A stretch of DNA of 64,000 nt from Desulfobacteraceae bacterium (GCA_024230435.1 JAAERL010000441.1:1-64000), one strand, 5' to 3'. Counted from the stretch's first letter, positions 1 through 64,000 are shown. Made by a program: numbers and translations. Notes: generated by a model not told the origin, from the letters alone.

Positions 1-238
1 TGCCTGTTAAGTGAGGCCCGTCAAATATTTAAGCAATATCGTTTAACAACACCACAGGTTTATCAAGCGGCTTGTTAGCCCTGGGCTTGGCTTCAAGCCA
101 TTCTTTCAAACGTGGCCGACCCTGAAAGGATTTGAGGCAATGAACATGATCAGAAAAGGACAAATTGAGGGCATAGAAAAAGGGGATAGTAAAAGTCAGG
201 TTCAATTCATCGAAGACCTGTTTCCGATTACTGCATAA
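1..238 (+). pseudogene. IS6-family transposase, C-terminal remnant
   Basis: The frame ending at the TAA at 236-238 reads HRFIKRLVSPGLGF and then, further on, GFEAMNMIRKGQ. Both match the conserved C-terminal part of IS6/IS26-family DDE transposases, where the HRxIKR and MxMIRKGQ segments surround the last catalytic region. Upstream in the same frame the recognisable VKYLSNIV is followed by TAA at 44-46, where the family normally has Glu (GAA), so the copy carries a nonsense change and must be dead. The rest lies outside the window. No terminal inverted repeat could be identified. The assignment rests on motif recognition only. Confidence 0.75.
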
Positions 239-280
239 AAATTTCCGGGAAAAGCCATTTCCATACCCTCTGAATAATTT

Positions 281-583
281 TTGCTACTCACCCTTAATTA
301 CCGTTATTTCTATACAGCCTACTATGGTGTCTTTTTTTTTTCGGGCGCTTTTGCCGCTATGCCGCGGAAGGAGCCGCCATCGGTGCGCAGCGTGATAAAT
401 TTCTTGGGCCCGCCTCTGGCTTTTTTAGCAGGAGGTGGTATACTGCCGCCCGCAATTGGCTATTGTGGACAAGTTTATACTTTCGCATCAGGCATTATCC
501 TGACAGGCGTGCTTATGCTGTGCAGCCCTGTTTTGGCGGTTTTTCTCAAACTGGGGCAATACGATGACCTGTCAGGTTGTTAG
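281..583 (+). pseudogene. Probable C-terminal fragment of a membrane transporter (MFS-like)
   Basis: This 100-codon frame opens at a TTG six bases after an in-frame stop and has no convincing ribosome binding site. From about residue 36 it encodes two hydrophobic helices separated by a short polar turn (LGPPLAFLAGGGILPPAIGY, then ASGIILTGVLMLCSPVLAVF). The GGG-I-P-x-I-G pattern resembles the last two helices of major facilitator superfamily transporters. The first 30 residues do not look like the rest of such a protein. I read it as the tail of a transporter whose front was lost next to the IS6 remnant. It could also be an unrelated small membrane protein. Confidence 0.4.
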
Positions 584-608
584 AAAAATTATGTAGAAAG
601 ATGATGTA

Positions 609-1406
609 ATGGCCCTGAATATTATTCGATTTGCAGTTGCATTGGTTCTTATCCAAGTTGCTGTCGCTCACTTTTTCAGCTTAAAGAATGCTGAGGCAGC
701 CCAGGATTCAGAACGGGTCGTCATTTTTGCAGCTAAGTCAACGGTCAATGCCGTCACCGATATTTGCCGGTTATATAAAGAACAAAAAACGGGCAACCCT
801 CAATTATCATTTGCCGCTTCCTCAACGCTGGCCAAACAGATCAGCAATGGAGCACCTGCTGATATTTTTCTGTCAGCCAATACAAAATGGATGGATTATC
901 TTGAAAAACAAAAAATGATCGATCCGAATAGCCGCATTGACTTGTTAGGTAACCGAATCGTACTCATAGCGCCGCTGGAGAGCCCTATAGATAAAATTGA
1001 GATTGAACCATCATTCGCTTTGGTTGAACTGTTAGCGGATCAACGGTTAGCCATGGGGGACCCGGACCATGTGCCGTCCGGGATTTATGGCAAACAGGCT
1101 TTTGAGAATTTGAAAGTATGGAAGCATGTCAAAGACCGTCTGGCCAGGGGCAAAGATGTACGGTCCGCTTTGATGCTTGTCGAGCGTGCAGAAGCGCCCA
1201 TTGGTCAGGTTTACGCCACGGATGCAGCCATTAGTAAAAAAGTCCGTGTGATTGGAACTTTCCCGCAATACTGCCATCCGCCCATTGCTTATCCCGTGGC
1301 TTTGACAGCCGGCAAACATAGCTCCGGGGCATTGCACTTCATGGATTTTCTTAAATCCGCCCAAGCGAAACATATTTTCCAACGTTATGGTTTTATAGTG
1401 TACTGA
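609..1406 (+). CDS. modA: Molybdate ABC transporter, periplasmic binding protein ModA
   Basis: The 265-residue product starts with a hydrophobic signal segment ending near AEAA. It continues as VVIFAAKSTVNAVTDICRLY and FAASSTLAKQISNGAPADIFLSAN, which are the classic ModA blocks that bind the molybdate or tungstate oxyanion. Length is normal for the family. The protein acts in the periplasm and delivers the oxyanion to the ModB/ModC importer encoded next. The modB start overlaps the modA stop by one base (TGATG), so the genes are translationally coupled. Molybdenum or tungsten supply would serve pterin enzymes such as formate dehydrogenases in this type of anaerobe. The ligand (Mo or W) cannot be told from sequence. 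Confidence 0.92.
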   Translation: MALNIIRFAVALVLIQVAVAHFFSLKNAEAAQDSERVVIFAAKSTVNAVTDICRLYKEQKTGNPQLSFAASSTLAKQISNGAPADIFLSANTKWMDYLEKQKMIDPNSRIDLLGNRIVLIAPLESPIDKIEIEPSFALVELLADQRLAMGDPDHVPSGIYGKQAFENLKVWKHVKDRLARGKDVRSALMLVERAEAPIGQVYATDAAISKKVRVIGTFPQYCHPPIAYPVALTAGKHSSGALHFMDFLKSAQAKHIFQRYGFIVY

Positions 1407-2104
1407 TGCCCCTTGTTGAACTGACACCGGCTGAAATACAGGCGCTGAAGTTAAGTTTGTGGGTTTCGGGGTGGGCTGTGGCTTTCAGCCTGCCTTTTGG
1501 CATTCTGGTCGCATGGGTACTGGCTCGTTTGAATTTTCCAGGTAAATTCATTTTGGACGGAGTTGTCCATTTACCCCTTGTATTACCACCCGTGGTTACC
1601 GGTTATCTGCTATTGATTCTGATGGGCCGCAAAGGCGCCATTGGGTCCTTTTTGTACGAAAATTTTAGAATTACCCTGGCCTTCAACTGGAAAGGAGCTG
1701 CCCTGGCCGCCGCGGTGATGGCTTTTCCGCTTATGGTTCGTGCCGTCAGATTATCTATTCAAGGCGTAGACTGCGGCCTGGAAGAGGCTGCGCGGACGTT
1801 GGGGGCGGGGCCGGTACGTGTTTTTTTTACTATTACCTTGCCTCTTGTGACACCGGGCATCATTGCCGGGGCGATATTAGCTTTTGCCCGCAGCTTAGGT
1901 GAATTTGGAGCCACCATTACATTTGTCTCCAACATCCAGGGTGAAACCCAAACCCTGCCGCTGGCTCTTTACACATTTATCCAAATGCCCGGAGGTGAAA
2001 CCGCCGCCATGCGATTATGTCTATTGTCGTTGGGTCTTGCCCTGGCGGCCCTTGTTTTTTCAGAGATGCTTGCAAGACGGTTTGCCTTGCGCTTGAAAAG
2101 ATGA
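1406..2104 (+). CDS. modB: Molybdate ABC transporter permease ModB
   Basis: The 232-residue protein is very hydrophobic with about five membrane helices. It carries the binding-protein-dependent permease EAA signature as GLEEAARTLGAGPVRVFFTI followed by LPLVTPGIIAGAILAFARSLGEFGA, the typical ModB form ending in GEFGAT. It forms the inner-membrane channel of the ModABC importer. It overlaps modA by one base at the start and modC by four bases at the end (ATGA). Length and order are standard for a mod operon. Confidence 0.92.
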   Translation: MPLVELTPAEIQALKLSLWVSGWAVAFSLPFGILVAWVLARLNFPGKFILDGVVHLPLVLPPVVTGYLLLILMGRKGAIGSFLYENFRITLAFNWKGAALAAAVMAFPLMVRAVRLSIQGVDCGLEEAARTLGAGPVRVFFTITLPLVTPGIIAGAILAFARSLGEFGATITFVSNIQGETQTLPLALYTFIQMPGGETAAMRLCLLSLGLALAALVFSEMLARRFALRLKR

Positions 2105-3204
2105 GACAGATGATTGATATAAACATACAACGTCAACACGGTTCGTTTTGCATCCAGGCGGCTTTCAATCAGCAACAATCAGGTGTAACTGCTTTGTTTG
2201 GGCCTTCGGGAGCCGGTAAAACTTCCATTATAAACATGGTGGCCGGGTTGATAAAACCGGATAGCGGACACATTATCATCAACGGTGTTCCTTTATATGA
2301 TTCTTCAAAGAGAATCAATTTGCCCCTTGAAAAGCGCCGCATTGGCTATGTTTTTCAAGATGCAAGATTGTTTCCGCATTTGCCGGTTCGTTCAAATCTT
2401 ACCTATGGTATGCGCCTGACACCCGCCAGTGAACGATTTATCAGATTCGATGATGTGGTGGACCTGCTTGGCATCGGGAATTTATTGAATCGGGGGCCTT
2501 GCACGTTATCCGGCGGAGAAAAACAGCGGGTGGCTATAGGCAGGGCGCTGCTTACCAGCCCCGCCTTGCTGCTCATGGATGAACCTCTTGCATCGTTGGA
2601 TAATTCCCGAAAACAGGAAGTACTTCCTTTTATTGAATGTCTTTGCAAGGCTTTTTCACTGCCGGTTCTTTATGTAAGTCACTGCCTTGATGAAATTCTC
2701 AATATGGCTCAATATCTTGTCTTGCTTGATCAGGGAAAGGTTAAGGCAAACGGTCCTATCGAGTCTTTGGTGAACAGCCTGGATATGGGCCGGCATATCA
2801 GTCCAAGCGATTTTGGATCGGTTATTAAGGCAGTGGTAAAAATCCAAAAAGACCAATTCGGATTAGCCCATTTGAAGTTTCCCGGCGGTGTGCTCAAAGT
2901 TCCCGACGTTCATGTAAATTCGGGAGATACACTCCGCGTGCGCATTCCTGCAAGAGCAGTTGCCGTTGCCTTTGAAAAACCGCGGAAAAGCAGCTTTAGA
3001 AATATCTATCCGGCGTCAATCCTTGAAATTGCAGATGAAGGCAACGGATTTCATGGTGTTTGCATGAATGCCGGTTTTCCTCTTCTGGCTAGAATTACAT
3101 CACACTCTGTTGAAAAGTTGGGTTTAAAGCCGGGACTCAAAGTATTTGCTTTGATCAAAAGTGTGAATATAAGCAGTGGAGGCTCTGGAAACGGTTTTAA
3201 ATAA
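2101..3204 (+). CDS. modC: Molybdate ABC transporter ATPase ModC
   Basis: I place the start at ATG 2101, which overlaps the modB stop as ATGA; the frame is open further upstream but that part lies inside modB. The 367-residue protein has Walker A GPSGAGKTS, ABC signature LSGGEKQRVAIGRALL and Walker B LLLMDEPLASLD. After about residue 230 comes the extra C-terminal molybdate-binding (TOBE/Mop-like) region seen in ModC proteins, here starting around GRHISPSDFGSVIKAVV. It energises the import of molybdate through ModB on the cytoplasmic face. Nothing odd in length or motifs. Confidence 0.92.
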   Translation: MRQMIDINIQRQHGSFCIQAAFNQQQSGVTALFGPSGAGKTSIINMVAGLIKPDSGHIIINGVPLYDSSKRINLPLEKRRIGYVFQDARLFPHLPVRSNLTYGMRLTPASERFIRFDDVVDLLGIGNLLNRGPCTLSGGEKQRVAIGRALLTSPALLLMDEPLASLDNSRKQEVLPFIECLCKAFSLPVLYVSHCLDEILNMAQYLVLLDQGKVKANGPIESLVNSLDMGRHISPSDFGSVIKAVVKIQKDQFGLAHLKFPGGVLKVPDVHVNSGDTLRVRIPARAVAVAFEKPRKSSFRNIYPASILEIADEGNGFHGVCMNAGFPLLARITSHSVEKLGLKPGLKVFALIKSVNISSGGSGNGFK

Positions 3205-3488
3205 AAATGATTGAATTCTTGACTAATCCAACCTGGTTAGCCAATATTCTATTGGACTATAAAACGGCAATGGCGTGATTTATCCCCATTGCTAACAGTC
3301 GGTCATACCTGGTGTCCACTGCCGAAACAGGACAAGTTGTTCGAGACCAAGGCGTGCGGAAATTTTACCTAAGGCATATAGCTGGTATTGCAATGATAAA
3401 GTTTTGAGCACTACTAAGATACCTGGCAAATTGACCATTTATTGACTATTTATGGATGGACACTACCTATCGTTTTAGGAGGAGCAAC

Positions 3489-5360
3489 GTGGACTTAAAA
3501 AGCCATTGCCCTAAAAAAGTCGTTACGGCTAAAGAGGCAATTGCGGAAATTAAAAATGGCAGCCGGATATTAATTGGCACAGGTTGCGGTGAACCTCAAC
3601 ACTTGATTCGAACCATGGTTAAAAATACAAAGATTCAGGATGTTATGGTTTACCAGATGCTGTCTTGGACCATGGCGGACTATGTGAACGACCCTAATTT
3701 TCTGAGAAGATTTGCACTCAAACTTTTTTTTATCAGTTCCAGAATGCGCCGGGCGGCTTTCGAGGGAAAAATTGATTATATACCGGCCTATTTGTCCCAA
3801 ATTCCAAAATTATTTGAATCACAGCGCATCGGCCTGGATGTGGCCCTGGTGCAGGTAAGCCCTCCGGATCGCCATGGGTTTTGCAGCCTTGGGGTTTCTG
3901 TGGATATCACGCGTTCAGGGATGAATGCGGCCCGCTTGGTGATTGCACAGGTTAATCCGAAAATGCCGCATACCTGGGGAGATAGTATTGTCCATCTGGA
4001 TGAGATTGATTATTTTGTAGAGTACGAAGAGCCTCTTGTGGAATCCGTTACCGTAATAAAGAATCAGGAAGTGGCATTACGAATCGGGTATTATGTAAAC
4101 CAGCTCATAGAAGACGGCGCGACGTTGCAAATCGGTTTTGGCTACATGCCGAACGCAATTTTGCCCCATCTGACCGATAAAAAGGACTTGGGAATTCATA
4201 CCCAGCTTATTACCGATGCGTTTATTCCGCTGTTGGAAAACAAGATAATCACAAACAAGCGTAAAACCCTGCTGGAAGGAAAAGTGGTAGCTTCTTTGTG
4301 CATGGGAACCGAAAAACTGTATAAATACGTAGACAATAATCCCCAGTTTTATTTCCGTTCTTCGGAATTTGTGAATGATCCAACGGTAATTGCCAGGAAT
4401 GATAATTTTATTTCCATTTCATCGGCATTAGAGGTCGATTTGACCGGGCAGGTTTGCACCGACTCAATGAACCATATTTTTTATAGCGGTATCGGTGATC
4501 AAGTTGATTTTTTGCGGGGCAGCGCCATGTCCAAGGGTGGATTTTCAATTATTGCAATGCCTTCTACAGCTCAAGGCGATAATGTGTCTCGTATTGTGTC
4601 CAGCTTGAACGAAGGAGCTGGAGTGGCAACGACCCGAGGTGATGTAAATTTTGTGGTCACAGAATACGGTATTGCCGAACTTGAAGGCAAAAGCATCTTT
4701 CAGCGGGTAATGGAACTTTCCCAGATCGCCCATCCAAAATTCAGAAAAGATTTGATCGAGGCGGCCAAAAAGCACCATTATATTTTTCCGGATCAATTGC
4801 CTCCGCTGCAAGACGATCTTATCTTTCTTGAAAAATATAAAAAACGTCATGCCATCACTAATGGCAAAGTTGTGGAATTCAGGCCTCTGCTGCCTTCGGA
4901 TGAATTTGAATTTCGAAATTTTTACTACTCCCTAAAAGCAGAAACGATCTACATGCGTTTTTTTCACAAAATGAAACTTTTTTCCCACGAAGTCGCCCAA
5001 CAGCAGTGGGCCAGTGTTGATTATCGTCAAAACATGTCTATGATCGGATTGTGCCAAAAAGGCGGTCATCGAGAGATTGTCGCCATTGGCTCTTATGCCG
5101 ATGACGGTACAAAACGCGCTGAAATAGCATTTGTGGTCCGCGAAGATTTTCAGGGATTGGGAGTGGCTTCCATTCTGCTGGCTCAATTGGAAACAATTGC
5201 CAGGGAAAATGGGTTCAAAGGTTTTACAGCAATGGTCTTGGAAGAAAACAAGGCTATGGTACGAGTGTTTAAGAATCAGTACCCGCATGCAAAGGTGACA
5301 TACGCCGGAGTCGGTGAGATGCAGATCGTTATGGACTTTGATCCACCGGAAGTTGAATAA
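3489..5360 (+). CDS. Acetyl-CoA hydrolase/transferase-like protein fused to a GNAT domain (copy 1)
   Basis: I chose GTG 3489 because a perfect AGGAGG lies at 3477-3482; the frame is open back to 3456. The 623-residue protein has an N-terminal acetyl-CoA hydrolase / 4-hydroxybutyrate CoA-transferase fold (to about residue 445). A C-terminal GNAT acetyltransferase domain follows, with the acetyl-CoA motif as QGLGVASILLAQLE. In the transferase part the sequence GIHTQLITD aligns with the family segment GIHxEMxSDG, so the catalytic Glu position (near 238 in characterised enzymes) is Gln239 here. A covalent glutamyl-CoA mechanism is therefore unlikely. A second, diverged copy lies at 43280-45160. 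The role could be CoA-dependent acylation or acetyl-CoA sensing; I cannot decide. Confidence 0.85.
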   Translation: MDLKSHCPKKVVTAKEAIAEIKNGSRILIGTGCGEPQHLIRTMVKNTKIQDVMVYQMLSWTMADYVNDPNFLRRFALKLFFISSRMRRAAFEGKIDYIPAYLSQIPKLFESQRIGLDVALVQVSPPDRHGFCSLGVSVDITRSGMNAARLVIAQVNPKMPHTWGDSIVHLDEIDYFVEYEEPLVESVTVIKNQEVALRIGYYVNQLIEDGATLQIGFGYMPNAILPHLTDKKDLGIHTQLITDAFIPLLENKIITNKRKTLLEGKVVASLCMGTEKLYKYVDNNPQFYFRSSEFVNDPTVIARNDNFISISSALEVDLTGQVCTDSMNHIFYSGIGDQVDFLRGSAMSKGGFSIIAMPSTAQGDNVSRIVSSLNEGAGVATTRGDVNFVVTEYGIAELEGKSIFQRVMELSQIAHPKFRKDLIEAAKKHHYIFPDQLPPLQDDLIFLEKYKKRHAITNGKVVEFRPLLPSDEFEFRNFYYSLKAETIYMRFFHKMKLFSHEVAQQQWASVDYRQNMSMIGLCQKGGHREIVAIGSYADDGTKRAEIAFVVREDFQGLGVASILLAQLETIARENGFKGFTAMVLEENKAMVRVFKNQYPHAKVTYAGVGEMQIVMDFDPPEVE

Positions 5361-5421
5361 GAAGAAAAGAAAAAGTTCAGCTAAGGCGATTGGCGGAAAA
5401 AAAGGAGTTATATTAGCTCAA

Positions 5422-6108
5422 ATGGATGTGAATTCGGATCGTTGGATGCAGTTGTTGATCGATGCCGGTGCTCAAATGCAAGTGACCGTCGAGGAACACC
5501 AGGCCCGTATGATGGCTCAGCATGCTCAAATGTTACTTGCATGGAACAAAAAAACCAATTTGACGGCAATTGTTGACCCAATAGAAATAGCGGTTAAGCA
5601 TTATTTGGATTCCCTGGCGGGCTTAAGTTACATCAAATCAGGCAATCGCGTGCTGGATATGGGCACTGGCGCCGGATTTCCCGGATTGCCCTTGAAAATT
5701 ATGCTCCCCGGGCTTTCACTGGTCCTGGCGGACAGCTCCCGTAAAAAAATCAGTTTTATAAAGCACGCTGTACGAACCATCGGCTTAAAAGATGTTGAGC
5801 CATTGCAAGCGCGTGTTGAGCAACTTGCCCAAAATGAACGTTTCAGATCAGGCTTTGACGTAGTCACCTGCCGTGCACTTAAAGGTATTGATCAAATTAT
5901 AAAGTGGGCCCTGCCTTTTTTAAGTCCTAATGGCCGCATTGTGGCTTACAAAGCAGCCAAAGAAATAATTGAGACGACCGCCAGTAAAGAAAATAGTACT
6001 TTTGGCGCCTATGCCCGGCAATTCAAAATTCAGAGTGTTGAGTACCATCTTCCCATCAATAAAGCCTTCAGACGGATTCTGATCATCCAACCAAAAGCAA
6101 AAGAATGA
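5422..6108 (+). CDS. rsmG: 16S rRNA m7G527 methyltransferase RsmG (GidB)
   Basis: The product has the RsmG hallmarks: LLAWNKKTNLTAI, HYLDSLAGL and the SAM-binding loop VLDMGTGAGFPGLPLKI. It methylates N7 of G527 in 16S rRNA in the cytoplasm. I start at ATG 5422, giving 228 residues (family usual about 210); upstream codons in this frame lie in and just after the previous gene and lack a good start. The AAGGAG at 5402-5407 is somewhat distant (about 14 bases). It follows the CoA-transferase/GNAT gene by 61 bases and converges on the CarB-like gene. Confidence 0.9.
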   Translation: MDVNSDRWMQLLIDAGAQMQVTVEEHQARMMAQHAQMLLAWNKKTNLTAIVDPIEIAVKHYLDSLAGLSYIKSGNRVLDMGTGAGFPGLPLKIMLPGLSLVLADSSRKKISFIKHAVRTIGLKDVEPLQARVEQLAQNERFRSGFDVVTCRALKGIDQIIKWALPFLSPNGRIVAYKAAKEIIETTASKENSTFGAYARQFKIQSVEYHLPINKAFRRILIIQPKAKE

Positions 6109-6224
6109 GGGCTATTTTTAATTTTTCCGCGACCCTCATACCGCAGATTGCAGGTCGGATTTCGTGAAATTAAAATCCAGCATTGCACCAGAGTAAAGCA
6201 CCTCCAATCAAGCATTTGCGGTCA

Positions 6225-6264
6225 GCCTTTTACCGGATTTGCGGAACGTAATCCGGTAAAAGGC
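6225..6264. terminator. Perfect 15-bp inverted repeat between convergent genes
   Basis: The arms 6225-6239 (GCCTTTTACCGGATT) and 6250-6264 are exact reverse complements around a 10-base loop. It lies between the convergent rsmG and CarB-like genes. No T-run follows on either strand, so a bidirectional terminator is likely but not certain. Confidence 0.55.
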
Positions 6265-6308
6265 CGCTACCGAATAAAACTTGCGAAATTTAACATGAGC
6301 CGAATGCT

Positions 6309-9300
6309 TTACTTTGCCGCATAATCCTGAAGAGCCTTGAGTGAAGGAAAACCTTTTTTTCGAGCGGCAATACCTTTGGCTACTGCTACCGCGCTGGCCG
6401 GGGTGGTGATGTTGGCGATGCGGTAGCGAATTGCGGCTTTGCGGATATAGCTGTCGTCAATTTGGCTTTGGCCTGCGCTGGAGGTGTTGATCACCAATTG
6501 AACCCGGCCGTTTTTAATCTCGTCAAGCAGATCGGGCCTTGCGAAACCTAACTTGCGGACCATTTTTGAGTTGATTCCGTGGTTGGCTAACAAAGCCTGG
6601 GTTCCTTTGGTAGACATGAGTTTAAAACCCATTTCCTGGAAAACCCGTGCAGGCTCGATCATGCTTTGTTTGTCTTCATCGGTTACCGTTATCAGTACTG
6701 CGCCGTCAGTAGGCAGGCGGTAACCGGCCGCGTCCAGGGCTTTATAGTACGCCATGCCATATGAATCACCGAAGGCTGCTACTTCACCGGTGGCGCGGGT
6801 ATCAGCCCCTAACAAGGGATCTGTTTCCGGGAAAACGTGGAACGCAAATACAGCCGAGCGTATAAAAAAATAGGGCAAAGCAGCTGTAGAGATTTTAAGA
6901 TCGGCCAAACAGTGGCCCAGGATTAATTGGGTGGCCATCCTGGCAATGGGGATATGAGCCGATCTGGTGACCAAACCGAGATTTCGGCAGATACCGTATT
7001 CGGCATCCAATACATAGACCGAATCTCTGTAAATGGCGAAACGTACATTCAAAAGTCCTGTAATACCCGTTGAAACGGCAATTTTTTCTGCATATTCCGA
7101 CATGGTTTCAATATGCCGTGGCGAGAGGCTGTAAGGCGGTATGACCAAGGCGGAATCCGTTGCATTTACGCCGGCAAGTTCAATATGCTCTAAGATAGCG
7201 GCAACCCTGGCATGTTTTCCGTCACAAAGAACTTCGGCTTGGGCTTCAATGGCGTACTCCAGAAATTGTTCCAGTATCAGAGGTTCATCAGCATTGATAC
7301 GAATAGTTAATAGAAGCTCTTTGAACCGGGTTGCGTCCGTAACTAGGTTAATGCTGTTTTCACGGGGTTGACACGAGCGCAGGATAAGAGGGAATCCAAT
7401 CTCTTGCGCTTTTTTCATCGCCTCTTCGGTTGATTGAACCTTAACGGCGGTAGGCTGGACAATGCCAAGATCACGGATACAATCCCACAATGCCACCCGG
7501 TTCGCGAGCAGTTTTCGGGATTCGGCGGGAGAACCCAAAATTTGAACACCGTGTTCTTCTAATGTATTTATAAGGTGTTGATTCAACGGACCGGAGAACT
7601 GAGGCAAAACACCTGAAGGTTTTTCATGATCGATGATCTCTAAGATGTCTTGAATGCATAACGGATCGATAAACACGTTGCCTTTAATTGCCATGCCGGT
7701 TGTGACGCTGGTTAGGTTGTCGTTAACAACCAGGGCCTTGTGGCCCAGCTGCTCGCAAACGGCTGCGGCTTCAAAAACGCCAAAATCACACTCGGATCCC
7801 TGGCCGATCCGGTGGGGCCCGCTGCCCAGAATGAGAATTTTTGAGCCGTTGGGCTCAGGTTTTTTCGGGGCTTGCTTTGCATCAACGCCATAGACTATTT
7901 TGCCATCTGGTATGTTTGAGGTTTTCAGGGGCTTCCAATTGCGGCAACAATCAATGGTATCAAAAATGTGTTTCAGTTTCCGGACTGATTCGCCGGTGAG
8001 TTGAGCAAGCCGGAAAATGGTGAAACCTGCCGATTTTGCCCTGACCAGCAATTCAGTATCCGGTTGCTTGGGATCATGCGATTGCAGAAGTTTTTCTATA
8101 TCGGCAAGCTCTTGGACCTGTTTTATAAACCAGGAGTGCATTCTCGCTGTTTTCGAGACCGTATCGGTATCTATATTTTGCCTGAATGCTTCCAGAATAT
8201 AGAGCATTCTTTTGCTGTTCGCACTGCTGATAAGGTTCAAAAGCTTGCCCTTTGATTGATCCGCGGGCCGGTAAGCCAGTCCTGCGCCTTTTAGATGCGG
8301 TGTGGCCGAACGGGCGGCCTTTTGCAGTGCCTGCGCAAAGTTGGCCCCGATACCGAATGCATGGCCGCTGGCCTGCATTTTCGGTCCAAGGCGGTCTTGC
8401 ACTTGAGCCAGGCTGGTAAAATCCCAGACGGGCCATTTTACACCAATTGGAGCATCCTGGGACAAAACTCCTGTTTTGTCCAAGTTGGGTTTGCATGCCT
8501 GTGAAACAGATTGCCCCGCAGACAGCTTGCAAATGATGTCCTCTATAACTATCCCCATCATGCGGCCTGCAAAGGCGGAAGTTCTCGTGTAACGGGGGTG
8601 AACGGCAAGGATCAGGATGTTGTCCTGTCTGTGGCAATAGGCAAGGCGGATGGTGGCATTGCCTATAATATTGAGAAACTCTGCAACGGTTTTGGCCTTT
8701 TCGAATAATTGATCTAAAAATTTTGCGGTCAGCGTTTGGGCAGGACATACAGCGATGCTGTCGCCGGGATGGATACCGGCGCTGTCCATATATTCGACCG
8801 CTGCTGCGAGTTTTATTTGGCCTTTACAGTCTCTGAGGATTTCAAGCTCAATCTGGCGCCAGTCTCTCAGGCAAAGCTCCATGGTCAGGTTGCAGGAAGG
8901 TTCGCCTTTGATGGGAGTGATCGTTTTTATCAGTTCTTCCTGGTTGAAAACCAGAATTCCGTCCGGTATCAGGTCAGGATCATCACAACGCAGCACCACG
9001 GGATATCCAAGGGTCTTGGCGTGATCCAATGCCTCTTTGTCCGAAGTAATTTGCAGTTGCGCAGGAGCTGATATATCAATTTTAGCCAGAGCAGCCTGCA
9101 AAGCATCACGATCCAATAGGCAGGCAAGGTTTTCGGCGGGTGTTCCCCACAAGGCCACCTGATGTTTTGCCAGCACAAAGTTGTGATGCAGTTTTACAGC
9201 CAGGTCCAGCCCTGCGCGGCCCCCAAAACCGGCAAGCAACCCTTGCGGTCTTTCCTTGGAGATGATTTCCGACACAATTTCTTGTGTAAGTGGTTCCAGG

Positions 9301-9491
9301 TAGGTTTTTGCGGCCCAGTCCGCGCCGGATGAAATCCCATCGGGATTTGAGGACACAACTACTACGCGGTAGCCTGATTGTGTTAACGCCTGGCATGCCC
9401 TTGCTGCGCCCTGGTCGCATTCACCAGATTGACCTATCGATGTTGGGCCTGAGCCGATCAATAAAACCGTCTTATTTTCTGAGGCTGACAT
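6309..9491 (-). CDS. Divergent carbamoyl-phosphate synthase large-chain-like protein
   Basis: The 1060-residue protein has the full CarB layout. It contains a first ATP-grasp half (GSGPTSIGQSGECDQG), a CarB-type middle segment (KWPVWDF), a second ATP-grasp half (GSGPHRIGQGSECDFG) and a C-terminal MGS-like allosteric domain starting near VLITVTDEDKQSM. The start is backed by AAAGGAG. In both halves the ligand motif (E-x-NPR in CarB) is changed: LAVHPR at about 295-300 in the first half, and LDAEYG in the second. The Gln of NVQFA is Arg in both halves. The usual Gly-rich loops are also missing. No small subunit (carA) is adjacent. I therefore avoid the name carB; it may be a regulatory or repurposed paralogue. 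Confidence 0.8.
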   Translation of the reverse strand: MSASENKTVLLIGSGPTSIGQSGECDQGAARACQALTQSGYRVVVVSSNPDGISSGADWAAKTYLEPLTQEIVSEIISKERPQGLLAGFGGRAGLDLAVKLHHNFVLAKHQVALWGTPAENLACLLDRDALQAALAKIDISAPAQLQITSDKEALDHAKTLGYPVVLRCDDPDLIPDGILVFNQEELIKTITPIKGEPSCNLTMELCLRDWRQIELEILRDCKGQIKLAAAVEYMDSAGIHPGDSIAVCPAQTLTAKFLDQLFEKAKTVAEFLNIIGNATIRLAYCHRQDNILILAVHPRYTRTSAFAGRMMGIVIEDIICKLSAGQSVSQACKPNLDKTGVLSQDAPIGVKWPVWDFTSLAQVQDRLGPKMQASGHAFGIGANFAQALQKAARSATPHLKGAGLAYRPADQSKGKLLNLISSANSKRMLYILEAFRQNIDTDTVSKTARMHSWFIKQVQELADIEKLLQSHDPKQPDTELLVRAKSAGFTIFRLAQLTGESVRKLKHIFDTIDCCRNWKPLKTSNIPDGKIVYGVDAKQAPKKPEPNGSKILILGSGPHRIGQGSECDFGVFEAAAVCEQLGHKALVVNDNLTSVTTGMAIKGNVFIDPLCIQDILEIIDHEKPSGVLPQFSGPLNQHLINTLEEHGVQILGSPAESRKLLANRVALWDCIRDLGIVQPTAVKVQSTEEAMKKAQEIGFPLILRSCQPRENSINLVTDATRFKELLLTIRINADEPLILEQFLEYAIEAQAEVLCDGKHARVAAILEHIELAGVNATDSALVIPPYSLSPRHIETMSEYAEKIAVSTGITGLLNVRFAIYRDSVYVLDAEYGICRNLGLVTRSAHIPIARMATQLILGHCLADLKISTAALPYFFIRSAVFAFHVFPETDPLLGADTRATGEVAAFGDSYGMAYYKALDAAGYRLPTDGAVLITVTDEDKQSMIEPARVFQEMGFKLMSTKGTQALLANHGINSKMVRKLGFARPDLLDEIKNGRVQLVINTSSAGQSQIDDSYIRKAAIRYRIANITTPASAVAVAKGIAARKKGFPSLKALQDYAAK

Positions 9492-9620
9492 TTGCTCTCC
9501 TTTATTACAACTGTTTGGAATATTGTATAAAGTTCGAAATTAGCTCCTGTCACGCTGAAAATCAAGAAATTTGATTGACACAGTGAGGGTGATAAGAATT
9601 CTGAATTCAAACATGTTTTT

Positions 9621-9635
9621 CTATCAAAAGGATAG
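9621..9635. promoter_or_regulatory. Palindrome CTATCAAAAGGATAG (candidate activator site, tad operon)
   Basis: Five-base arms CTATC/GATAG surround five bases. The same site (CTATCAAAATGATAG) occurs at 21670-21684. In both places it starts exactly 351 bp before the sigma-54 promoter. Distance and symmetry fit an enhancer-type binding site, but the binding protein is unknown. Confidence 0.5.
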
Positions 9636-9971
9636 TACCGCAACATGGGTGTCGATCACGTTCACTTTTTTAAGGAATTTACTGCCAAGATGGTAACCGG
9701 TTACCCAGAATGTGGTACTTTTTTTCCATATATTTTTTTGAAAAATTAAAAACAATTTTCAGAAAATCATGATTGGAAAGTTTCAGGGCCTAAAAAAAAG
9801 AAGGCTTGTGAGTTTAAGCCGAGGAGAAGGCTGAGCCATATCATAGCTAAAAATAGCTATTAATAATGGATTGTTGAAAAGTTCTTATGAAATTATGAAT
9901 CCGCTGCTGGCCACATTTTCATTCCAGCAGTTTAATGAATAACCGGACAAAAGCTATGTTGGCAGTAAATG

Positions 9972-9987
9972 TGGCATCGGCCTTGCA
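9972..9987 (+). promoter_or_regulatory. Sigma-54 promoter of the tad operon
   Basis: TGGCATCGGCCTTGCA matches the sigma-54 -24/-12 consensus TGGCAC-N5-TTGCA, with GG and GC exactly ten bases apart. It lies 122 bp before the flp start codon, so the predicted leader is about 110 nt. The identical 16 bases occur at 22021-22036 before the duplicated secretin gene. Confidence 0.85.
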
Positions 9988-10109
9988 GTAGTCTTGCTCA
10001 TTCTTGATTACCATTTTTGTCTTTTTAAAAAAGGAGGTGATGTCTTTTAGGGGGGTGTTTTTAATGCCAATAGGGATAATTGTTTGTAACCAAAAAAAAG
10101 GAGAAAAAA

Positions 10110-10286
10110 ATGAAAAAATTAATTGCTTTATTTAAAGATGAAGAAGGTGCAAGTGCTGTTGAATATGGAATTATGGTGGCGCTTATTGCCGGAGTAATCA
10201 TCGCTACCGTTGGTTTTCTAGGCGGAGACGTAAATGACGCATTCACTACTGTTGAAACCAATATCGATGGTGTTGCAGGGGGTTGA
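10110..10286 (+). CDS. flp: Flp-type major pilin
   Basis: ATG 10110 follows AAGGAG by six bases and gives a 58-residue prepilin; an in-frame upstream extension has no ribosome site. The short charged leader MKKLIALFKDEEG is followed by ASAVEYGIMVALIAGVIIA. Cleavage after Gly13 would place Glu at position 5 of the mature pilin, the Flp rule, and the VEYG motif is present. The hydrophobic helix and short polar tail are typical. It is the first gene of the Tad operon and the predicted subunit of an adhesive fibre. The downstream gap may let flp be expressed more strongly than the rest. Confidence 0.93.
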   Translation: MKKLIALFKDEEGASAVEYGIMVALIAGVIIATVGFLGGDVNDAFTTVETNIDGVAGG

Positions 10287-10757
10287 TTGCCTTTCGGCCA
10301 GTTTGTAATGGAGTTCATTTTGCCTTAATTTGTATAAATAAAGCTGCTGATAATAGCGCTATCAAACTATACTTTGTTGAAAAAACTAATCTTGTTTCTG
10401 CTTCACTTACTGCTTCTCTTACTGCTTTAGTTTCTATTTTTTTTTAGAACTCAATTCAATCCGGCAAAAGGTATTGCCTGCAGGTAATCAGGCGAATACT
10501 CTATACTGAGGGTGGTGGAAGATGCGAATATACCACTTTTGTTTGTCCTTGAATTCGTTTGCGTTATGTTGTGTCAATGTATACAGACAATACGTCTGTA
10601 CCCACTGGCGCGCCTTGAAAACGAATCCAAATCCGGTGCAATAACTGTATATTGGCATTTTCCAAAACCCTAAAAATTAGCGATGACGGGCCAATCGTCT
10701 GCAAATGATAATTTTTCTGGTGTTGGCAGTTTAAAAAAGCAATAAGGGGGCCGGATT
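10287..10757. other. 471-bp gap between flp and tadV
   Basis: No gene is seen. About 140 bp of it (10526-10663) is a copy of the MITE-like repeat family described below. The first 200 bp are AT-rich, with short near-repeats of CTGCTTCACTTACTGCTTCT. No clear terminator after flp could be recognised. Confidence 0.6.
10526..10663 (+). repeat. MITE-like repeat, copy 1
   Basis: The ends GAATATACCACTTTTG and GTATATTGGCATTTTCC carry ATATAC/GTATAT inverted arms. The interior contains TGCGTTATG and GGCGCGCCTTGAAAACGAA, shared with the copies at 35756-35927 and (inverted) 50101-50263. A small ACAGAC/GTCTGT hairpin lies in the centre. The outer AGGCGATT end is degenerate here. Confidence 0.6.
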
Positions 10758-11306
10758 ATGAATCCGTTTCAGGACATTGTTTTCTTAAAAGCGTTATTAG
10801 TTGTTCTATTGGCGGCTGCAATAATTGATTTGCATACTTATAAAATACCCAACCTAATTACGCTGCCTGCTGTCTCAGGGGCGCTAATCTACTATTATGG
10901 TCAGCATGGATTGGCCGGATTGCTTTTCAGTTTATCCGGCCTGGGCATCGGATTATTGCTTTTGATAATTCCTTACATGATGGGAGGGCTTGGCGGAGGC
11001 GATGTCAAACTTTTGGGCGTGGCCGGTGCATTTCTAGGGGCCAGGGCTGTGGTTGCCGCTTTTTTGTATATCGCCATTATCGGCGGAATTTATGCCGTTT
11101 TTTTTGTTCTGCTGCATCGTAATCAGTTTCAAGGTTTTTTTAAAAATATGAAAGTTTCGTTCTACGAATTTGTTCTCACGCGTAAAATTCCACCCGGCGC
11201 TGGCGCACTATGCACAGGTCAGCCTAAACTCAAGTATGGCCTGGCCATTTCATTGGGTACCGGGTTGTATATAATTGTCCAGGCAAATGGCTTAAAAATT
11301 TTATAA
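10758..11306 (+). CDS. tadV: Type IV prepilin peptidase TadV/CpaA
   Basis: The 182-residue polytopic membrane protein belongs to the peptidase A24 family. The two catalytic aspartates are visible: Asp24 in IIDLHTYKIPN and Asp82 in GGLGGGDVKLL. It would cleave the Flp, TadE and possibly TadG leaders at the cytoplasmic face of the membrane. It lacks the N-terminal methyltransferase domain of PilD, as usual for TadV. Start ATG 10758 follows a G-rich AAGGGGG site. It is the second gene of the Tad operon and is followed by rcpC after 16 bases. Confidence 0.9.
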   Translation: MNPFQDIVFLKALLVVLLAAAIIDLHTYKIPNLITLPAVSGALIYYYGQHGLAGLLFSLSGLGIGLLLLIIPYMMGGLGGGDVKLLGVAGAFLGARAVVAAFLYIAIIGGIYAVFFVLLHRNQFQGFFKNMKVSFYEFVLTRKIPPGAGALCTGQPKLKYGLAISLGTGLYIIVQANGLKIL

Positions 11307-11322
11307 AGCAAGGAGACATCTC

Positions 11323-12144
11323 ATGAAAAAATGGAAGACGATATTGCCAGTTGTGCTTTCTCTTGCCATTGCAGCATCGGGCAGTCTTTTTCTCTACCGA
11401 TATATTAAAGAGAAAACCGCACCGCCTCAAGTTATTAAAGTACAATCAAATGCGGTGCCTATTGCGGTGGCGGCTGTGGATTTGGCCTGGGGCACAAAGC
11501 TTACTGCCGGTATGATGAAAACGGCGCCCTTTTTCCAAGAGAGCCTTCCTGAAGGTTTTAGCACCGATATTGCGGCTCTGAAGGATCGTGTATTGATTGT
11601 TCCTTTAAAAAGGGGCGAACCTATTGTCGAGCATCGTCTGGCGCCTTTGGATATCAAGACCGGCGGTGTGTCGGCAATCCTGACGCCCGGTAAACGCGCT
11701 ATCGCAGTCAAGGGGGATAAGGTGATCGGCATCTCGGGCTTTATCAATCCGGGTAATCGTGTGGATGTGCTTGTTACGATGAAAGATCCTCGCAGCAAAA
11801 TAGATAAGACAAAAACCGTGCTGGGCAATGTTCTTGTGTTGGCCACCGGCACCCAGTTCGTGAAAAATGAAAAGGGTGAACCTGCTCCTGTGGATGTCTA
11901 CACACTGGAAGTAACACCGGACGAAGGAGAAAAGCTGGCTTTGGCTGCCAGCGAGGGCAAATTGCAGTTCGCTTTGCGGAATCTGATAGACTCTGAAAAG
12001 GTTTTGACCCAAGGGGCAACCGTGGCCAAGACGCTGGCTTCATTGACAGCTAAGCCAAAACCGGTGAAAAGGGGCGGTCCAGTAAAAGTTACCGTTGAGG
12101 TTATAAGGGGAAGTACTACTCAGCGGACAAGGGTCAAATACTAA
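11323..12144 (+). CDS. rcpC: Tad pilus assembly protein RcpC/CpaB
   Basis: The 273-residue protein has one N-terminal membrane helix and then an SAF-type domain. AVDLAWGTKLTAGMMK is followed by the KRGEPIVEHRLAP segment and the C-terminal region SEKVLTQGATVAKTL. CpaB/RcpC proteins sit in the periplasm with the secretin and may bind peptidoglycan. AAGGAG precedes the ATG. A 24-codon stump matching the last part of this gene survives at 22090-22161 in the duplicated locus, which shows that the duplication once included it. Confidence 0.9.
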   Translation: MKKWKTILPVVLSLAIAASGSLFLYRYIKEKTAPPQVIKVQSNAVPIAVAAVDLAWGTKLTAGMMKTAPFFQESLPEGFSTDIAALKDRVLIVPLKRGEPIVEHRLAPLDIKTGGVSAILTPGKRAIAVKGDKVIGISGFINPGNRVDVLVTMKDPRSKIDKTKTVLGNVLVLATGTQFVKNEKGEPAPVDVYTLEVTPDEGEKLALAASEGKLQFALRNLIDSEKVLTQGATVAKTLASLTAKPKPVKRGGPVKVTVEVIRGSTTQRTRVKY

Positions 12145-12170
12145 CATTTCCCAGTCAGGAAGGATATGTT

Positions 12171-13619
12171 ATGGGTTCAAGCAATTACATTAAATTAAGC
12201 AATACCGCTATTATTTTGTCTATCGTTTTGTCCCTGACGATTCTAGCCTCCAATTCGTCCGCAGGGCAGACAGTAACTCCTAAAAAAGTAAAACTCGTTG
12301 TGGGTAAATCCATGGTGTTGCAAAGTCCGGTTGCAGTTAAGCGGATTTCCGTAGCTGCGCCGGAAATTGCCGATATTGTGCTTTTATCCCGGAGCGAAGT
12401 CTATGTCACAGGAAAAGCGGCCGGCAGCACCAACTTGACGTTATGGAAAAACGGTTCGGTCTCGGCAATTTACGATCTTGAAGTGGCCTATGATATCTCC
12501 GGCTTAAAACAACAGGTGTACGAGTTGCTGCCTGACGAGCGCGAACTGCAAATTATCGGTACCCACGATAGCATTACATTATCGGGCAAAATTTCAAATA
12601 CGGCCAGCATGACCAATTTATTGTCCCTGGCCCGCGCCTATGCGCCCGAAGGCAAGATCAATAATTTGGTGACAGTGGGCGGTGTTCACCAGGTCATGTT
12701 GGAGGTTCGTGTGGCGGAAATGGATCGATCTACAACCAAAGAACTCGGAATCAATTTCAACTATTTTATTGACGAAGGCCGTTTTGGAGCAAGTGTGCTG
12801 GCAGGGCTCAGTTCCTTTGTTTTTCCTGAATTTAACAGCGATACCGGTAATTGGATTTTCGATTTGCCTGCTTCTTCATCAGTTAACGCCCTTTTTCGTT
12901 TCCAGCAAAACGGTACTACCTGGACAGGTCTTCTCGATGCTCTCAAGCAGGACGGTCTGGTGAAAATTTTGGCCGAACCTAACCTGATTGCCATGAGCGG
13001 GCAGGAAGCCGATTTTCTTGCAGGAGGTGAGTTTCCAGTGCCGGTGCCCCAGCAAGATGGCGCGGTCACAATCGCCTATAAGCGCTTTGGGGTTGGATTG
13101 ACATTCAAACCCACAGTGTTGAGCAATAAAAAGATAAGTATCCGGGTGGAGCCGGAAGTTTCGGAACTTGATTTTTCTACCGCTGTGCAGTTCTCCGGTT
13201 ATGTGGTTCCAGGGCTTTCCACCCGAAAGGCTGAGACCACAATTGAACTGGGCGATGGTCAGAGTTTTGCCATTGCCGGTCTTTTAAAAGAGACGGTTCG
13301 TGATGCCGTGCAAAAATTTCCCTTATTGGGTGATATCCCAATTATTGGAATGCTTTTCAGAAGCAGTTCATTTCAGAAAAATGAAACCGAGCTTGTGATC
13401 ATCGTTACGCCTCGCTTAGTTCAGCCTGTGGACGGTTCCAAGTTAACTGTGCCGACTGATGGCTATATTGAGCCAAATGATGCCGAGTTCTACCTCATGG
13501 GATTCATGGAAGGCATCCGAAAAAAACAAGAGGATACACCTGTGGGGCAAATGGAAGGGCCACTTGGCCATTCTTTAGCGTTAATCAACGAATCGACCGG
13601 GCCGGAAGCAATGCCATGA
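12171..13619 (+). CDS. rcpA: Tad secretin RcpA/CpaC (copy 1)
   Basis: The 482-residue protein has a signal peptide ending near NSSAGQ, then the pilus-secretin N-domain (LVVGKSMVLQSPVAVKRISV), a short ring domain and the C-terminal secretin domain with VPGLSTRKAETTIELGDGQS and FPLLGDIPIIGMLFRS. It would form the outer-membrane pore for the Flp fibre. AGGAAGGA precedes the ATG. A close paralogue lies at 22278-23738; 88 bp (12303-12390) are identical between them. It is followed by the small lipoprotein gene. Confidence 0.93.
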   Translation: MGSSNYIKLSNTAIILSIVLSLTILASNSSAGQTVTPKKVKLVVGKSMVLQSPVAVKRISVAAPEIADIVLLSRSEVYVTGKAAGSTNLTLWKNGSVSAIYDLEVAYDISGLKQQVYELLPDERELQIIGTHDSITLSGKISNTASMTNLLSLARAYAPEGKINNLVTVGGVHQVMLEVRVAEMDRSTTKELGINFNYFIDEGRFGASVLAGLSSFVFPEFNSDTGNWIFDLPASSSVNALFRFQQNGTTWTGLLDALKQDGLVKILAEPNLIAMSGQEADFLAGGEFPVPVPQQDGAVTIAYKRFGVGLTFKPTVLSNKKISIRVEPEVSELDFSTAVQFSGYVVPGLSTRKAETTIELGDGQSFAIAGLLKETVRDAVQKFPLLGDIPIIGMLFRSSSFQKNETELVIIVTPRLVQPVDGSKLTVPTDGYIEPNDAEFYLMGFMEGIRKKQEDTPVGQMEGPLGHSLALINESTGPEAMP

Positions 13620-13731
13620 TATGGGTTTTTTCGCCAGTGGCGGGTTTTGATGCCAACGCCACGCTGATTTTTTAATGAAAATATGGCTTTGGGTCCGTCA
13701 TTTGAAAGTCGATCCGGCCAAGGAGGATACC

Positions 13732-13974
13732 ATGCTCAAAAAATTGTTTGCTCTGGCAAGTATAACAGCCTTTGTCATTATGGCGACCGGTTGCACCGGC
13801 ACCCCAAAGCTTAAGCGGCAGTGGGGAAAATCCGTAAAGACAGCCAAACAGCTCCAGATTATCAACCCAGAGGCGCAAAAGGCAACGATACAGCCGCCGG
13901 AGATGGAAGGCCGCGCCGCCGGTTATGCCGGTGAAAGCTATCAGCAGAGCTTTAAACAAGTTACGGCAAAATAA
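13732..13974 (+). CDS. Small Tad-locus lipoprotein (copy 1)
   Basis: AAGGAGG at 13720-13726 selects ATG 13732; a longer frame exists upstream but has no ribosome site. The 80-residue product has a signal segment with lipobox MATGC and a short mature part. WGKSVKTAKQLQIINPEA and a C-terminal GESYQQSFKQ resemble short unnamed lipoproteins found in other tad loci. No enzymatic motif is present. It is duplicated at 23884-24126 with most positions conserved and always follows the secretin here. It may be a pilotin-like partner of the secretin, an inference from position only. Confidence 0.8.
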   Translation: MLKKLFALASITAFVIMATGCTGTPKLKRQWGKSVKTAKQLQIINPEAQKATIQPPEMEGRAAGYAGESYQQSFKQVTAK

Positions 13975-14030
13975 CGTGATTATTTGATCGGGACTTGCGG
14001 CAAGACCAAAAGTGGTTCTCAGGAGTAATT

Positions 14031-14489
14031 ATGAAAGCGATTGTCAAGAAGATAAAAACAAACAATACCGAGCAAGGCGGAGCGGCCGTTGAATTCGCCC
14101 TTGTTTTGCCGTTGCTGGTAGTCCTGGTTTTCGGCATCGTAGAATTCAGCATCTTGTTTTACAATAAGGCCATTATCACTAACGCCGGCCGGGAAGGCGC
14201 ACGGGCGGGAATTGTTTACGATTTTCCGGACAGACCCAATGATGCGGCTATCACAAATGTTGTAACCGCGTATTGCAATAGTCAGCTGATTACTTTCGGT
14301 GATATCACCCAAACACCATCTGTCACTGTCGCGAGGTCCGGTGCGGGAACCGGCTCGGATTTGAGCGTAACGGTTGGCTATGACTATGACTTTCTGGTAA
14401 TGCCAAATTTTCTGCGGGTGTTTTTCTCGAATACGGACATCTCTGACAGGATCAGGATCGAAGCTACGGCAGTGATGCGTTTAGAGTAA
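14031..14489 (+). CDS. tadE: TadE-family pseudopilin
   Basis: ATG 14031 follows CAGGAG; the frame is open upstream but without a start site. The 152-residue protein has a short charged leader and then EQGGAAVEFALVLPLLVVLVFGIVEF, the TadE pseudopilin motif with a Glu at position 5 after the Gly cleavage site. The mature part is a single helix with a polar periplasmic tail. It should be processed by TadV and help to start pilus assembly. It precedes tadG with a 10-base gap. Confidence 0.88.
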   Translation: MKAIVKKIKTNNTEQGGAAVEFALVLPLLVVLVFGIVEFSILFYNKAIITNAGREGARAGIVYDFPDRPNDAAITNVVTAYCNSQLITFGDITQTPSVTVARSGAGTGSDLSVTVGYDYDFLVMPNFLRVFFSNTDISDRIRIEATAVMRLE

Positions 14490-14499
14490 TTAAGGAATA

Positions 14500-15930
14500 A
14501 TGAATATGGAAAACAATCGTAGAAGAGACAATTTTAAGGTCTTGGAAGATGCCAATATGCCGTTATTGCGCCTGATTTGGATTCATTTTCAACAAGCTAA
14601 GATGGGTGCATACTCATTGCCTGTGCATATTGACGCAACACAGAAAATGAATTTAAGGACAAGCATGAGTGGTATATTGGCATTTTCCAAGACCCTTAAG
14701 GAACAAAAAGGAGTTACTGCGGTTGTATTTGCCTTAATGCTGTTTGTCTTTATCGGTATGGCTGCCCTGGCTATTGATTTGAATCATTTATATGTTGTCA
14801 GAAACGAGCTGCAAACTGCAGCAGATGCCGGAGCCTTGGCCGGGGCCCGCGTGTTGTACAATAACGACGGGACTAACGTTAACACCGGGGCCAACCAGGC
14901 CGGCCATGACGCAGCCGAGAACAACACCAGTGAAAATGTCTCAGCCGAAGTTCAATGGAACGGCAGCAATGCTTCGGATGATGTCCAGCGCGGGCACTGG
15001 CAGTTTTCCACCGGAACATTTACACCAAATGACGCCACGGCTCCCGTTGATCTTTGGAACGTTTCAACCGGAGAACTGGACGCTAATGTTAACTTTATCA
15101 ATGCGGTACGGGTGACGGCAAGACGCAATGCCACCCCAGCCACATCGTTTTTCGCAAGAATATTCGGTTTTGACAACTTTCAAATGCAGGCCAGTGCGGT
15201 GGCTTATATCGGTTTTGCGGGTTCATTGACAGATGATGAGGTGGATCAGCCTATTGCCATCTGCATGGAGAGTCTTCTTAATGCAGGAAAGTATAATTGC
15301 AACATCGGGCGTATGATCAATTCAGGTCAAAATCAAGCCACTAATGAAACCGGAGGCTGGACCAGTTTTAATCAGGACAATGATCCTTGCTCAGGCGGAA
15401 CAAACGCCCAGGAAGTTAGAAGTTTAGTCTGCGCCGGCGGAAATTCGCAAATGATTCAGCTTGGTCAGCCCATGGCCACCAACGGCGGCCAGATCCAGAG
15501 TGCGTTCAACCAACTGCTCAGTTGTTGGCAAACTGAAAGCGAAGGCGGCGCCGAACCCTGGAATCTAACCCTTCCGGTTGTTACCTGTCCAGGTAATAAT
15601 GTGGGTACTTGTGAGGAGGTGGTTGGGGCCGTCAATTTAAATGTCATCTGGATAACCGGGGCGGGCGAAGATCCTGGTTATAACAATGCTCCCACACAAA
15701 TGGGTGGATTGAACGATATAGAAGCATGGAGCAACAGCAGCCTCGACGGTTCGGTGCGCTGGGCTAGTTTTGTAAGCCATTTCAGTCTTAAAAACCAGGA
15801 CGGGTCGGATGCCCCCTACGCCAAAAAATCGATCTATTTTCTACCAGACTGCAAAGTGCATATTCCTACAGGTATCAGCGGTGGGAGAAACTTCGGTATA
15901 TTGGCCAAGATACCGGTCCTTGTGAACTAA
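14500..15930 (+). CDS. tadG: TadG-like pilus assembly protein with repeat-derived N-terminus
   Basis: The body shows the TadG pattern: EQKGVTAVVFALMLFVFIGM, then AIDLNHLYVVRNELQTAADAGALAGA, an N-terminal helix followed by the Tad-type periplasmic region, and a Cys-containing C-terminal domain. The frame is open from ATG 14500, giving 476 residues. The first 55 or so codons have no TadG character and overlap a MITE-like repeat copy (14553-14690). A better ribosome site (AAGGAC) precedes ATG 14665, which gives 421 residues starting MSGILAFSKTL. The true start may be either. Position in the operon supports the assignment. Confidence 0.82.
   Translation: MNMENNRRRDNFKVLEDANMPLLRLIWIHFQQAKMGAYSLPVHIDATQKMNLRTSMSGILAFSKTLKEQKGVTAVVFALMLFVFIGMAALAIDLNHLYVVRNELQTAADAGALAGARVLYNNDGTNVNTGANQAGHDAAENNTSENVSAEVQWNGSNASDDVQRGHWQFSTGTFTPNDATAPVDLWNVSTGELDANVNFINAVRVTARRNATPATSFFARIFGFDNFQMQASAVAYIGFAGSLTDDEVDQPIAICMESLLNAGKYNCNIGRMINSGQNQATNETGGWTSFNQDNDPCSGGTNAQEVRSLVCAGGNSQMIQLGQPMATNGGQIQSAFNQLLSCWQTESEGGAEPWNLTLPVVTCPGNNVGTCEEVVGAVNLNVIWITGAGEDPGYNNAPTQMGGLNDIEAWSNSSLDGSVRWASFVSHFSLKNQDGSDAPYAKKSIYFLPDCKVHIPTGISGGRNFGILAKIPVLVN
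14553..14690 (+). repeat. MITE-like repeat, copy 2 (inside tadG 5' end)
   Basis: GCCGTTATTGCGCC, GATTTGGATTCATTTTCAA and GTGCATACTCATTGCC align with 50114-50182, and GTATATTGGCATTTTCCAA (14672-14690) is identical to 10647-10665. The copy stays open in the tadG frame. Confidence 0.6.
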
Positions 15931-15967
15931 CCGGTGTGAGCGATGAACCGGGGACGGGAGAACCATC

Positions 15968-17122
15968 ATGGAAGAACAAAATTTAAAAGTGAGAGTAGAG
16001 CTTGCCGAGTCTTCTTTAAAAGAAGAGATGACGCGTTTGGTAAAAGCGTCCGGCGGCTTCACAGTTCTCGAAGCACAGGCCCGGGAAAAACCGGATTTGA
16101 TAGTCGCTCAGATCAATTCAGACCTGGAAGCATCAAAACATCGAATTCAGGCTTGCTTGTCCTCCCCATCTGTTAGTGAAGTATTTTTGATCGCGCCTGA
16201 TACCAACTCTCAAATACTGTTGTGGGCCATGCGTAACGGAATCCAGGAGGTATTTACACCTGCGTTCAAGGCCGGGGAGCTACAGCAGGCCCTGGAAAGA
16301 TTTAAGGGCCGGGCCAAAAAAAACGCCGTTGGCAAAATAAACGCTTACGGGCAAATAATCAGCATTGCCGGCGGCAAGGGCGGTGTGGGAGCCACCACTG
16401 TGGCCGTCAATCTGGCGGTCGCGTTGGGCCGGGCTCATAAAAATGCTTCCGTAGCTTTGCTGGATATGAACACCCTTTTTGGGGAAATTCCTCTTTTTCT
16501 GGAGATCAAACCGCAATTTCACTGGGGGGATCTTACCAAAGATATCAATCGGCTCGATGAGACATTTTTGATGAATATCCTTTCACAGCACAGCTCCGGT
16601 GTGCATGTGCTGTCATCGCCCGGACACCTTAACGGCCATCGACGCCCGACTCCGGAAATTATGCACCAGCTTCTGGAATTAATGAAGAGAATCTTTGATT
16701 ATGTGGTCATCGATTTTGGCCAAACAGCCAACGATACCGCTTTGAAAACCTTTGCACTGTCGACCCATTTGCTGCTCGTTGCTACTGCCAGCCTTCCCTG
16801 TCTGGCAAACGCCAATAAATTACTGCACTCGCTGGTAGATCTGGGCTTTGTAGAAAATGAGCGAACAAAAATTATCCTCAACCGTTACACCAAAAGCGGG
16901 GACATATCTGTCAAGGATGCCCGGGTTGGCCTGGGCCGCGAAATTTTCTGGATGATTCCCAACGATTACACTACGACAATGGCTGCCATCAACCAGGGCA
17001 AACCGCTGGCCATGGTAGCCCCGAAGTCTAAAGTGGCCCGCAATTTTAACGAGCTTGCCGTTACGTTAATGCCGGTTGAAGAAAAACCGGTGAAAAAGTC
17101 CTGGCGTCTTTTTGGTTCCTGA
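15968..17122 (+). CDS. tadZ: Tad localisation ATPase TadZ/CpaE
   Basis: The 384-residue protein has an N-terminal receiver-like domain (about 1-115) without a clear phospho-acceptor set. A ParA/MinD-type ATPase domain follows, starting at ISIAGGKGGVGATTVAVNLA (deviant Walker A KGGVGATT, about residues 137-144). TadZ proteins place the Tad machine at its site in the cell. A GGGAG site precedes the ATG. It lies between tadG and tadA, as in many tad operons. Length is normal. Confidence 0.9.
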   Translation: MEEQNLKVRVELAESSLKEEMTRLVKASGGFTVLEAQAREKPDLIVAQINSDLEASKHRIQACLSSPSVSEVFLIAPDTNSQILLWAMRNGIQEVFTPAFKAGELQQALERFKGRAKKNAVGKINAYGQIISIAGGKGGVGATTVAVNLAVALGRAHKNASVALLDMNTLFGEIPLFLEIKPQFHWGDLTKDINRLDETFLMNILSQHSSGVHVLSSPGHLNGHRRPTPEIMHQLLELMKRIFDYVVIDFGQTANDTALKTFALSTHLLLVATASLPCLANANKLLHSLVDLGFVENERTKIILNRYTKSGDISVKDARVGLGREIFWMIPNDYTTTMAAINQGKPLAMVAPKSKVARNFNELAVTLMPVEEKPVKKSWRLFGS

Positions 17123-17193
17123 AACAGGTGCAATCCCTGCGCTTTGCCAATCATTGCGCCGGACGGTGTTGATCATTAAATAAGGAGCAAACA

Positions 17194-18534
17194 ATGAATC
17201 GAATTTTGTCTTTTCCGGATCTGCCGGATGAAAACGAACAAAAATACATGCCCGATGAATATTTTGAGTTTAAATCAAAGATCCACGGCCGTCTGCTGGA
17301 CATCATCGATCTTTCCCTGATCGATACCCTGGATAAAGGAACACTGTCAGTGCATATCCGCCAGGCCGTAGATAAGATTTTGCGGGAAGACAAATTGGCT
17401 TTGCCGTTGAATATGAGCGAGCGTGAAAAGATTTTTTCCGAGATTCTTGACGAAGTATTGGGTCTGGGACCGCTGGAGCCTTTTTTAAAAGATCCCACGG
17501 TTTCAGACATTCTGGTCAACACCTATCGTCAAGTTTACGTAGAGCGGTTCGGTAAGCTCGAACCCACCGATGCGCGCTTTAAGGATGATGCTCATCTGAT
17601 GAAAATTATCGATAAGATCGTATCTTCAGTGGGACGCCGCATCGATGAGTCTGTGCCCATGATGGATGCCCGGCTATCTGACGGTTCGCGGGTCAATGCC
17701 ATCATAGCGCCTCTGGCTCTGGACGGGCCGATTCTGTCCATCCGGCGCTTTTCCGCCTTTGGCTTGGAGATGGCGGACTTGATTGAAAACCAGACGCTTA
17801 TTCCCCAAATTGAACAGGTGTTGTCCGGTATTATCAAGGGGCGGCTCAATGTGATTATCTCCGGTGGAACGGGCAGCGGTAAAACCACTTTGCTCAATGT
17901 ATTGTCCAGGTTCATTCCGGAGGCTGAACGTATTGTCACCATAGAAGATGCCGCCGAGCTGCAACTCAAACAGACTCATCTTGTGCGCTTAGAGACCCGG
18001 CCGGCAAACATTGAAGGCAAGGGCCGGATCGTGCCCCGCGACCTAGTGCGAAACAGCCTGCGCATGCGTCCGGACCGTATCATTGTTGGAGAAGTCCGCG
18101 GCGCAGAGGCCTTTGATATGTTGCAAGCCATGAACACCGGCCATGACGGCTCGTTGACCACCATTCACGCTAATTCCGCCCGTGACGCCCTGATGCGGCT
18201 CGAGACCATGGTAGCCATGGCCGGTTTTGACATCCCAAATGAATTTTTACGCCGTTATATTGCCTCGGCTGTCGATGTGGTCATTCAGGTCTGCCGGCAG
18301 GCCGACGGACACCGGAAACTGGTCAGCATGCAGGAAATTACCGGCATGGAGGGCAACGTCATCACCATGCAGGAGATTTTCTCCTTTGATCAAAGCCACA
18401 TCGATCCCCAGGGCAATGTCAAAGGCCGGTTCCGTTTCCACGGAATAAGGCCAAAATTTTGGAGTCGGCTTCAAGCAGCCGGTGTAATGCTCAAACCGGA
18501 GTTGTTTGACCCTGCCCAAGGTATAGAGGTTTAA
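17194..18534 (+). CDS. tadA: Tad secretion ATPase TadA/CpaF
   Basis: The 446-residue cytoplasmic ATPase of the VirB11/PulE group carries Walker [12 protein letters not shown] (Lys230), the Asp box region [11 protein letters not shown], Walker B-type [14 protein letters not shown] and the His box [14 protein letters not shown]. It powers Flp pilus assembly with TadB and TadC. AAGGAG precedes the ATG. This is the only motor ATPase in the window, so the duplicated secretin locus at 22-25 kb has none of its own. Confidence 0.93.
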
Positions 18535-18596
18535 GACCCTGGGCATTGTTTGGGGCAGACGCGTTTTTATTTGCTGTTATTTGCAGGAGGTACACT

Positions 18597-19565
18597 ATGG
18601 AATTATTAAGTGCGGGCATCATCATTTTTCTTGCTTCAGTAGTAATAATCGAGCTTTTAAAAATCGCCTGGAAGAATATGCATTCGGTTCAGCGGATTAA
18701 AATTCGAAAACGCCTGCAAAAATACGCGGCATTAGAGCAAAACAACAGTGGACTGGATATTGTGCGCAAGCAATTGATGAGCAAAACGCCCGCTGTTCAT
18801 GCCGTGCTGCGGCAAATTCCGGGGATGCGCCGCCTGGATCGTCTGATTCTGCAGGCAAACGGTGCTCATCTATTGGATTTTTATCTTTTATGGGCAGTTA
18901 TTCTGACAGGCGCCGGGTTTGTGCCGGCTAAAATTTTTCTTCATAAAACTTTTCTCGCGGTGGTTATTGCGTTGGCTTTTGGCCTGTTGCCCTTTTTACA
19001 TCTGATCCAGCTCAAGCAAAAACGTATGGAAAAATTCAAAAATCAGTTGCCGGAAGGGCTGGAAATGATCAGCCGTGCGCTTAAAGCAGGTCATGCCTTT
19101 ACCAGTGGTATGAAACTGGCTGCCGATCAGTTCAAGGACCCGCTGGGGCCTGAATTCGCGGAGACCTTAGATGAGATCAACTTTGGTGTAAGCGTACCCG
19201 ATGCCCTGCGAAGCCTGGCCAAGCGCATTGATTGTCAAGAAATCAAATACTTTGTTGTGGCGGTGATCCTGCAACGCGAAACCGGCGGTAATCTTGCCGA
19301 GATCATTGAGAGTCTGGCCCACTTAATCCGTGAAAAATTCAAGCTGATGGGCAAAGTTCAGGCCCTTTCGGCTGAGGGTAAATTATCTGCGGTAATTTTG
19401 GTAATGCTGCCGTTTTTTATTGTTTTTTATTTGCGCATGGTCAACGCCGAGTACCTCGGTTTGCTGTTTACCGATCCTATGGGGCGGATGATGCTGGCCG
19501 GGGCCGGTATCATGATGGCGGCCGGTATTTTTGTAATCCGCACAATGATTAAAATCAAATTTTAA
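18597..19565 (+). CDS. tadB: Tad inner-membrane platform protein TadB
   Basis: GCAGGAGG selects ATG 18597 (323 residues); an upstream open extension is not supported. The protein has an N-terminal helix, a central pair and a C-terminal helix around the T2SS-F domain, recognised by FKNQLPEGLEMISRALKAGH and ILQRETGGNLAEIIESLAHL. It forms the inner-membrane platform with TadC. It is followed by tadC after 15 bases. Confidence 0.9.
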   Translation: MELLSAGIIIFLASVVIIELLKIAWKNMHSVQRIKIRKRLQKYAALEQNNSGLDIVRKQLMSKTPAVHAVLRQIPGMRRLDRLILQANGAHLLDFYLLWAVILTGAGFVPAKIFLHKTFLAVVIALAFGLLPFLHLIQLKQKRMEKFKNQLPEGLEMISRALKAGHAFTSGMKLAADQFKDPLGPEFAETLDEINFGVSVPDALRSLAKRIDCQEIKYFVVAVILQRETGGNLAEIIESLAHLIREKFKLMGKVQALSAEGKLSAVILVMLPFFIVFYLRMVNAEYLGLLFTDPMGRMMLAGAGIMMAAGIFVIRTMIKIKF

Positions 19566-19580
19566 TGGAGGAGACAAACC

Positions 19581-20540
19581 ATGGCAGCCCATCACACCGA
19601 CACCCTACTGGTTCTTTCATTTGCTGCGTTTTGCGGCCTGTTTCTTCTGTGTGTGGGGATTTGGCAATTTGTGCGTGAAAATTCGAAACGGCGCAAGATG
19701 ATACGGAAAATCAAACACTACGCCCATGACTCCCGCACAACGTTTGCGTATTCTAACGTAAGCGAAATTAAATCTTCCAAACTGTATAATCTCTTCAGTG
19801 TGTGGGGCAGCAAGGTGGTAACGCCCGGAACCCATGATTATTCCCACATGCGTTTGCGGTTTCTCAAGGCAGGTATCCGGTATTCCAAGGCGGCTGAAAT
19901 CTGCTGGGGCGTAAAATGCTTTTTGGCTTTGATAATACCGGTTGTATTTATTATGACGCGTTTGGCGCTGTTTAAGCTGACCAACAACATGGCCACATTG
20001 GTCATTTGCGTTTTGGGGGCATTGGCGGGCTATTATCTTCCTGATCTGTGGTTGCGGCTCAAGGTTCAGGCCAGAAAAAAGAAACTTTTGGCAGCGCTGC
20101 CGGATGCATTGGATCTTATGGTGGTGTGCGTGGAAGCAGGCATGGGATTGGACGGCGCTTTTTCCCGGGTGGCTGAAGAAATTCATCTCAACAGCCCCGA
20201 AATGAGCGAAGAACTGAAAATGATGAACCTGGAAATGCGGGCGGGCAAATCCCGCCAGAATGCCCTGCAGGATCTTGCAGTACGATCCGATTTGGATGAG
20301 ATGAACTCTCTGGTCACCTTGTTGATCCAAACCGATAAGTTCGGCACCAGTATGGCCGCTTCTTTGCGCGTGTTTTCAGACGCTTATCGAACCAAGCGTT
20401 ATCAAAGGGCCGAAGAGCTGGCCGCGAAAATTCCAGTCAAGCTGGTCTTTCCCCTGGTTCTGTTTATCTTCCCTTCGCTATTTGCTGTCATTTTGGGGCC
20501 TGCGGCGATTCGTATTTGGCAAAACATTATCAGTAAATAG
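19581..20540 (+). CDS. tadC: Tad inner-membrane platform protein TadC
   Basis: The 319-residue T2SS-F-type protein shows ALPDALDLMVVCVEAGMGLD, then ELKMMNLEMRAGKSRQNALQDL and LIQTDKFGTSMAASLRVFSD, the usual TadC blocks, with helices at both ends and in the middle. It pairs with TadB. GGAGGAG precedes the ATG. No irregularities. Confidence 0.9.
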   Translation: MAAHHTDTLLVLSFAAFCGLFLLCVGIWQFVRENSKRRKMIRKIKHYAHDSRTTFAYSNVSEIKSSKLYNLFSVWGSKVVTPGTHDYSHMRLRFLKAGIRYSKAAEICWGVKCFLALIIPVVFIMTRLALFKLTNNMATLVICVLGALAGYYLPDLWLRLKVQARKKKLLAALPDALDLMVVCVEAGMGLDGAFSRVAEEIHLNSPEMSEELKMMNLEMRAGKSRQNALQDLAVRSDLDEMNSLVTLLIQTDKFGTSMAASLRVFSDAYRTKRYQRAEELAAKIPVKLVFPLVLFIFPSLFAVILGPAAIRIWQNIISK

Positions 20541-20566
20541 CAATTAATTTTAGTTAGGAGAAACAT

Positions 20567-21547
20567 ATGAAAAGGCAACCGAAGAATAATCTAAAACGTA
20601 TTTTATTTTTGATTTGGCTCCCGTGTCTGCTTCTTCCGGTGTTTCTTGGAGGATGCGCCGGATCCGGGGCAAAAAGCCGTGAAGACATTGAATACGGCAA
20701 TCCTTTTTACGGCCATGTAAGGTATTTGCCTGAAAACCAGGCTGAAAAACGGCTATCTGAGCAAGACGATAAGCTCACTGCCGAGAAAATGAGCGCCCAG
20801 CAGTTAGAACGGCTTGGTGACGGATTATTGCGCAAAGCCAATGCGGCCGGTGCTTATGCCAAGTATGAGCAATCATTGGCCAAAGAGCCCGGCAATACGA
20901 GGGTTCAAGTCAAAATGGCCCGTGCTATGATCCTGGGGCGCTTTTATGAAGATGCTTGCAAACTGCTCAAAACGTTAATCGACCATAAACCGGATTCGGC
21001 GCTGGCATGGGAAGTTATGGGCATCGCTTATTTTGAAAAAGGCGATTACTCTCAGGCGCGGTCGCACTTTAACAAAGCGTCGTCCTTAGACGCTAACCGG
21101 TGGCAGGTCTATAACTATCAAGGGCAAATCCATGACATTGAAAACGAGCATGGCCTTGCGGCTCAAGCCTACCGCAAGGCCATATCTGTTAAGCCTCGAT
21201 ACGGGATTTTACACAATAACCTGGGAGTGTCTTACGCTCTGGCCGGACGGCATGAGCAGGCCGTGAAGGCGTTCAAGCGGGCCGTTCGATTTAACTATAC
21301 ACAGGTTAAAGTGTTTAACAACCTGGGAGCTTCCTTGGCGGCGCTGGGGCGTTATAACCAGGCATTTGAGGCCTTTATCTCCGGTGTGGGCGAAGCCCGA
21401 GCCTATAACAATATCGGCTGTATGTACATGATCGGGGGTAACTATGAGGCCGCCATTCAAAGCTTTGAAAAGGCGATAGCCATTACGCCGAAATTTTATA
21501 CCGTTGCATACTCTAACCTTAAAAAAGCACAGAGGGCGATTCGATAA
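20567..21547 (+). CDS. tadD: TadD-like TPR lipoprotein (copy 1)
   Basis: The 326-residue protein has a signal segment with lipobox FLGGC and then a long TPR array from about residue 75 (AGAYAKYEQSLAKEPGNTRV, AWEVMGIAYFEKGDYSQARS). TadD proteins are outer-membrane lipoproteins that act like pilotins for the secretin. TAGGAG precedes the ATG. It ends the tad operon and is followed by a hairpin terminator. A paralogue of the same length is encoded at 24197-25177. Confidence 0.88.
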   Translation: MKRQPKNNLKRILFLIWLPCLLLPVFLGGCAGSGAKSREDIEYGNPFYGHVRYLPENQAEKRLSEQDDKLTAEKMSAQQLERLGDGLLRKANAAGAYAKYEQSLAKEPGNTRVQVKMARAMILGRFYEDACKLLKTLIDHKPDSALAWEVMGIAYFEKGDYSQARSHFNKASSLDANRWQVYNYQGQIHDIENEHGLAAQAYRKAISVKPRYGILHNNLGVSYALAGRHEQAVKAFKRAVRFNYTQVKVFNNLGASLAALGRYNQAFEAFISGVGEARAYNNIGCMYMIGGNYEAAIQSFEKAIAITPKFYTVAYSNLKKAQRAIR

Positions 21548-21618
21548 GCATAGGATAAGCCTATAGAGGATGTTTCAATCAATTCGCAGTATTTTTTTGC
21601 TCGCGCTTGTACTGGTCA

Positions 21619-21641
21619 AAAATACGGTGCAACCGTATTTT
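21619..21641 (+). terminator. Terminator after tadD
   Basis: AAAATACGGT at 21619-21628 and its exact complement at 21632-21641 enclose a three-base loop (GCA), and the descending arm ends in TTTT. It follows tadD by about 70 bases. Confidence 0.7.
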
Positions 21642-21669
21642 CTATGAGAGTATTATATAAAGATAATTG

Positions 21670-21684
21670 CTATCAAAATGATAG
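21670..21684. promoter_or_regulatory. Palindrome CTATCAAAATGATAG (candidate activator site, duplicated locus)
   Basis: It differs from the site at 9621-9635 in one spacer base and starts 351 bp before the sigma-54 promoter at 22021, exactly as in the first locus. Confidence 0.5.
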
Positions 21685-22020
21685 TTCTGGCGGATTGTGT
21701 ACATTGTTTACACTTTTATCATATACATTTTTCAGTAGTTGTAAAAAATTACCCAAAATATAGTACTTTTATTACATGATTTAACATGAATGTGAAAAAT
21801 TCATGCCTGAAAAATCGTTATTGCAAAGTATCGCACAGCGAAAAATAAAGGGATGCGAGTTTAAATTAATACGTGCGAACATGCCGGAACAAGACGAATA
21901 ATAGTTTTTAATAACAAAGATTTGATAAATTATGGCGTAATTGCTGACTTTGCCGTTGTGAAAATTTTAGTTCCAATTTTCAAGTGAACAGCGGGACAAA
22001 AGTCAAGTCAAATGTAAAAA

Positions 22021-22036
22021 TGGCATCGGCCTTGCA
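22021..22036 (+). promoter_or_regulatory. Sigma-54 promoter of the duplicated secretin locus
   Basis: TGGCATCGGCCTTGCA is identical over 16 bases to 9972-9987 and fits the -24/-12 consensus with correct spacing. Sequence on both sides is clearly more diverged, so the core has been held constant. Confidence 0.85.
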
Positions 22037-22089
22037 CTAAGTTCCACGTCTTGTTTGTTTTTGTCGATTCTTGACAAGGGGGGGGTAAT

Positions 22090-22161
22090 GTGACGGTTTT
22101 GCCTCAAGCGGACACCGTTGCAAAGATCCCGGCTTCATTGACTGCCAAACCAAAGCGGTAA
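22090..22161 (+). pseudogene. Stump of rcpC (last part only)
   Basis: A 24-codon frame reads TVLPQADTVAKIPASLTAKP followed by a lysine, an arginine and a stop. It aligns with VLTQGATVAKTLASLTAKPK near the end of rcpC (about 12003-12065). The remaining rcpC codons upstream are absent, and the sigma-54 promoter lies only 54 bp before it. Confidence 0.75.
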
Positions 22162-22277
22162 CCGTATAAAAGTGACGTTGTCTGTTCTGCTGAAGCTATT
22201 GTTGATGCTATCTGATGCAGTACTGCCAGGCGAAATCGGGTCAAATTCTGAAATTCTACAGCTTAGAAGGATACCTC

Positions 22278-23738
22278 ATGGGTAAACACAATTGTCTACA
22301 GCTGATCGCTATTGCTTTCATCCTGTCTGCTTTCCTGCCCCTTCCGGTTTTAGCTTCCAATTTAGCTTCCAATTTAGCTGCCGGAAAAATCATTTCCGTT
22401 AAAAAATTAAAGCTCGTTGCTGGTAAATCCATGGTGTTGCAAAGTCCGGTTGCAGTTAAGCGGATTTCCGTAGCTGCGCCGGAAATTGCCGATATTGTGC
22501 TTTTATCCCAAAGCCAAGTCTATATCAACGGAAAAGCGGCCGGCAGCACCAACCTGACGTTATGGAAAAACGGCTCGGTCTCGGCCATTTACGATCTGGA
22601 AGTGGTCTATGATATTTTCGGCTTAAAACAACAGGTGCACGAGTTGCTGCCCGGCGAGCACGAACTGCAAATTATCGGTACCCACGATAGCATTACTTTA
22701 TCGGGCAAAATTTCAAATGCAGCGAATATGGCAAATTTATTAGCATTGTCCCGCGCTTATGCACCCGAAGGCAAAATCAATAACCTAGTGACAGTAGGCG
22801 GTGTTCATCAGGTGATGCTGGAAGTACATGTGGCGGAAATGGATCGTTCAACAACCAAGCGGCTGGGCATCAATTTTAACTACTTCGAAGACGGCCGTTT
22901 TGGAGCAAGTGTGCTGGCGGGGCTCAGTTCCTTTGTATTTCCTGAATTTGATAGTGATTCGGGAAATTGGCTTTTTGATTTACCCGTTTCTTCTTCTGTT
23001 GGCGCCCTTTTCCGGTTCAACCAGAACGGTGCTACTTGGACGGGACTGATCGATGCTCTCAGGCAGGACGGTTTGGTGAAAATTCTGGCCGAACCTAACC
23101 TGATCGCCATGAGCGGGCAGGAGGCCAACTTCTTGGCTGGTGGTGAGTTTCCAGTGCCGGTGCCCCAAAAAGATGGTGCGGTCACAATCGCCTATAAACG
23201 CTTTGGGGTGGGGTTGACCTTCACACCCACAGTGTTGAGTAATAAAAAGATCAGTGTCCGGGTGGAACCGGAGGTTTCGGAAGTTGATTTTTCTACCGCT
23301 GTGAGGTTTTCCGGCTATGTGGCGCCTGGACTTTCCACCCGAAAGGCCAGCACTACCATTGAATTAGGCGACGGCCAGAGTTTTGCCATCGCCGGTCTTT
23401 TAAAAGAGTCGGTGCGTGATGCAGTGAGAAAATTTCCCTTGTTGGGTGACATCCCTGTTCTTGGAATGCTTTTTAGAAGCAGTTCATTTCAAAAAAATGA
23501 AACCGAACTGGTGATTATTGTCACGCCGCATCTGGTTCAGCCTGTGGACGGTTCCAATTTGACTCTGCCAACCGATGCCTATATCGAGCCAAATGATGTT
23601 GAGTTCTACCTCATGGGATTCACGCAAGGCCGCAGAATACAAAAAAAACAGGATACGTTTATCGGCCGAATGGAAGGCGATATGGGTCATTCATTAGAGG
23701 GAGTCGAGTATCCGTCAAAGCCCGAAGCATTGCCATGA
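22278..23738 (+). CDS. Tad secretin RcpA/CpaC paralogue (copy 2)
   Basis: AGAAGGATACCTC precedes ATG 22278 just as in the first copy; the longer open frame upstream has no ribosome site. The 486-residue protein repeats the whole secretin layout: signal peptide, N-domain LVAGKSMVLQSPVAVKRISV, and secretin domain with APGLSTRKASTTIELGDGQS and FPLLGDIPVLGMLFRS. Most residues match copy 1, but the signal peptide differs and contains a tandem 12-base duplication (ASNLASNLA). It should form an outer-membrane pore. It may exchange with, or compete against, copy 1, because no second motor is present. Confidence 0.9.
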   Translation: MGKHNCLQLIAIAFILSAFLPLPVLASNLASNLAAGKIISVKKLKLVAGKSMVLQSPVAVKRISVAAPEIADIVLLSQSQVYINGKAAGSTNLTLWKNGSVSAIYDLEVVYDIFGLKQQVHELLPGEHELQIIGTHDSITLSGKISNAANMANLLALSRAYAPEGKINNLVTVGGVHQVMLEVHVAEMDRSTTKRLGINFNYFEDGRFGASVLAGLSSFVFPEFDSDSGNWLFDLPVSSSVGALFRFNQNGATWTGLIDALRQDGLVKILAEPNLIAMSGQEANFLAGGEFPVPVPQKDGAVTIAYKRFGVGLTFTPTVLSNKKISVRVEPEVSEVDFSTAVRFSGYVAPGLSTRKASTTIELGDGQSFAIAGLLKESVRDAVRKFPLLGDIPVLGMLFRSSSFQKNETELVIIVTPHLVQPVDGSNLTLPTDAYIEPNDVEFYLMGFTQGRRIQKKQDTFIGRMEGDMGHSLEGVEYPSKPEALP

Positions 23739-23799
23739 TAACTATTTTTAGGCCTTGAGCACGTTGATAAGGATGAAATTTTTAAGGTGATTGGTGAAA

Positions 23800-23858
23800 A
23801 AAAAGACAACCAAAATAGGACATGCAAAATAGTAAATTTTTTGACACAAATCGCCTAA
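23800..23858 (-). repeat. MITE-like repeat end, copy 3 (fragment)
   Basis: GACATGCAAAATAGTAAATT followed by TTTTGACACAAATCGCCT aligns with the end of the copy at 25267-25391. The other end is missing. It lies between the second secretin and the second small lipoprotein. Confidence 0.5.
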
Positions 23859-23883
23859 AAACGGTCTATCCAAAGAGGAGACT

Positions 23884-24126
23884 ATGTTTAAAAAAATGTT
23901 AGCTCTGACTACCATAACAGCCTTTGTCACTATGGCGGTCGGTTGTACCGGCGCCCCCGATCTTAATCAACAGTGGGGAAAATCCGTAAAGACAGCCAAA
24001 GATCTCCAGATTATCAAGCCTGAGGCAGAAAGAACAAAGATACAGCCGCCTGAGATGGATGGCCAGAGTGCCGGTCATGCGGTTGAAAGCTACCGGCAAA
24101 GTTTTAAACAGATGACGGCTGAATAA
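23884..24126 (+). CDS. Small Tad-locus lipoprotein (copy 2)
   Basis: The 80-residue product matches 13732-13974 in length and pattern: signal segment with lipobox MAVGC, QQWGKSVKTAKDLQIIKPEA and ESYRQSFKQM. AGAGGAG precedes the ATG. The retention of this gene with secretin and TadD, when all inner-membrane genes were lost, suggests that the three act together at the outer membrane. Confidence 0.8.
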   Translation: MFKKMLALTTITAFVTMAVGCTGAPDLNQQWGKSVKTAKDLQIIKPEAERTKIQPPEMDGQSAGHAVESYRQSFKQMTAE

Positions 24127-24196
24127 TGTGTTCAATGGAGCATGTGATAGACATGCTCAAAGATCAAAGCGGCTTTGTCTAAGCTATGAGGCGTAT

Positions 24197-25177
24197 ATGA
24201 AAAATCAACTGAAGACTACTTTAAAGCGTATCGCATTTTTGACTTGGTTTCCGTGCCTGTTTCTTGCGGTGATTCTTGAAGGATGCGTCGGCTTCGGGGT
24301 AAAGAGCAGCGAAGGCATTGAATATGGCAATCCTTTTTATGAGCATATGAAGTATTTGCCAAAAAATCAGCTTGTAGATCGGATATCTGAACAAGATGAA
24401 GAGTTGATTTGGGAAGAAATGAATGCCCTGGAGCTTGAACAGCTTGGTGATAATTTGTTGCAGAAAAAAAAGGCGGCTGATGCTTATGTTAAATATGAAA
24501 AATTGCTGGCCAAAGATCCCGGCAATACGCTTATTCAAGTCAAAATGGCCCGTGCCTTGATCATAGGGGGCTTTTATGAGGATGCTTGGAAATTGCTTAA
24601 AACCTTAATTGAACATAAGCCTGATTTGGCTCGGGCATGGGAAGTCATGGGAATCGTTTATTTTGAAAAAAACGATTACGTCCAGGCTCAGTCGCATTTT
24701 AACAAAGCGTTGTCCTTAGACACCAGCCGGTGGCAGGTCTATAACTATCAAGGGCAAATCCATGACATCCAAAAAGAGTATGCCATGGCGGCTCAGGCCT
24801 ACGAGAAGGCCATTTGCCTTAAGCCTCGAAAGGGGTTTTTGTACAACAATTTTGGGGTGTCTTGCGCTCTGGCGGGCCTGCATGAGCAGGCAGTCAACGC
24901 ATTCAAGCGGGCTGTTCGATTAAACTATACCCAGGTTAAAGTGTTTAACAATATGGGGACTTGTTTGGCGGCGCTGGGGCGTTATCACCAAGCTTTTGAA
25001 GCCTTTAGCTCCGGTGTTGGCGAAGCCCGGGCGTATAACAATATTGGCTGTATATATATGCTGGAAGGCAACTATGAAGCCGCCATTGAAAGTTTTGAAA
25101 GGGCGATAGCCATTACGCCGAAATTTTATACCGTTGCATACACTAACCTTAAAAAAACACGAAGGGCGATTCGGTAA
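24197..25177 (+). CDS. TadD-like TPR lipoprotein (copy 2)
   Basis: I choose ATG 24197, which gives 326 residues, the same as copy 1; an open extension to 24128 has no counterpart there. It has a signal segment with lipobox ILEGC, the conserved IEYGNPFYEHMKYLP after it and the TPR array (ADAYVKYEKLLAKDPGNTLI, AWEVMGIVYFEKNDYVQAQS). It is more diverged from copy 1 than the two secretins are from each other. The sequence after its stop also resembles that after tadD, including a terminator-like element. Confidence 0.87.
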   Translation: MKNQLKTTLKRIAFLTWFPCLFLAVILEGCVGFGVKSSEGIEYGNPFYEHMKYLPKNQLVDRISEQDEELIWEEMNALELEQLGDNLLQKKKAADAYVKYEKLLAKDPGNTLIQVKMARALIIGGFYEDAWKLLKTLIEHKPDLARAWEVMGIVYFEKNDYVQAQSHFNKALSLDTSRWQVYNYQGQIHDIQKEYAMAAQAYEKAICLKPRKGFLYNNFGVSCALAGLHEQAVNAFKRAVRLNYTQVKVFNNMGTCLAALGRYHQAFEAFSSGVGEARAYNNIGCIYMLEGNYEAAIESFERAIAITPKFYTVAYTNLKKTRRAIR

Positions 25178-25251
25178 GCATAGGATAAGCCTATAGAGAG
25201 GATGTTTCAATCAATTCGTAGTGTTTTTTTTGCACGCGGTTGTACTGGCCA

Positions 25252-25278
25252 AAAATACAGTGCAACCGTTTTTTTTTG
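25252..25278 (+). terminator. Decayed copy of the tadD terminator
   Basis: AAAATACAGTGCAACCGTTT followed by a T-run corresponds to the hairpin at 21619-21641 with one mismatched pair. The eight T residues support termination. Confidence 0.45.
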
Positions 25279-25391
25279 TCTTCAAGGCGCGCCAAAATTT
25301 GCATACTTTACGTATTCACACCTTTGGCACAACGCATAAGACGGAAAAAAAGATATGCAAGATGGCAGATTCTTTGACACAAATCGCCTTA
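25267..25391 (-). repeat. MITE-like repeat, copy 4 (one end lost)
   Basis: Read in reverse it matches 35756-35885: AGGCGATTTGTGTCAAAGAA at one end, GCGTTATGCCAAAGG, TACGTAAAGTATGCAAA and GGCGCGCC. The second terminal arm is missing and the copy abuts the T-run of the preceding terminator. Confidence 0.65.
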
Positions 25392-25430
25392 GCCGATGGA
25401 CATCGATAGACATTATTTTGCTGATTCCCG

Positions 25431-28400
25431 CTAACTGGTGGTTTCAACTTGCAAACTCAATGGACCAGGCGCATAGTGTTTGCTAACTTTTTCTATCAAT
25501 TCGTCAGGATCAACCGGTTTTGACAGATAGTCATCCATACCGGCTTCGATGCATTTTTCCTGGTCACCTTTAATTGCGTTAGCGGTAAGTGCGATGATAG
25601 GAATATGACTGCCGTTTTTTTCTTCTTTTTCCCGGATAGCGGCGGTTGCTTCAAAGCCGTTTAAACGCGGCATTTGAACATCCATAAGAATTAAATCAAA
25701 GGTGTTGGTTTCCATTATTTCCAGCACTTCCTGACCATCGTTGGCCACTTGTACCTTTATACCCGCTGTTTTAAGAAAGCTAAGGGCCACTTTTTGATTG
25801 ATCACGTTGTCTTCGGCCAGCAAGACATGGCATGCTTCAAGATTTTTCTTTTTAGCTTTCAGGTCACGGCGTGTGATGAGCCGTTCTGAATCCGCGGGGC
25901 TGCCCTTGAATAAAACTTTGATAATAGCCTCTTGCAAAAGTGAAGGTTTTATTGGTTTGGCCAGATACGCCCCTACACCAATGTTTGTATATTTCGCTGT
26001 ATCGCCGCGTTGGCCGGTCGCAGCCGACATGATGATTGCCGGAGTATTTTTGCCCATAAAATCATATATTTGCTTTGTCAGGTCAGAACCACTCATATCC
26101 GGTAGAGAGTTGTCCATAATAATCAAAGCCGGCTTGTTTTCGGAATTTTGAGCTTTTTTCAAATACTTTAGCGCTTGTCCGCCTGTTTTTGCTGCTGCGG
26201 GTTTCATTCCCCAACTCGATAGGTTTTTCATTAACGCTGACTTGCTGGCAATGTTTTCTTCAACCACAAGCGCCTGTATGGTTTTCAATTTATCGGTAAA
26301 TGAGATCCAATCAGTCATTTCTTTTGGTTTTTCACCAATTTCCAACCAGAGATTAAACCAAAAGGTTGCACCTTCACCCACTTTGCTTTTGACGCCGATT
26401 TGACCGCCCATCATATCGATTAATTGTTTGGTTATGGCCAGGCCGAGACCAGTTCCTCCGAATTTTCGGCTGGTAGATCCGTCGGCTTGCTCGAAAGCCT
26501 GGAAAATGTTCGCAATTTTATTTTCAGGTATTCCGATTCCGGTGTCCTTTACCTCAAAATGCGCATGGACAGCGTTTTTGTCTTTTTTTTCAGCGATTTT
26601 TTCAGCTTTAATGATAACTTCACCTTGGGATGTAAATTTAAGAGCATTACCGATCAAGTTGCTCATGATTTGCCGCAGCCTTCCCGAGTCGCCAATTATA
26701 TGTTTGGGCAAGTTTTCTGAATAGTTGAAAATCATCTCGACATCGTTCTGGCGCGCCTGCAGCCACAAAGCCCTCAAGGTGTCATGCAGGCAATCTTCAA
26801 GGTTGAAAAGCATATAATCAAGTTCAAGTTTTCCGGCTTCGATTTTTGAGAAATCAAGAATGTCATTGATAATTCGCAGCAGCGTATTCGCAGACTGATT
26901 GACATTGTTTAGATAATCACGTTGTTCGGAATTCAGCTTGGTGTCCAATAAAAGCTTGGACATGCCGATAATGCCGTTCATGGGGGTGCGGATTTCATGT
27001 GACATATTAGCCATGAATTGCGACTTGTATTCGCTTGCCTTTTCAAGCTGGGTGGTTTGCTCCTGGGTTTGCTCCAGCAATTTGGTTGCATGCATATGAG
27101 TGCGGCAAGCTGTGATTTCCGTGGTGATTGGTTCCGCGGCCAGTTCCAGAAAATTTTTCTGATGGCTGGCAAATGGTTTAAAAGAACCCAGCTCGAGTAT
27201 GCCAATGACTTCATCATCCCGAATAAACGGATAAATCGTGAGATAGGTGGCTGACGCATATCCAGTTGAAGAATCTATTTTTATATAATTGTCAGGTACT
27301 TGAATGGAGAACAAGGGTTTTTTGCCCAAAGCGGCTTGTCCAACCAATCCTTTTCCAAATTCTATCTTTTTATACTCTTTCATCGTGCTCGAATGGGCAT
27401 GGCTCGCCGTAGAGATTAGGTAAGGTTTACCATCACCTTCCAAGTTTTCGGTGATGAACAGTGTTGCCACCAAACAGTTCAAATGGCCTGTCAGAAAATC
27501 TAATATGTTTTGTCCCAGTTTTTCAATTTTGCGTTCACCGCGCATGCGATCGGATAACTTTCCAATACCCGCATTGAGCCAGTCTTGGTTTTCGCGGTCT
27601 TGCCGAAAAGCCCGAATGGCACTGAACATCAGGATTCCGACCATGGTGGAGAAAATTATCAACACCACTTTAATACCTATAATCAACAGCAGCATTCTGC
27701 CTAGTTCGGACCGGATTCGTTCACGGGGTTCGGCAAAATCATCCTCATAGACACTGGCGCCAATAACCCAATCCCAGGGTTCAAAGTAAGTGACCGCGGC
27801 AATTTTCCAGCGCGTTTTTTGTTCGTCGATATTTTTCCAGGGATAACGTTCGTAATTGATTTTACCTTGCTCAGCAGATATCGCCTTGTTGATCATGGAT
27901 TGAATAAATGGATGGCCGCTTTCATCCCGGCTTTCCCAAATATTTTCGCCATCACGCAAGCTGTTCTTGGAAACGATGTATTTTCCCTGGTGAGGCCCCC
28001 GGGCTCCGATGATCCATACGTAACCTGTTTGGCCCACCGGCATTTTTGTGATGGTTTTACGGATTGAATTGATATGGTTGTTCAAATCGATGCTCACTTG
28101 AAGCATGCCGATGATTTTTTCGCTGGTTTTGTCTCTCAGCGGTTTGGACATCTGGGTGTGCCAGTCACCTCTAGAATAGAAACGCTTAACATAATGACTG
28201 CCGGAAACAATCATATCGATCATCGGATTAGTCGTCAGATCGGGGTTGTTGCGGGGGATATATTCTCCTAAGTTACGCACACCTTCGCTGGTAATTTCAC
28301 TGGTGGAAACACACACCATATCACCGATGTCGTTGACCCTTTGATAGATGCTGAAAGATGAGCCGCTTAGCGAGTGGATTGTATCCACAATAGGAGAGGT

Positions 28401-28796
28401 ATTTTTTGGGCTGCTGTTAGGTTCAAGCCAATTATGGCCTAATAGCATCATGGGAAGTTCTATTGTTTTATCGGCGCCGGTGACAATATTATGGGTCTGC
28501 CAGGGGATAGTATCATCAGCCAGGCTAAAGAAGCCATCCGTCTTGATCAGGTGGTCGGCCTTTTTCAGGTCCCTTTCCAGCAAAGGCAGAGCCTGCTGCT
28601 CTTTGATACGGCATATTTCGAAAATGGAGCGCACCACATGGGATGCCAGGCGGCGGATTTCACCATCCATTTCCACAAACTGCTGTTTTGACAACTTGTT
28701 TTTTTCATATGCCACCGTTGAAATGATAACAGCCCCAGCCACGAGAATAACCGACATGTATATCACAAACAATTTGAGTTCTAATTTTGATTTCAT
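25431..28796 (-). CDS. Hybrid sensor histidine kinase (Cache-GAF-HisKA-HATPase-REC-REC)
   Basis: The roughly 1120-residue protein has an N-terminal membrane helix, a periplasmic Cache-like region with the GYVWIIGA...[12 protein letters not shown] signature, a second helix and a GAF-like domain. Next come HisKA with [16 protein letters not shown] and HATPase with [15 protein letters not shown] and [12 protein letters not shown]. It ends with two receivers, the first around [13 protein letters not shown] and the second around [10 protein letters not shown] and [14 protein letters not shown] start at ATG 28796; a TTG 39 bases upstream is open too. A periplasmic binding protein gene lies directly upstream on the same strand and may supply the ligand. 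The output partner is not evident. Confidence 0.88.
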
Positions 28797-28907
28797 TTCT
28801 TTACCCGATTCTTCTTTAACTAGCTTAATGGCCAAAACAATGGCGCGTGTGCTTTACTGATGCGCTCGAAGCTGTTGCTGATATATTTTCAGGGTATTAG
28901 TTTTTTA

Positions 28908-30212
28908 TTATTCTCCCAGTAGCTTTTCCAATCGGTTCGGCATATCGGCCCTTAAACGTATCTGCTGCCATTCTTTTTCAGTTCGTACCACCTCGGCGCC
29001 GGAAAAATGATCAATATTATCGAAATAATCCTGCTGACCATAACTGCCTTTTACTTCGTTGCTGTTTTTGCAGCGCACCAGATAAACGGTTTGTACATTC
29101 TGGTGATCGAAGCTCCGCCATTTTTGTTTGTCTTTTAGAAGAGTAAAGCTATGGCCTTCCAAGCTTTTGATAACATTTTTAGGTTTAAGGCTTTGAGCTC
29201 GTCTGACGGCATTACAATATTCCCACAATGCGGTATAGGCGGTGGCAGCTCCCCAGCACGGATAACGTCCGTATCGGCTTCTGAATTTTTCAACGAATTT
29301 TATTCCTCTGGCATAGTTAAAGTTATGCGGGACCCGCCAGTTCCAATCGCTGGTTCCAATAATCCCTTCCATGGCTTCAGGCCCGGCGGTTTCGCACATG
29401 CTCAGCTCAAGAATGGGGACGACTATTTGCATTTTTTTCTTTAATCCCAGTTCTGTGGCAAGGCGCACCGCCCGTGTCATGTCATTTCCAAAATGTGCAA
29501 GCACGAGTACATCTGCCTGACGGGTTTCGGCTAATTTTATTTTATTGCGGAATTGAGAATCCGTGGCCCCCGGAAAAACGGTATAGGCGGACTTATGTTT
29601 ATTGCGATCTTCGGTATTGCTGAATTTTCTTATGGATGTTTCGGCACTGCGGCCCCAGCTATAATCGGCTACGACATAAAAGAATCGCTTTCCTGAAAAA
29701 TTCTGTTGTAAGTATTTTCCTAGTGCTTTAGCCCCCATCCAGGCATTGTAACAGGCGCGAAACGTATGCCGGTGTCCTTTAATGCCAGTGGTTTCATTGG
29801 CGGCTGTTACCGTGGCCATAAAAACAGTACCTTTTTCCTGGCATATTTCACCGACTTTTATGGCAACACCGCTGGAAGCGCCTCCAAAGATCATACTGAC
29901 ATTTTGGTTTTCTATTAAATCAATGACATTAGTTTTTGAAATACCCGGTCTGGACCTGCTATCGCGCATGATTATCTCTATTGGGCGGGACAATAAGCCG
30001 CCTGATGCATTTATTTCCTCTGCAGCCAGTGTGGCTGCGCGTTCCTGGTCCAAGCCGATTCGTATATAAGGGCCGGTTTCGGGCCGGTTGAGACCTATTT
30101 TAACGGGTTCGGATGCACAGATTGTCTCAGCGGAAAAAAATGTTGAAATTGATAAAGTAAGTAGTGTTAGGATGAATCGTATTTTTTTGAATTTGTTTTT
30201 ACATGAACCCAT
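28908..30212 (-). CDS. Branched-chain-amino-acid-type periplasmic binding protein
   Basis: The 434-residue protein has a signal peptide ending near ICASEP and the type I periplasmic binding fold: VKIGLNRPETGPYIRIGLDQ, AAEEINASGGLLSRPIEIIM, MIFGGASSGVAIKVGEICQE. It belongs to the LivK/Leu-Ile-Val family. No permease or ATPase genes are adjacent. Instead it precedes the hybrid kinase gene with about 110 bases between, so a role as a sensor partner is more likely than transport. The ligand is unknown. Confidence 0.85.
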   Translation of the reverse strand: MGSCKNKFKKIRFILTLLTLSISTFFSAETICASEPVKIGLNRPETGPYIRIGLDQERAATLAAEEINASGGLLSRPIEIIMRDSRSRPGISKTNVIDLIENQNVSMIFGGASSGVAIKVGEICQEKGTVFMATVTAANETTGIKGHRHTFRACYNAWMGAKALGKYLQQNFSGKRFFYVVADYSWGRSAETSIRKFSNTEDRNKHKSAYTVFPGATDSQFRNKIKLAETRQADVLVLAHFGNDMTRAVRLATELGLKKKMQIVVPILELSMCETAGPEAMEGIIGTSDWNWRVPHNFNYARGIKFVEKFRSRYGRYPCWGAATAYTALWEYCNAVRRAQSLKPKNVIKSLEGHSFTLLKDKQKWRSFDHQNVQTVYLVRCKNSNEVKGSYGQQDYFDNIDHFSGAEVVRTEKEWQQIRLRADMPNRLEKLLGE

Positions 30213-30464
30213 CGGTTAGTTTTACCTTTAATTTAGCTATGATGAAAAGGATCGTTGAGCCTTACATAGCGGCCCTTTGCTATATTACAGCCTTTGCAGG
30301 TCTGAACTGGCCTAATCACAGTATCGGCAGAGTGTGTTTGAATAATAAGTTTTTTTTGAGATCGGGCAAAAATTGCTTGGCAGGGGCAGGAAAATAACAA
30401 TTAAATCGTAAACAGAATAATTAGGCCTAAATGAGCATTAATCATTATTTTTTTCTGATCCGAT

Positions 30465-30944
30465 TCAGTCCTGCTTTTTTTGGAGTTGATCCAGTTCTTT
30501 TTGGAGTTTTTGAATTAAGTTGTCTTTCATCCCTTGTGAAAAAGTAGGGCTTAAGGCTCTGTTTTCAATTTTTTTGATTTCTTTTTTAATTATAGATGTT
30601 TGAGCATCTATTTCGGCTTGGCGTTTTTTTTCTGCGAGTTGTTTTAGTTTTTTTTGGCGCTCTAACTCTTTGAGCTTTCTTTCTTGGTCGAGTTTCAAAA
30701 ATTCCTCTTGTGCTTGATCTGCCATATGCTCAAAGGACTCTCGGTGGATGCTGGTATCCCGGCGCTGTTGTGTTTCCGGAGTGTCTTGTGTTTTTTTTTC
30801 CAGAAGTTTTGCCCCTTCGGGGGGGGGATGGTTTGTATAATGCTTTACGCCTGCATCATCAACCCACAGATAAAGCGTTTCAGAAAGTGCTGACGAATAA
30901 ATGAATAAAACGGCGGCTATGGTGAAAACAATGGATTTATTCAT
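30465..30944 (-). CDS. DUF4124-domain periplasmic protein with coiled coil
   Basis: GGAGGG seven bases ahead selects ATG 30944 (159 residues). A signal peptide (to about SALSE) is followed by LYLWVDDAGVKHYTNHPPP, the DUF4124 signature. A long charged helix rich in Lys, Glu and Gln then runs from about 75 to the end and is probably a coiled coil. The domain's function is unknown. Position between the binding protein and the GlrK-like kinase gives no clear hint. Confidence 0.75.
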   Translation of the reverse strand: MNKSIVFTIAAVLFIYSSALSETLYLWVDDAGVKHYTNHPPPEGAKLLEKKTQDTPETQQRRDTSIHRESFEHMADQAQEEFLKLDQERKLKELERQKKLKQLAEKKRQAEIDAQTSIIKKEIKKIENRALSPTFSQGMKDNLIQKLQKELDQLQKKQD

Positions 30945-31389
30945 GTCCAATCCCTCCAATTTTTTTCTTAAATATCAATAATTTTCCTCCACAGCACTGC
31001 CGCAAAATTCTGTGAAGGAAACATTTTATACTGTGGCAAGCCCTTATACGCTCATGCCAAACAAATTTATTATATGCTTTTATGGCGTAAAAACTGCTGA
31101 ACACAATTTTTGCCGACGCCAGCCAATTTCATCATTCTTTTATTCTAAAGCATGTTTTCGCATATTTAAAGAGGGAGATGTTTTTTTAGTCGATTGTCAT
31201 CTCAATATATTTGGTCCTTTCCGGAGTTAGAGGTTGGATTTGAATAATTTAAATTGATTTGTATATGCGGCTTAATTTTGTTATTATACTTGTTTACGTG
31301 TAGAGCTTTCAGGCGGTTAGCTAAATTTAATTCCAAAAAACTCGCACATTTGGTACAAACAATACGAATAGCAATAGAATTGCAGGCTT
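30945..31389. other. 445-bp AT-rich gap between divergent genes
   Basis: It separates the DUF4124 gene (minus) from the GlrK-like kinase (plus). Short open frames exist but lack ribosome sites and protein-like composition. No repeat, RNA or consensus promoter was recognised with confidence. Confidence 0.5.
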
Positions 31390-32871
31390 ATGGATCCAAG
31401 TTATGGCATCACCGGAAAATTGCTAATATGGTTTTTTGCTATCGTTACAATTTTTTATAGTACGATTTTACTACTATACCTTAATTTTCAGCAGGTTGTT
31501 ACTATTTCCGAACGGTTGGTTAACAAAAACTACGCAATTTCGGATAATTCCAAAAAAATGCTTGAGAGTCTTCTCAGTATGGAGGAAAATGAAAAGAAAT
31601 ACCGCCTGCTTCGCAAACCGGATTATTTGGATTTTTTTACAGATGCCCGCCGGGAATTTGAAATCAGCCTGCGAAAAATTATGGCTTTGGAAAAACAGGG
31701 ACAAATTCTTTCTCCGCATTGGCAAAACATATACAAAACCTATCAAGGCTTTGCAGATCAAAAGGCTGCACAGGTTAAGGGGCAAAACTCCAACCAAAAA
31801 ACCGGAGAAATCTGGATTCCGGAAAATGTTTTGAATGAATGGATAGGTAGTATATCCGGAGCCATCAGGGAAAACCAGATGCAGGTTAAGGAGGCCACCC
31901 GCGAATTGAATCAGCGTGGGCGGATGTCTGCAAAGAATGCTCTGATCGGATTGGCTATATCAAGTTTTGTAGGCCTTTTAGGTGTTATATACCTGGCCTA
32001 CTCAATTATTCGGCCATTACGGGAACTGATGCGCGGAATTCGTTCCATATCCAAGGATCGTAAGAGTATACCGCTTAAGATTCATTCAAAGGATGAGCTT
32101 GGTGAACTGGCTACCGCATTTAATGAGATGGCTGAAAGGTTGCGCCAGGAAGAGCGATTGAGATCAGATTTTATCTCTATGCTGAGCCATGAAATCAGAA
32201 CTCCGCTGACTTCCATTCGCGAATCCGTTAATATGGTTGGCGAGGAGGTTATGGGGCCTATAACTGCGCGACAGCATAAGTTTTTGGAAATCGCCGGTTC
32301 TGAAATAGGTCGTATTTGTGACCTGTTGAACCACTTGATGCAGGCTTCCCGTCTAGAACCGGGAGCATTGAAACTTAACCGTGAACCGGTTGACAGCTAT
32401 TCTCTGGTATCCACTTGTATTGATAGCCTAAAACCGCTGGCCGCCGCTAAGAAAATTTCCCTGCTTTCCGAGATCCCGGCAAGCACACCCGATGTACTGG
32501 GGGATCCGCAGTATATTCAGCAGGTATTTTTGAATTTAATTGGCAATGCAATAAAGTTTTCCGACTTTCAGGCGAACGTATGGATTCGTGTTGGCGGTCA
32601 AAATTCGAATATGTTAATTTTTCATGTGATTGATAACGGACCGGGTATTCTGGACAAGGATCAGACCAAGCTGTTTAACAAATTTTATCGGGCCCCTGCT
32701 GTCAGAGATCATTTGGACGGCGTGGGATTGGGATTAAGCATTACTAAAAATATTGTAGAGGCTCATGGTGGGACAATAGGGGTTCAAAGTGAAGTGGGTA
32801 AAGGAAGTACCTTCATTTTTAGCCTTCCTGTTGCGACAGTGGCCGGTTCAGGTGAGCAACAGAGCAATTGA
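31390..32871 (+). CDS. Sensor histidine kinase, GlrK/QseE-like
   Basis: The 493-residue protein has a membrane helix at about 10-32, a periplasmic or coiled region and a second helix at about 178-200. HAMP, HisKA with [18 protein letters not shown] and HATPase with VIDNGPGI and [12 protein letters not shown] follow. Downstream lie a lipoprotein gene and a sigma-54 response regulator, which is the same order as glrK-yfhG-glrR (qseE-qseG-qseF) of enterobacteria. It most likely phosphorylates the regulator at 33833-35209. The ribosome site is weak. The signal is not known. Confidence 0.85.
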
Positions 32872-33125
32872 TATGCGCCATTTACTAATACCCGGTTATG
32901 GTTCGCAAATATGAATTTACAATCAAAAAATCAAGGATGGGGGGTTCGCGCAACTTTTAATCATGATAGGCTGCTTTGAGTTGCCGCAAACTTTATGAAC
33001 TTTAGACCCGGGGCCAGGATGATATTTTCGGAAGGACACCAGGAATTTTATCTTGTTGCGAAGAATAGTCAAAGTGGTATACAACTTGATGCAAAAAAGA
33101 GCTGATCACTAAAAGATGATAACTA

Positions 33126-33815
33126 ATGACAAGTTATAAATTAAAAATTATTAAAATACTTGGGGTATTGACCTGTTTCGGAGTTTTTTTGACAACCGGA
33201 TGCATAACGGGCATGGAATCAGATGGATATAACAGCCATTCAAAAAAGGCCCATTTCGATATAACAAAAAAACACGAGAAGGCTATTAAATTTTATTTTA
33301 CGGGGGATTATCGTTCCGCAATATCCTTGTTTGATATTTTAGCTGAACAAACAAAGGATTTGCACATTGCACGAAAAGCGCTATTTGGATTGGCTTGTTC
33401 AAAATTTATGATAGCCGATTCACCTGAAAGCTATGCGGATGCCATTAAATTATGGGAAAAATGGACAAAATTCGCTCCTCGTAGCTGGGAAAATGAAAAT
33501 CCGATCTTAGTGGCGCCGCTTGTAAGAGAAAAAATGTTATTTTCAAATATACCCCCTTTGCCTATCACTGGTAACGATAGTTTTAAAATTAAAAAGATGA
33601 CATCCAAGCAGTTATTAATCAGGACGACTCAGGAATTAGACATCCATAAAAGAAAATTAAAGGATTCTGAGGCAAAATCCAGAGGGCAGACTGTTAAAAT
33701 AAATAATCTAAAAAACGAAATCGTTAAGTTGAAACGACAGATAAAGGCTTTGGAAACCATTGACCAGAAGATTCAGAAAAAAAAGAATGCCATTCCTCAA
33801 AGGATTGATGATTAA
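33126..33815 (+). CDS. YfhG/QseG-like lipoprotein with C-terminal coiled coil
   Basis: The 229-residue protein has a signal segment with lipobox LTTGC, a TPR-like helical part (AIKFYFTGDYRSAISLFDIL), and a C-terminal coiled coil (KRKLKDSEAKSRGQ..., LKNEIVKLKRQIKALE). Being encoded between the kinase and the sigma-54 regulator, it corresponds in position and type to YfhG/QseG, an outer-membrane lipoprotein that controls the kinase GlrK/QseE. The sequence link itself is weak, so the match is by context. Confidence 0.7.
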   Translation: MTSYKLKIIKILGVLTCFGVFLTTGCITGMESDGYNSHSKKAHFDITKKHEKAIKFYFTGDYRSAISLFDILAEQTKDLHIARKALFGLACSKFMIADSPESYADAIKLWEKWTKFAPRSWENENPILVAPLVREKMLFSNIPPLPITGNDSFKIKKMTSKQLLIRTTQELDIHKRKLKDSEAKSRGQTVKINNLKNEIVKLKRQIKALETIDQKIQKKKNAIPQRIDD

Positions 33816-33832
33816 TTACAACGGTGTATACT

Positions 33833-35209
33833 ATGGCTGAAAATTGTCAAGATAGTGCCAAAATTCTTATAGTCGACGATGATCTGCATGTGCTGGAAGT
33901 GCTCGAGGCACGGCTTCAATCTTCTGGGTTTCGTATCTTCAGGGCTGAAAATGGGCATACCGCCCTTAAATTGCTCAAAGATCAAAAAATGGATTTAATG
34001 ATTTCCGATATGAAAATGCCAGATTTAAGCGGAATGGGGGTATTGGAAAAAGCACGTACCATCCAACCTGGACTGCCCATTATTTTTCTAACCGCTTACG
34101 GCACCATTCCGGATGCCGTCAAGGCTGTCAAAGCCGGTGCTGTGGATTATCTTGCCAAGCCGTTTGATGGGCGTGATTTGGTTCAAAAAATGCGGAATGT
34201 TCTTGATAGGGGACCCCATACTACAGTCGCCGATGATGAGGATTCCGTGTTTAATGATTCAAAGAATGTAATCAGCCCTAAAATGAAAGAGCTGTTTCGT
34301 TTGGTCGAACGTGTGGCTCAGAGTGAAGTCAATGTTTTGATTCTCGGTGAGAGTGGAGCGGGTAAAGAACGCATCGCCCGGCTGGTGCATAAACTTAGTG
34401 CGAGGGCAAAGAATCCCTATGTTGTAGTGGACTGCGGGAGCACACCGTCCGGTTTATTGGAAAGCGAATTGTTTGGTCATGTGAAAGGCGCTTTCACACA
34501 TGCCGTTCAAGATAAAAAAGGATTAATTGAAACAGCCGATAAGGGGACTTTGTTTTTAGACGAGATTGGTAATATTTCCCATGAGATGCAAATTCGGCTT
34601 TTGCGTTTCCTTGAAGACCGCAAAATCCGTCGGGTTGGTGATCTCAAGGAAAACACTGTGGATTGCCGTGTAATTGCTGCGACAAATGCGGATTTGGTAG
34701 AGTATATCCGCAACGGCGATTTCCGGGAGGATCTTTATTATAGATTACGAGTTGTTACCATAAGCATACCTCGCCTGAATGAACGCAAAGAAGATATACC
34801 CGTATTGGCGAAACTGTTCGCGAATAATTTTGTAAAACATCATGGGACCCAGCCGATTCAAATCCCCTCACAAACATTATCCTACCTGTCCGGGTATCCG
34901 TGGCCCGGTAATGTAAGAGAGTTGAAAAATGCCATTGAAGCCGGAATAGTGCTCTGTGAGGGCAATGTCCTGAAACCACAGGATATGCAGCTTCCTTGTG
35001 CCCCCATGCCTGATCAAGGGGATATGCAAAGCGAGGATTCGTTTTCCTTGGAGCAAACTGAGCGTAATACAATTATAAGGGCGTTGAAGCAAGTGGGCGG
35101 TGTGCAAAAGGAAGCAGCTAAACTTTTAGGAATCAGCCGCCGGGCCATTCATTACAAGATCAAGAAATATGAAATTGATTCAGGCAGTATCCGGGCCAAA
35201 GGGGGCTAA
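33833..35209 (+). CDS. Sigma-54 response regulator, GlrR/NtrC family, GAFTHA variant
   Basis: I use ATG 33833 (458 residues); a GTG nine bases upstream is also open. The receiver has the acidic pair DD15-16 and Asp59 in MISDMKMPD. The AAA+ domain has Walker A GESGAGKE (172-179) and Walker B FLDEI (241-245). The sigma-54 contact loop reads GAFTHA (219-224) instead of GAFTGA. A Fis-type helix-turn-helix ends the protein (KEAAKLLGISRRAIHYKIKK). It is a predicted activator of sigma-54 promoters and could serve the two Tad promoters at 9972 and 22021; this is inference. Confidence 0.9.
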   Translation: MAENCQDSAKILIVDDDLHVLEVLEARLQSSGFRIFRAENGHTALKLLKDQKMDLMISDMKMPDLSGMGVLEKARTIQPGLPIIFLTAYGTIPDAVKAVKAGAVDYLAKPFDGRDLVQKMRNVLDRGPHTTVADDEDSVFNDSKNVISPKMKELFRLVERVAQSEVNVLILGESGAGKERIARLVHKLSARAKNPYVVVDCGSTPSGLLESELFGHVKGAFTHAVQDKKGLIETADKGTLFLDEIGNISHEMQIRLLRFLEDRKIRRVGDLKENTVDCRVIAATNADLVEYIRNGDFREDLYYRLRVVTISIPRLNERKEDIPVLAKLFANNFVKHHGTQPIQIPSQTLSYLSGYPWPGNVRELKNAIEAGIVLCEGNVLKPQDMQLPCAPMPDQGDMQSEDSFSLEQTERNTIIRALKQVGGVQKEAAKLLGISRRAIHYKIKKYEIDSGSIRAKGG

Positions 35210-35315
35210 TTCCAAAAATCCTATTCAGATAATGCAGCCTTAGGCTATTTAACACAAATCGCCTAAACCATGAAGATAAGTGTTTTGTAATTTTGGACCG
35301 GACAAGGAGTCATAT

Positions 35316-35405
35316 ATGAAGTTAATTCTTATTTTTACTGCGATAATAGGCGTTTGGTTCCTATTGCAAATCTATATTTTGCCAAAACTCGGTATCTCTA
35401 CATGA
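35316..35405 (+). CDS. 29-residue single-helix membrane protein
   Basis: AAGGAG at 35304-35309 precedes ATG 35316. The product MKLILIFTAIIGVWFLLQIY continues with a short tail ending ILPKLGIST. It has one membrane helix and a polar PKLG end. The strong ribosome site and protein-like sequence suggest that it is real, but I cannot assign a function. Confidence 0.55.
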   Translation: MKLILIFTAIIGVWFLLQIYILPKLGIST

Positions 35406-35442
35406 ATGCGGGATGCTTGCCAGGTGGCAGGCAAGAGCAAAC

Positions 35443-35736
35443 ATGACGAATCAGAAAAAAGCACCCAAAAAAATTGATCATGACACCGGACTGGCGCCGG
35501 CGATTCAAGGCGGCCGTAAAGATATTTTTCAGGAACTGGTAAAGCGATATGAGCAGGTGCTTTATAATTTTGTTTTTCGGATATATGGGCATGTTTGCGA
35601 TGCCGAAAACGTTACTCAAAATGAGCTGGATGTAAATACTCGTAAGCTCAGTAAAAAATATCCTGACCACTGCCGGTCTTGCTGGAGCTGTCCGGTCACC
35701 CTGCAGCGCACGGCCGCCCTTTATGCGCTGTCCTGA
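35443..35736 (+). pseudogene. Truncated ECF sigma factor (region 2 start) joined to foreign tail
   Basis: The first half of this frame contains AIQGGRKDIFQELVKRYEQV and LYNFVFRIYGHVCDAENVTQ, which matches the beginning of sigma-70 region 2 in ECF factors (usually AF..LV.RY...VY...R..GD..DAED.TQ). After TQ the ECF sequence stops. A 40-residue tail with CRSCWSC follows that has no ECF character, and regions 2.4 to 4 are missing. It cannot act as a sigma factor. A Cys-rich anti-sigma-like tail is possible but unproven. Confidence 0.6.
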
Positions 35737-35755
35737 AAAATTTTATCCTTGCTTT

Positions 35756-35927
35756 AGGCGATTTCTGTTAAAGAATATACCATCTTGTATGTCTTTTTTC
35801 CCGTCTTCTGCGTTATGCCAAAGCCCGAATACGTAAAGTATGCAAACTGATCAGCAAAACTTTGGCGCGCCTTGAATACGAAAAAAAATTCTGCTCAATC
35901 TGGTATATTCTTTTCCGCCAATCGCCT
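35756..35927. repeat. MITE-like repeat, copy 5 (most complete)
   Basis: The outer arms AGGCGATT (35756-35763) and AATCGCCT (35920-35927) are inverted. A second inner pair, AAGAATATACCA (35771-35782) and TGGTATATTCTT (35901-35912), is exact over 12 bases. The interior has GCGTTATG, a GCCAAAG/CTTTGGC hairpin and GGCGCGCCTTGAA. No coding frame is evident. Length 172 bp. No certain target duplication. Confidence 0.75.
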
Positions 35928-35968
35928 TATATCAAACCTTGAGCACATCAATTACGATGCCGGCGGCA

Positions 35969-36031
35969 AGGCGATTTGTGTCAAATAATATGGTATCTGT
36001 TAAGATGCTATATTTTTTCCGTCAATCGCCT
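35969..36031. repeat. MITE-like repeat, copy 6 (63-bp internally deleted form)
   Basis: AGGCGATT (35969-35976) and AATCGCCT (36024-36031) are the same outer arms as in copy 5, with AATATGGTATC and GATGCTATATT as decayed inner arms. The centre is absent. A further isolated end (AACACAAATCGCCTAAA) lies at 35250-35266. Confidence 0.65.
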
Positions 36032-36096
36032 AAAGTTTTTCGCACGCTTTGATCCGGAACAAATTTTTTTATCTCGCCGATAGACACAAAATAGTA

Positions 36097-39084
36097 TCAT
36101 ATCTGTCCAAGCTTAAACTTTTTACTCCCTGTTTGTGTATTTGCCTCAACCAGTCGATTTTCATCCGCTATAACCGCAACACCGCTATTTGCATCAGCCT
36201 TATGAAAATAGTGCCGGCCAACTTCAAACATCCGTTTTTTATCCACATGCAGTAGTTGTTCCTTAAATGTCTGCCGAACGTCATCGTCCAGGCCGATAAT
36301 GAGTCTTGTGAATGCCTTTTGGGCTGAAATGGCTGGTGTATCAGGCTTATCGATTTCAGAGCAAACCTGTAAGACGGCTTCCTTGATGTCGTCATCATTG
36401 GCAGGTTGATTTTTCATGTAATCCAGAATAGTCGAATAAACATCCAAAGTTCTTAGTATATGCGGGTCTCTATAGGATGCCATGCTGAATAATCCCGTCT
36501 CGGGATTGTAAAGGGCGAAACCGCCGTATGCGCCGCCTTTTTCACGAATTTCACGATGCAGGTATTTCGATCTCAATACTCTGGCCAATACCGCCAGAAC
36601 AGGCGCGTCAGGATGACCTATGCAAACAGTAGGCAGCGTTTTGGCGACAAAGGCTACTGAACTGGAGGTGCTCCAACCTTCATGAGATAGAGTAGTGTCT
36701 AAATCGATTTGCATTTGGGGCATTTGCGGAACGGTTCTGCCGCCATTGAACGAGGACAATGTGTTGCCTGATTGTATGATGTTCAGTGCTGTTGAGGTTT
36801 GATCCTGATCCCCCACACTTGCAATACAAACATTGTTTGGTTCAAACAGGATTTTTGATAGTGAGGATAAATCTTTCGCCAATTGATTTAACGTATTGTC
36901 ATTTAAATGTTTTATCGTATCGCCAATGGTTTTGATTTGCCGGATGCCGCTCCAGATTTCAGCCATTGCATTAACCTGGTTAAATGTGTGAGCTGAGCGC
37001 GAGATCGCCAGCCGATGGCCGTTATGCACGATGGCGCTTACCAGGCCGGCGTGGTATTCCCCCAATAATTGTTTAAGTCTTTCCTGGTCCATAAAATTGG
37101 CTTCGGCGATCAATTCTTCGAGAATATCTAACATAGGGGCCATGTTTCGTGTTAAACATTTGCAATTGATTGAAACCATCGGAATACAATCATCCTTGCT
37201 CCTATAAAAAGTGCGCACTTGAGGATTCATCCTGAATCCGCCTGTGGCCGCGTCAATTCGCCGCGCCATGGTTGGATAATCATGGCGCTTGGTGCCGATT
37301 TGGTTAAAGACATAACAATAAAAAGGTATCCAATCCAACAGGCGCCGGGGTACAGACCCCACACCAGCAACGCCTTTAAAATAATAAATACCTGATGTGG
37401 GCTGAATAAATGTCCATACTGGTAAACCTGATTCAATCCGGGAATAGGAGCATGTCTGAATCTCTGGTGGGATATCCGACAGGGCCAGGGTGGGCAAACA
37501 CGAAATATCCTCTTGGCTTTCCTGAAGAGCTTTCAATCGCTGTGTATCTTGTTTTATTTTTTTTATGTCATCGGGGGTCAGTTTTTTACGTAAAGATTGA
37601 AGTTTTTCATGGACGCGTTTTTCATCTTTTTCGCTTTTGTGCTGATCCGGTTCAAGAATTATTTTTAGACGATGGGGGTTATCAAGGAAATAGTGTCTAA
37701 TGCGCTGTTCGAGAAAAGGCCCTTTTTGCAGCTTTTGCTGTAAGCGGATCAAATCGGCGTCAAGTTTTAGAATTCTTCCGGGATCGCCGCCATGGAGCCA
37801 GTTTCCGGTAATAGTCAGATTCAACCGGATGCCGTAGGGGTAGGGAGTATTGGTAATCTCTTTTCTATGGAATTCTATTTGATGGATCGCAGATTGGATA
37901 AGTTCGGTGTCAATGCCCTGCTCGGCAAGCTTTGACAGGCAATCGATAATTAGCGCTTCTATTTCATCAGCACGGGAAGAATCAGTGTCTTTTAACCCGC
38001 AGGCAAACATGGTGTCACGGTTATCGGCAACATAGCCTGTGGCGTCGCTTAACGCGCTTCCCATGCCCGAATCCATTAATGCCTTGCGCAGCGGGGAGCC
38101 AGCGTTTCCTAAAAGGATTTGTTCCAAAACAGCGAGAGTCAAAACTTCAAAGGTGTCCTGCACATCGCAGGCCAACCAGGCCAGAGCCACCTGGGATTTG
38201 CTGGAAGTACTATCCTTGGTAGAAACCGGATAAGTAAACCGGGCCGTTTTGGGTTCTTTCCACCTGGGATGAACCGGAACTTTGGTTTTAGGATCAATGC
38301 GTTGAAACCGGCTGAGCACTTTTTGGTTGATAAACTCCAAGTGCTCTTCGAGGCCAAATGAACCGTAGGAAAAAAAGTATGCGTTGCTTGGATGGTAATG
38401 GCGCCTGTGGAAGGCTTTAAGCTGTTCGCGGGTAAGATCAGGGATATGGTTTGGATCACCGCCGGAGTTGTTTGCGTAGGTTGTTTCCGGGTAAATGGCT
38501 TTTAACAGGGAGCGCGACATGATTTGATCAGCCGAAGACATGGCGCCTTTCATTTCGTTGTAGACCACGCCTTTAAATGTTAAGCCTTTGTCTGTATCAT
38601 CCTCGGGTTCAAACTCAAGCCGATGCCCTTCCTGTTTGAAGCTTAATTCGTCAAGTATGGGGAAAAAAGCCGCGTCCAGATAGACGTCCATAAGCTGATA
38701 AAAGTCTTTTTTGTTCTGGGTGGCAAAAGGGTACATGGTCCAATCAGAAGAGGTAAACGCATTCATGAACGTACTGAGGCTTCTTTTGATCATGGAGAAA
38801 AAAGGATCACGTACAGGGTATTTGGCTGAACCGCAAAGAGCAGTGTGTTCCAGAATATGCGCAACACCGGTTGAATCGGCGGGAACGGTTTTAAACGTTA
38901 CTGCAAATACGTTTTCCTGGTCCTGACAACTGATATGCAAGTGGCGTGAGCCTGTTGGTAGATGCTCTAATTGATAGAGCACCGCACGAATATCGTCTAA
39001 AGGGCTAATTTTCTGAAGTTGATATCCGTGGATCTGATCACCAAGGCACAACTGTTTATTTAACGGATCTATAGTGGTCGTCAT
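36097..39084 (-). CDS. PreP-type M16C metallopeptidase
   Basis: The 995-residue protein has the inverted zinc motif HILEHTALCGSAKYPVRDPF, with the distal zinc ligand Glu expected in the GVVYNEMKGAMSS region. It has four M16-type repeats and length typical of presequence proteases (about 970-1030). Such enzymes degrade short unfolded peptides inside a closing two-halved chamber. AGGAGC precedes the ATG. No signal peptide is seen, so it is probably cytoplasmic. It is monocistronic, or follows the 122-residue gene upstream on the same strand. Confidence 0.9.
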   Translation of the reverse strand: MTTTIDPLNKQLCLGDQIHGYQLQKISPLDDIRAVLYQLEHLPTGSRHLHISCQDQENVFAVTFKTVPADSTGVAHILEHTALCGSAKYPVRDPFFSMIKRSLSTFMNAFTSSDWTMYPFATQNKKDFYQLMDVYLDAAFFPILDELSFKQEGHRLEFEPEDDTDKGLTFKGVVYNEMKGAMSSADQIMSRSLLKAIYPETTYANNSGGDPNHIPDLTREQLKAFHRRHYHPSNAYFFSYGSFGLEEHLEFINQKVLSRFQRIDPKTKVPVHPRWKEPKTARFTYPVSTKDSTSSKSQVALAWLACDVQDTFEVLTLAVLEQILLGNAGSPLRKALMDSGMGSALSDATGYVADNRDTMFACGLKDTDSSRADEIEALIIDCLSKLAEQGIDTELIQSAIHQIEFHRKEITNTPYPYGIRLNLTITGNWLHGGDPGRILKLDADLIRLQQKLQKGPFLEQRIRHYFLDNPHRLKIILEPDQHKSEKDEKRVHEKLQSLRKKLTPDDIKKIKQDTQRLKALQESQEDISCLPTLALSDIPPEIQTCSYSRIESGLPVWTFIQPTSGIYYFKGVAGVGSVPRRLLDWIPFYCYVFNQIGTKRHDYPTMARRIDAATGGFRMNPQVRTFYRSKDDCIPMVSINCKCLTRNMAPMLDILEELIAEANFMDQERLKQLLGEYHAGLVSAIVHNGHRLAISRSAHTFNQVNAMAEIWSGIRQIKTIGDTIKHLNDNTLNQLAKDLSSLSKILFEPNNVCIASVGDQDQTSTALNIIQSGNTLSSFNGGRTVPQMPQMQIDLDTTLSHEGWSTSSSVAFVAKTLPTVCIGHPDAPVLAVLARVLRSKYLHREIREKGGAYGGFALYNPETGLFSMASYRDPHILRTLDVYSTILDYMKNQPANDDDIKEAVLQVCSEIDKPDTPAISAQKAFTRLIIGLDDDVRQTFKEQLLHVDKKRMFEVGRHYFHKADANSGVAVIADENRLVEANTQTGSKKFKLGQI

Positions 39085-39136
39085 AAGGTGCTCCTAAAAT
39101 TAGGTTTATTTTACTTGCCGCTTAATATCTGTATTA

Positions 39137-39505
39137 TCAAGAAAGGATATAAATGCCACGGCTTTTTCGCCTGATTTTTTTTAACTTGTTAAGTCTGAAG
39201 ATAATATTCCGCAGTTTTTTATCGGCCATTCCGGTTTGCATTTGGATTTCGTAAAATCCAATACCGTCCTTTTTACGCCGGATAATTTCAAGCACAATTT
39301 CTGTTGCAGATAAGTCGCCTTTTCCAGAAGATCTGTTTCGGTTTTTTCCAGCTTTCGTAGTGTTTATGATAAGCTGCTCGATACGTTCCAAGCGCGCATT
39401 GAGTTGTTCAATGTCGCGTTTCGTCGGGATATCATAGGTATTCATGAAAAATTTGACCATAGCGTCAAAGCTGACGGATTTTCCTTTTCCTTTTTTTTTG
39501 GCCAT
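39137..39505 (-). CDS. Small protein with PhaF-like helix and winged-helix-like C-terminus
   Basis: The 122-residue protein starts with a Lys-rich stretch, then FFMNTYDIPTKRDIEQLNAR, like the coiled region of phasin-type proteins. Its C-terminal part (SATEIVLEIIRRKKDGIGFY, then KKLRNIIFRLNKLKKIRR) looks like a small winged helix. It may be a DNA-binding protein. It lies 52 bases before the PreP gene on the same strand. I do not recognise a named family. Confidence 0.65.
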   Translation of the reverse strand: MAKKKGKGKSVSFDAMVKFFMNTYDIPTKRDIEQLNARLERIEQLIINTTKAGKNRNRSSGKGDLSATEIVLEIIRRKKDGIGFYEIQMQTGMADKKLRNIIFRLNKLKKIRRKSRGIYILS

Positions 39506-39753
39506 TACCTTTTTTACGCTCCCATGGGTTTTACAGTTTCAGATGTGGTGCATGTTTCATCAGAATTAATGTATCCGATTATAAATGTCAAGCAAAGACA
39601 AGGCCTTGCGTCTTTTGAACAAAAAAAGAGGCTATGTTTTACGCTCAACTAAGCCTGCCACGGGGAAATCTACCGTGTCATTTACGATTTTCAATATGGC
39701 GCTTAATTTCTATTTATGATACCTAAAACAGGATTTTAAATAAGGAACCGGCA

Positions 39754-40605
39754 ATGACATCACCATCTACTCTAATGAAGGCTTGGAACCTCAAGGCGCG
39801 AAAATCCCTTGGGCAAAATTTTCTGAAAGACTCAAGAATCGCGGAACAGATCGCATCTATTGCAGGGATTCAAACCGATGATGTTGTTGTTGATCTTGGG
39901 GCCGGTCTGGGAGCCATGACCCTGGCAGCGGCAAAATTTGCCGGAAAGGTGATTGCCGTTGAAACAGATGGTAATCTGGTTCCGTTGCTACGGGCTCAGA
40001 TTCTATCTAAAGGCCTGTCCCGCACGCAACTCATCGAGCAGAACATGCTCACTCTTGAGTTCGGCCAACTACTCAAAAACAAGGAGAAACGTTTAATTGT
40101 TGTTGGCAATTTACCCTACAATATTTCTTCCCAGGTTGTGGTTCGCCTGATACATCATCGCAGGTATATCAAAAGGGCCGTTCTAATGTTTCAAAAAGAA
40201 GTTGCGGACAGGCTATGTGCGCCACCCGGAACAAAAACGTATGGCAGACTCTCCGTTATTTTACAATACTGTGCGAATATCCAGCCGGTTCGCGAGATTT
40301 GCGCCAATCAGTTTTATCCCCAGCCCAAAGTTGATTCCAGTGTCATAAAGATTGAATTTAAAAAGGATATTGAACAGGCAGTTTACGATGAAAAACTTTT
40401 TGAACGTGTCGTTCAAGCAGCTTTTGGGCAGCGGCGCAAAACGCTGCGCAACGCCCTGATGGCCGGTTTGCAGATTAGAAATTCCCAAGCCGTTTCAGAT
40501 TTGTTTGTTTGTATTGGCATAGATCCTAAACGGCGGGCTGAAACATTGTCCGTTTCAGAATTCGTAAAACTCACCAATGAGATTTTTAATATGAATACCG
40601 GGTAG
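39754..40605 (+). CDS. rsmA: 16S rRNA dimethyladenosine transferase RsmA/KsgA
   Basis: The 283-residue protein has KARKSLGQNFLKDSRIAEQI at the N-terminus, the SAM loop VVDLGAGLGAMTLAAA and the catalytic motif VVGNLPYNISSQVV. It dimethylates A1518 and A1519 in helix 45 of 16S rRNA. AAGGA precedes the ATG. It stands alone between oppositely oriented and unrelated genes. Confidence 0.93.
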   Translation: MTSPSTLMKAWNLKARKSLGQNFLKDSRIAEQIASIAGIQTDDVVVDLGAGLGAMTLAAAKFAGKVIAVETDGNLVPLLRAQILSKGLSRTQLIEQNMLTLEFGQLLKNKEKRLIVVGNLPYNISSQVVVRLIHHRRYIKRAVLMFQKEVADRLCAPPGTKTYGRLSVILQYCANIQPVREICANQFYPQPKVDSSVIKIEFKKDIEQAVYDEKLFERVVQAAFGQRRKTLRNALMAGLQIRNSQAVSDLFVCIGIDPKRRAETLSVSEFVKLTNEIFNMNTG

Positions 40606-40837
40606 TCAGTCATCTGTAAATTGGTATTTTGATAATTTTTTTAGGTGGAAATCGATTCGGCCTGCTGCAAAATATTTCCGTATTTTGAGTTTTATCCGCA
40701 TCTGCTATTTATTTTGCCCTTTTATTGTGTTACGAGGCCGCATAATAATTTGAGTTGCAGATGTTGTTGGTGTTAGCTGATGAGGATCTGCCATTGGTAT
40801 TTGTTTTTATAATTTTAATATAGAGCTAAGGATTTAT

Positions 40838-42994
40838 ATGAAGAACCTAGATGCAATTTTTGCCCCACGGTCTGTAGCGGTTGTGGGTGCTTCCACAACT
40901 GCCGGGAAGGTAGGGCACGATATCTTTGTAAACATTCTCAAAGGCGGTTACAAAGGCGTGCTCTATCCTGTTAACCCCTCAGCCGATGCCGTAGCAAGTG
41001 TACGCGCGTATCCGAGTTTATCTGATATTCCAGATGATTTGGATCTAGCGATGATTATTTTACCTCCAAAGCATGCCATTTCAGCTGTTAAGGATGCCAT
41101 TGCCAAGGGAGTTAAAGGCATAGTCATTGTCTCAGCAGGTTTTAAGGAAATTGGCGGTCAGGGGCTGGAAATTGAAAACAAAATCGTTGAAATATGCCGC
41201 GAGGCCAACGTCAGGTTAGTGGGGCCCAACTGTTTAGGCGTGATCAATCCCTTGGAAGATGTTCGGCTCAATGCGAGTTTTTCAAATCGCATGCCTAGGG
41301 CCGGCAATGTTTCCTTTATTTCGCAAAGCGGAGCTTTATGCACTGCCGTTTTGGATTTCGCCACTGATCGTGAGTTCGGATTTTCCAAATTTATTTCCAT
41401 CGGAAACAAGGCTGACGTGGACGAGGTCGATCTGCTGCACTACTTCCATGATGATCCGGACACCGAAGTTATTATGATCTATGTCGAAGAGCTGCCGCGT
41501 GGCCAGGCTTTTATCAATGCCGCCAAGGAAATCACAGGTGGTGACCGCCCCAAACCCATCGTGGTCATTAAATCAGGCCGCACCAGCGCAGGAGCTGAGG
41601 CTGCTGCAAGTCATACCGGTTCTCTTGCCGGGTCAGAAGCGGTTTATGACGCTATTTTCGCCCAATCCGGCGTAATTCGGGCCGATGGTATTGATGAGCT
41701 TTTTGATTACGCTACGGCGTTTGCCTATAAAAATGAAAACGCCTTGGGCAAGATGCGGCGCAAGGTTCCTCTGAGCAATAGAGTCGCAATTGTAACTAAC
41801 GCAGGAGGTCCGGGCATTGTGGCCACCGATATGACCGTTGTATCGGGTCTTCAGCTGGCTAAATTTTCCAATGAAACCATAGAGGTTCTCAAAAGTCATC
41901 TGCCGATAACCGCCAATGTAAATAATCCAGTGGATGTTATCGGAGACGCTGCTCAGGATCGCTATGAAAATGCGCTGACGGCAGTTGTCAGGGATGAAAA
42001 TGTTGATGGAGTCATGGTTATTCTTACCCCCCAGTCCATGACCAATGCTATGGGAACTGCTGAAGCCGTGGTGCGCATTGCAAGGAGATCTCACAAACCC
42101 ATTTTGTGCTGTTTTATGGGTATTATTGATGTGTCGGCGGGTGTTAAGTATTTACAATCCAACGGTGTGCCTGTTTATCGATTTCCTGAAAACGCGGCGA
42201 GAGCTTTAGGAGCTTTGTACCGCTATTCAAAATGGCTCAACCGCCAGGAAATGGCGCCTCATAAACTTACCCATGATAAACAAAAAGCCAAACAAATAAT
42301 TGAAGACACTTTGGCCAAGGGCGAAACCTATATTAGCGAATTAGAGGGTACTCAACTGCTTAAATCGTACGGTTTTCCGGTTTTGCCTACTGAATTGGCT
42401 CAAGATGCTTCCCAGGCCGTTAAGGCTGCCGATAAAATAGGGTACCCGGTGGTCATGAAGATTTATTCACCGCAAATTATACATAAATCAGACGCCGGAG
42501 GCGTTAAAATAAACCTCAAGGATGCCAAGGCAGCCGAAGAAGCTTTCCATCAAATTGTGTCGAACGCAAAAGAGTATGACAAGGATGCTGAAATTCGCGG
42601 TGTTTTAGTACAAAAAATGGCCCGGACAGGCCAGGAGGTTATTTTAGGCGCAACCCGTTACCCGGGTTTTGGGCATTTGTTGATGTTCGGCACGGGCGGG
42701 GTTTCAGTTGAAGTGTTTAAAGATGTAAACTTCCGGCTGGCTCCCATTAACCGCAATAGCGCCCGGTTCATGGTTCGTGGAATTAAAGGCTTTACCCTGC
42801 TAAACGGGTTTCGCGGAGCGCCTAAGGCCGATGTAGAGGCGATTGAAAAACTGCTCGTATGCCTTTCGAACCTGGTTGAGGATAATCCCGAAATTGCTGA
42901 ACTGGACATCAATCCTTTATTTGTTTACCCCGAAGGCGAAGGGACCCTTGTAGCTGATTGCCGGTTCATTTTGAATCCCGAGGAAAATACATAG
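40838..42994 (+). CDS. Acetyl-CoA synthetase (ADP-forming), fused alpha-beta
   Basis: The 718-residue protein combines the CoA-binding alpha part (IFAPRSVAVVGASTTAGKVG, VGPNCLGVINP) with phosphohistidine His259 in AASHTGSLAGSEAVYDAIF. A C-terminal ATP-grasp beta part starts near residue 490 (LLKSYGFPVLPTELA, VVMKIYSPQIIHKSDAGGVK). It converts acetyl-CoA, ADP and phosphate to acetate, CoA and ATP, or related acyl-CoAs. TAAGGA precedes the ATG. A strong terminator follows. The direction in vivo and acyl range cannot be read from sequence. Confidence 0.9.
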   Translation: MKNLDAIFAPRSVAVVGASTTAGKVGHDIFVNILKGGYKGVLYPVNPSADAVASVRAYPSLSDIPDDLDLAMIILPPKHAISAVKDAIAKGVKGIVIVSAGFKEIGGQGLEIENKIVEICREANVRLVGPNCLGVINPLEDVRLNASFSNRMPRAGNVSFISQSGALCTAVLDFATDREFGFSKFISIGNKADVDEVDLLHYFHDDPDTEVIMIYVEELPRGQAFINAAKEITGGDRPKPIVVIKSGRTSAGAEAAASHTGSLAGSEAVYDAIFAQSGVIRADGIDELFDYATAFAYKNENALGKMRRKVPLSNRVAIVTNAGGPGIVATDMTVVSGLQLAKFSNETIEVLKSHLPITANVNNPVDVIGDAAQDRYENALTAVVRDENVDGVMVILTPQSMTNAMGTAEAVVRIARRSHKPILCCFMGIIDVSAGVKYLQSNGVPVYRFPENAARALGALYRYSKWLNRQEMAPHKLTHDKQKAKQIIEDTLAKGETYISELEGTQLLKSYGFPVLPTELAQDASQAVKAADKIGYPVVMKIYSPQIIHKSDAGGVKINLKDAKAAEEAFHQIVSNAKEYDKDAEIRGVLVQKMARTGQEVILGATRYPGFGHLLMFGTGGVSVEVFKDVNFRLAPINRNSARFMVRGIKGFTLLNGFRGAPKADVEAIEKLLVCLSNLVEDNPEIAELDINPLFVYPEGEGTLVADCRFILNPEENT

Positions 42995-43024
42995 CCAATA
43001 AGTCCTTAATAGGACAGATTTGCT

Positions 43025-43060
43025 AAAAAAAGCCGGAATGAATTTTTTCCGGCTTTTTTT
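43025..43060 (+). terminator. Terminator after ADP-forming acetyl-CoA synthetase
   Basis: Arms 43026-43038 (ending AGCCGGAA) and 43047-43059 (TTCCGGCT...) form a long stem closed by an eight-base loop and followed by a T-run. It is a classical intrinsic terminator. Confidence 0.85.
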
Positions 43061-43064
43061 GTTT

Positions 43065-43116
43065 TAAGGTATCTTGACCTAAATTTATGTAGACCGATAA
43101 GGTATCTTGGCCTAAA
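43065..43116 (+). promoter_or_regulatory. Two direct copies of TAAGGTATCTTGRCCTAAA
   Basis: Nineteen-base copies at 43065-43083 and 43098-43116 differ in one base and start 33 bp apart, about three helical turns. They lie upstream of the second CoA-transferase/GNAT gene. This looks like a binding site for an unknown regulator. Confidence 0.5.
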
Positions 43117-43279
43117 ATAGTATCAAAATGACGGCAATACTTTTAAATTTGTGTTGCACATGACGCTATTATAGGAATTTGATTCTCTGAACATTCCTAA
43201 GAGCCCGGTTGGTAACTGATTTCCAAACAGGCTCTAACCGTCAAAAAGCTTACCAATAAAGCCAATGATGGAGGAAAAA

Positions 43280-45160
43280 ATGACGAAAATACCATACTGG
43301 GCTGACAGCTATGTTGAAAAAAAACAGGATGCCGATAGTGCCATAAGAAAAATAAATCCGGGGCAAAGGGTCTTTATTGGCTCGGCTTGTGGAGAACCGC
43401 AACGGCTGGTGCGTGCTTTATCGCAAAACTCTTCTCATTTTTCAGGAGTAGAGATTGTTCGCATGATGAGCCAGGAAAGCACTTCTCTTACAGAAATTGC
43501 TAACAAAACCCATGAATTGAATCTGAGTATTCGTCAATTCTATCTGGGAGCTGCTTGTTCCCAGGGATTTGAACGCCACATGCGCTATATTACGCCAATG
43601 AACATGTCGGATGTACCGGCGCTTTTCCTTCGCAGAAAAATGCCGATTAATGTAGCCTTAATTCAGGTTTGCCCTCCGGATGATTTTGGCTGGATGAGCC
43701 TTGGCATTTCTGTGGATATCGCCCATGCGGCGGCATATTCGGCGGATTTGGTTATTGCCCAGGTAAATCAGTTCATGCCGCGAATCATGGGTCAAAGCTT
43801 TATTCACGTAAATGATGTGGATTTTATTGTCGAACATGATGAAGAGCTAATTACCATAGATTTGCCAATGCAGACCCAACAGGCCATAAAAATCGGGCAA
43901 AATATTTCCAGGCTGATTGATGATGGCAGTACCCTGCAAATTGGCCTGGACGCCGCTTCCCAGGCAACTATTGGGACGATGTCCGAAAAAAATGACCTTG
44001 GATTTCACTCTCAGTATTTAACAAATGATATCATGCACCTTTATGCAATGGGTGTTATCAATAATCGCAAAAAAGGATTCAACAATGGCAAAATGGTGGC
44101 GTCGGCCGCATTAGGCAGCAAAGAGTTATACGAGTTTTTGCATGACAACCCGGCCATTGAATTTCATCCTTCAGACTATGTGAACAACCCGTATATCATT
44201 TCAAAAAACAACCGTATGGTTTCTTTGAATGTGGCCAAACATATTGATCTGACGGGCCAGGTTACCTCCGAAGCCTTAGCCCAAACCCATTTTGCCGGTG
44301 TCAGCGGAATTGCGGATTTTGTCCGTGGCGCTAGGCGTTCACCAAGCGGCAAGTCCATTCTGATGTTGCCTTCAACCACAAAGGACGGCAAAAAAAGCAA
44401 GATTATTCCAATGATGTCTAACCACGCGGTTGTAGTTCCCAGGGGTGATGTTCACTATGTGGCCACCGAATTCGGAATCATGAATCTTTTTGGCAAAAGC
44501 CTGCAAGAGCGCGCTATGGCGATAATCAGCATTGCCCATCCGGATTTTCGTGATGAATTATTTGAAGCCGCTAAAGAACTGGGCTTGATCGAGGCTAATC
44601 GAACCCTGGGTGAAGCGGCTCATGCTGTGTATCCGGTCAATTTGGAAGAGACACTTACTATCAGGGAACAGAAGGTTACCATTCGTCCGGCTAAAACAGT
44701 TGATGAGCGCCGTATCAAGGAGCATTATTACAACCTTGATAAAACAGATGTTTTCAGGCGGTTTTTTCATGAAAAGAACAGTTTCGGCCGTTTGGACGTG
44801 GAAGAAAAATCGCATATTGATTACATTAAGGATCTTACGATTATTGCAGTGGTTGGTGAGGCGGGTTTTGGGCGCGTTGTCGGATTAGGCGAATATCTTT
44901 TATTATCGAAAAAAAATATGGCGGAGGTGGCTTTTTCGATAAGTAAAGATTTTCAAGGAAAAGGACTGGGCAAGATTTTATTGAAAAAGCTGGCTCAAGC
45001 AGCGCGTGCACATGGTATTGCTGGTTTGATGGCCTATACTTCGGCTGATAATAAAGGGATGATCAGGTTATTTAGAAGTCTGCCTTACAAAGTTAAAACT
45101 TCATTTGACGGGGATGCTTTGTTTTTAAATTGTAAATTCGATACTTTAAAAGATGAATAA
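43280..45160 (+). CDS. Acetyl-CoA hydrolase/transferase-like protein fused to a GNAT domain (copy 2)
   Basis: GGAGG at 43270-43274 selects ATG 43280 (626 residues); an in-frame ATG at 43265 lies before that site. The layout equals that of copy 1: a CoA-transferase-type part to about residue 450 and a C-terminal GNAT domain with GKGLGKILLKKLAQAARAHG. The catalytic Glu position is again Gln (Gln245 in GFHSQYLTN). The two copies are clearly diverged, so they are old duplicates, and the shared Gln is therefore conserved. Its neighbour is PFOR, which produces acetyl-CoA. The actual reaction is unknown. Confidence 0.85.
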   Translation: MTKIPYWADSYVEKKQDADSAIRKINPGQRVFIGSACGEPQRLVRALSQNSSHFSGVEIVRMMSQESTSLTEIANKTHELNLSIRQFYLGAACSQGFERHMRYITPMNMSDVPALFLRRKMPINVALIQVCPPDDFGWMSLGISVDIAHAAAYSADLVIAQVNQFMPRIMGQSFIHVNDVDFIVEHDEELITIDLPMQTQQAIKIGQNISRLIDDGSTLQIGLDAASQATIGTMSEKNDLGFHSQYLTNDIMHLYAMGVINNRKKGFNNGKMVASAALGSKELYEFLHDNPAIEFHPSDYVNNPYIISKNNRMVSLNVAKHIDLTGQVTSEALAQTHFAGVSGIADFVRGARRSPSGKSILMLPSTTKDGKKSKIIPMMSNHAVVVPRGDVHYVATEFGIMNLFGKSLQERAMAIISIAHPDFRDELFEAAKELGLIEANRTLGEAAHAVYPVNLEETLTIREQKVTIRPAKTVDERRIKEHYYNLDKTDVFRRFFHEKNSFGRLDVEEKSHIDYIKDLTIIAVVGEAGFGRVVGLGEYLLLSKKNMAEVAFSISKDFQGKGLGKILLKKLAQAARAHGIAGLMAYTSADNKGMIRLFRSLPYKVKTSFDGDALFLNCKFDTLKDE

Positions 45161-45375
45161 ACTATAAAAAACGCGAATTGCGCATCGGAGGCCAGCCGGT
45201 TGGTTTTTGATTTTGCAAAGCCTTTTGCGGATTTATCAACGGCCTTTTTTTCTTGTAAAGGTTTGCTGAATATGATTTATGACAACCTTTTTGATTAAAT
45301 AAATCGAAAGGCAGAGTTGCGCCTATCCAACGGGGCAGGGTTTTTGTACGCAACCTGGTGAATATATATTAATAT

Positions 45376-45408
45376 ATCCTACCGCGAGAAACCGCATCGC
45401 AGTAGGAT
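45376..45408 (+). promoter_or_regulatory. Inverted repeat in the PFOR leader
   Basis: ATCCTAC (45376-45382) and GTAGGAT (45402-45408) pair, and after one mismatch GCGA (45384-45387) pairs with TCGC (45397-45400). Nearby, GGATAAAATTATAAAC at 45405-45420 and GGATAAAATTAAAAAC at 45430-45445 are direct near-repeats 25 bases apart. The 301-bp gap before the PFOR gene (45161-45461) otherwise shows nothing I recognise. Confidence 0.45.
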
Positions 45409-45410
45409 AA

Positions 45411-49091
<3,681 letters not shown>

Positions 49092-49120
49092 TTCATTCTG
49101 AAAAACTTAACCTATAATTG

Positions 49121-49152
49121 AAAAGGGCCGCTTTCAAAGTGGCCCTTTTTTG
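49121..49152 (+). terminator. Terminator after PFOR
   Basis: GGGCCGCTTT and AAAGTGGCCC pair (one G-T) around a single C, flanked by AAAA and TTTTTT. It lies 30 bases after the PFOR stop. The remaining gap to 49481 has no recognisable gene. Confidence 0.85.
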
Positions 49153-49481
49153 TTTTGCGTTGATCACATTGCTTAGGTTGAACTTTAGTGATATCTAAAT
49201 ATGATCAAACAGGAGCGTTTGTATCAAGGCAATATTTGGCATCGCCGTTTGACTATGAGGTCTTAATGCGCTTAGAAGTTGCAAAATTCTCACTCTTGTT
49301 CGTATTGATATGCATTACCTTTGAAAGCGTTTTCACCTGTTGCGCCAATGAGTATTCACGCATCCATTGAAAACAAATTCGAATTTTTGCTGTGCAGAAT
49401 GATTTGCAGTTTCCACGATTTTCTAAGCCTGAACGGCGCGTTCCACCATTGCCAGAAAATTTAAAGTGCCAGGAGGATAAG

Positions 49482-50060
49482 ATGAAGAAAACAAGCTGGA
49501 TTATTCCGATGATATCAGTTTTTTTAATTATAGCTTTTAGCTGTCTGGGCTGGAGTGATGACCAAGTCATCAGGCGAAAGATTCCCACGGCTTCAAGCCA
49601 GGATGCTCAACAGCCTGTTCAGCAGGATGATCAGCAATCCGTACAAGAAGATGATCAGCAATCCGTACAAGAAGATGATCAGCAACCTGCCCAACAGGAT
49701 ACCATCGAAAAAACAGTTGAACCAAATATGGCCAATAAGGATTTAACAATTCAAGGAGCGGTTGTATGTGAGAAAGTTATGAACCGCAATCCGGTTGGGT
49801 CCAGCGATATTTTTTCAGCAAAAAATGAAAAACTATTTTGTTTTACACAAGTCGTTGGCGCAATTACCGACACGTATATTACACATAACTGGTATTATCA
49901 GGGCAGTTTGCAATCCTCTGTTGAATTACCTGTAAGATCGAGCAATTGGCGAACCTGGAGCAGTAAAATCATTACCCCGGAATTAACAGGTGAATGGATG
50001 GTGGAAATACTTTCCGAAGAAGGTTCTCCTTTGGAAAATATCGTTTTCTTTGTTCAATAA
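49482..50060 (+). CDS. DUF2914-domain exported protein
   Basis: AGGAGG at 49471-49476 selects ATG 49482 (192 residues); a frame open further upstream is not supported. It has a signal or anchor helix, a Gln/Asp-rich linker made of an eight-residue tandem repeat (QDDQQ/EDDQQ type), and a C-terminal DUF2914 domain recognised by KNEKLFCFTQVVGA, THNWYYQG and the final EGSPLENIVFFV. DUF2914 has no settled function. It stands alone between PFOR and the nitrilase. The inverted repeat GCCGCTTT/AAAGCGGC at 50075-50094 follows. Confidence 0.75.
   Translation: MKKTSWIIPMISVFLIIAFSCLGWSDDQVIRRKIPTASSQDAQQPVQQDDQQSVQEDDQQSVQEDDQQPAQQDTIEKTVEPNMANKDLTIQGAVVCEKVMNRNPVGSSDIFSAKNEKLFCFTQVVGAITDTYITHNWYYQGSLQSSVELPVRSSNWRTWSSKIITPELTGEWMVEILSEEGSPLENIVFFVQ
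49626..49685 (+). repeat. 24-bp tandem repeat in the DUF2914 gene linker
   Basis: GATGATCAGCAATCCGTACA followed by AGAA is present twice without change (49626-49649, 49650-49673) and a third, partial unit starts at 49674. It encodes DDQQSVQE. Copy number could vary between strains. Confidence 0.8.
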
Positions 50061-50100
50061 TCTTAATCATTTTTGCCGCTTTTTATAAAGCGGCCTGGTG

Positions 50101-50263
50101 GCTGTAAAAAATACCGCATTATTGCGCCGAATTTGGATTTGTTTTTAATTTCAAGGTGCGCCGATGAGTGCATATTCATTGCCCGTGCCTATCGGCGCAA
50201 CATAACGAAAACGAATTCAAAAAGCCATATAGATCAAGACAAGCAAAAGTGGGATATTACAGC
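50101..50263 (-). repeat. MITE-like repeat, copy 7
   Basis: The ends GCTGTAA and TTACAGC are inverted. The interior, read on the minus strand, has GAATTCGTTTTCGTTATGTT, a TGCGCCGAT/ATCGGCGCA hairpin and GGCGCACCTTGAAA, aligning with copy 1 at 10526-10663. It lies just after the end of the nitrilase gene. Confidence 0.6.
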
Positions 50264-50273
50264 TTCCAAGATG

Positions 50274-51134
50274 TTAAGGATCGCCTTGCTTTAAATCGCT
50301 ATCATTCTGAATTTTATCCAAATTCATTTTTTTGTATAGTTCGGGTCTTCTATTGGGGAAAAAATAGCGCATAAAATTGTCCCGCACATTATTCAAGTGG
50401 GATAATTTTAGATCCGCGATTAAAAGGGATTCAATACCTTTTGTGTTTTTAGCTGATACCTGTCCGGAGGGTTCTAAAATCACCGCGTTTCCCGGGAAAT
50501 TCAGACCGGCGCGATTATTTCCGGTTTGATTGCATGCCACAATGAAAATGCCATTATCAAAGGCTCTTGCGGTAAGGTGCCGCATCCAGGATTTGTGTTT
50601 TTTGGGAGCATCTCCCTTAGGGGAGGCGTGTGGCATGAAAATGATGTCAGCGCCCTTGGCTGTCATAATGGTTGAAAGTTCTGGAAAATGGGCATCATAG
50701 CACAACTGTATGCCAAAGGTGAATCTATTGCCGCAAAAAACCGGCACGTCATCACCGGCCGAATAATAGTTCTTTTCCTGGGGCGCTAAATGGGTTTTCC
50801 GATAGCTGTCAATACGGCCGTTGGGCCAATAGACACAATGGCAGATGAATGGTTTTCCATTGGGATTATGTTGGGCAAAGCCAACGAGCAGAATAAGGCC
50901 TGTGCTTTCGGACAGAACTGAAATTTGTTTTGATTCAGGACCCGACAAGGATAAAGCCATGGTTTTATTATTCGGCTTATTCGTATAGCCTGTCAAATTC
51001 ATTTCAGGAAAGCAGACCAATTCAGCTTTTTCTTTTTGGGCACAGCGGGTCCAATAAGTTATTTTATTCAGGTTGTATCGGATATCGTTTACCAGGGATT
51101 GGCAAATTACAGCGGCGATTCGTAAATTTCGCAT
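50274..51134 (-). CDS. Carbon-nitrogen hydrolase (nitrilase superfamily)
   Basis: The 286-residue protein (ATG 51134; a TTG nine bases earlier is open) has the catalytic triad of the superfamily: Glu in LVCFPEMNLTGY, Lys in YRKTHLAPQEKNYY and Cys in FGIQLCYDAHFPEL. Substrates of such enzymes are amides or nitriles, and this one cannot be specified. It follows the siroheme-decarboxylase-like gene by 17 bases on the same strand, so cotranscription with the DsrC-side genes is possible. Confidence 0.85.
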   Translation of the reverse strand: MRNLRIAAVICQSLVNDIRYNLNKITYWTRCAQKEKAELVCFPEMNLTGYTNKPNNKTMALSLSGPESKQISVLSESTGLILLVGFAQHNPNGKPFICHCVYWPNGRIDSYRKTHLAPQEKNYYSAGDDVPVFCGNRFTFGIQLCYDAHFPELSTIMTAKGADIIFMPHASPKGDAPKKHKSWMRHLTARAFDNGIFIVACNQTGNNRAGLNFPGNAVILEPSGQVSAKNTKGIESLLIADLKLSHLNNVRDNFMRYFFPNRRPELYKKMNLDKIQNDSDLKQGDP

Positions 51135-51151
51135 TAAATTCAAATAATTGA

Positions 51152-51604
51152 TCAGACTTTAAATTCGGCTTTAATTTTAAAAACCTTAGTTGCAGGTAAA
51201 TTTAATATGGTTTTAATTCCGGTTTCGTTTTTGATTTTATTCAAGGCTGCTTCAATCTCTTTCATGGATTTGCCAATAAATGTAAACCATATGTTGAATT
51301 CATTTTCACGTTGATAGTTATGGGTTACACCCTCAAAGCGGTTAACGGTTTTGGCAAAAGCGTCAATTTGATCTTCGGGAACCTTGGCTGCGCAAAGGGT
51401 GCTTACAAATCCCAGTTTATGCGGAACAAAATTTGCGCCAATGCGCCGGATAATGCCCGATTGCCTTAGTCTCAAAGTATGTTCAAGAATCTGTTCTTCC
51501 GAATACCCCAATTCGTCTGCAATGGCGCCAAACGGATTTGAATCGATAGGAAAGTCCGATTGAATACGGTTTAAAATGGCTTTGTCTATATCATTTAATT
51601 TCAT
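51152..51604 (-). CDS. Siroheme decarboxylase-type AsnC/Lrp protein (AhbA/AhbB family)
   Basis: The 150-residue protein has an AsnC-type winged helix (LNDIDKAILNRIQSDFPI, LGYSEEQILEHTLRLRQSGI) and a ligand domain with GVTHNYQRENEFNIWFTF. The HNY-R-E-N-WF pattern is typical of AhbA/AhbB and NirD/L/G/H proteins, which decarboxylate siroheme to 12,18-didecarboxysiroheme in the alternative haem pathway. Such enzymes are normal in sulfate reducers. The usual partner subunit is not in this window, so which subunit it is remains open. A plain Lrp regulator is the less likely alternative. Confidence 0.7.
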   Translation of the reverse strand: MKLNDIDKAILNRIQSDFPIDSNPFGAIADELGYSEEQILEHTLRLRQSGIIRRIGANFVPHKLGFVSTLCAAKVPEDQIDAFAKTVNRFEGVTHNYQRENEFNIWFTFIGKSMKEIEAALNKIKNETGIKTILNLPATKVFKIKAEFKV

Positions 51605-51629
51605 TTTTATTATTATCAGTTTATCAAAT

Positions 51630-52049
51630 TTAGTGGTGCAAAATTGATCCTTCGTTGGATAGCAGTTTTAAATGGGCTTTGCGAGTTCGTGGACCATCAA
51701 ATTCGCAGAAAAAGATGCCTTGCCATGTTCCTAGCAGCAACCGTCCTTTTTCTACAGCAAGCATCACCGAGGCTCCCATAAGCGAGGCTTTGATATGGGC
51801 CGGTGAGTTGCCTTCAATATGCCGGTAATCTGCTTGCCAAGGGACAACTTTATTTAAAATCATAAGGATATCCCTGGTTACATTGGGGTCAGCGCTTTCA
51901 TTGATGGTAACGGCTGCGGTTGTATGAGGGACATAAACCATACAAATGCCGTTGTGAAAATGTTCAAGGTCCAAGGCCTCTTGCACTTGCCCAGTGATAT
52001 TAATCATTTCTGTTTTTGCACTGGTTTTTATCGTCAATTGCATGGTCAT
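51630..52049 (-). CDS. YjbQ-family protein (UPF0047)
   Basis: The 139-residue protein has the YjbQ signatures MVYVPHTTAAVTINESADPN and the C-terminal LLGTWQGIFFCEFDGPRTRK. Family members show weak thiamine-phosphate synthase activity, but their real role is uncertain. The start has two candidate ATGs (52049 and 52043) behind TAAGG. It lies between DsrC and the siroheme-decarboxylase-like gene on the same strand. Confidence 0.88.
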   Translation of the reverse strand: MTMQLTIKTSAKTEMINITGQVQEALDLEHFHNGICMVYVPHTTAAVTINESADPNVTRDILMILNKVVPWQADYRHIEGNSPAHIKASLMGASVMLAVEKGRLLLGTWQGIFFCEFDGPRTRKAHLKLLSNEGSILHH

Positions 52050-52220
52050 TTTACCTTATTATTACTGTAAATAGCCGGTCTTTTTTTTTATCCTTTTAAA
52101 AGTTTATCAAATCATTAATGCTATTATTTGGCAAGTCCTGGCTTTTTGGGCTATTGTAAGGAATTGGAATCGCCTAAAGCAATCAACGTGCTATTTATTA
52201 AATTGTAATTTCTCATACAA

Positions 52221-52257
52221 AAAAAAGGCCCTGCGGTGAAAATGCAGAGCCTTTTTT
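52221..52257 (-). terminator. Terminator after dsrC
   Basis: AAAAAAGGCCCTGC (52221-52234) and GCAGAGCCTTTTTT (52244-52257) form a stem with one mismatch, and on the minus strand a run of eight T follows. It closes dsrC, so YjbQ and the genes after it probably have their own promoter. Confidence 0.8.
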
Positions 52258-52281
52258 GAAATCGATTCGGTGGTCTCAGAA

Positions 52282-52599
52282 TTAGACGCAGCCTGTCGGT
52301 TTCGGTAAACCTGCCATCTTACAGGCTCCTTTGCCCGGTCCTGATGGAAAAAGCTCATAGATGTGTTTCAGTTTGAAACCTGTAACTTTAGATAGAACGC
52401 GCACCATTGGAGCGATACCGTTTTTCTCATAGTACTCGCGAAGTACAGTAATAACTTTTTTGTGCTCATCGTTGAGTTCATCAATACCCTCCTGGGATTT
52501 GACGTACTGAACCCACTCTTCGCAATAATTTTTGTAGTCATCGATGAAACCGTCTTCGTCTACATTAAAAGATTTTCCCTGAAATTCAACAGTCGGCAT
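52282..52599 (-). CDS. dsrC: Sulfur carrier DsrC
   Basis: The 105-residue protein matches DsrC from end to end: VDEDGFIDDYKNYCEEWVQY, LREYYEKNGIAPMVRVLSK and the C-terminal arm GKGACKMAGLPKPTGCV. Both functional cysteines are present, Cys93 and Cys104, ten residues apart. In sulfite reduction DsrC forms a trisulfide with DsrAB and is then reduced by membrane or soluble electron-transfer complexes. AGGAGG precedes the ATG. It has its own terminator and lies 212 bases after the Hdr/Flox-type operon on the same strand. Confidence 0.95.
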   Translation of the reverse strand: MPTVEFQGKSFNVDEDGFIDDYKNYCEEWVQYVKSQEGIDELNDEHKKVITVLREYYEKNGIAPMVRVLSKVTGFKLKHIYELFPSGPGKGACKMAGLPKPTGCV

Positions 52600-52811
52600 T
52601 TAAAGATCCTCCTTTGCCCAAATTTATTATATAGTATTCGGCTGCACAGCCTAGTTAAATCCCGCAAATGTCAAACAATCTCTAATATCTGATAGCATTG
52701 TCAATGTCAATACGAAAAAAAGTGCAAGGCAGACAAACCACCGTATTAAGAGCATTTAATTGCATTTTATCCGGGCGTAATTGATCTGTTTTTTTCTGGC
52801 GGCAAGACTTA

Positions 52812-53657
52812 TTAATATTCCCGGGGTGTTTGGTTGACCTCGCTTAAGCTGAAAACCGGGCCGTCCTTGCAAACCAGTTCACGGCCAATATTGCATCGGC
52901 CGCACATACCTATACCGCATTTCATCCTATTTTCTAGGGATAAAATAATGTGATTATGATCATATCCCAATTTTTCAAGTACCGGTTGAGTAAACTTGAT
53001 CATAATTGGCGGTCCGCAAACGATGGCATATGAATCTTCATTGCCTTGAGGCGCCTTTTGTTCCGTAATTGGCGGAACGAAGCCCACGTTATATTTCCAG
53101 CTGGGGTCATCGGTTCCATCAACAGTTATGTGTACATTTATGTCATCGCGTTTTTCCCACTCTATCAGCTCGTCCTTATAGAGCAACATCCCAGGTGTTC
53201 TTGCGCCATAAACCACAGTGATGTCCTTAAATTTTGGTCTGTTGGCAGAATCGAGCATATAAATGATGGATGAGCGCAATGTGGTAAAGGCAAAACCACC
53301 GCCTACAATAAGGACATTTTTGCCTTCCAGTTTTTCCCAGGGGTAACAGTTGCCCAACGGCCCCCGTACACCCATGATGTCCCCTGTTTTCATATTATGT
53401 AAATGGCTGGTTACCACCCCGGCTTTGTTCACTGTGAACTTGATAAAGCCTTTTTCCACGGGCGAAGAGGCGATACCGATTGGGATCTCTCCTTTGCCGG
53501 CAATGGAAAGTTCGGCAAATTGGCCTGCTTGATAGGCAAACCTTGCTTCATCTTCAGAATTCAGGAAAACGAATTTGAAGGTTTTTAAACTGCGGTCCTC
53601 GCTTTCGGTGATGATTTCATCAATACGCACCGAATAGGGCAAATATGGATTGTCCAC
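52812..53657 (-). CDS. FAD/NAD(P)-binding electron-transfer subunit (FloxA / AsrB-HydG-like)
   Basis: GTG 53657 follows GGGAGG. The 281-residue protein has a ferredoxin-reductase fold: FAD segment YQAGQFAELSIAGKGEIPIG, GPLGNCYPWEKLEGKNVLIV, NAD(P) part with CGPPIMI, and a C-terminal [2Fe-2S] site in CGIGMCGRCNIG. This is the gamma-subunit type of sulfhydrogenases, also named FloxA in Hdr-linked flavin oxidoreductases. It probably passes electrons from NAD(P)H into the HdrA complex or back. It is the last gene of the operon. Confidence 0.82.
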   Translation of the reverse strand: MDNPYLPYSVRIDEIITESEDRSLKTFKFVFLNSEDEARFAYQAGQFAELSIAGKGEIPIGIASSPVEKGFIKFTVNKAGVVTSHLHNMKTGDIMGVRGPLGNCYPWEKLEGKNVLIVGGGFAFTTLRSSIIYMLDSANRPKFKDITVVYGARTPGMLLYKDELIEWEKRDDINVHITVDGTDDPSWKYNVGFVPPITEQKAPQGNEDSYAIVCGPPIMIKFTQPVLEKLGYDHNHIILSLENRMKCGIGMCGRCNIGRELVCKDGPVFSLSEVNQTPREY

Positions 53658-53672
53658 GCGTTCCTCCCTTGA

Positions 53673-54728
53673 TTACTTTTGCACAGCGCAGATATTTTTG
53701 GATGCCTGCTTGTTCATCAATTCGCTGATTTTACGTATATCAATGTTTACCGGACATTGGCTCACACACCGGCCGCAGCCAACGCACATAATACCTTTTT
53801 CGTACTTGTCTACGAAATATTTCAGTTTGTGCATAAACCTCTGGCGAACCCGGTGTAATTTTGTTTCACGGGGATTATGGCCCGTGGTATGAACGGTGAA
53901 AATGGGAAACATGCAACTGTCCCAATTGCGCATTCGTTTTCCATTTTTGGCATGAACCTCATCCTGGATGTCAAAACACCAGCATGTTGGACAGACAAAG
54001 GTGCATGTTCCACAGTTTATGCAGGCGAATGAAGCATCTTCCCAGAAATTCGCGTTGTATAAAGCCAAGGTGTCTGCACCGGATAAATTGTCTGTGGAAA
54101 TTTTCGCCGTTATTTTTGATTCGGCTGTCTTTTTCTTATCTTCCAGGCCAGCGGTTGCTTTTGTTTTCCACCCCGCCGCTTTCATTAATTTAGCGCCCTT
54201 GTCCGTAAGCTCTTTGGCAAGAAAGTGATCTGTCTGGTCAGACAGCAGTATATCCAGGCCGTCTTCATGATAGGGCCCGCAGCCGGCAGTTGTGCAAAAA
54301 CAGCTCTGGCAGGGGCTGTCGCAGGCCAGACCCACGAAAGTAGTGGCATTGAAGAGATTAAGCCAATAAGGATCTTTATATTCCTGTGTGTCAAAGTTCA
54401 TGCGCACAAGGCTAATGGCTTTAGCATCGCATGGCCGAATGCCGATCACGGCGCGGGATTCATTTTTTTCCGGCACGGGTTTAAGTTGATTGGCGTCTTT
54501 GCTGGCCTCGTCAAGGGTATAGGTAAACATGTCCTCAGACTGGGGAAAGACGATAGATTTAGGCGATAGCCGGGTATTTTGAAAACTAAGATCAGCTTGC
54601 CGGCCATCAACGAGTTCTTTAAAGTTGTAAAACGCCTTTTCCTTTACGGGGCCAAAAAGTTTGTATACTTTCTGCAAGGCTTTGTACCCGTCTGCGAACT
54701 GAGCTTTATCGATTTTGATAACCTTCAT
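53673..54728 (-). CDS. 4Fe-4S electron-transfer subunit (FloxB / AsrA-HydB-like)
   Basis: The 351-residue protein carries VIGIRPCDAKAISLVRMNFD, LACDSPCQSCFC and two ferredoxin-type clusters, INCGTCTFVCPTCWC and CVGCGRCVSQCPV. This matches the beta subunit of sulfhydrogenases and the A subunit of anaerobic sulfite reductase, which work with a gamma/FloxA-type partner. That partner is encoded 15 bases downstream. It likely links FloxA to the Hdr side of the complex. Confidence 0.82.
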   Translation of the reverse strand: MKVIKIDKAQFADGYKALQKVYKLFGPVKEKAFYNFKELVDGRQADLSFQNTRLSPKSIVFPQSEDMFTYTLDEASKDANQLKPVPEKNESRAVIGIRPCDAKAISLVRMNFDTQEYKDPYWLNLFNATTFVGLACDSPCQSCFCTTAGCGPYHEDGLDILLSDQTDHFLAKELTDKGAKLMKAAGWKTKATAGLEDKKKTAESKITAKISTDNLSGADTLALYNANFWEDASFACINCGTCTFVCPTCWCFDIQDEVHAKNGKRMRNWDSCMFPIFTVHTTGHNPRETKLHRVRQRFMHKLKYFVDKYEKGIMCVGCGRCVSQCPVNIDIRKISELMNKQASKNICAVQK

Positions 54729-54746
54729 TGCAACTAGCCTTTTTTA

Positions 54747-55697
54747 TTATTTAATGAATTTTTCAGGATCATTGGTTTGGTAAACATCCAGCGCCGGCCG
54801 TTTATCGATCGACATGCCGGCCTGCCAGTCATACAAATCAAGGCAGTCTTTGTTCAGTTTTTTGGTCAGAATTCGCATGTTGATACCAACCGGGCATGCT
54901 CGCTCACAGGCGCCGCAGTCCGTACAACGGCCGGCGCAATGGTAAGCTCTGAGGAAATGAAAGGTCTTGATATCCATGATATCCTGACTTTTACCAAGCC
55001 ATTGAGGTTTCGATTCATCCACAAAACATGTAGGGCAATAACATAATGGGCAGGCGTTCCTGCAGGCGTAGCATCGAATGCAAGGAGCCAGCAATTCATC
55101 AAAATAGGCCCTTTTTTCTTCAGTGCTCATAGCCTCTAAGGCTCGAACATCGGCAAACTGGTCAATATCGGTTTGCCCTTGAACCGGGTCGGCCACCATT
55201 TCATCGTATAGCACCGGGTTTGGCTGAATACAAACGCTGCAGTTTTGCTGAATCACATCGGATTTGCTGAAAGTTTTTTCACCATTGGCCGATTTGACAG
55301 TTATCTGCCCATTTTCGGTTTCAGTGATCTGTAAAACTTCCCCCTCTGTTTGAGCAAGAATTTTTCGTTTGTCCACCATGCCCTGGCAAGGCACACCGAT
55401 GATATAAAGCTGTTCGCGGTTTATTTTATTTTCTACAATGTGATTGACAATATTGCGTGAATCGCAGCCTTTTGCCACGATGGCAATTTTTTCATCCCGG
55501 CTGGTCAAGTAATTAGCCAGGTTGATGCCGCAGTGGCTGTCCCAGACCAAGTCATCGGCCTGTTCGTCAGTTCGCACAAAGCAAGGCTCGTTCATCATCG
55601 GGATAGATCCTTTGCGGAAACCGATTACCATTTCGGCCCGGCACTCTTTGAGCAAACGCTTTGCGATTTCTTTTATTTTATTTGAATAAGTTATCAT
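54747..55697 (-). CDS. FrhB/FloxC-like iron-sulfur subunit
   Basis: The 316-residue protein begins with a domain like the beta subunit of F420-reducing hydrogenase (IAIVAKGCDSRNIVNHIVEN and IIGVPCQGMV) and ends with two iron-sulfur sites (CIRCYACRNACPLCYCPTC and CTDCGACERACPVG). It starts two bases after the MvhD-like stop codon, so translation is coupled. In Hdr-Flox operons this position is taken by FloxC. Residues 200-320 hold most of the Cys. Confidence 0.78.
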   Translation of the reverse strand: MITYSNKIKEIAKRLLKECRAEMVIGFRKGSIPMMNEPCFVRTDEQADDLVWDSHCGINLANYLTSRDEKIAIVAKGCDSRNIVNHIVENKINREQLYIIGVPCQGMVDKRKILAQTEGEVLQITETENGQITVKSANGEKTFSKSDVIQQNCSVCIQPNPVLYDEMVADPVQGQTDIDQFADVRALEAMSTEEKRAYFDELLAPCIRCYACRNACPLCYCPTCFVDESKPQWLGKSQDIMDIKTFHFLRAYHCAGRCTDCGACERACPVGINMRILTKKLNKDCLDLYDWQAGMSIDKRPALDVYQTNDPEKFIK

Positions 55698-55699
55698 TG

Positions 55700-56131
55700 C
55701 TATGCCACCTTCGCCTCTTGCTTGACAAAGTGCCGGTTGGGTCCGAGAGCTTTCACCTTTTCAGCGATCTCATTGACGACTTGCACAAATTTTGTAGATT
55801 CCGCAGATGAAATCCAGGAAAAATGAATTCGGTCAGGTTCAACGCCCATAAGCTCCAGTAAATTTTTCATCAGGGCAAATTTCCGTCGTGCGTAGTAATT
55901 ACCTTCCAGGTAATGGCATTCACCCGGATGTCAGCCGGATACCCAGACTGCATCGGCGCCTTCTCTCAAGGCTGCCAGCGCAAATTTGGGGCTCATACGG
56001 CCGGTACAGGGAATCCGCACCACCCGGATGTTTGCCGGGTACTGCATGCGGCTGACGCCGGCTAAGTCAGCGGCGCCGTAACTGCACCAATTGCACAGAA
56101 AACTTACGATTTTGGGTTCCCAATCTGTCAT
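55700..56131 (-). CDS. mvhD: MvhD/FloxD-like iron-sulfur subunit, selenoprotein
   Basis: Translation from ATG 56131 (behind CTGGAG) meets TGA at 55931-55933, codon 67, then continues open for 76 codons to TAG at 55700-55702. Around it the sequence reads [18 protein letters not shown], where homologues have GCHPGDCHY, so UGA replaces a cluster Cys and is best read as selenocysteine. Other Cys are at 13, 16, 42 and 72. A perfect seven-pair hairpin 16 nt after the UGA fits a bacterial SECIS. MvhD transfers electrons to HdrA, which is encoded just upstream. An ordinary frame call would split this gene at 55931. Confidence 0.88.
55898..55933 (-). promoter_or_regulatory. Predicted SECIS for the MvhD-like gene
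   Basis: After the UGA come 16 nt, then AUUACCU, loop GGA and AGGUAAU, a perfect seven-pair stem. Distance and small G-rich loop fit bacterial SECIS elements recognised by SelB. Confidence 0.65.
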
Positions 56132-56180
56132 ATCGATACTCCAGCTTTATAATTGATATCTTTTACGATCGTTGTCGTAA

Positions 56181-59100
56181 TTAATTGACCATATTTATGG
56201 CAAAGATCTGTGCAAAGATCTGGTCATTATCAAACCCTTTCAGGTGGATGGCGCCTGAGCGGCAGGATGCCACGCATAAACCGCAACCTTTACACAATAC
56301 CGGGTTAATTTGAGCTTTGCCTGCATTCATTCGCGCGTCCCCGGGAATAAAATCCGGCGCGGAATAGGGACACAGTGAAACGCAAACTCCACACTGACTG
56401 CACATCGCCGGGTTGGTTTCAGCCACTTGTCCGCTGGTAAAGATCGTCTCGCGGGCCAATAAGGTGATGGCCCTTGATGCGGCAGCTTTGCCCTGGGCAA
56501 TGGATTCATCAATAGGTTTTGGATAATGGGCCAATCCGCATAGAAAAACCCCATCGGTGGCAAATTCCGATGGACCTAATTTGGCATGGCGTTCAATGTA
56601 AAAACCATCCTCATTGACCGGCACTTTAAAAAAAACGGCAAGCTTTTCATCCCTGGCAGGTAAGATTGACGAAGCCAAGGTAAGCAGATCGGTTTCAATT
56701 CGAACCGGCCGGTTTAGAATATGATCCGTCAACGTTATGCACAGTTGTTTCTTTTCCAAGTTCACTTGGGGTTTGTTTTCCAGGCCAAAGCGAATGAATA
56801 TTACACCTGCTTCGCGGGCCTCGCGATAAAGCAGTTCGCGCTCGCCATAAGTGCGAATATCCCGGTATAAAACAAATACGCTCATTTCCGGCTTTCGCTT
56901 TTTAAGTTCGAGGGCCGAATCCACGGTATGCGTGCAGCAAACCCTTGAACAATAAGGACGGTTTGGTTCCCGGGATCCTACACATTGGATAAATACCGCC
57001 GTTTGTGCTTTGGCGACATCCGGGTCGTTGTTTATCATTTTACGATCGAGTTCCAGACTGGTCATAATCCGCGGGTCCTGACCGTAAAGATACTCTTCAG
57101 GCACTAGGGCGTGTCCGCCGGTAGCTATGATTGCGACACCGTGCTCTAAAGATTTCTCGGAGCCGTTCTCATTGATTTTACTTTTGAAATTACCAACAAA
57201 GCCTTGCACATCGTCAATGGTGGTATTCAGATGAATGGTGATATTACTGTTGCTTTCAATGCCGGCAGTCATGGCCTGAAGGTTTTCAGACACATTTTCA
57301 CCTTTGGCGGTTTGCAGGATGTTTCGCGCCTGCCCGCCTAATTGGTCATCGCGTTCCACGATATGTGTTTTGTAGCCCTGCAGCGCTAGGCTTTGTGCAG
57401 CAGCCATACCGGAAATACCACCGCCGATAACTAAGGCGGTTTGATTCACTGTAAGCTCCGATTCCTTGAGCGGTTCGGCTAAAACTGCTTTTGATACTGC
57501 CGCCCGCACCAGATCCTTGGCTTTTTCAGTGGCCAGGTCCGGGTTGTTTTTATGTACCCAGGAATCATGGTTGCGAATATTGGCCATTTCAAAAAGGTAT
57601 TTATTTAAACCCGCACTGGTTAAGGTTTCCTGGAACAGCGGTTCATGGGTTTTGGGCGTACAGGCTGCCACTACGACCCGGTTCAGGTTTTTCTCCTTGA
57701 CCAGTTCGGCCATTGTTTTCTGGGTATCCTGGGAGCACGAATACAGATTGTCTGCAGCGTATTCCACGTAAGGCAAGGTTGTGGCATATTCGGCTACAGC
57801 CGGCACATCAACGACACCGGCAATATTGATGCCGCATTTGCACACGAAAACGCCTACCCTCGGGCGTTCACCGGATATGTTTTTTTCGGGGATCTTTTCC
57901 TCAACCTTGGTCAGGCTATTGCGTGCGGTGGATAAAATTTCTCCTGCTGCAGCGGCTGCAGCACTGGAATCCACAACTGATTGTGGAATATCTTTGGGGC
58001 CTTGGAAGGCTCCGCAGACAAAAATACCGGGTCTTGAAGTTGCCACGGGCGAAAAGCTATTTGTATTGCAGAACTGGTTGTCCGTTAGGTCAATATTTAT
58101 TTTTTTTGCCAGATCGGTAACAGCGGGATTCGCTTCCAATCCAACGCTCAAAACGACCATATCGAATATTTCGCTGATGGATTCTCCGCTTTCCTTGATA
58201 TATCTCATTTCCAGGTTGTCATTGGCGGCAGGGTTGATGGTATGTACTTTGGTGCGCTCAAAGCGGATGCCGTGTTTTTCACGGGCAGCATCATAATACC
58301 GCTCAAAATCTTTGCCATGCGTGCGCATATCCATGAAGAAAATGGCGCATTCCAGATCATCGCCAGCGTGTTCCTTTGCAATGACCGCTTCTTTGAGTGC
58401 ATACATGCAGCAGACCGACGAACAGTATGGGTTGTCACAGCGGTTCATATCTCTGGACCCCACACACTGCAGCCAGGCGATTTTTTTAGGATCGCCATGA
58501 TCCTTTGACTTGCGGCTGATGTGGCCCTGGGTAGGGCCCGAAGCAGACAACAAGCGCTCAAATTCCATGGAAGTCACAACATTGGGCAGTTTGGCATACT
58601 GGTAGTTGTCAAACCGCTTGGGATCAAACGGTTTAAATCCCGGAGCCAGAATAACGGCGCCTACTTCCAGCTTCACGCTTGTTTCTTTTTGATCGAAATC
58701 AATCGCATCAACCGGACACAGTTTTTGGCATGCGCCGCATTTGCCCTTTTTCAGCATGATGCAGCTTTCCGGATCGATGGCGTATTTTAAAGGTACTGCC
58801 TGAGCATATTCCACATAGATAGATTTGCGTTTTGCTAAGCCAATATTATACGGATCAATTACCTTTTTGGGGCATTTTTCTTCACAAGCACCACAGGCAA
58901 TACACTTGGTTTCGTCTATGTAACGCGGATGTTGTATCAAGTCCACGTGGAAATTACCTGATTCTCCCTTGATATCTTTAACTTCACTGAGGGTTCTCAG
59001 TTCAATATTTAAATGCCGGCCGACCTCGACCAGTTTCGGGGAGATAATTCACATGGCGCAGTCATTCGTGGGGAAGGTTTTGTCCAATTGGGACATCACC

Positions 59101-59228
59101 CCGCCAATAGATGCCGATTTTTCCACTAAGTAGACGTAATAACCAGAGTCAGCCATGTCTAGGGCTGCCTGCATGCCAGCTATTCCGCCTCCGACCACCA
59201 TGACAGAGCCGATAGTTTTGTTGGCCAT
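56181..59228 (-). CDS. hdrA: HdrA-like heterodisulfide reductase subunit A, selenoprotein, long form
   Basis: ATG 59228 follows AAGGAG. The frame reads through TGA at 59049-59051 (codon 60) in [17 protein letters not shown], where HdrA normally has a Cys, giving about 1015 residues. The N-terminal FAD motif is [14 protein letters not shown], followed by a cluster set [12 protein letters not shown] and [10 protein letters not shown] second FAD-type module starts near [16 protein letters not shown], and the C-terminal clusters are [12 protein letters not shown] and [12 protein letters not shown]. It is the flavin hub of electron bifurcation or confurcation. MvhD/FloxD follows it; hdrB and hdrC are absent in the window. 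Starting at 58946 would miss the first 94 residues. Confidence 0.9.
59016..59051 (-). promoter_or_regulatory. Predicted SECIS for the HdrA-like gene
   Basis: Fifteen nt after the UGA, CUGGUC and GGCCGG pair (with two G-U pairs) around the loop GAGGUC. It is weaker than the MvhD hairpin but correctly placed. Confidence 0.5.
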
Positions 59229-59766
59229 TTGAATATTTCTCCTTGGTTTGGTGGACTATAAACAATGTCTAAAGATCATCTGTTTACGTATCAAGTAAAT
59301 ATGTAATAAATTGTTTGAATTTAAAGAAAATTTAAAGAAGGTTTCAATTTTATTGTTCCCACCCCCCTTATCTTAGCCGATAAAATGTCAAATTTTTCTC
59401 TTATCTTTCGGCAATGGGGTTGTCAATAGAGTTTCAACGGTATAATGATGCCGCTGATTGATTCAGCGGCAAAATAGCTTAATATAACAGCATTTTAAAG
59501 TGCAATCAATAGTTTAAGATTATAAAGCAAGATATTTTAGAAAGAATCTGCAGCCGCAGGTTTTTTATCGTTAATACCGTTTCATCAATCGTATAAATCG
59601 TATTGACTTGGCGAGCCTCGACATTATTATGGAGCGTCTGTACATTATGAATATTATGTGCGGTGTTTAGATTACCAGAACGCATATCTTGCGCCCATAT
59701 GGTACGTTCAGGGCGCGGGTTGATAAACAGTTCATTAAAAGAATTTAACCGAGGAAAGGATTGAAG
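59229..59766. other. 538-bp divergent gap between hdrA and the erythrin-like gene
   Basis: AT-rich. On the plus strand TTGTCA (59420-59425) and TATAAT (59441-59446) resemble a sigma-70 promoter with a short 15-bp spacer. An exact GCCGCTGA/TCAGCGGC hairpin follows at 59450-59470, right where the transcript would begin. I saw no small gene. Confidence 0.45.
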
Positions 59767-60234
59767 ATGGAATTTAAGAATTTGGTGGATATCATTGATT
59801 TTGCCATTGAGAAGGAAAAACAAGCCGCCGAGTTTTATCAAAAAGTCAGCGAACAGGAACGTTTTTCCGGTAAGAAACAAATGCTGATCGAGTTTGCAAC
59901 TGAAGAGCTTAAGCATAAAGCCATCTTGGAAGACCTTAAATCCGGCAACATCGGTGATAAGCTCGATGATTATGAGTTTAAATGGATTACGGATATCAAA
60001 CGCAGTGACTATGTTGATGATGTGGAATACAAGCCGGGTATGGGTTACGATGAGTTGCTCTTGATAGCTATGAAGCGTGAGGAAAAAGCGCTGCAGCTTT
60101 ATAATCAAATGCTCGAAAATGCAGATACCGATGACGCAAAAAAGGTGTTCAAAATGCTTTGCCAGCAAGAGGCTAAACATAAACTGTCTTTAGAAACCAT
60201 GTATGATGATTTCAAAGCGCAAATGGGTGACTAA
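59767..60234 (+). CDS. Erythrin/rubrerythrin-like ferritin-family protein
   Basis: ATG 59767 follows GAGGAAAGG (a TTG six bases before it is also open). The 155-residue four-helix protein has the two-fold EXXH-type diiron set: EKEKQAAEFYQ, EELKHKAIL, REEKALQLYNQ and QEAKHKLSLE. It lacks the rubredoxin domain of full rubrerythrins. Such proteins are usually linked to peroxide or oxygen defence in anaerobes. The next gene, miaA, follows directly. Confidence 0.85.
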   Translation: MEFKNLVDIIDFAIEKEKQAAEFYQKVSEQERFSGKKQMLIEFATEELKHKAILEDLKSGNIGDKLDDYEFKWITDIKRSDYVDDVEYKPGMGYDELLLIAMKREEKALQLYNQMLENADTDDAKKVFKMLCQQEAKHKLSLETMYDDFKAQMGD

Positions 60235-60236
60235 AA

Positions 60237-61160
60237 CTGAAGCCAGCACCAAAGATCATTGTTGTTTGTGGTCCCACTGCGGTGGGAAAAACCGGTTTCG
60301 CCATTAGTCTGGCCAAACGTTTCAGAGCTGAAATTGTGGGCGCCGATTCCATGCAGATTTATAAATATATGGATATCGGCACGGCAAAACCAACCCAGGC
60401 CGAACAGGCGCAAGTACGGCATCACATGGTTGACGTTGTGAGTCCCGATCAGCCATTTGATGCCGTTGAATACGCACGTTTGGCCGATGAGGTGATATGC
60501 AATTTGGCGGGTAACAATATTATTCCTTTTATTGTTGGCGGAACCGGTCTTTATGTTAAAGCCTTGATATTCGGATTGTTTGAAAACCAAAAAAATGATT
60601 TGCAATTGCGCGGCAAGTTAAAGTGTCAAGCACAAGAGAAGGGCCCGGCGCATATGCACGCGCTGTTAGCCCAAAAGGACCCGGAGGCTGCTGAGCGCAT
60701 TCACCCGAATGACACTTACCGCATCATTCGTGCGCTTGAAGTTGTTACCCAATCCGGCAAGCCGATTTCCGTGCTCCATGCTGATCACGGATTTGATCAA
60801 CCCCGATATCAAGTATTGAAAATAGGGCTGTCCATGCCCCGTCCGGATCTTTATGAACGGATTAACAAGAGGGTTGATCTGATGTTGGAAGACGGGCTTG
60901 AGGAAGAGGTCCGCCATTTGCTGGCGCAAGGCTTTTCACCTGATTCCAAAGCCATGGGATCACTTGGGTATCGCCATATGGCCGCCTATTTAAAAGGACA
61001 ATGGAGCAAGGATGAAATGGTTCGCCTTCTCAAGCGCGATCACCGGCGCTATGCCAAGCGCCAGATGACTTGGTTTCTGGCCGATCCATCCATTCAGTGG
61101 GTGACATCCGGTGAGATTGATCTGGCGCAAACGGCCATTGATGAGTTTTTGCGATCTTGA
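60237..61160 (+). CDS. miaA: tRNA dimethylallyltransferase MiaA, probable non-ATG start
   Basis: The P-loop GPTAVGKT and GADSMQIYKYMDIGTAKP identify MiaA, which adds an isopentenyl group to A37 of certain tRNAs. The first ATG or GTG start in frame (GTG 60282) would cut off the P-loop start. The frame is open back to a stop at 60228-60230 and contains no ATG, GTG or TTG before the P-loop. CTG 60237 gives KPAPKIIVVCGPTAVGKTG, and GGGTGA at 60225-60230 could be its ribosome site. Another rare start such as AUU is possible. The length is then 307 residues, normal for MiaA. Confidence 0.85.
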   Translation: MKPAPKIIVVCGPTAVGKTGFAISLAKRFRAEIVGADSMQIYKYMDIGTAKPTQAEQAQVRHHMVDVVSPDQPFDAVEYARLADEVICNLAGNNIIPFIVGGTGLYVKALIFGLFENQKNDLQLRGKLKCQAQEKGPAHMHALLAQKDPEAAERIHPNDTYRIIRALEVVTQSGKPISVLHADHGFDQPRYQVLKIGLSMPRPDLYERINKRVDLMLEDGLEEEVRHLLAQGFSPDSKAMGSLGYRHMAAYLKGQWSKDEMVRLLKRDHRRYAKRQMTWFLADPSIQWVTSGEIDLAQTAIDEFLRS

Positions 61161-61269
61161 TAGGCCTGACGATTAGCCGTATTGACAAAGTGTTAACGGC
61201 TTTTGTAAATAGCCTTGTTTGATATAGTTAATTTATTTATTTAGTAATTTTGTTTTTTGGAGGCCCACC

Positions 61270-62913
61270 ATGAAAATTGCACTTTGCCAGATAAATCCAA
61301 CAATAGGCGACTTTCAGGGACAATCCGGACTTATCCGGCAGGCTTGCCGGGATGCCCGGTCCGCTGGTTGCGATCTTGCTGTTTTTCCGGAATTGGCTTT
61401 GTGCGGTTACCCGCCCAGGGACCTGTTGGAGCAAAAATCATTTGTTCAGGCCAACCGGAGCTGCCTGGAACATCTGGTGGATACCATTCACGGCATTGGT
61501 GTCGTTGTCGGGCTTGTCGCTGAAAATGATGAAGACAAAAGTAAGCCTTTATTCAATTCGGCGGTTCTGTTTGAAGATGGCAAAATTTTGCACCAAGTCA
61601 ATAAACAGCTGCTTCCAACTTATGATGTGTTTGACGAGCGGAGGTATTTCGAACCTGGTCAGCCTGCGTTGCCCGTTACTTATAAAGGGTTACGCCTCGG
61701 TTTTACAATTTGTGAAGATGCCTGGAATGACAAAGATGTTTTTAAACGGCGTCTTTATGCGGCGAATCCTGTAAGCCAGCTTGCCGAAGGCCGAGCAGAT
61801 GTCATTTTTAATTTGTCGGCATCTCCTTTTGAAATGGGAAAACGTGTTTTTCGCGATGAGATGTTATCTTCAGCGGCCCGAAAACATAACACCTGGATAA
61901 TGTTTGTGAACCAGGTAGGGGGCAATGATCATGTTTTGTTTGACGGCGCCAGCTCAGTTTTTAATCCACAGGGGCAACTGGTGGCGCGTGGAGCGCAATT
62001 TCGCACGGATCTTGTGATCTTTGACACCAAGTTAAAGTACTCCAAGCTTGAACCGGCTGTTTGCCCTGCCGAAAAGCAAGTCCTGGAAGCCCTGATTATG
62101 GGAACCCGTGATTATGTGCATAAATGCGGATTTAAAAAGGCTGTAATCGGTCTTTCCGGTGGGATTGATTCTGCTATAACCGCCTGTATCGCTGTTCAAG
62201 CGCTTGGCAAAGATAATGTGTCCACCGTGTTTATGCCTTCACGATATACCTCTAAGGATAATTACGAGGATACTCTAACACTGGCCAAAAACTTAGGCGT
62301 CTTTTATGATGTAATTGCCATTGATGCCATTTTCGCCACCTTTGCCAAGGCTCTTGTTCCCAAAGCAGATCCTGACAACCCGGGCATAACTGAGCAGAAT
62401 CTCCAGGCGCGTATTCGTGGCACGCTTTTGATGGGAATTTCCAACCGGGACGGCTCAATTGTGTTGACCACAGGCAATAAAAGTGAACTGGCCGTAGGGT
62501 ATTGTACGCTTTACGGTGATATGAACGGCGGTTTGGCCGTGATTTCCGATGTGCCGAAAACCATTGTTTATGACATTTGCCGTTATATAAACAGCCAAAA
62601 AAAAATCATTCCTCAGCGTATTTTAGATAAACCTCCCTCTGCCGAGCTCAAGCCCGGCCAAACAGATCAGGACGATTTGCCTCCCTATGAAATTATCGAT
62701 TCAATTCTTAAGGGTTATGTTGAAGAATCGCTCGGTGCTGATGAATTGATTGATAGAGGATTTGAGAGTCAAGTGGTGCAGGATGTGATCCGGCGTGTTG
62801 ACCTTAATGAATACAAGCGCCACCAGGCCGCTCCGGGGTTAAAGGTGACTGCCAAGGCCTTTGGGCAAGGGCGGCGTTATCCCATTGCAAAGCGGTTTAG
62901 ACCCGTTTCGTAA
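61270..62913 (+). CDS. nadE: Glutamine-dependent NAD+ synthetase
   Basis: The 547-residue protein has an N-terminal nitrilase-type glutaminase with Glu in FPELALCGY, Lys in HQVNKQLLPTYD and Cys in GFTICEDAWND. A synthetase domain with the pyrophosphatase loop GLSGGIDSAITA follows. It amidates nicotinate adenine dinucleotide to NAD+ with glutamine as the ammonia source. GGAGG precedes the ATG. It follows miaA by 109 bases. Confidence 0.93.
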   Translation: MKIALCQINPTIGDFQGQSGLIRQACRDARSAGCDLAVFPELALCGYPPRDLLEQKSFVQANRSCLEHLVDTIHGIGVVVGLVAENDEDKSKPLFNSAVLFEDGKILHQVNKQLLPTYDVFDERRYFEPGQPALPVTYKGLRLGFTICEDAWNDKDVFKRRLYAANPVSQLAEGRADVIFNLSASPFEMGKRVFRDEMLSSAARKHNTWIMFVNQVGGNDHVLFDGASSVFNPQGQLVARGAQFRTDLVIFDTKLKYSKLEPAVCPAEKQVLEALIMGTRDYVHKCGFKKAVIGLSGGIDSAITACIAVQALGKDNVSTVFMPSRYTSKDNYEDTLTLAKNLGVFYDVIAIDAIFATFAKALVPKADPDNPGITEQNLQARIRGTLLMGISNRDGSIVLTTGNKSELAVGYCTLYGDMNGGLAVISDVPKTIVYDICRYINSQKKIIPQRILDKPPSAELKPGQTDQDDLPPYEIIDSILKGYVEESLGADELIDRGFESQVVQDVIRRVDLNEYKRHQAAPGLKVTAKAFGQGRRYPIAKRFRPVS

Positions 62914-63224
62914 AAACCTTATATAAGGGTCTTGATATAAGGGTCTTGATATAAGGGTCTTGGAGACTGCGCATATCCCACTGATGCTTGTTTATATCTA
63001 TATACGGCTTTTTGAATTCAAGATGTATTTTGCTTTGAGCCGGCAGCCATTGTTATCCAGCAAAATTTTTTTTTCAGATCAAGGCCTGTAGAAAGTTCCA
63101 GGTATATGGCTATTTGCGCATGGACCTTAGTTAAGTTCAGCACGTGAAAAGCCGATAGGTTTTTTGACGTGCTGTTGCACATATTGGTTTAATGTACATT
63201 TAATTTAATATTGCTGGGGGGACA
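62914..63224. other. 311-bp gap with a 14-bp tandem repeat
   Basis: Directly after nadE, a 14-base unit TTGATATAAGGGTC is repeated (62932-62945 and 62946-62959), preceded by a 13-base variant at 62919-62931. The remainder is AT-rich and shows no gene. No hairpin terminator was found. Confidence 0.65.
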
Positions 63225-64000
63225 ATGTTTGCTGGGGGAAAAGGCCGGTTGTTGCTTATTATGCCCTTTTTATTGTCAGCTGTTTTTGCTGTTGGGCCTG
63301 CGTTGGCTGCAAATCAGAATCAGGCCGGTGAAATGAATCGGGGGCCTGTGGTGGTGCATTTCGGTAAAAATAAATTCGCTTTAAATGAAGCCAGCATATC
63401 CAAAATAAAAATATTATTAGAAACTTATGCTCTTGGTAAAATGGGGCGTATTTTTGTGGTGGGATATACGGACAGCACTGGTGCTAAACTCAATAATTAT
63501 AAGCTTTCCCGAAAACGCGCTCAAAAGGTGCGCCAAGAGCTGATTTTATCCTTTGGCCTGCATCCTGAAAAGGTAATTGCCATTGGCAAGGGGCCGGAAA
63601 ATCCCACAGGGGATAATCGTAAGAAACAAGGCCGGGCGCAGAACCGTAGAGCCGAAATCTATTTGTCCCATGTTGTAAATCGCAGTCTTAAGGAAAAGTA
63701 TGGTTCAATTGATCCCAATTTGGAAGCTATTGATGATCTTGTGGAAAATGCGCGTGAGATGGTTCGCCGGGATCAATATGATTCAGCCTTGAAACTTCTC
63801 TCAAAAGCACGTGATACAGGCGCAAATCGATACAGCAGTTGGCATGAGGTATACGCGATTGCAGGTTTTTTGACCGATATGCCTATGGGCAAAGTAAAGG
63901 AGCACTTGCAAACCGCTATGCGGTTGGACCCTGATAATCGTGAAGCCTTGGGATTTTTGAGCCGTGTTACGGCCCGAGAAAATGTAAGCGCTGGTCTGGT
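63225..64000 (+). CDS. OmpA-family protein with TPR-like C-terminal region (incomplete)
   Basis: ATG 63225 follows GGGGGGAC. The frame is open to the window edge, 258 codons. A signal peptide (to about ALAANQ) is followed by an OmpA C-terminal-type domain with VVHFGKNKFALNEASISKIK, GYTDSTGAKLNNYKLSRKRA and GRAQNRRAEI, the peptidoglycan-binding pattern. A helical repeat region then starts near DLVENAREMVRRDQYDSALK, resembling TPRs. It is probably a periplasmic or outer-membrane-linked cell-wall anchor. The end lies outside the window. Confidence 0.82.
   Translation, partial: MFAGGKGRLLLIMPFLLSAVFAVGPALAANQNQAGEMNRGPVVVHFGKNKFALNEASISKIKILLETYALGKMGRIFVVGYTDSTGAKLNNYKLSRKRAQKVRQELILSFGLHPEKVIAIGKGPENPTGDNRKKQGRAQNRRAEIYLSHVVNRSLKEKYGSIDPNLEAIDDLVENAREMVRRDQYDSALKLLSKARDTGANRYSSWHEVYAIAGFLTDMPMGKVKEHLQTAMRLDPDNREALGFLSRVTARENVSAGL

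Follow-up and report, generated by a model that had tools for sequence, protein, structure and literature searches.

A CarB paralogue of the Desulfosarcinaceae that has lost its catalytic residues and keeps a conserved allosteric domain

Introduction

What remains of the large subunit of carbamoyl-phosphate synthase (CPSase), CarB, if its fold is kept while the residues of both active centres are replaced? This question is raised by a gene, here called carBx, in a window of 64,000 nucleotides, the whole stretch of DNA that was analysed (Desulfobacteraceae bacterium, GCA_024230435.1, JAAERL010000441.1:1-64000). A first-pass annotation described its product as a protein of full CarB architecture lacking the metal ligands in both ATP-grasp halves, concluded that it is not a carbamoyl-phosphate synthase, and proposed either a nucleotide sensor or an enzyme with altered chemistry. 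The features of carBx and of its immediate surroundings are as follows.

3456..5360, plus strand: CoA-transferase with C-terminal GNAT domain, second locus anchor (TIGR03948 260 bits, below cut-off; GNAT part; synteny)
5314..6108, plus strand: rsmG, 16S rRNA m7G527 methyltransferase, convergent locus anchor (TIGR00138 149 bits; synteny)
6309..9491, minus strand: carBx, CarB-like pseudoenzyme of 1060 aa with ATG at 9491 (open reading frame and translation)
6405..6662, minus strand: MGS-like allosteric domain, residues 944-1029, better conserved in the clade than any other domain (PF02142 72.9 bits)
6903..7463, minus strand: C-half ATP-grasp domain, catalytic residues lost (PF02786 44.5 bits)
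6993..7010, minus strand: LDAEYG replacing the second E-x-N-P-R motif, residues 828-833
7041-7043, minus strand: R817, equivalent of Q829 (residue alignment)
7995..8231, minus strand: oligomerisation domain, less conserved in the CarBx clade than any other part (PF02787; 32% within CarBx)
8502..9113, minus strand: N-half ATP-grasp domain, catalytic residues lost (PF02786 87 bits and residue comparison)
8592..8609, minus strand: LAVHPR replacing the metal-binding E-M-N-P-R motif, residues 295-300
8646-8648, minus strand: R282, equivalent of Q285 (residue alignment)
9126..9476, minus strand: N-half pre-ATP-grasp domain, residues 6-122 (PF25596)
9497..9503, minus strand: strong ribosome-binding site AAAGGAG, 5 bases before the ATG of carBx (direct reading)

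Results

Fold and active sites

The CarB architecture recognised in the first reading was borne out by two approaches. Pfam recovered the complete domain order, with a pre-ATP-grasp domain in each half, CPSase_L_D2 in two stretches, and the oligomerisation and MGS domains. An AlphaFold2 model (26-sequence alignment; mean pLDDT 83.8, pTM 0.86) was found by Foldseek to match E. coli CarB over its whole length with a TM score of 0.92-0.93, and human CPS1 in its ligand-bound form with 0.89-0.90. Sequence identity to the E. coli protein is 30%.

The active sites differ from those of E. coli CarB, the numbering of which is used throughout for residue positions. Both motif changes were seen as first described: in the first half ILILAVHPR replaces ..EMNPR (E299A, N301H) and in the second VYVLDAEYG replaces ..EVNPR (E841D, N843E, R845G), while the Gln ligand of each half has become Arg in ATIRLAY (Q285R) and NVRFAIY (Q829R). 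The metal ligands Q285/E299/N301 and Q829/E841/N843 therefore read R/A/H and R/D/E in the focal protein and are lost or scrambled clade-wide. Our comparison added losses that had not been listed before, namely both Gly-rich loops (G175L and G176I in the first half, the G721/G722 pair in the second, so that LI and E stand at the loops), E208L, E215Q and H788N. The ammonia gate is altered as well, with A, C and M at C232, A251 and A314; gate residues were identified in PMC4655335, and these E. coli equivalents are our own mapping from that study. Several nucleotide-side residues remain, as had been noted, and comprise R129, R169, H243, R303, R675, R715 and E761.

The same pattern of losses was found in 10 further complete or near-complete relatives and hence does not represent a chance event of one genome. 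Across the 11 proteins, E299 is replaced by A, G or S, Q285 by K or R, N843 by R, E, S or Q, and Q829 by R in every case (11/11); the gate residues C232 and A251 are replaced in all of them (n=11). Most catalytic positions drift to differing residues between members, and G175/G176, N301, R303, R715, G721/G722, E841, N843 and R845 are all heterogeneous, with Q285 to K/R and Q829 to R as the clade-fixed exceptions. Metal ligands, Gly-rich loops and ammonia-gate residues are thus lost from both ATP-grasp centres. Because of these losses, and judged by known CarB enzymology, CarBx should be unable to run the sequence from bicarbonate through carboxyphosphate and carbamate to carbamoyl phosphate, and the loss of CPSase chemistry is, on sequence grounds, near certain.

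The canonical enzyme of the same genome

A further contig of the focal genome, C366, holds a carA-carB-purF cluster whose carB has every catalytic residue. Consequently, the focal gene is neither the only CarB of its genome nor a misassembled one, which is the case that would have spoken against the first-pass annotation. Together with the clade-wide loss of metal ligands, this canonical pair lends good support to the view that CarBx is no carbamoyl-phosphate synthase. The single carA of the genome lies on C366 with the canonical carB and not with carBx, and nearly every relative in which any carA was found likewise has a single one. In the window, no carA is adjacent to carBx, in agreement with the first reading, and it has no clear co-directional neighbour: rsmG is convergent with it, and the opposite strand upstream carries a tad-pilus cluster.

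Three kinds of CarB and their distribution

Based on 40 relatives, CarB proteins were sorted into three groups. CarB1 is the canonical subunit, located with carA. A second CarB, CarB2, is intact too; it shares about 52% identity with CarB1 and, within the order, 76-82% with a reference CarB2, and retains every catalytic residue tested. We had considered that all second CarBs of the order might be degenerate, and rejected this, as most are intact CarB2. The third group is CarBx. Identity between the focal protein and the other members is 32-45%, the closest pair shares 90%, and full-length CarBx proteins share 33-42% with CarB2 overall. A profile built from eight CarBx proteins (A1) scored 1604-1793 bits against full-length CarBx, about 1240-1330 against CarB2 and about 1000-1070 against CarB1, and thus separates CarBx cleanly from both.

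CarBx occurs in 16 of 30 Desulfosarcinaceae genomes and in all six genera, if split and partial genes are counted too, while no CarBx-scoring full-length match was found outside this family in a 389-genome sample of the order. The same 30 genomes comprise 11 with CarB2, two with both proteins and five with neither. Since several other genomes of the family are without CarBx, it is not essential family-wide. Carriers include Desulfosarcina widdelii PP31, D. alkanivorans PL12, D. cetonica and a Desulfatitalea MAG. Intact open reading frames were found in 11 complete or near-complete members, finished genomes included. Frame breaks interrupt the gene in two cases, the draft genome of D. cetonica and one Desulfobacteraceae MAG (L147; L053:8441-11388), by real loss or by draft error.

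CarB2 extends well beyond the order. It is also present in Phycisphaerae and Thermodesulfovibrionales (71-77% identity), so that it is 71-82% conserved across Desulfobacterales, Phycisphaerae and Thermodesulfovibrionales (six loci). Members of the latter two groups with CarB2 usually have a CarB1-type gene too; in one, only CarB2 was found.

Origin of CarBx

A maximum-likelihood tree against true CarB, the comparison by which the first-pass annotation proposed to check its claim, placed all 11 CarBx proteins on one side of a branch with support of 100/99, and CarB1 on another branch (100/100). The tree program warns of long branches, and the branching order within CarBx is unsure. Compared domain by domain, CarBx is closer to CarB2 than to CarB1 in five of six domains (in two by one point only) and level in the N-half ATP-grasp domain.

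The locus points in the same direction. In the window the gene order is CoA-transferase, rsmG (both plus strand) and carBx (minus strand). A matching order and orientation with an intact CarB2 was found in genome G054 and a mirrored one in G036, both of other families. In several Desulfosarcinaceae CarBx is flanked by rsmG and ileS, and in genomes without it these two genes are directly adjacent (four loci). A further apparent case of rsmG beside CarB2 (L143) was rejected, as that neighbour is not RsmG. Since tree, domain identities and locus agree, CarBx is most simply explained by loss of catalysis in the CarB2 of the rsmG locus, and this would have taken place in an ancestor of the Desulfosarcinaceae.

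Selection and inverted constraint

Three close CarBx pairs (82-90% identical) gave dN/dS ratios of 0.17-0.19, and six pairs ranged from 0.17 to 0.25. Given the ratios of the close pairs, CarBx is not a decaying pseudogene. Rather, essential catalytic residues are lost in an intact fold, while open reading frame and purifying selection are kept across several genera, as expected of a pseudoenzyme.

What selection maintains differs between the three groups, as the identities within each group and domain demonstrate:

CarBx: pre-ATP-grasp N 48, ATP-grasp N 43, oligomerisation 32, pre-ATP-grasp C 45, ATP-grasp C 57, MGS 70%
CarB2, same order: 83, 86, 69, 88, 77, 64%
CarB1, same order: 82, 80, 56, 82, 71, 54%

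Counts of invariant sites, taken over 11 CarBx, 19 CarB2 and eight CarB1 proteins, agree with this picture: 44, 36 and 29 positions, respectively, are invariant in the MGS domain and 27, 164 and 159 in the N-half ATP-grasp domain. The MGS domain of CarBx pairs evolves with dN/dS of 0.05-0.11, within the span of active CarBs (about 0.03-0.12), while the ATP-grasp domains reach 0.11-0.27 vs. about 0.04-0.10 and the oligomerisation domain of CarBx up to 0.58. Thus constraint is inverted in CarBx, with the MGS domain most conserved and the catalytic domains freed to vary.

The allosteric domain and the ornithine site

The allosteric domain, correctly recognised in the first reading, is present with 72.9 bits (PF02142), and K954, T974, T977, K993 and N1015 are invariant in all 11 CarBx proteins. 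Two of these, T977 and K993, are known to determine how UMP acts on E. coli CarB (PMC6245113). The MGS domain of CarBx is 56% identical to that of CarB2 and 43% to that of CarB1; gene conversion with either as the source of its similarity is unsupported, given that identity to CarB2 is only 56%. The other three invariant positions, K954, T974 and N1015, we take from effector-bound E. coli CarB structures to be IMP/UMP contacts. A second conserved stretch of CarBx, corresponding to E. coli 751-850 in the C-half ATP-grasp domain, includes two acidic residues of the ornithine site, E783 and D791. Within this site T1042 is kept along with these two residues, while E892 is lost (S/A/T).

Discussion

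A probable regulatory protein derived from CarB2

We consider CarBx to be a catalytically dead CarB paralogue that derives from CarB2 of the rsmG locus and that selection has retained as a regulatory protein binding an effector, and would give this reading a probability of roughly 55%. It takes up one part of what the first-pass annotation had proposed. Because conservation is inverted and the MGS effector domain is the most conserved one, a sensor or regulator is favoured, while altered chemistry is disfavoured by replacements that differ between members, Q285 to K/R and Q829 to R excepted.

As for ligand and partner, we infer that a nucleotide effector of the IMP/UMP type binds to the MGS domain and that the C-half changes shape upon binding and so transmits the signal. 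CarBx might then modulate a partner protein, much as 'prozyme' pseudoenzymes do; the best candidates would be CarB1, or CarB2 and PurF2 (a PurF paralogue described below) where present. The invariant Arg or Lys at the two Gln-ligand positions may provide a fixed positive charge near the former metal or phosphate position. One might go further and speculate that a whole CPSase large subunit now works in trans as a free-standing sensor of metabolites, in which the catalytic halves serve only as moving body while the MGS domain reads a nucleotide pool and controls CarB1 or another protein, as part of a wider, overlooked second set that includes CarB2 without CarA and PurF2 without catalytic Cys. 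This extended scenario we put forward tentatively, as possible rather than probable.

Several observations stand against a sensor. carBx lies alone, outside any operon, and its context names no partner; E892 of the ornithine site is lost; and the MGS domain could be conserved for its part in structure or in some other binding instead of nucleotide sensing. Furthermore, the poor conservation of the oligomerisation domain argues against hetero-oligomers formed through that face. This last point bears equally on a prozyme- or scaffold-like scenario, in which CarBx pairs with active CarB1, CarB2, CarA or PurF2 and the MGS domain is a contact surface and not a ligand sensor. Catalytically dead paralogues that activate an active partner are known (PMC5201418, PMC3663545), and complete genomes such as that of D. 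widdelii have CarBx and PurF2 without CarB2. However, the oligomerisation domain is the least conserved of all, the effector-contact residues themselves are invariant and not a surface alone, and the focal genome is without CarB2 and PurF2, so that we regard this scenario as rather doubtful.

That the remodelled sites were repurposed for ATP-grasp or other catalysis is unlikely in our opinion. Both halves are full-length and under purifying selection, some new residues have become fixed or almost fixed (Q829R, D753E, C24G), and H243, E761 and mostly H788 are kept in the clade. However, the heterogeneity of most replaced positions speaks against a shared new chemistry, and we know of no ATP-grasp protein without metal ligands that would be expected to transfer phosphate. 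Decay or a sequencing artefact might be suspected from the fast divergence (44% to the nearest relative) and from the two frame-broken genes, but the purifying selection in close pairs refutes this for the clade and the intact genes of 11 members, together with the strong ribosome-binding site, leave it very improbable for the focal gene. Least credible of all is that CarBx still makes carbamoyl phosphate with other ligands, e.g., as a backup working with CarA. Its fold and its score in one CarB family would fit, whereas the loss of both metal sites, Gly-rich loops and gate residues, a score below the cut-off of a second family, and the intact CarB1 of the focal genome do not.

Annotation and known systems

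These two family scores have a practical side. The focal protein reaches 749.9 bits in NF003671 (cut-off 599) and 689 bits in TIGR01369 (cut-off 1027), and the three CarBx proteins scanned gave 749-808 and 678-729 bits, respectively. Because the equivalog cut-off of NCBIfam NF003671 is passed, automatic annotation would be expected to name CarBx a CPSase large subunit. CarB is a textbook enzyme whose homologues are named automatically, and the clade would thus be mislabelled despite its lost active sites.

Compared to E. coli CarB (PDB 1JDB/1BXR/1CE8), CarBx is alike in domain order, length, fold and effector-site residues of the MGS domain, and differs in overall sequence, in the loss of metal sites, Gly-rich loops and ammonia gate, and in having no carA partner gene. 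CarB2 comprises its closest relatives, with the most similar MGS domain and the same CoA-transferase/rsmG locus in two families, but keeps every tested catalytic residue and is strongly conserved across phyla. Human CPS1 is likewise a CPSase with a dead ancestral catalytic unit, the glutaminase, and its C-terminal (L4) domain is the effector switch (PMC4655335); unlike CarBx, it has both phosphorylation sites intact and produces carbamoyl phosphate. Prozyme-type pseudoenzymes, such as the trypanosomatid AdoMetDC prozyme and the DHS regulatory paralogue (PMC5201418, PMC3663545), resemble CarBx as dead paralogues beside active ones; their folds are unrelated, and their pairing is demonstrated, whereas that of CarBx would be hypothetical. 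Our literature search found no earlier description of a CarB pseudoenzyme or of a CarB/PurF paralogue pair, although this does not prove that there is none.

Should CarBx indeed be a sensor, it would be a CarB pseudoenzyme in which evolution has parted catalysis and allostery. The allosteric half of a classic allosteric enzyme would then exist in naturally isolated form, and this would offer a way to study MGS signalling without catalysis. Since D. widdelii and D. alkanivorans, which carry CarBx, are in culture and their genomes are finished, this is testable.

PurF2 and further observations

In many Desulfobacterales a PurF paralogue, PurF2, is encoded beside or near intact CarB2 (ten loci, among them L059:7161-8567 and L057:7582-8988). 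At its N-terminus, MGG[LF]FG stands in place of the CGVFG that supplies the nucleophile Cys of PurF. The PRPP loop (EDSIVRGTQ) is retained, as is the CxxC near the C-terminus. CarB2 is likewise without a carA of its own, and both proteins thus seem to lack the glutamine-using part. In D. widdelii and some relatives (G396, G013, G008, G004) PurF2 and CarBx were found and CarB2 was not. A dependence of CarBx on PurF2 was rejected, since the focal genome and two others, G016 and G019, have CarBx without PurF2.

A perfect 14-base palindrome, GGTAACCGGTTACC, lies about 200 bases upstream of carBx (window positions 9692-9705). It was dropped as a regulon operator, as no other exact copy occurs genome-wide and none on the carAB contig. 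The tad/Flp-type pilus assembly genes immediately upstream of carBx on the other strand (window positions 10758-21547), named from reading of the open reading frames only, comprise a prepilin peptidase and CpaB-, CpaC-, CpaE/F- and TadB/C-like proteins. Finally, one relative possesses a second carA-carB pair (L060:7331-10612) besides CarB1 and CarB2.
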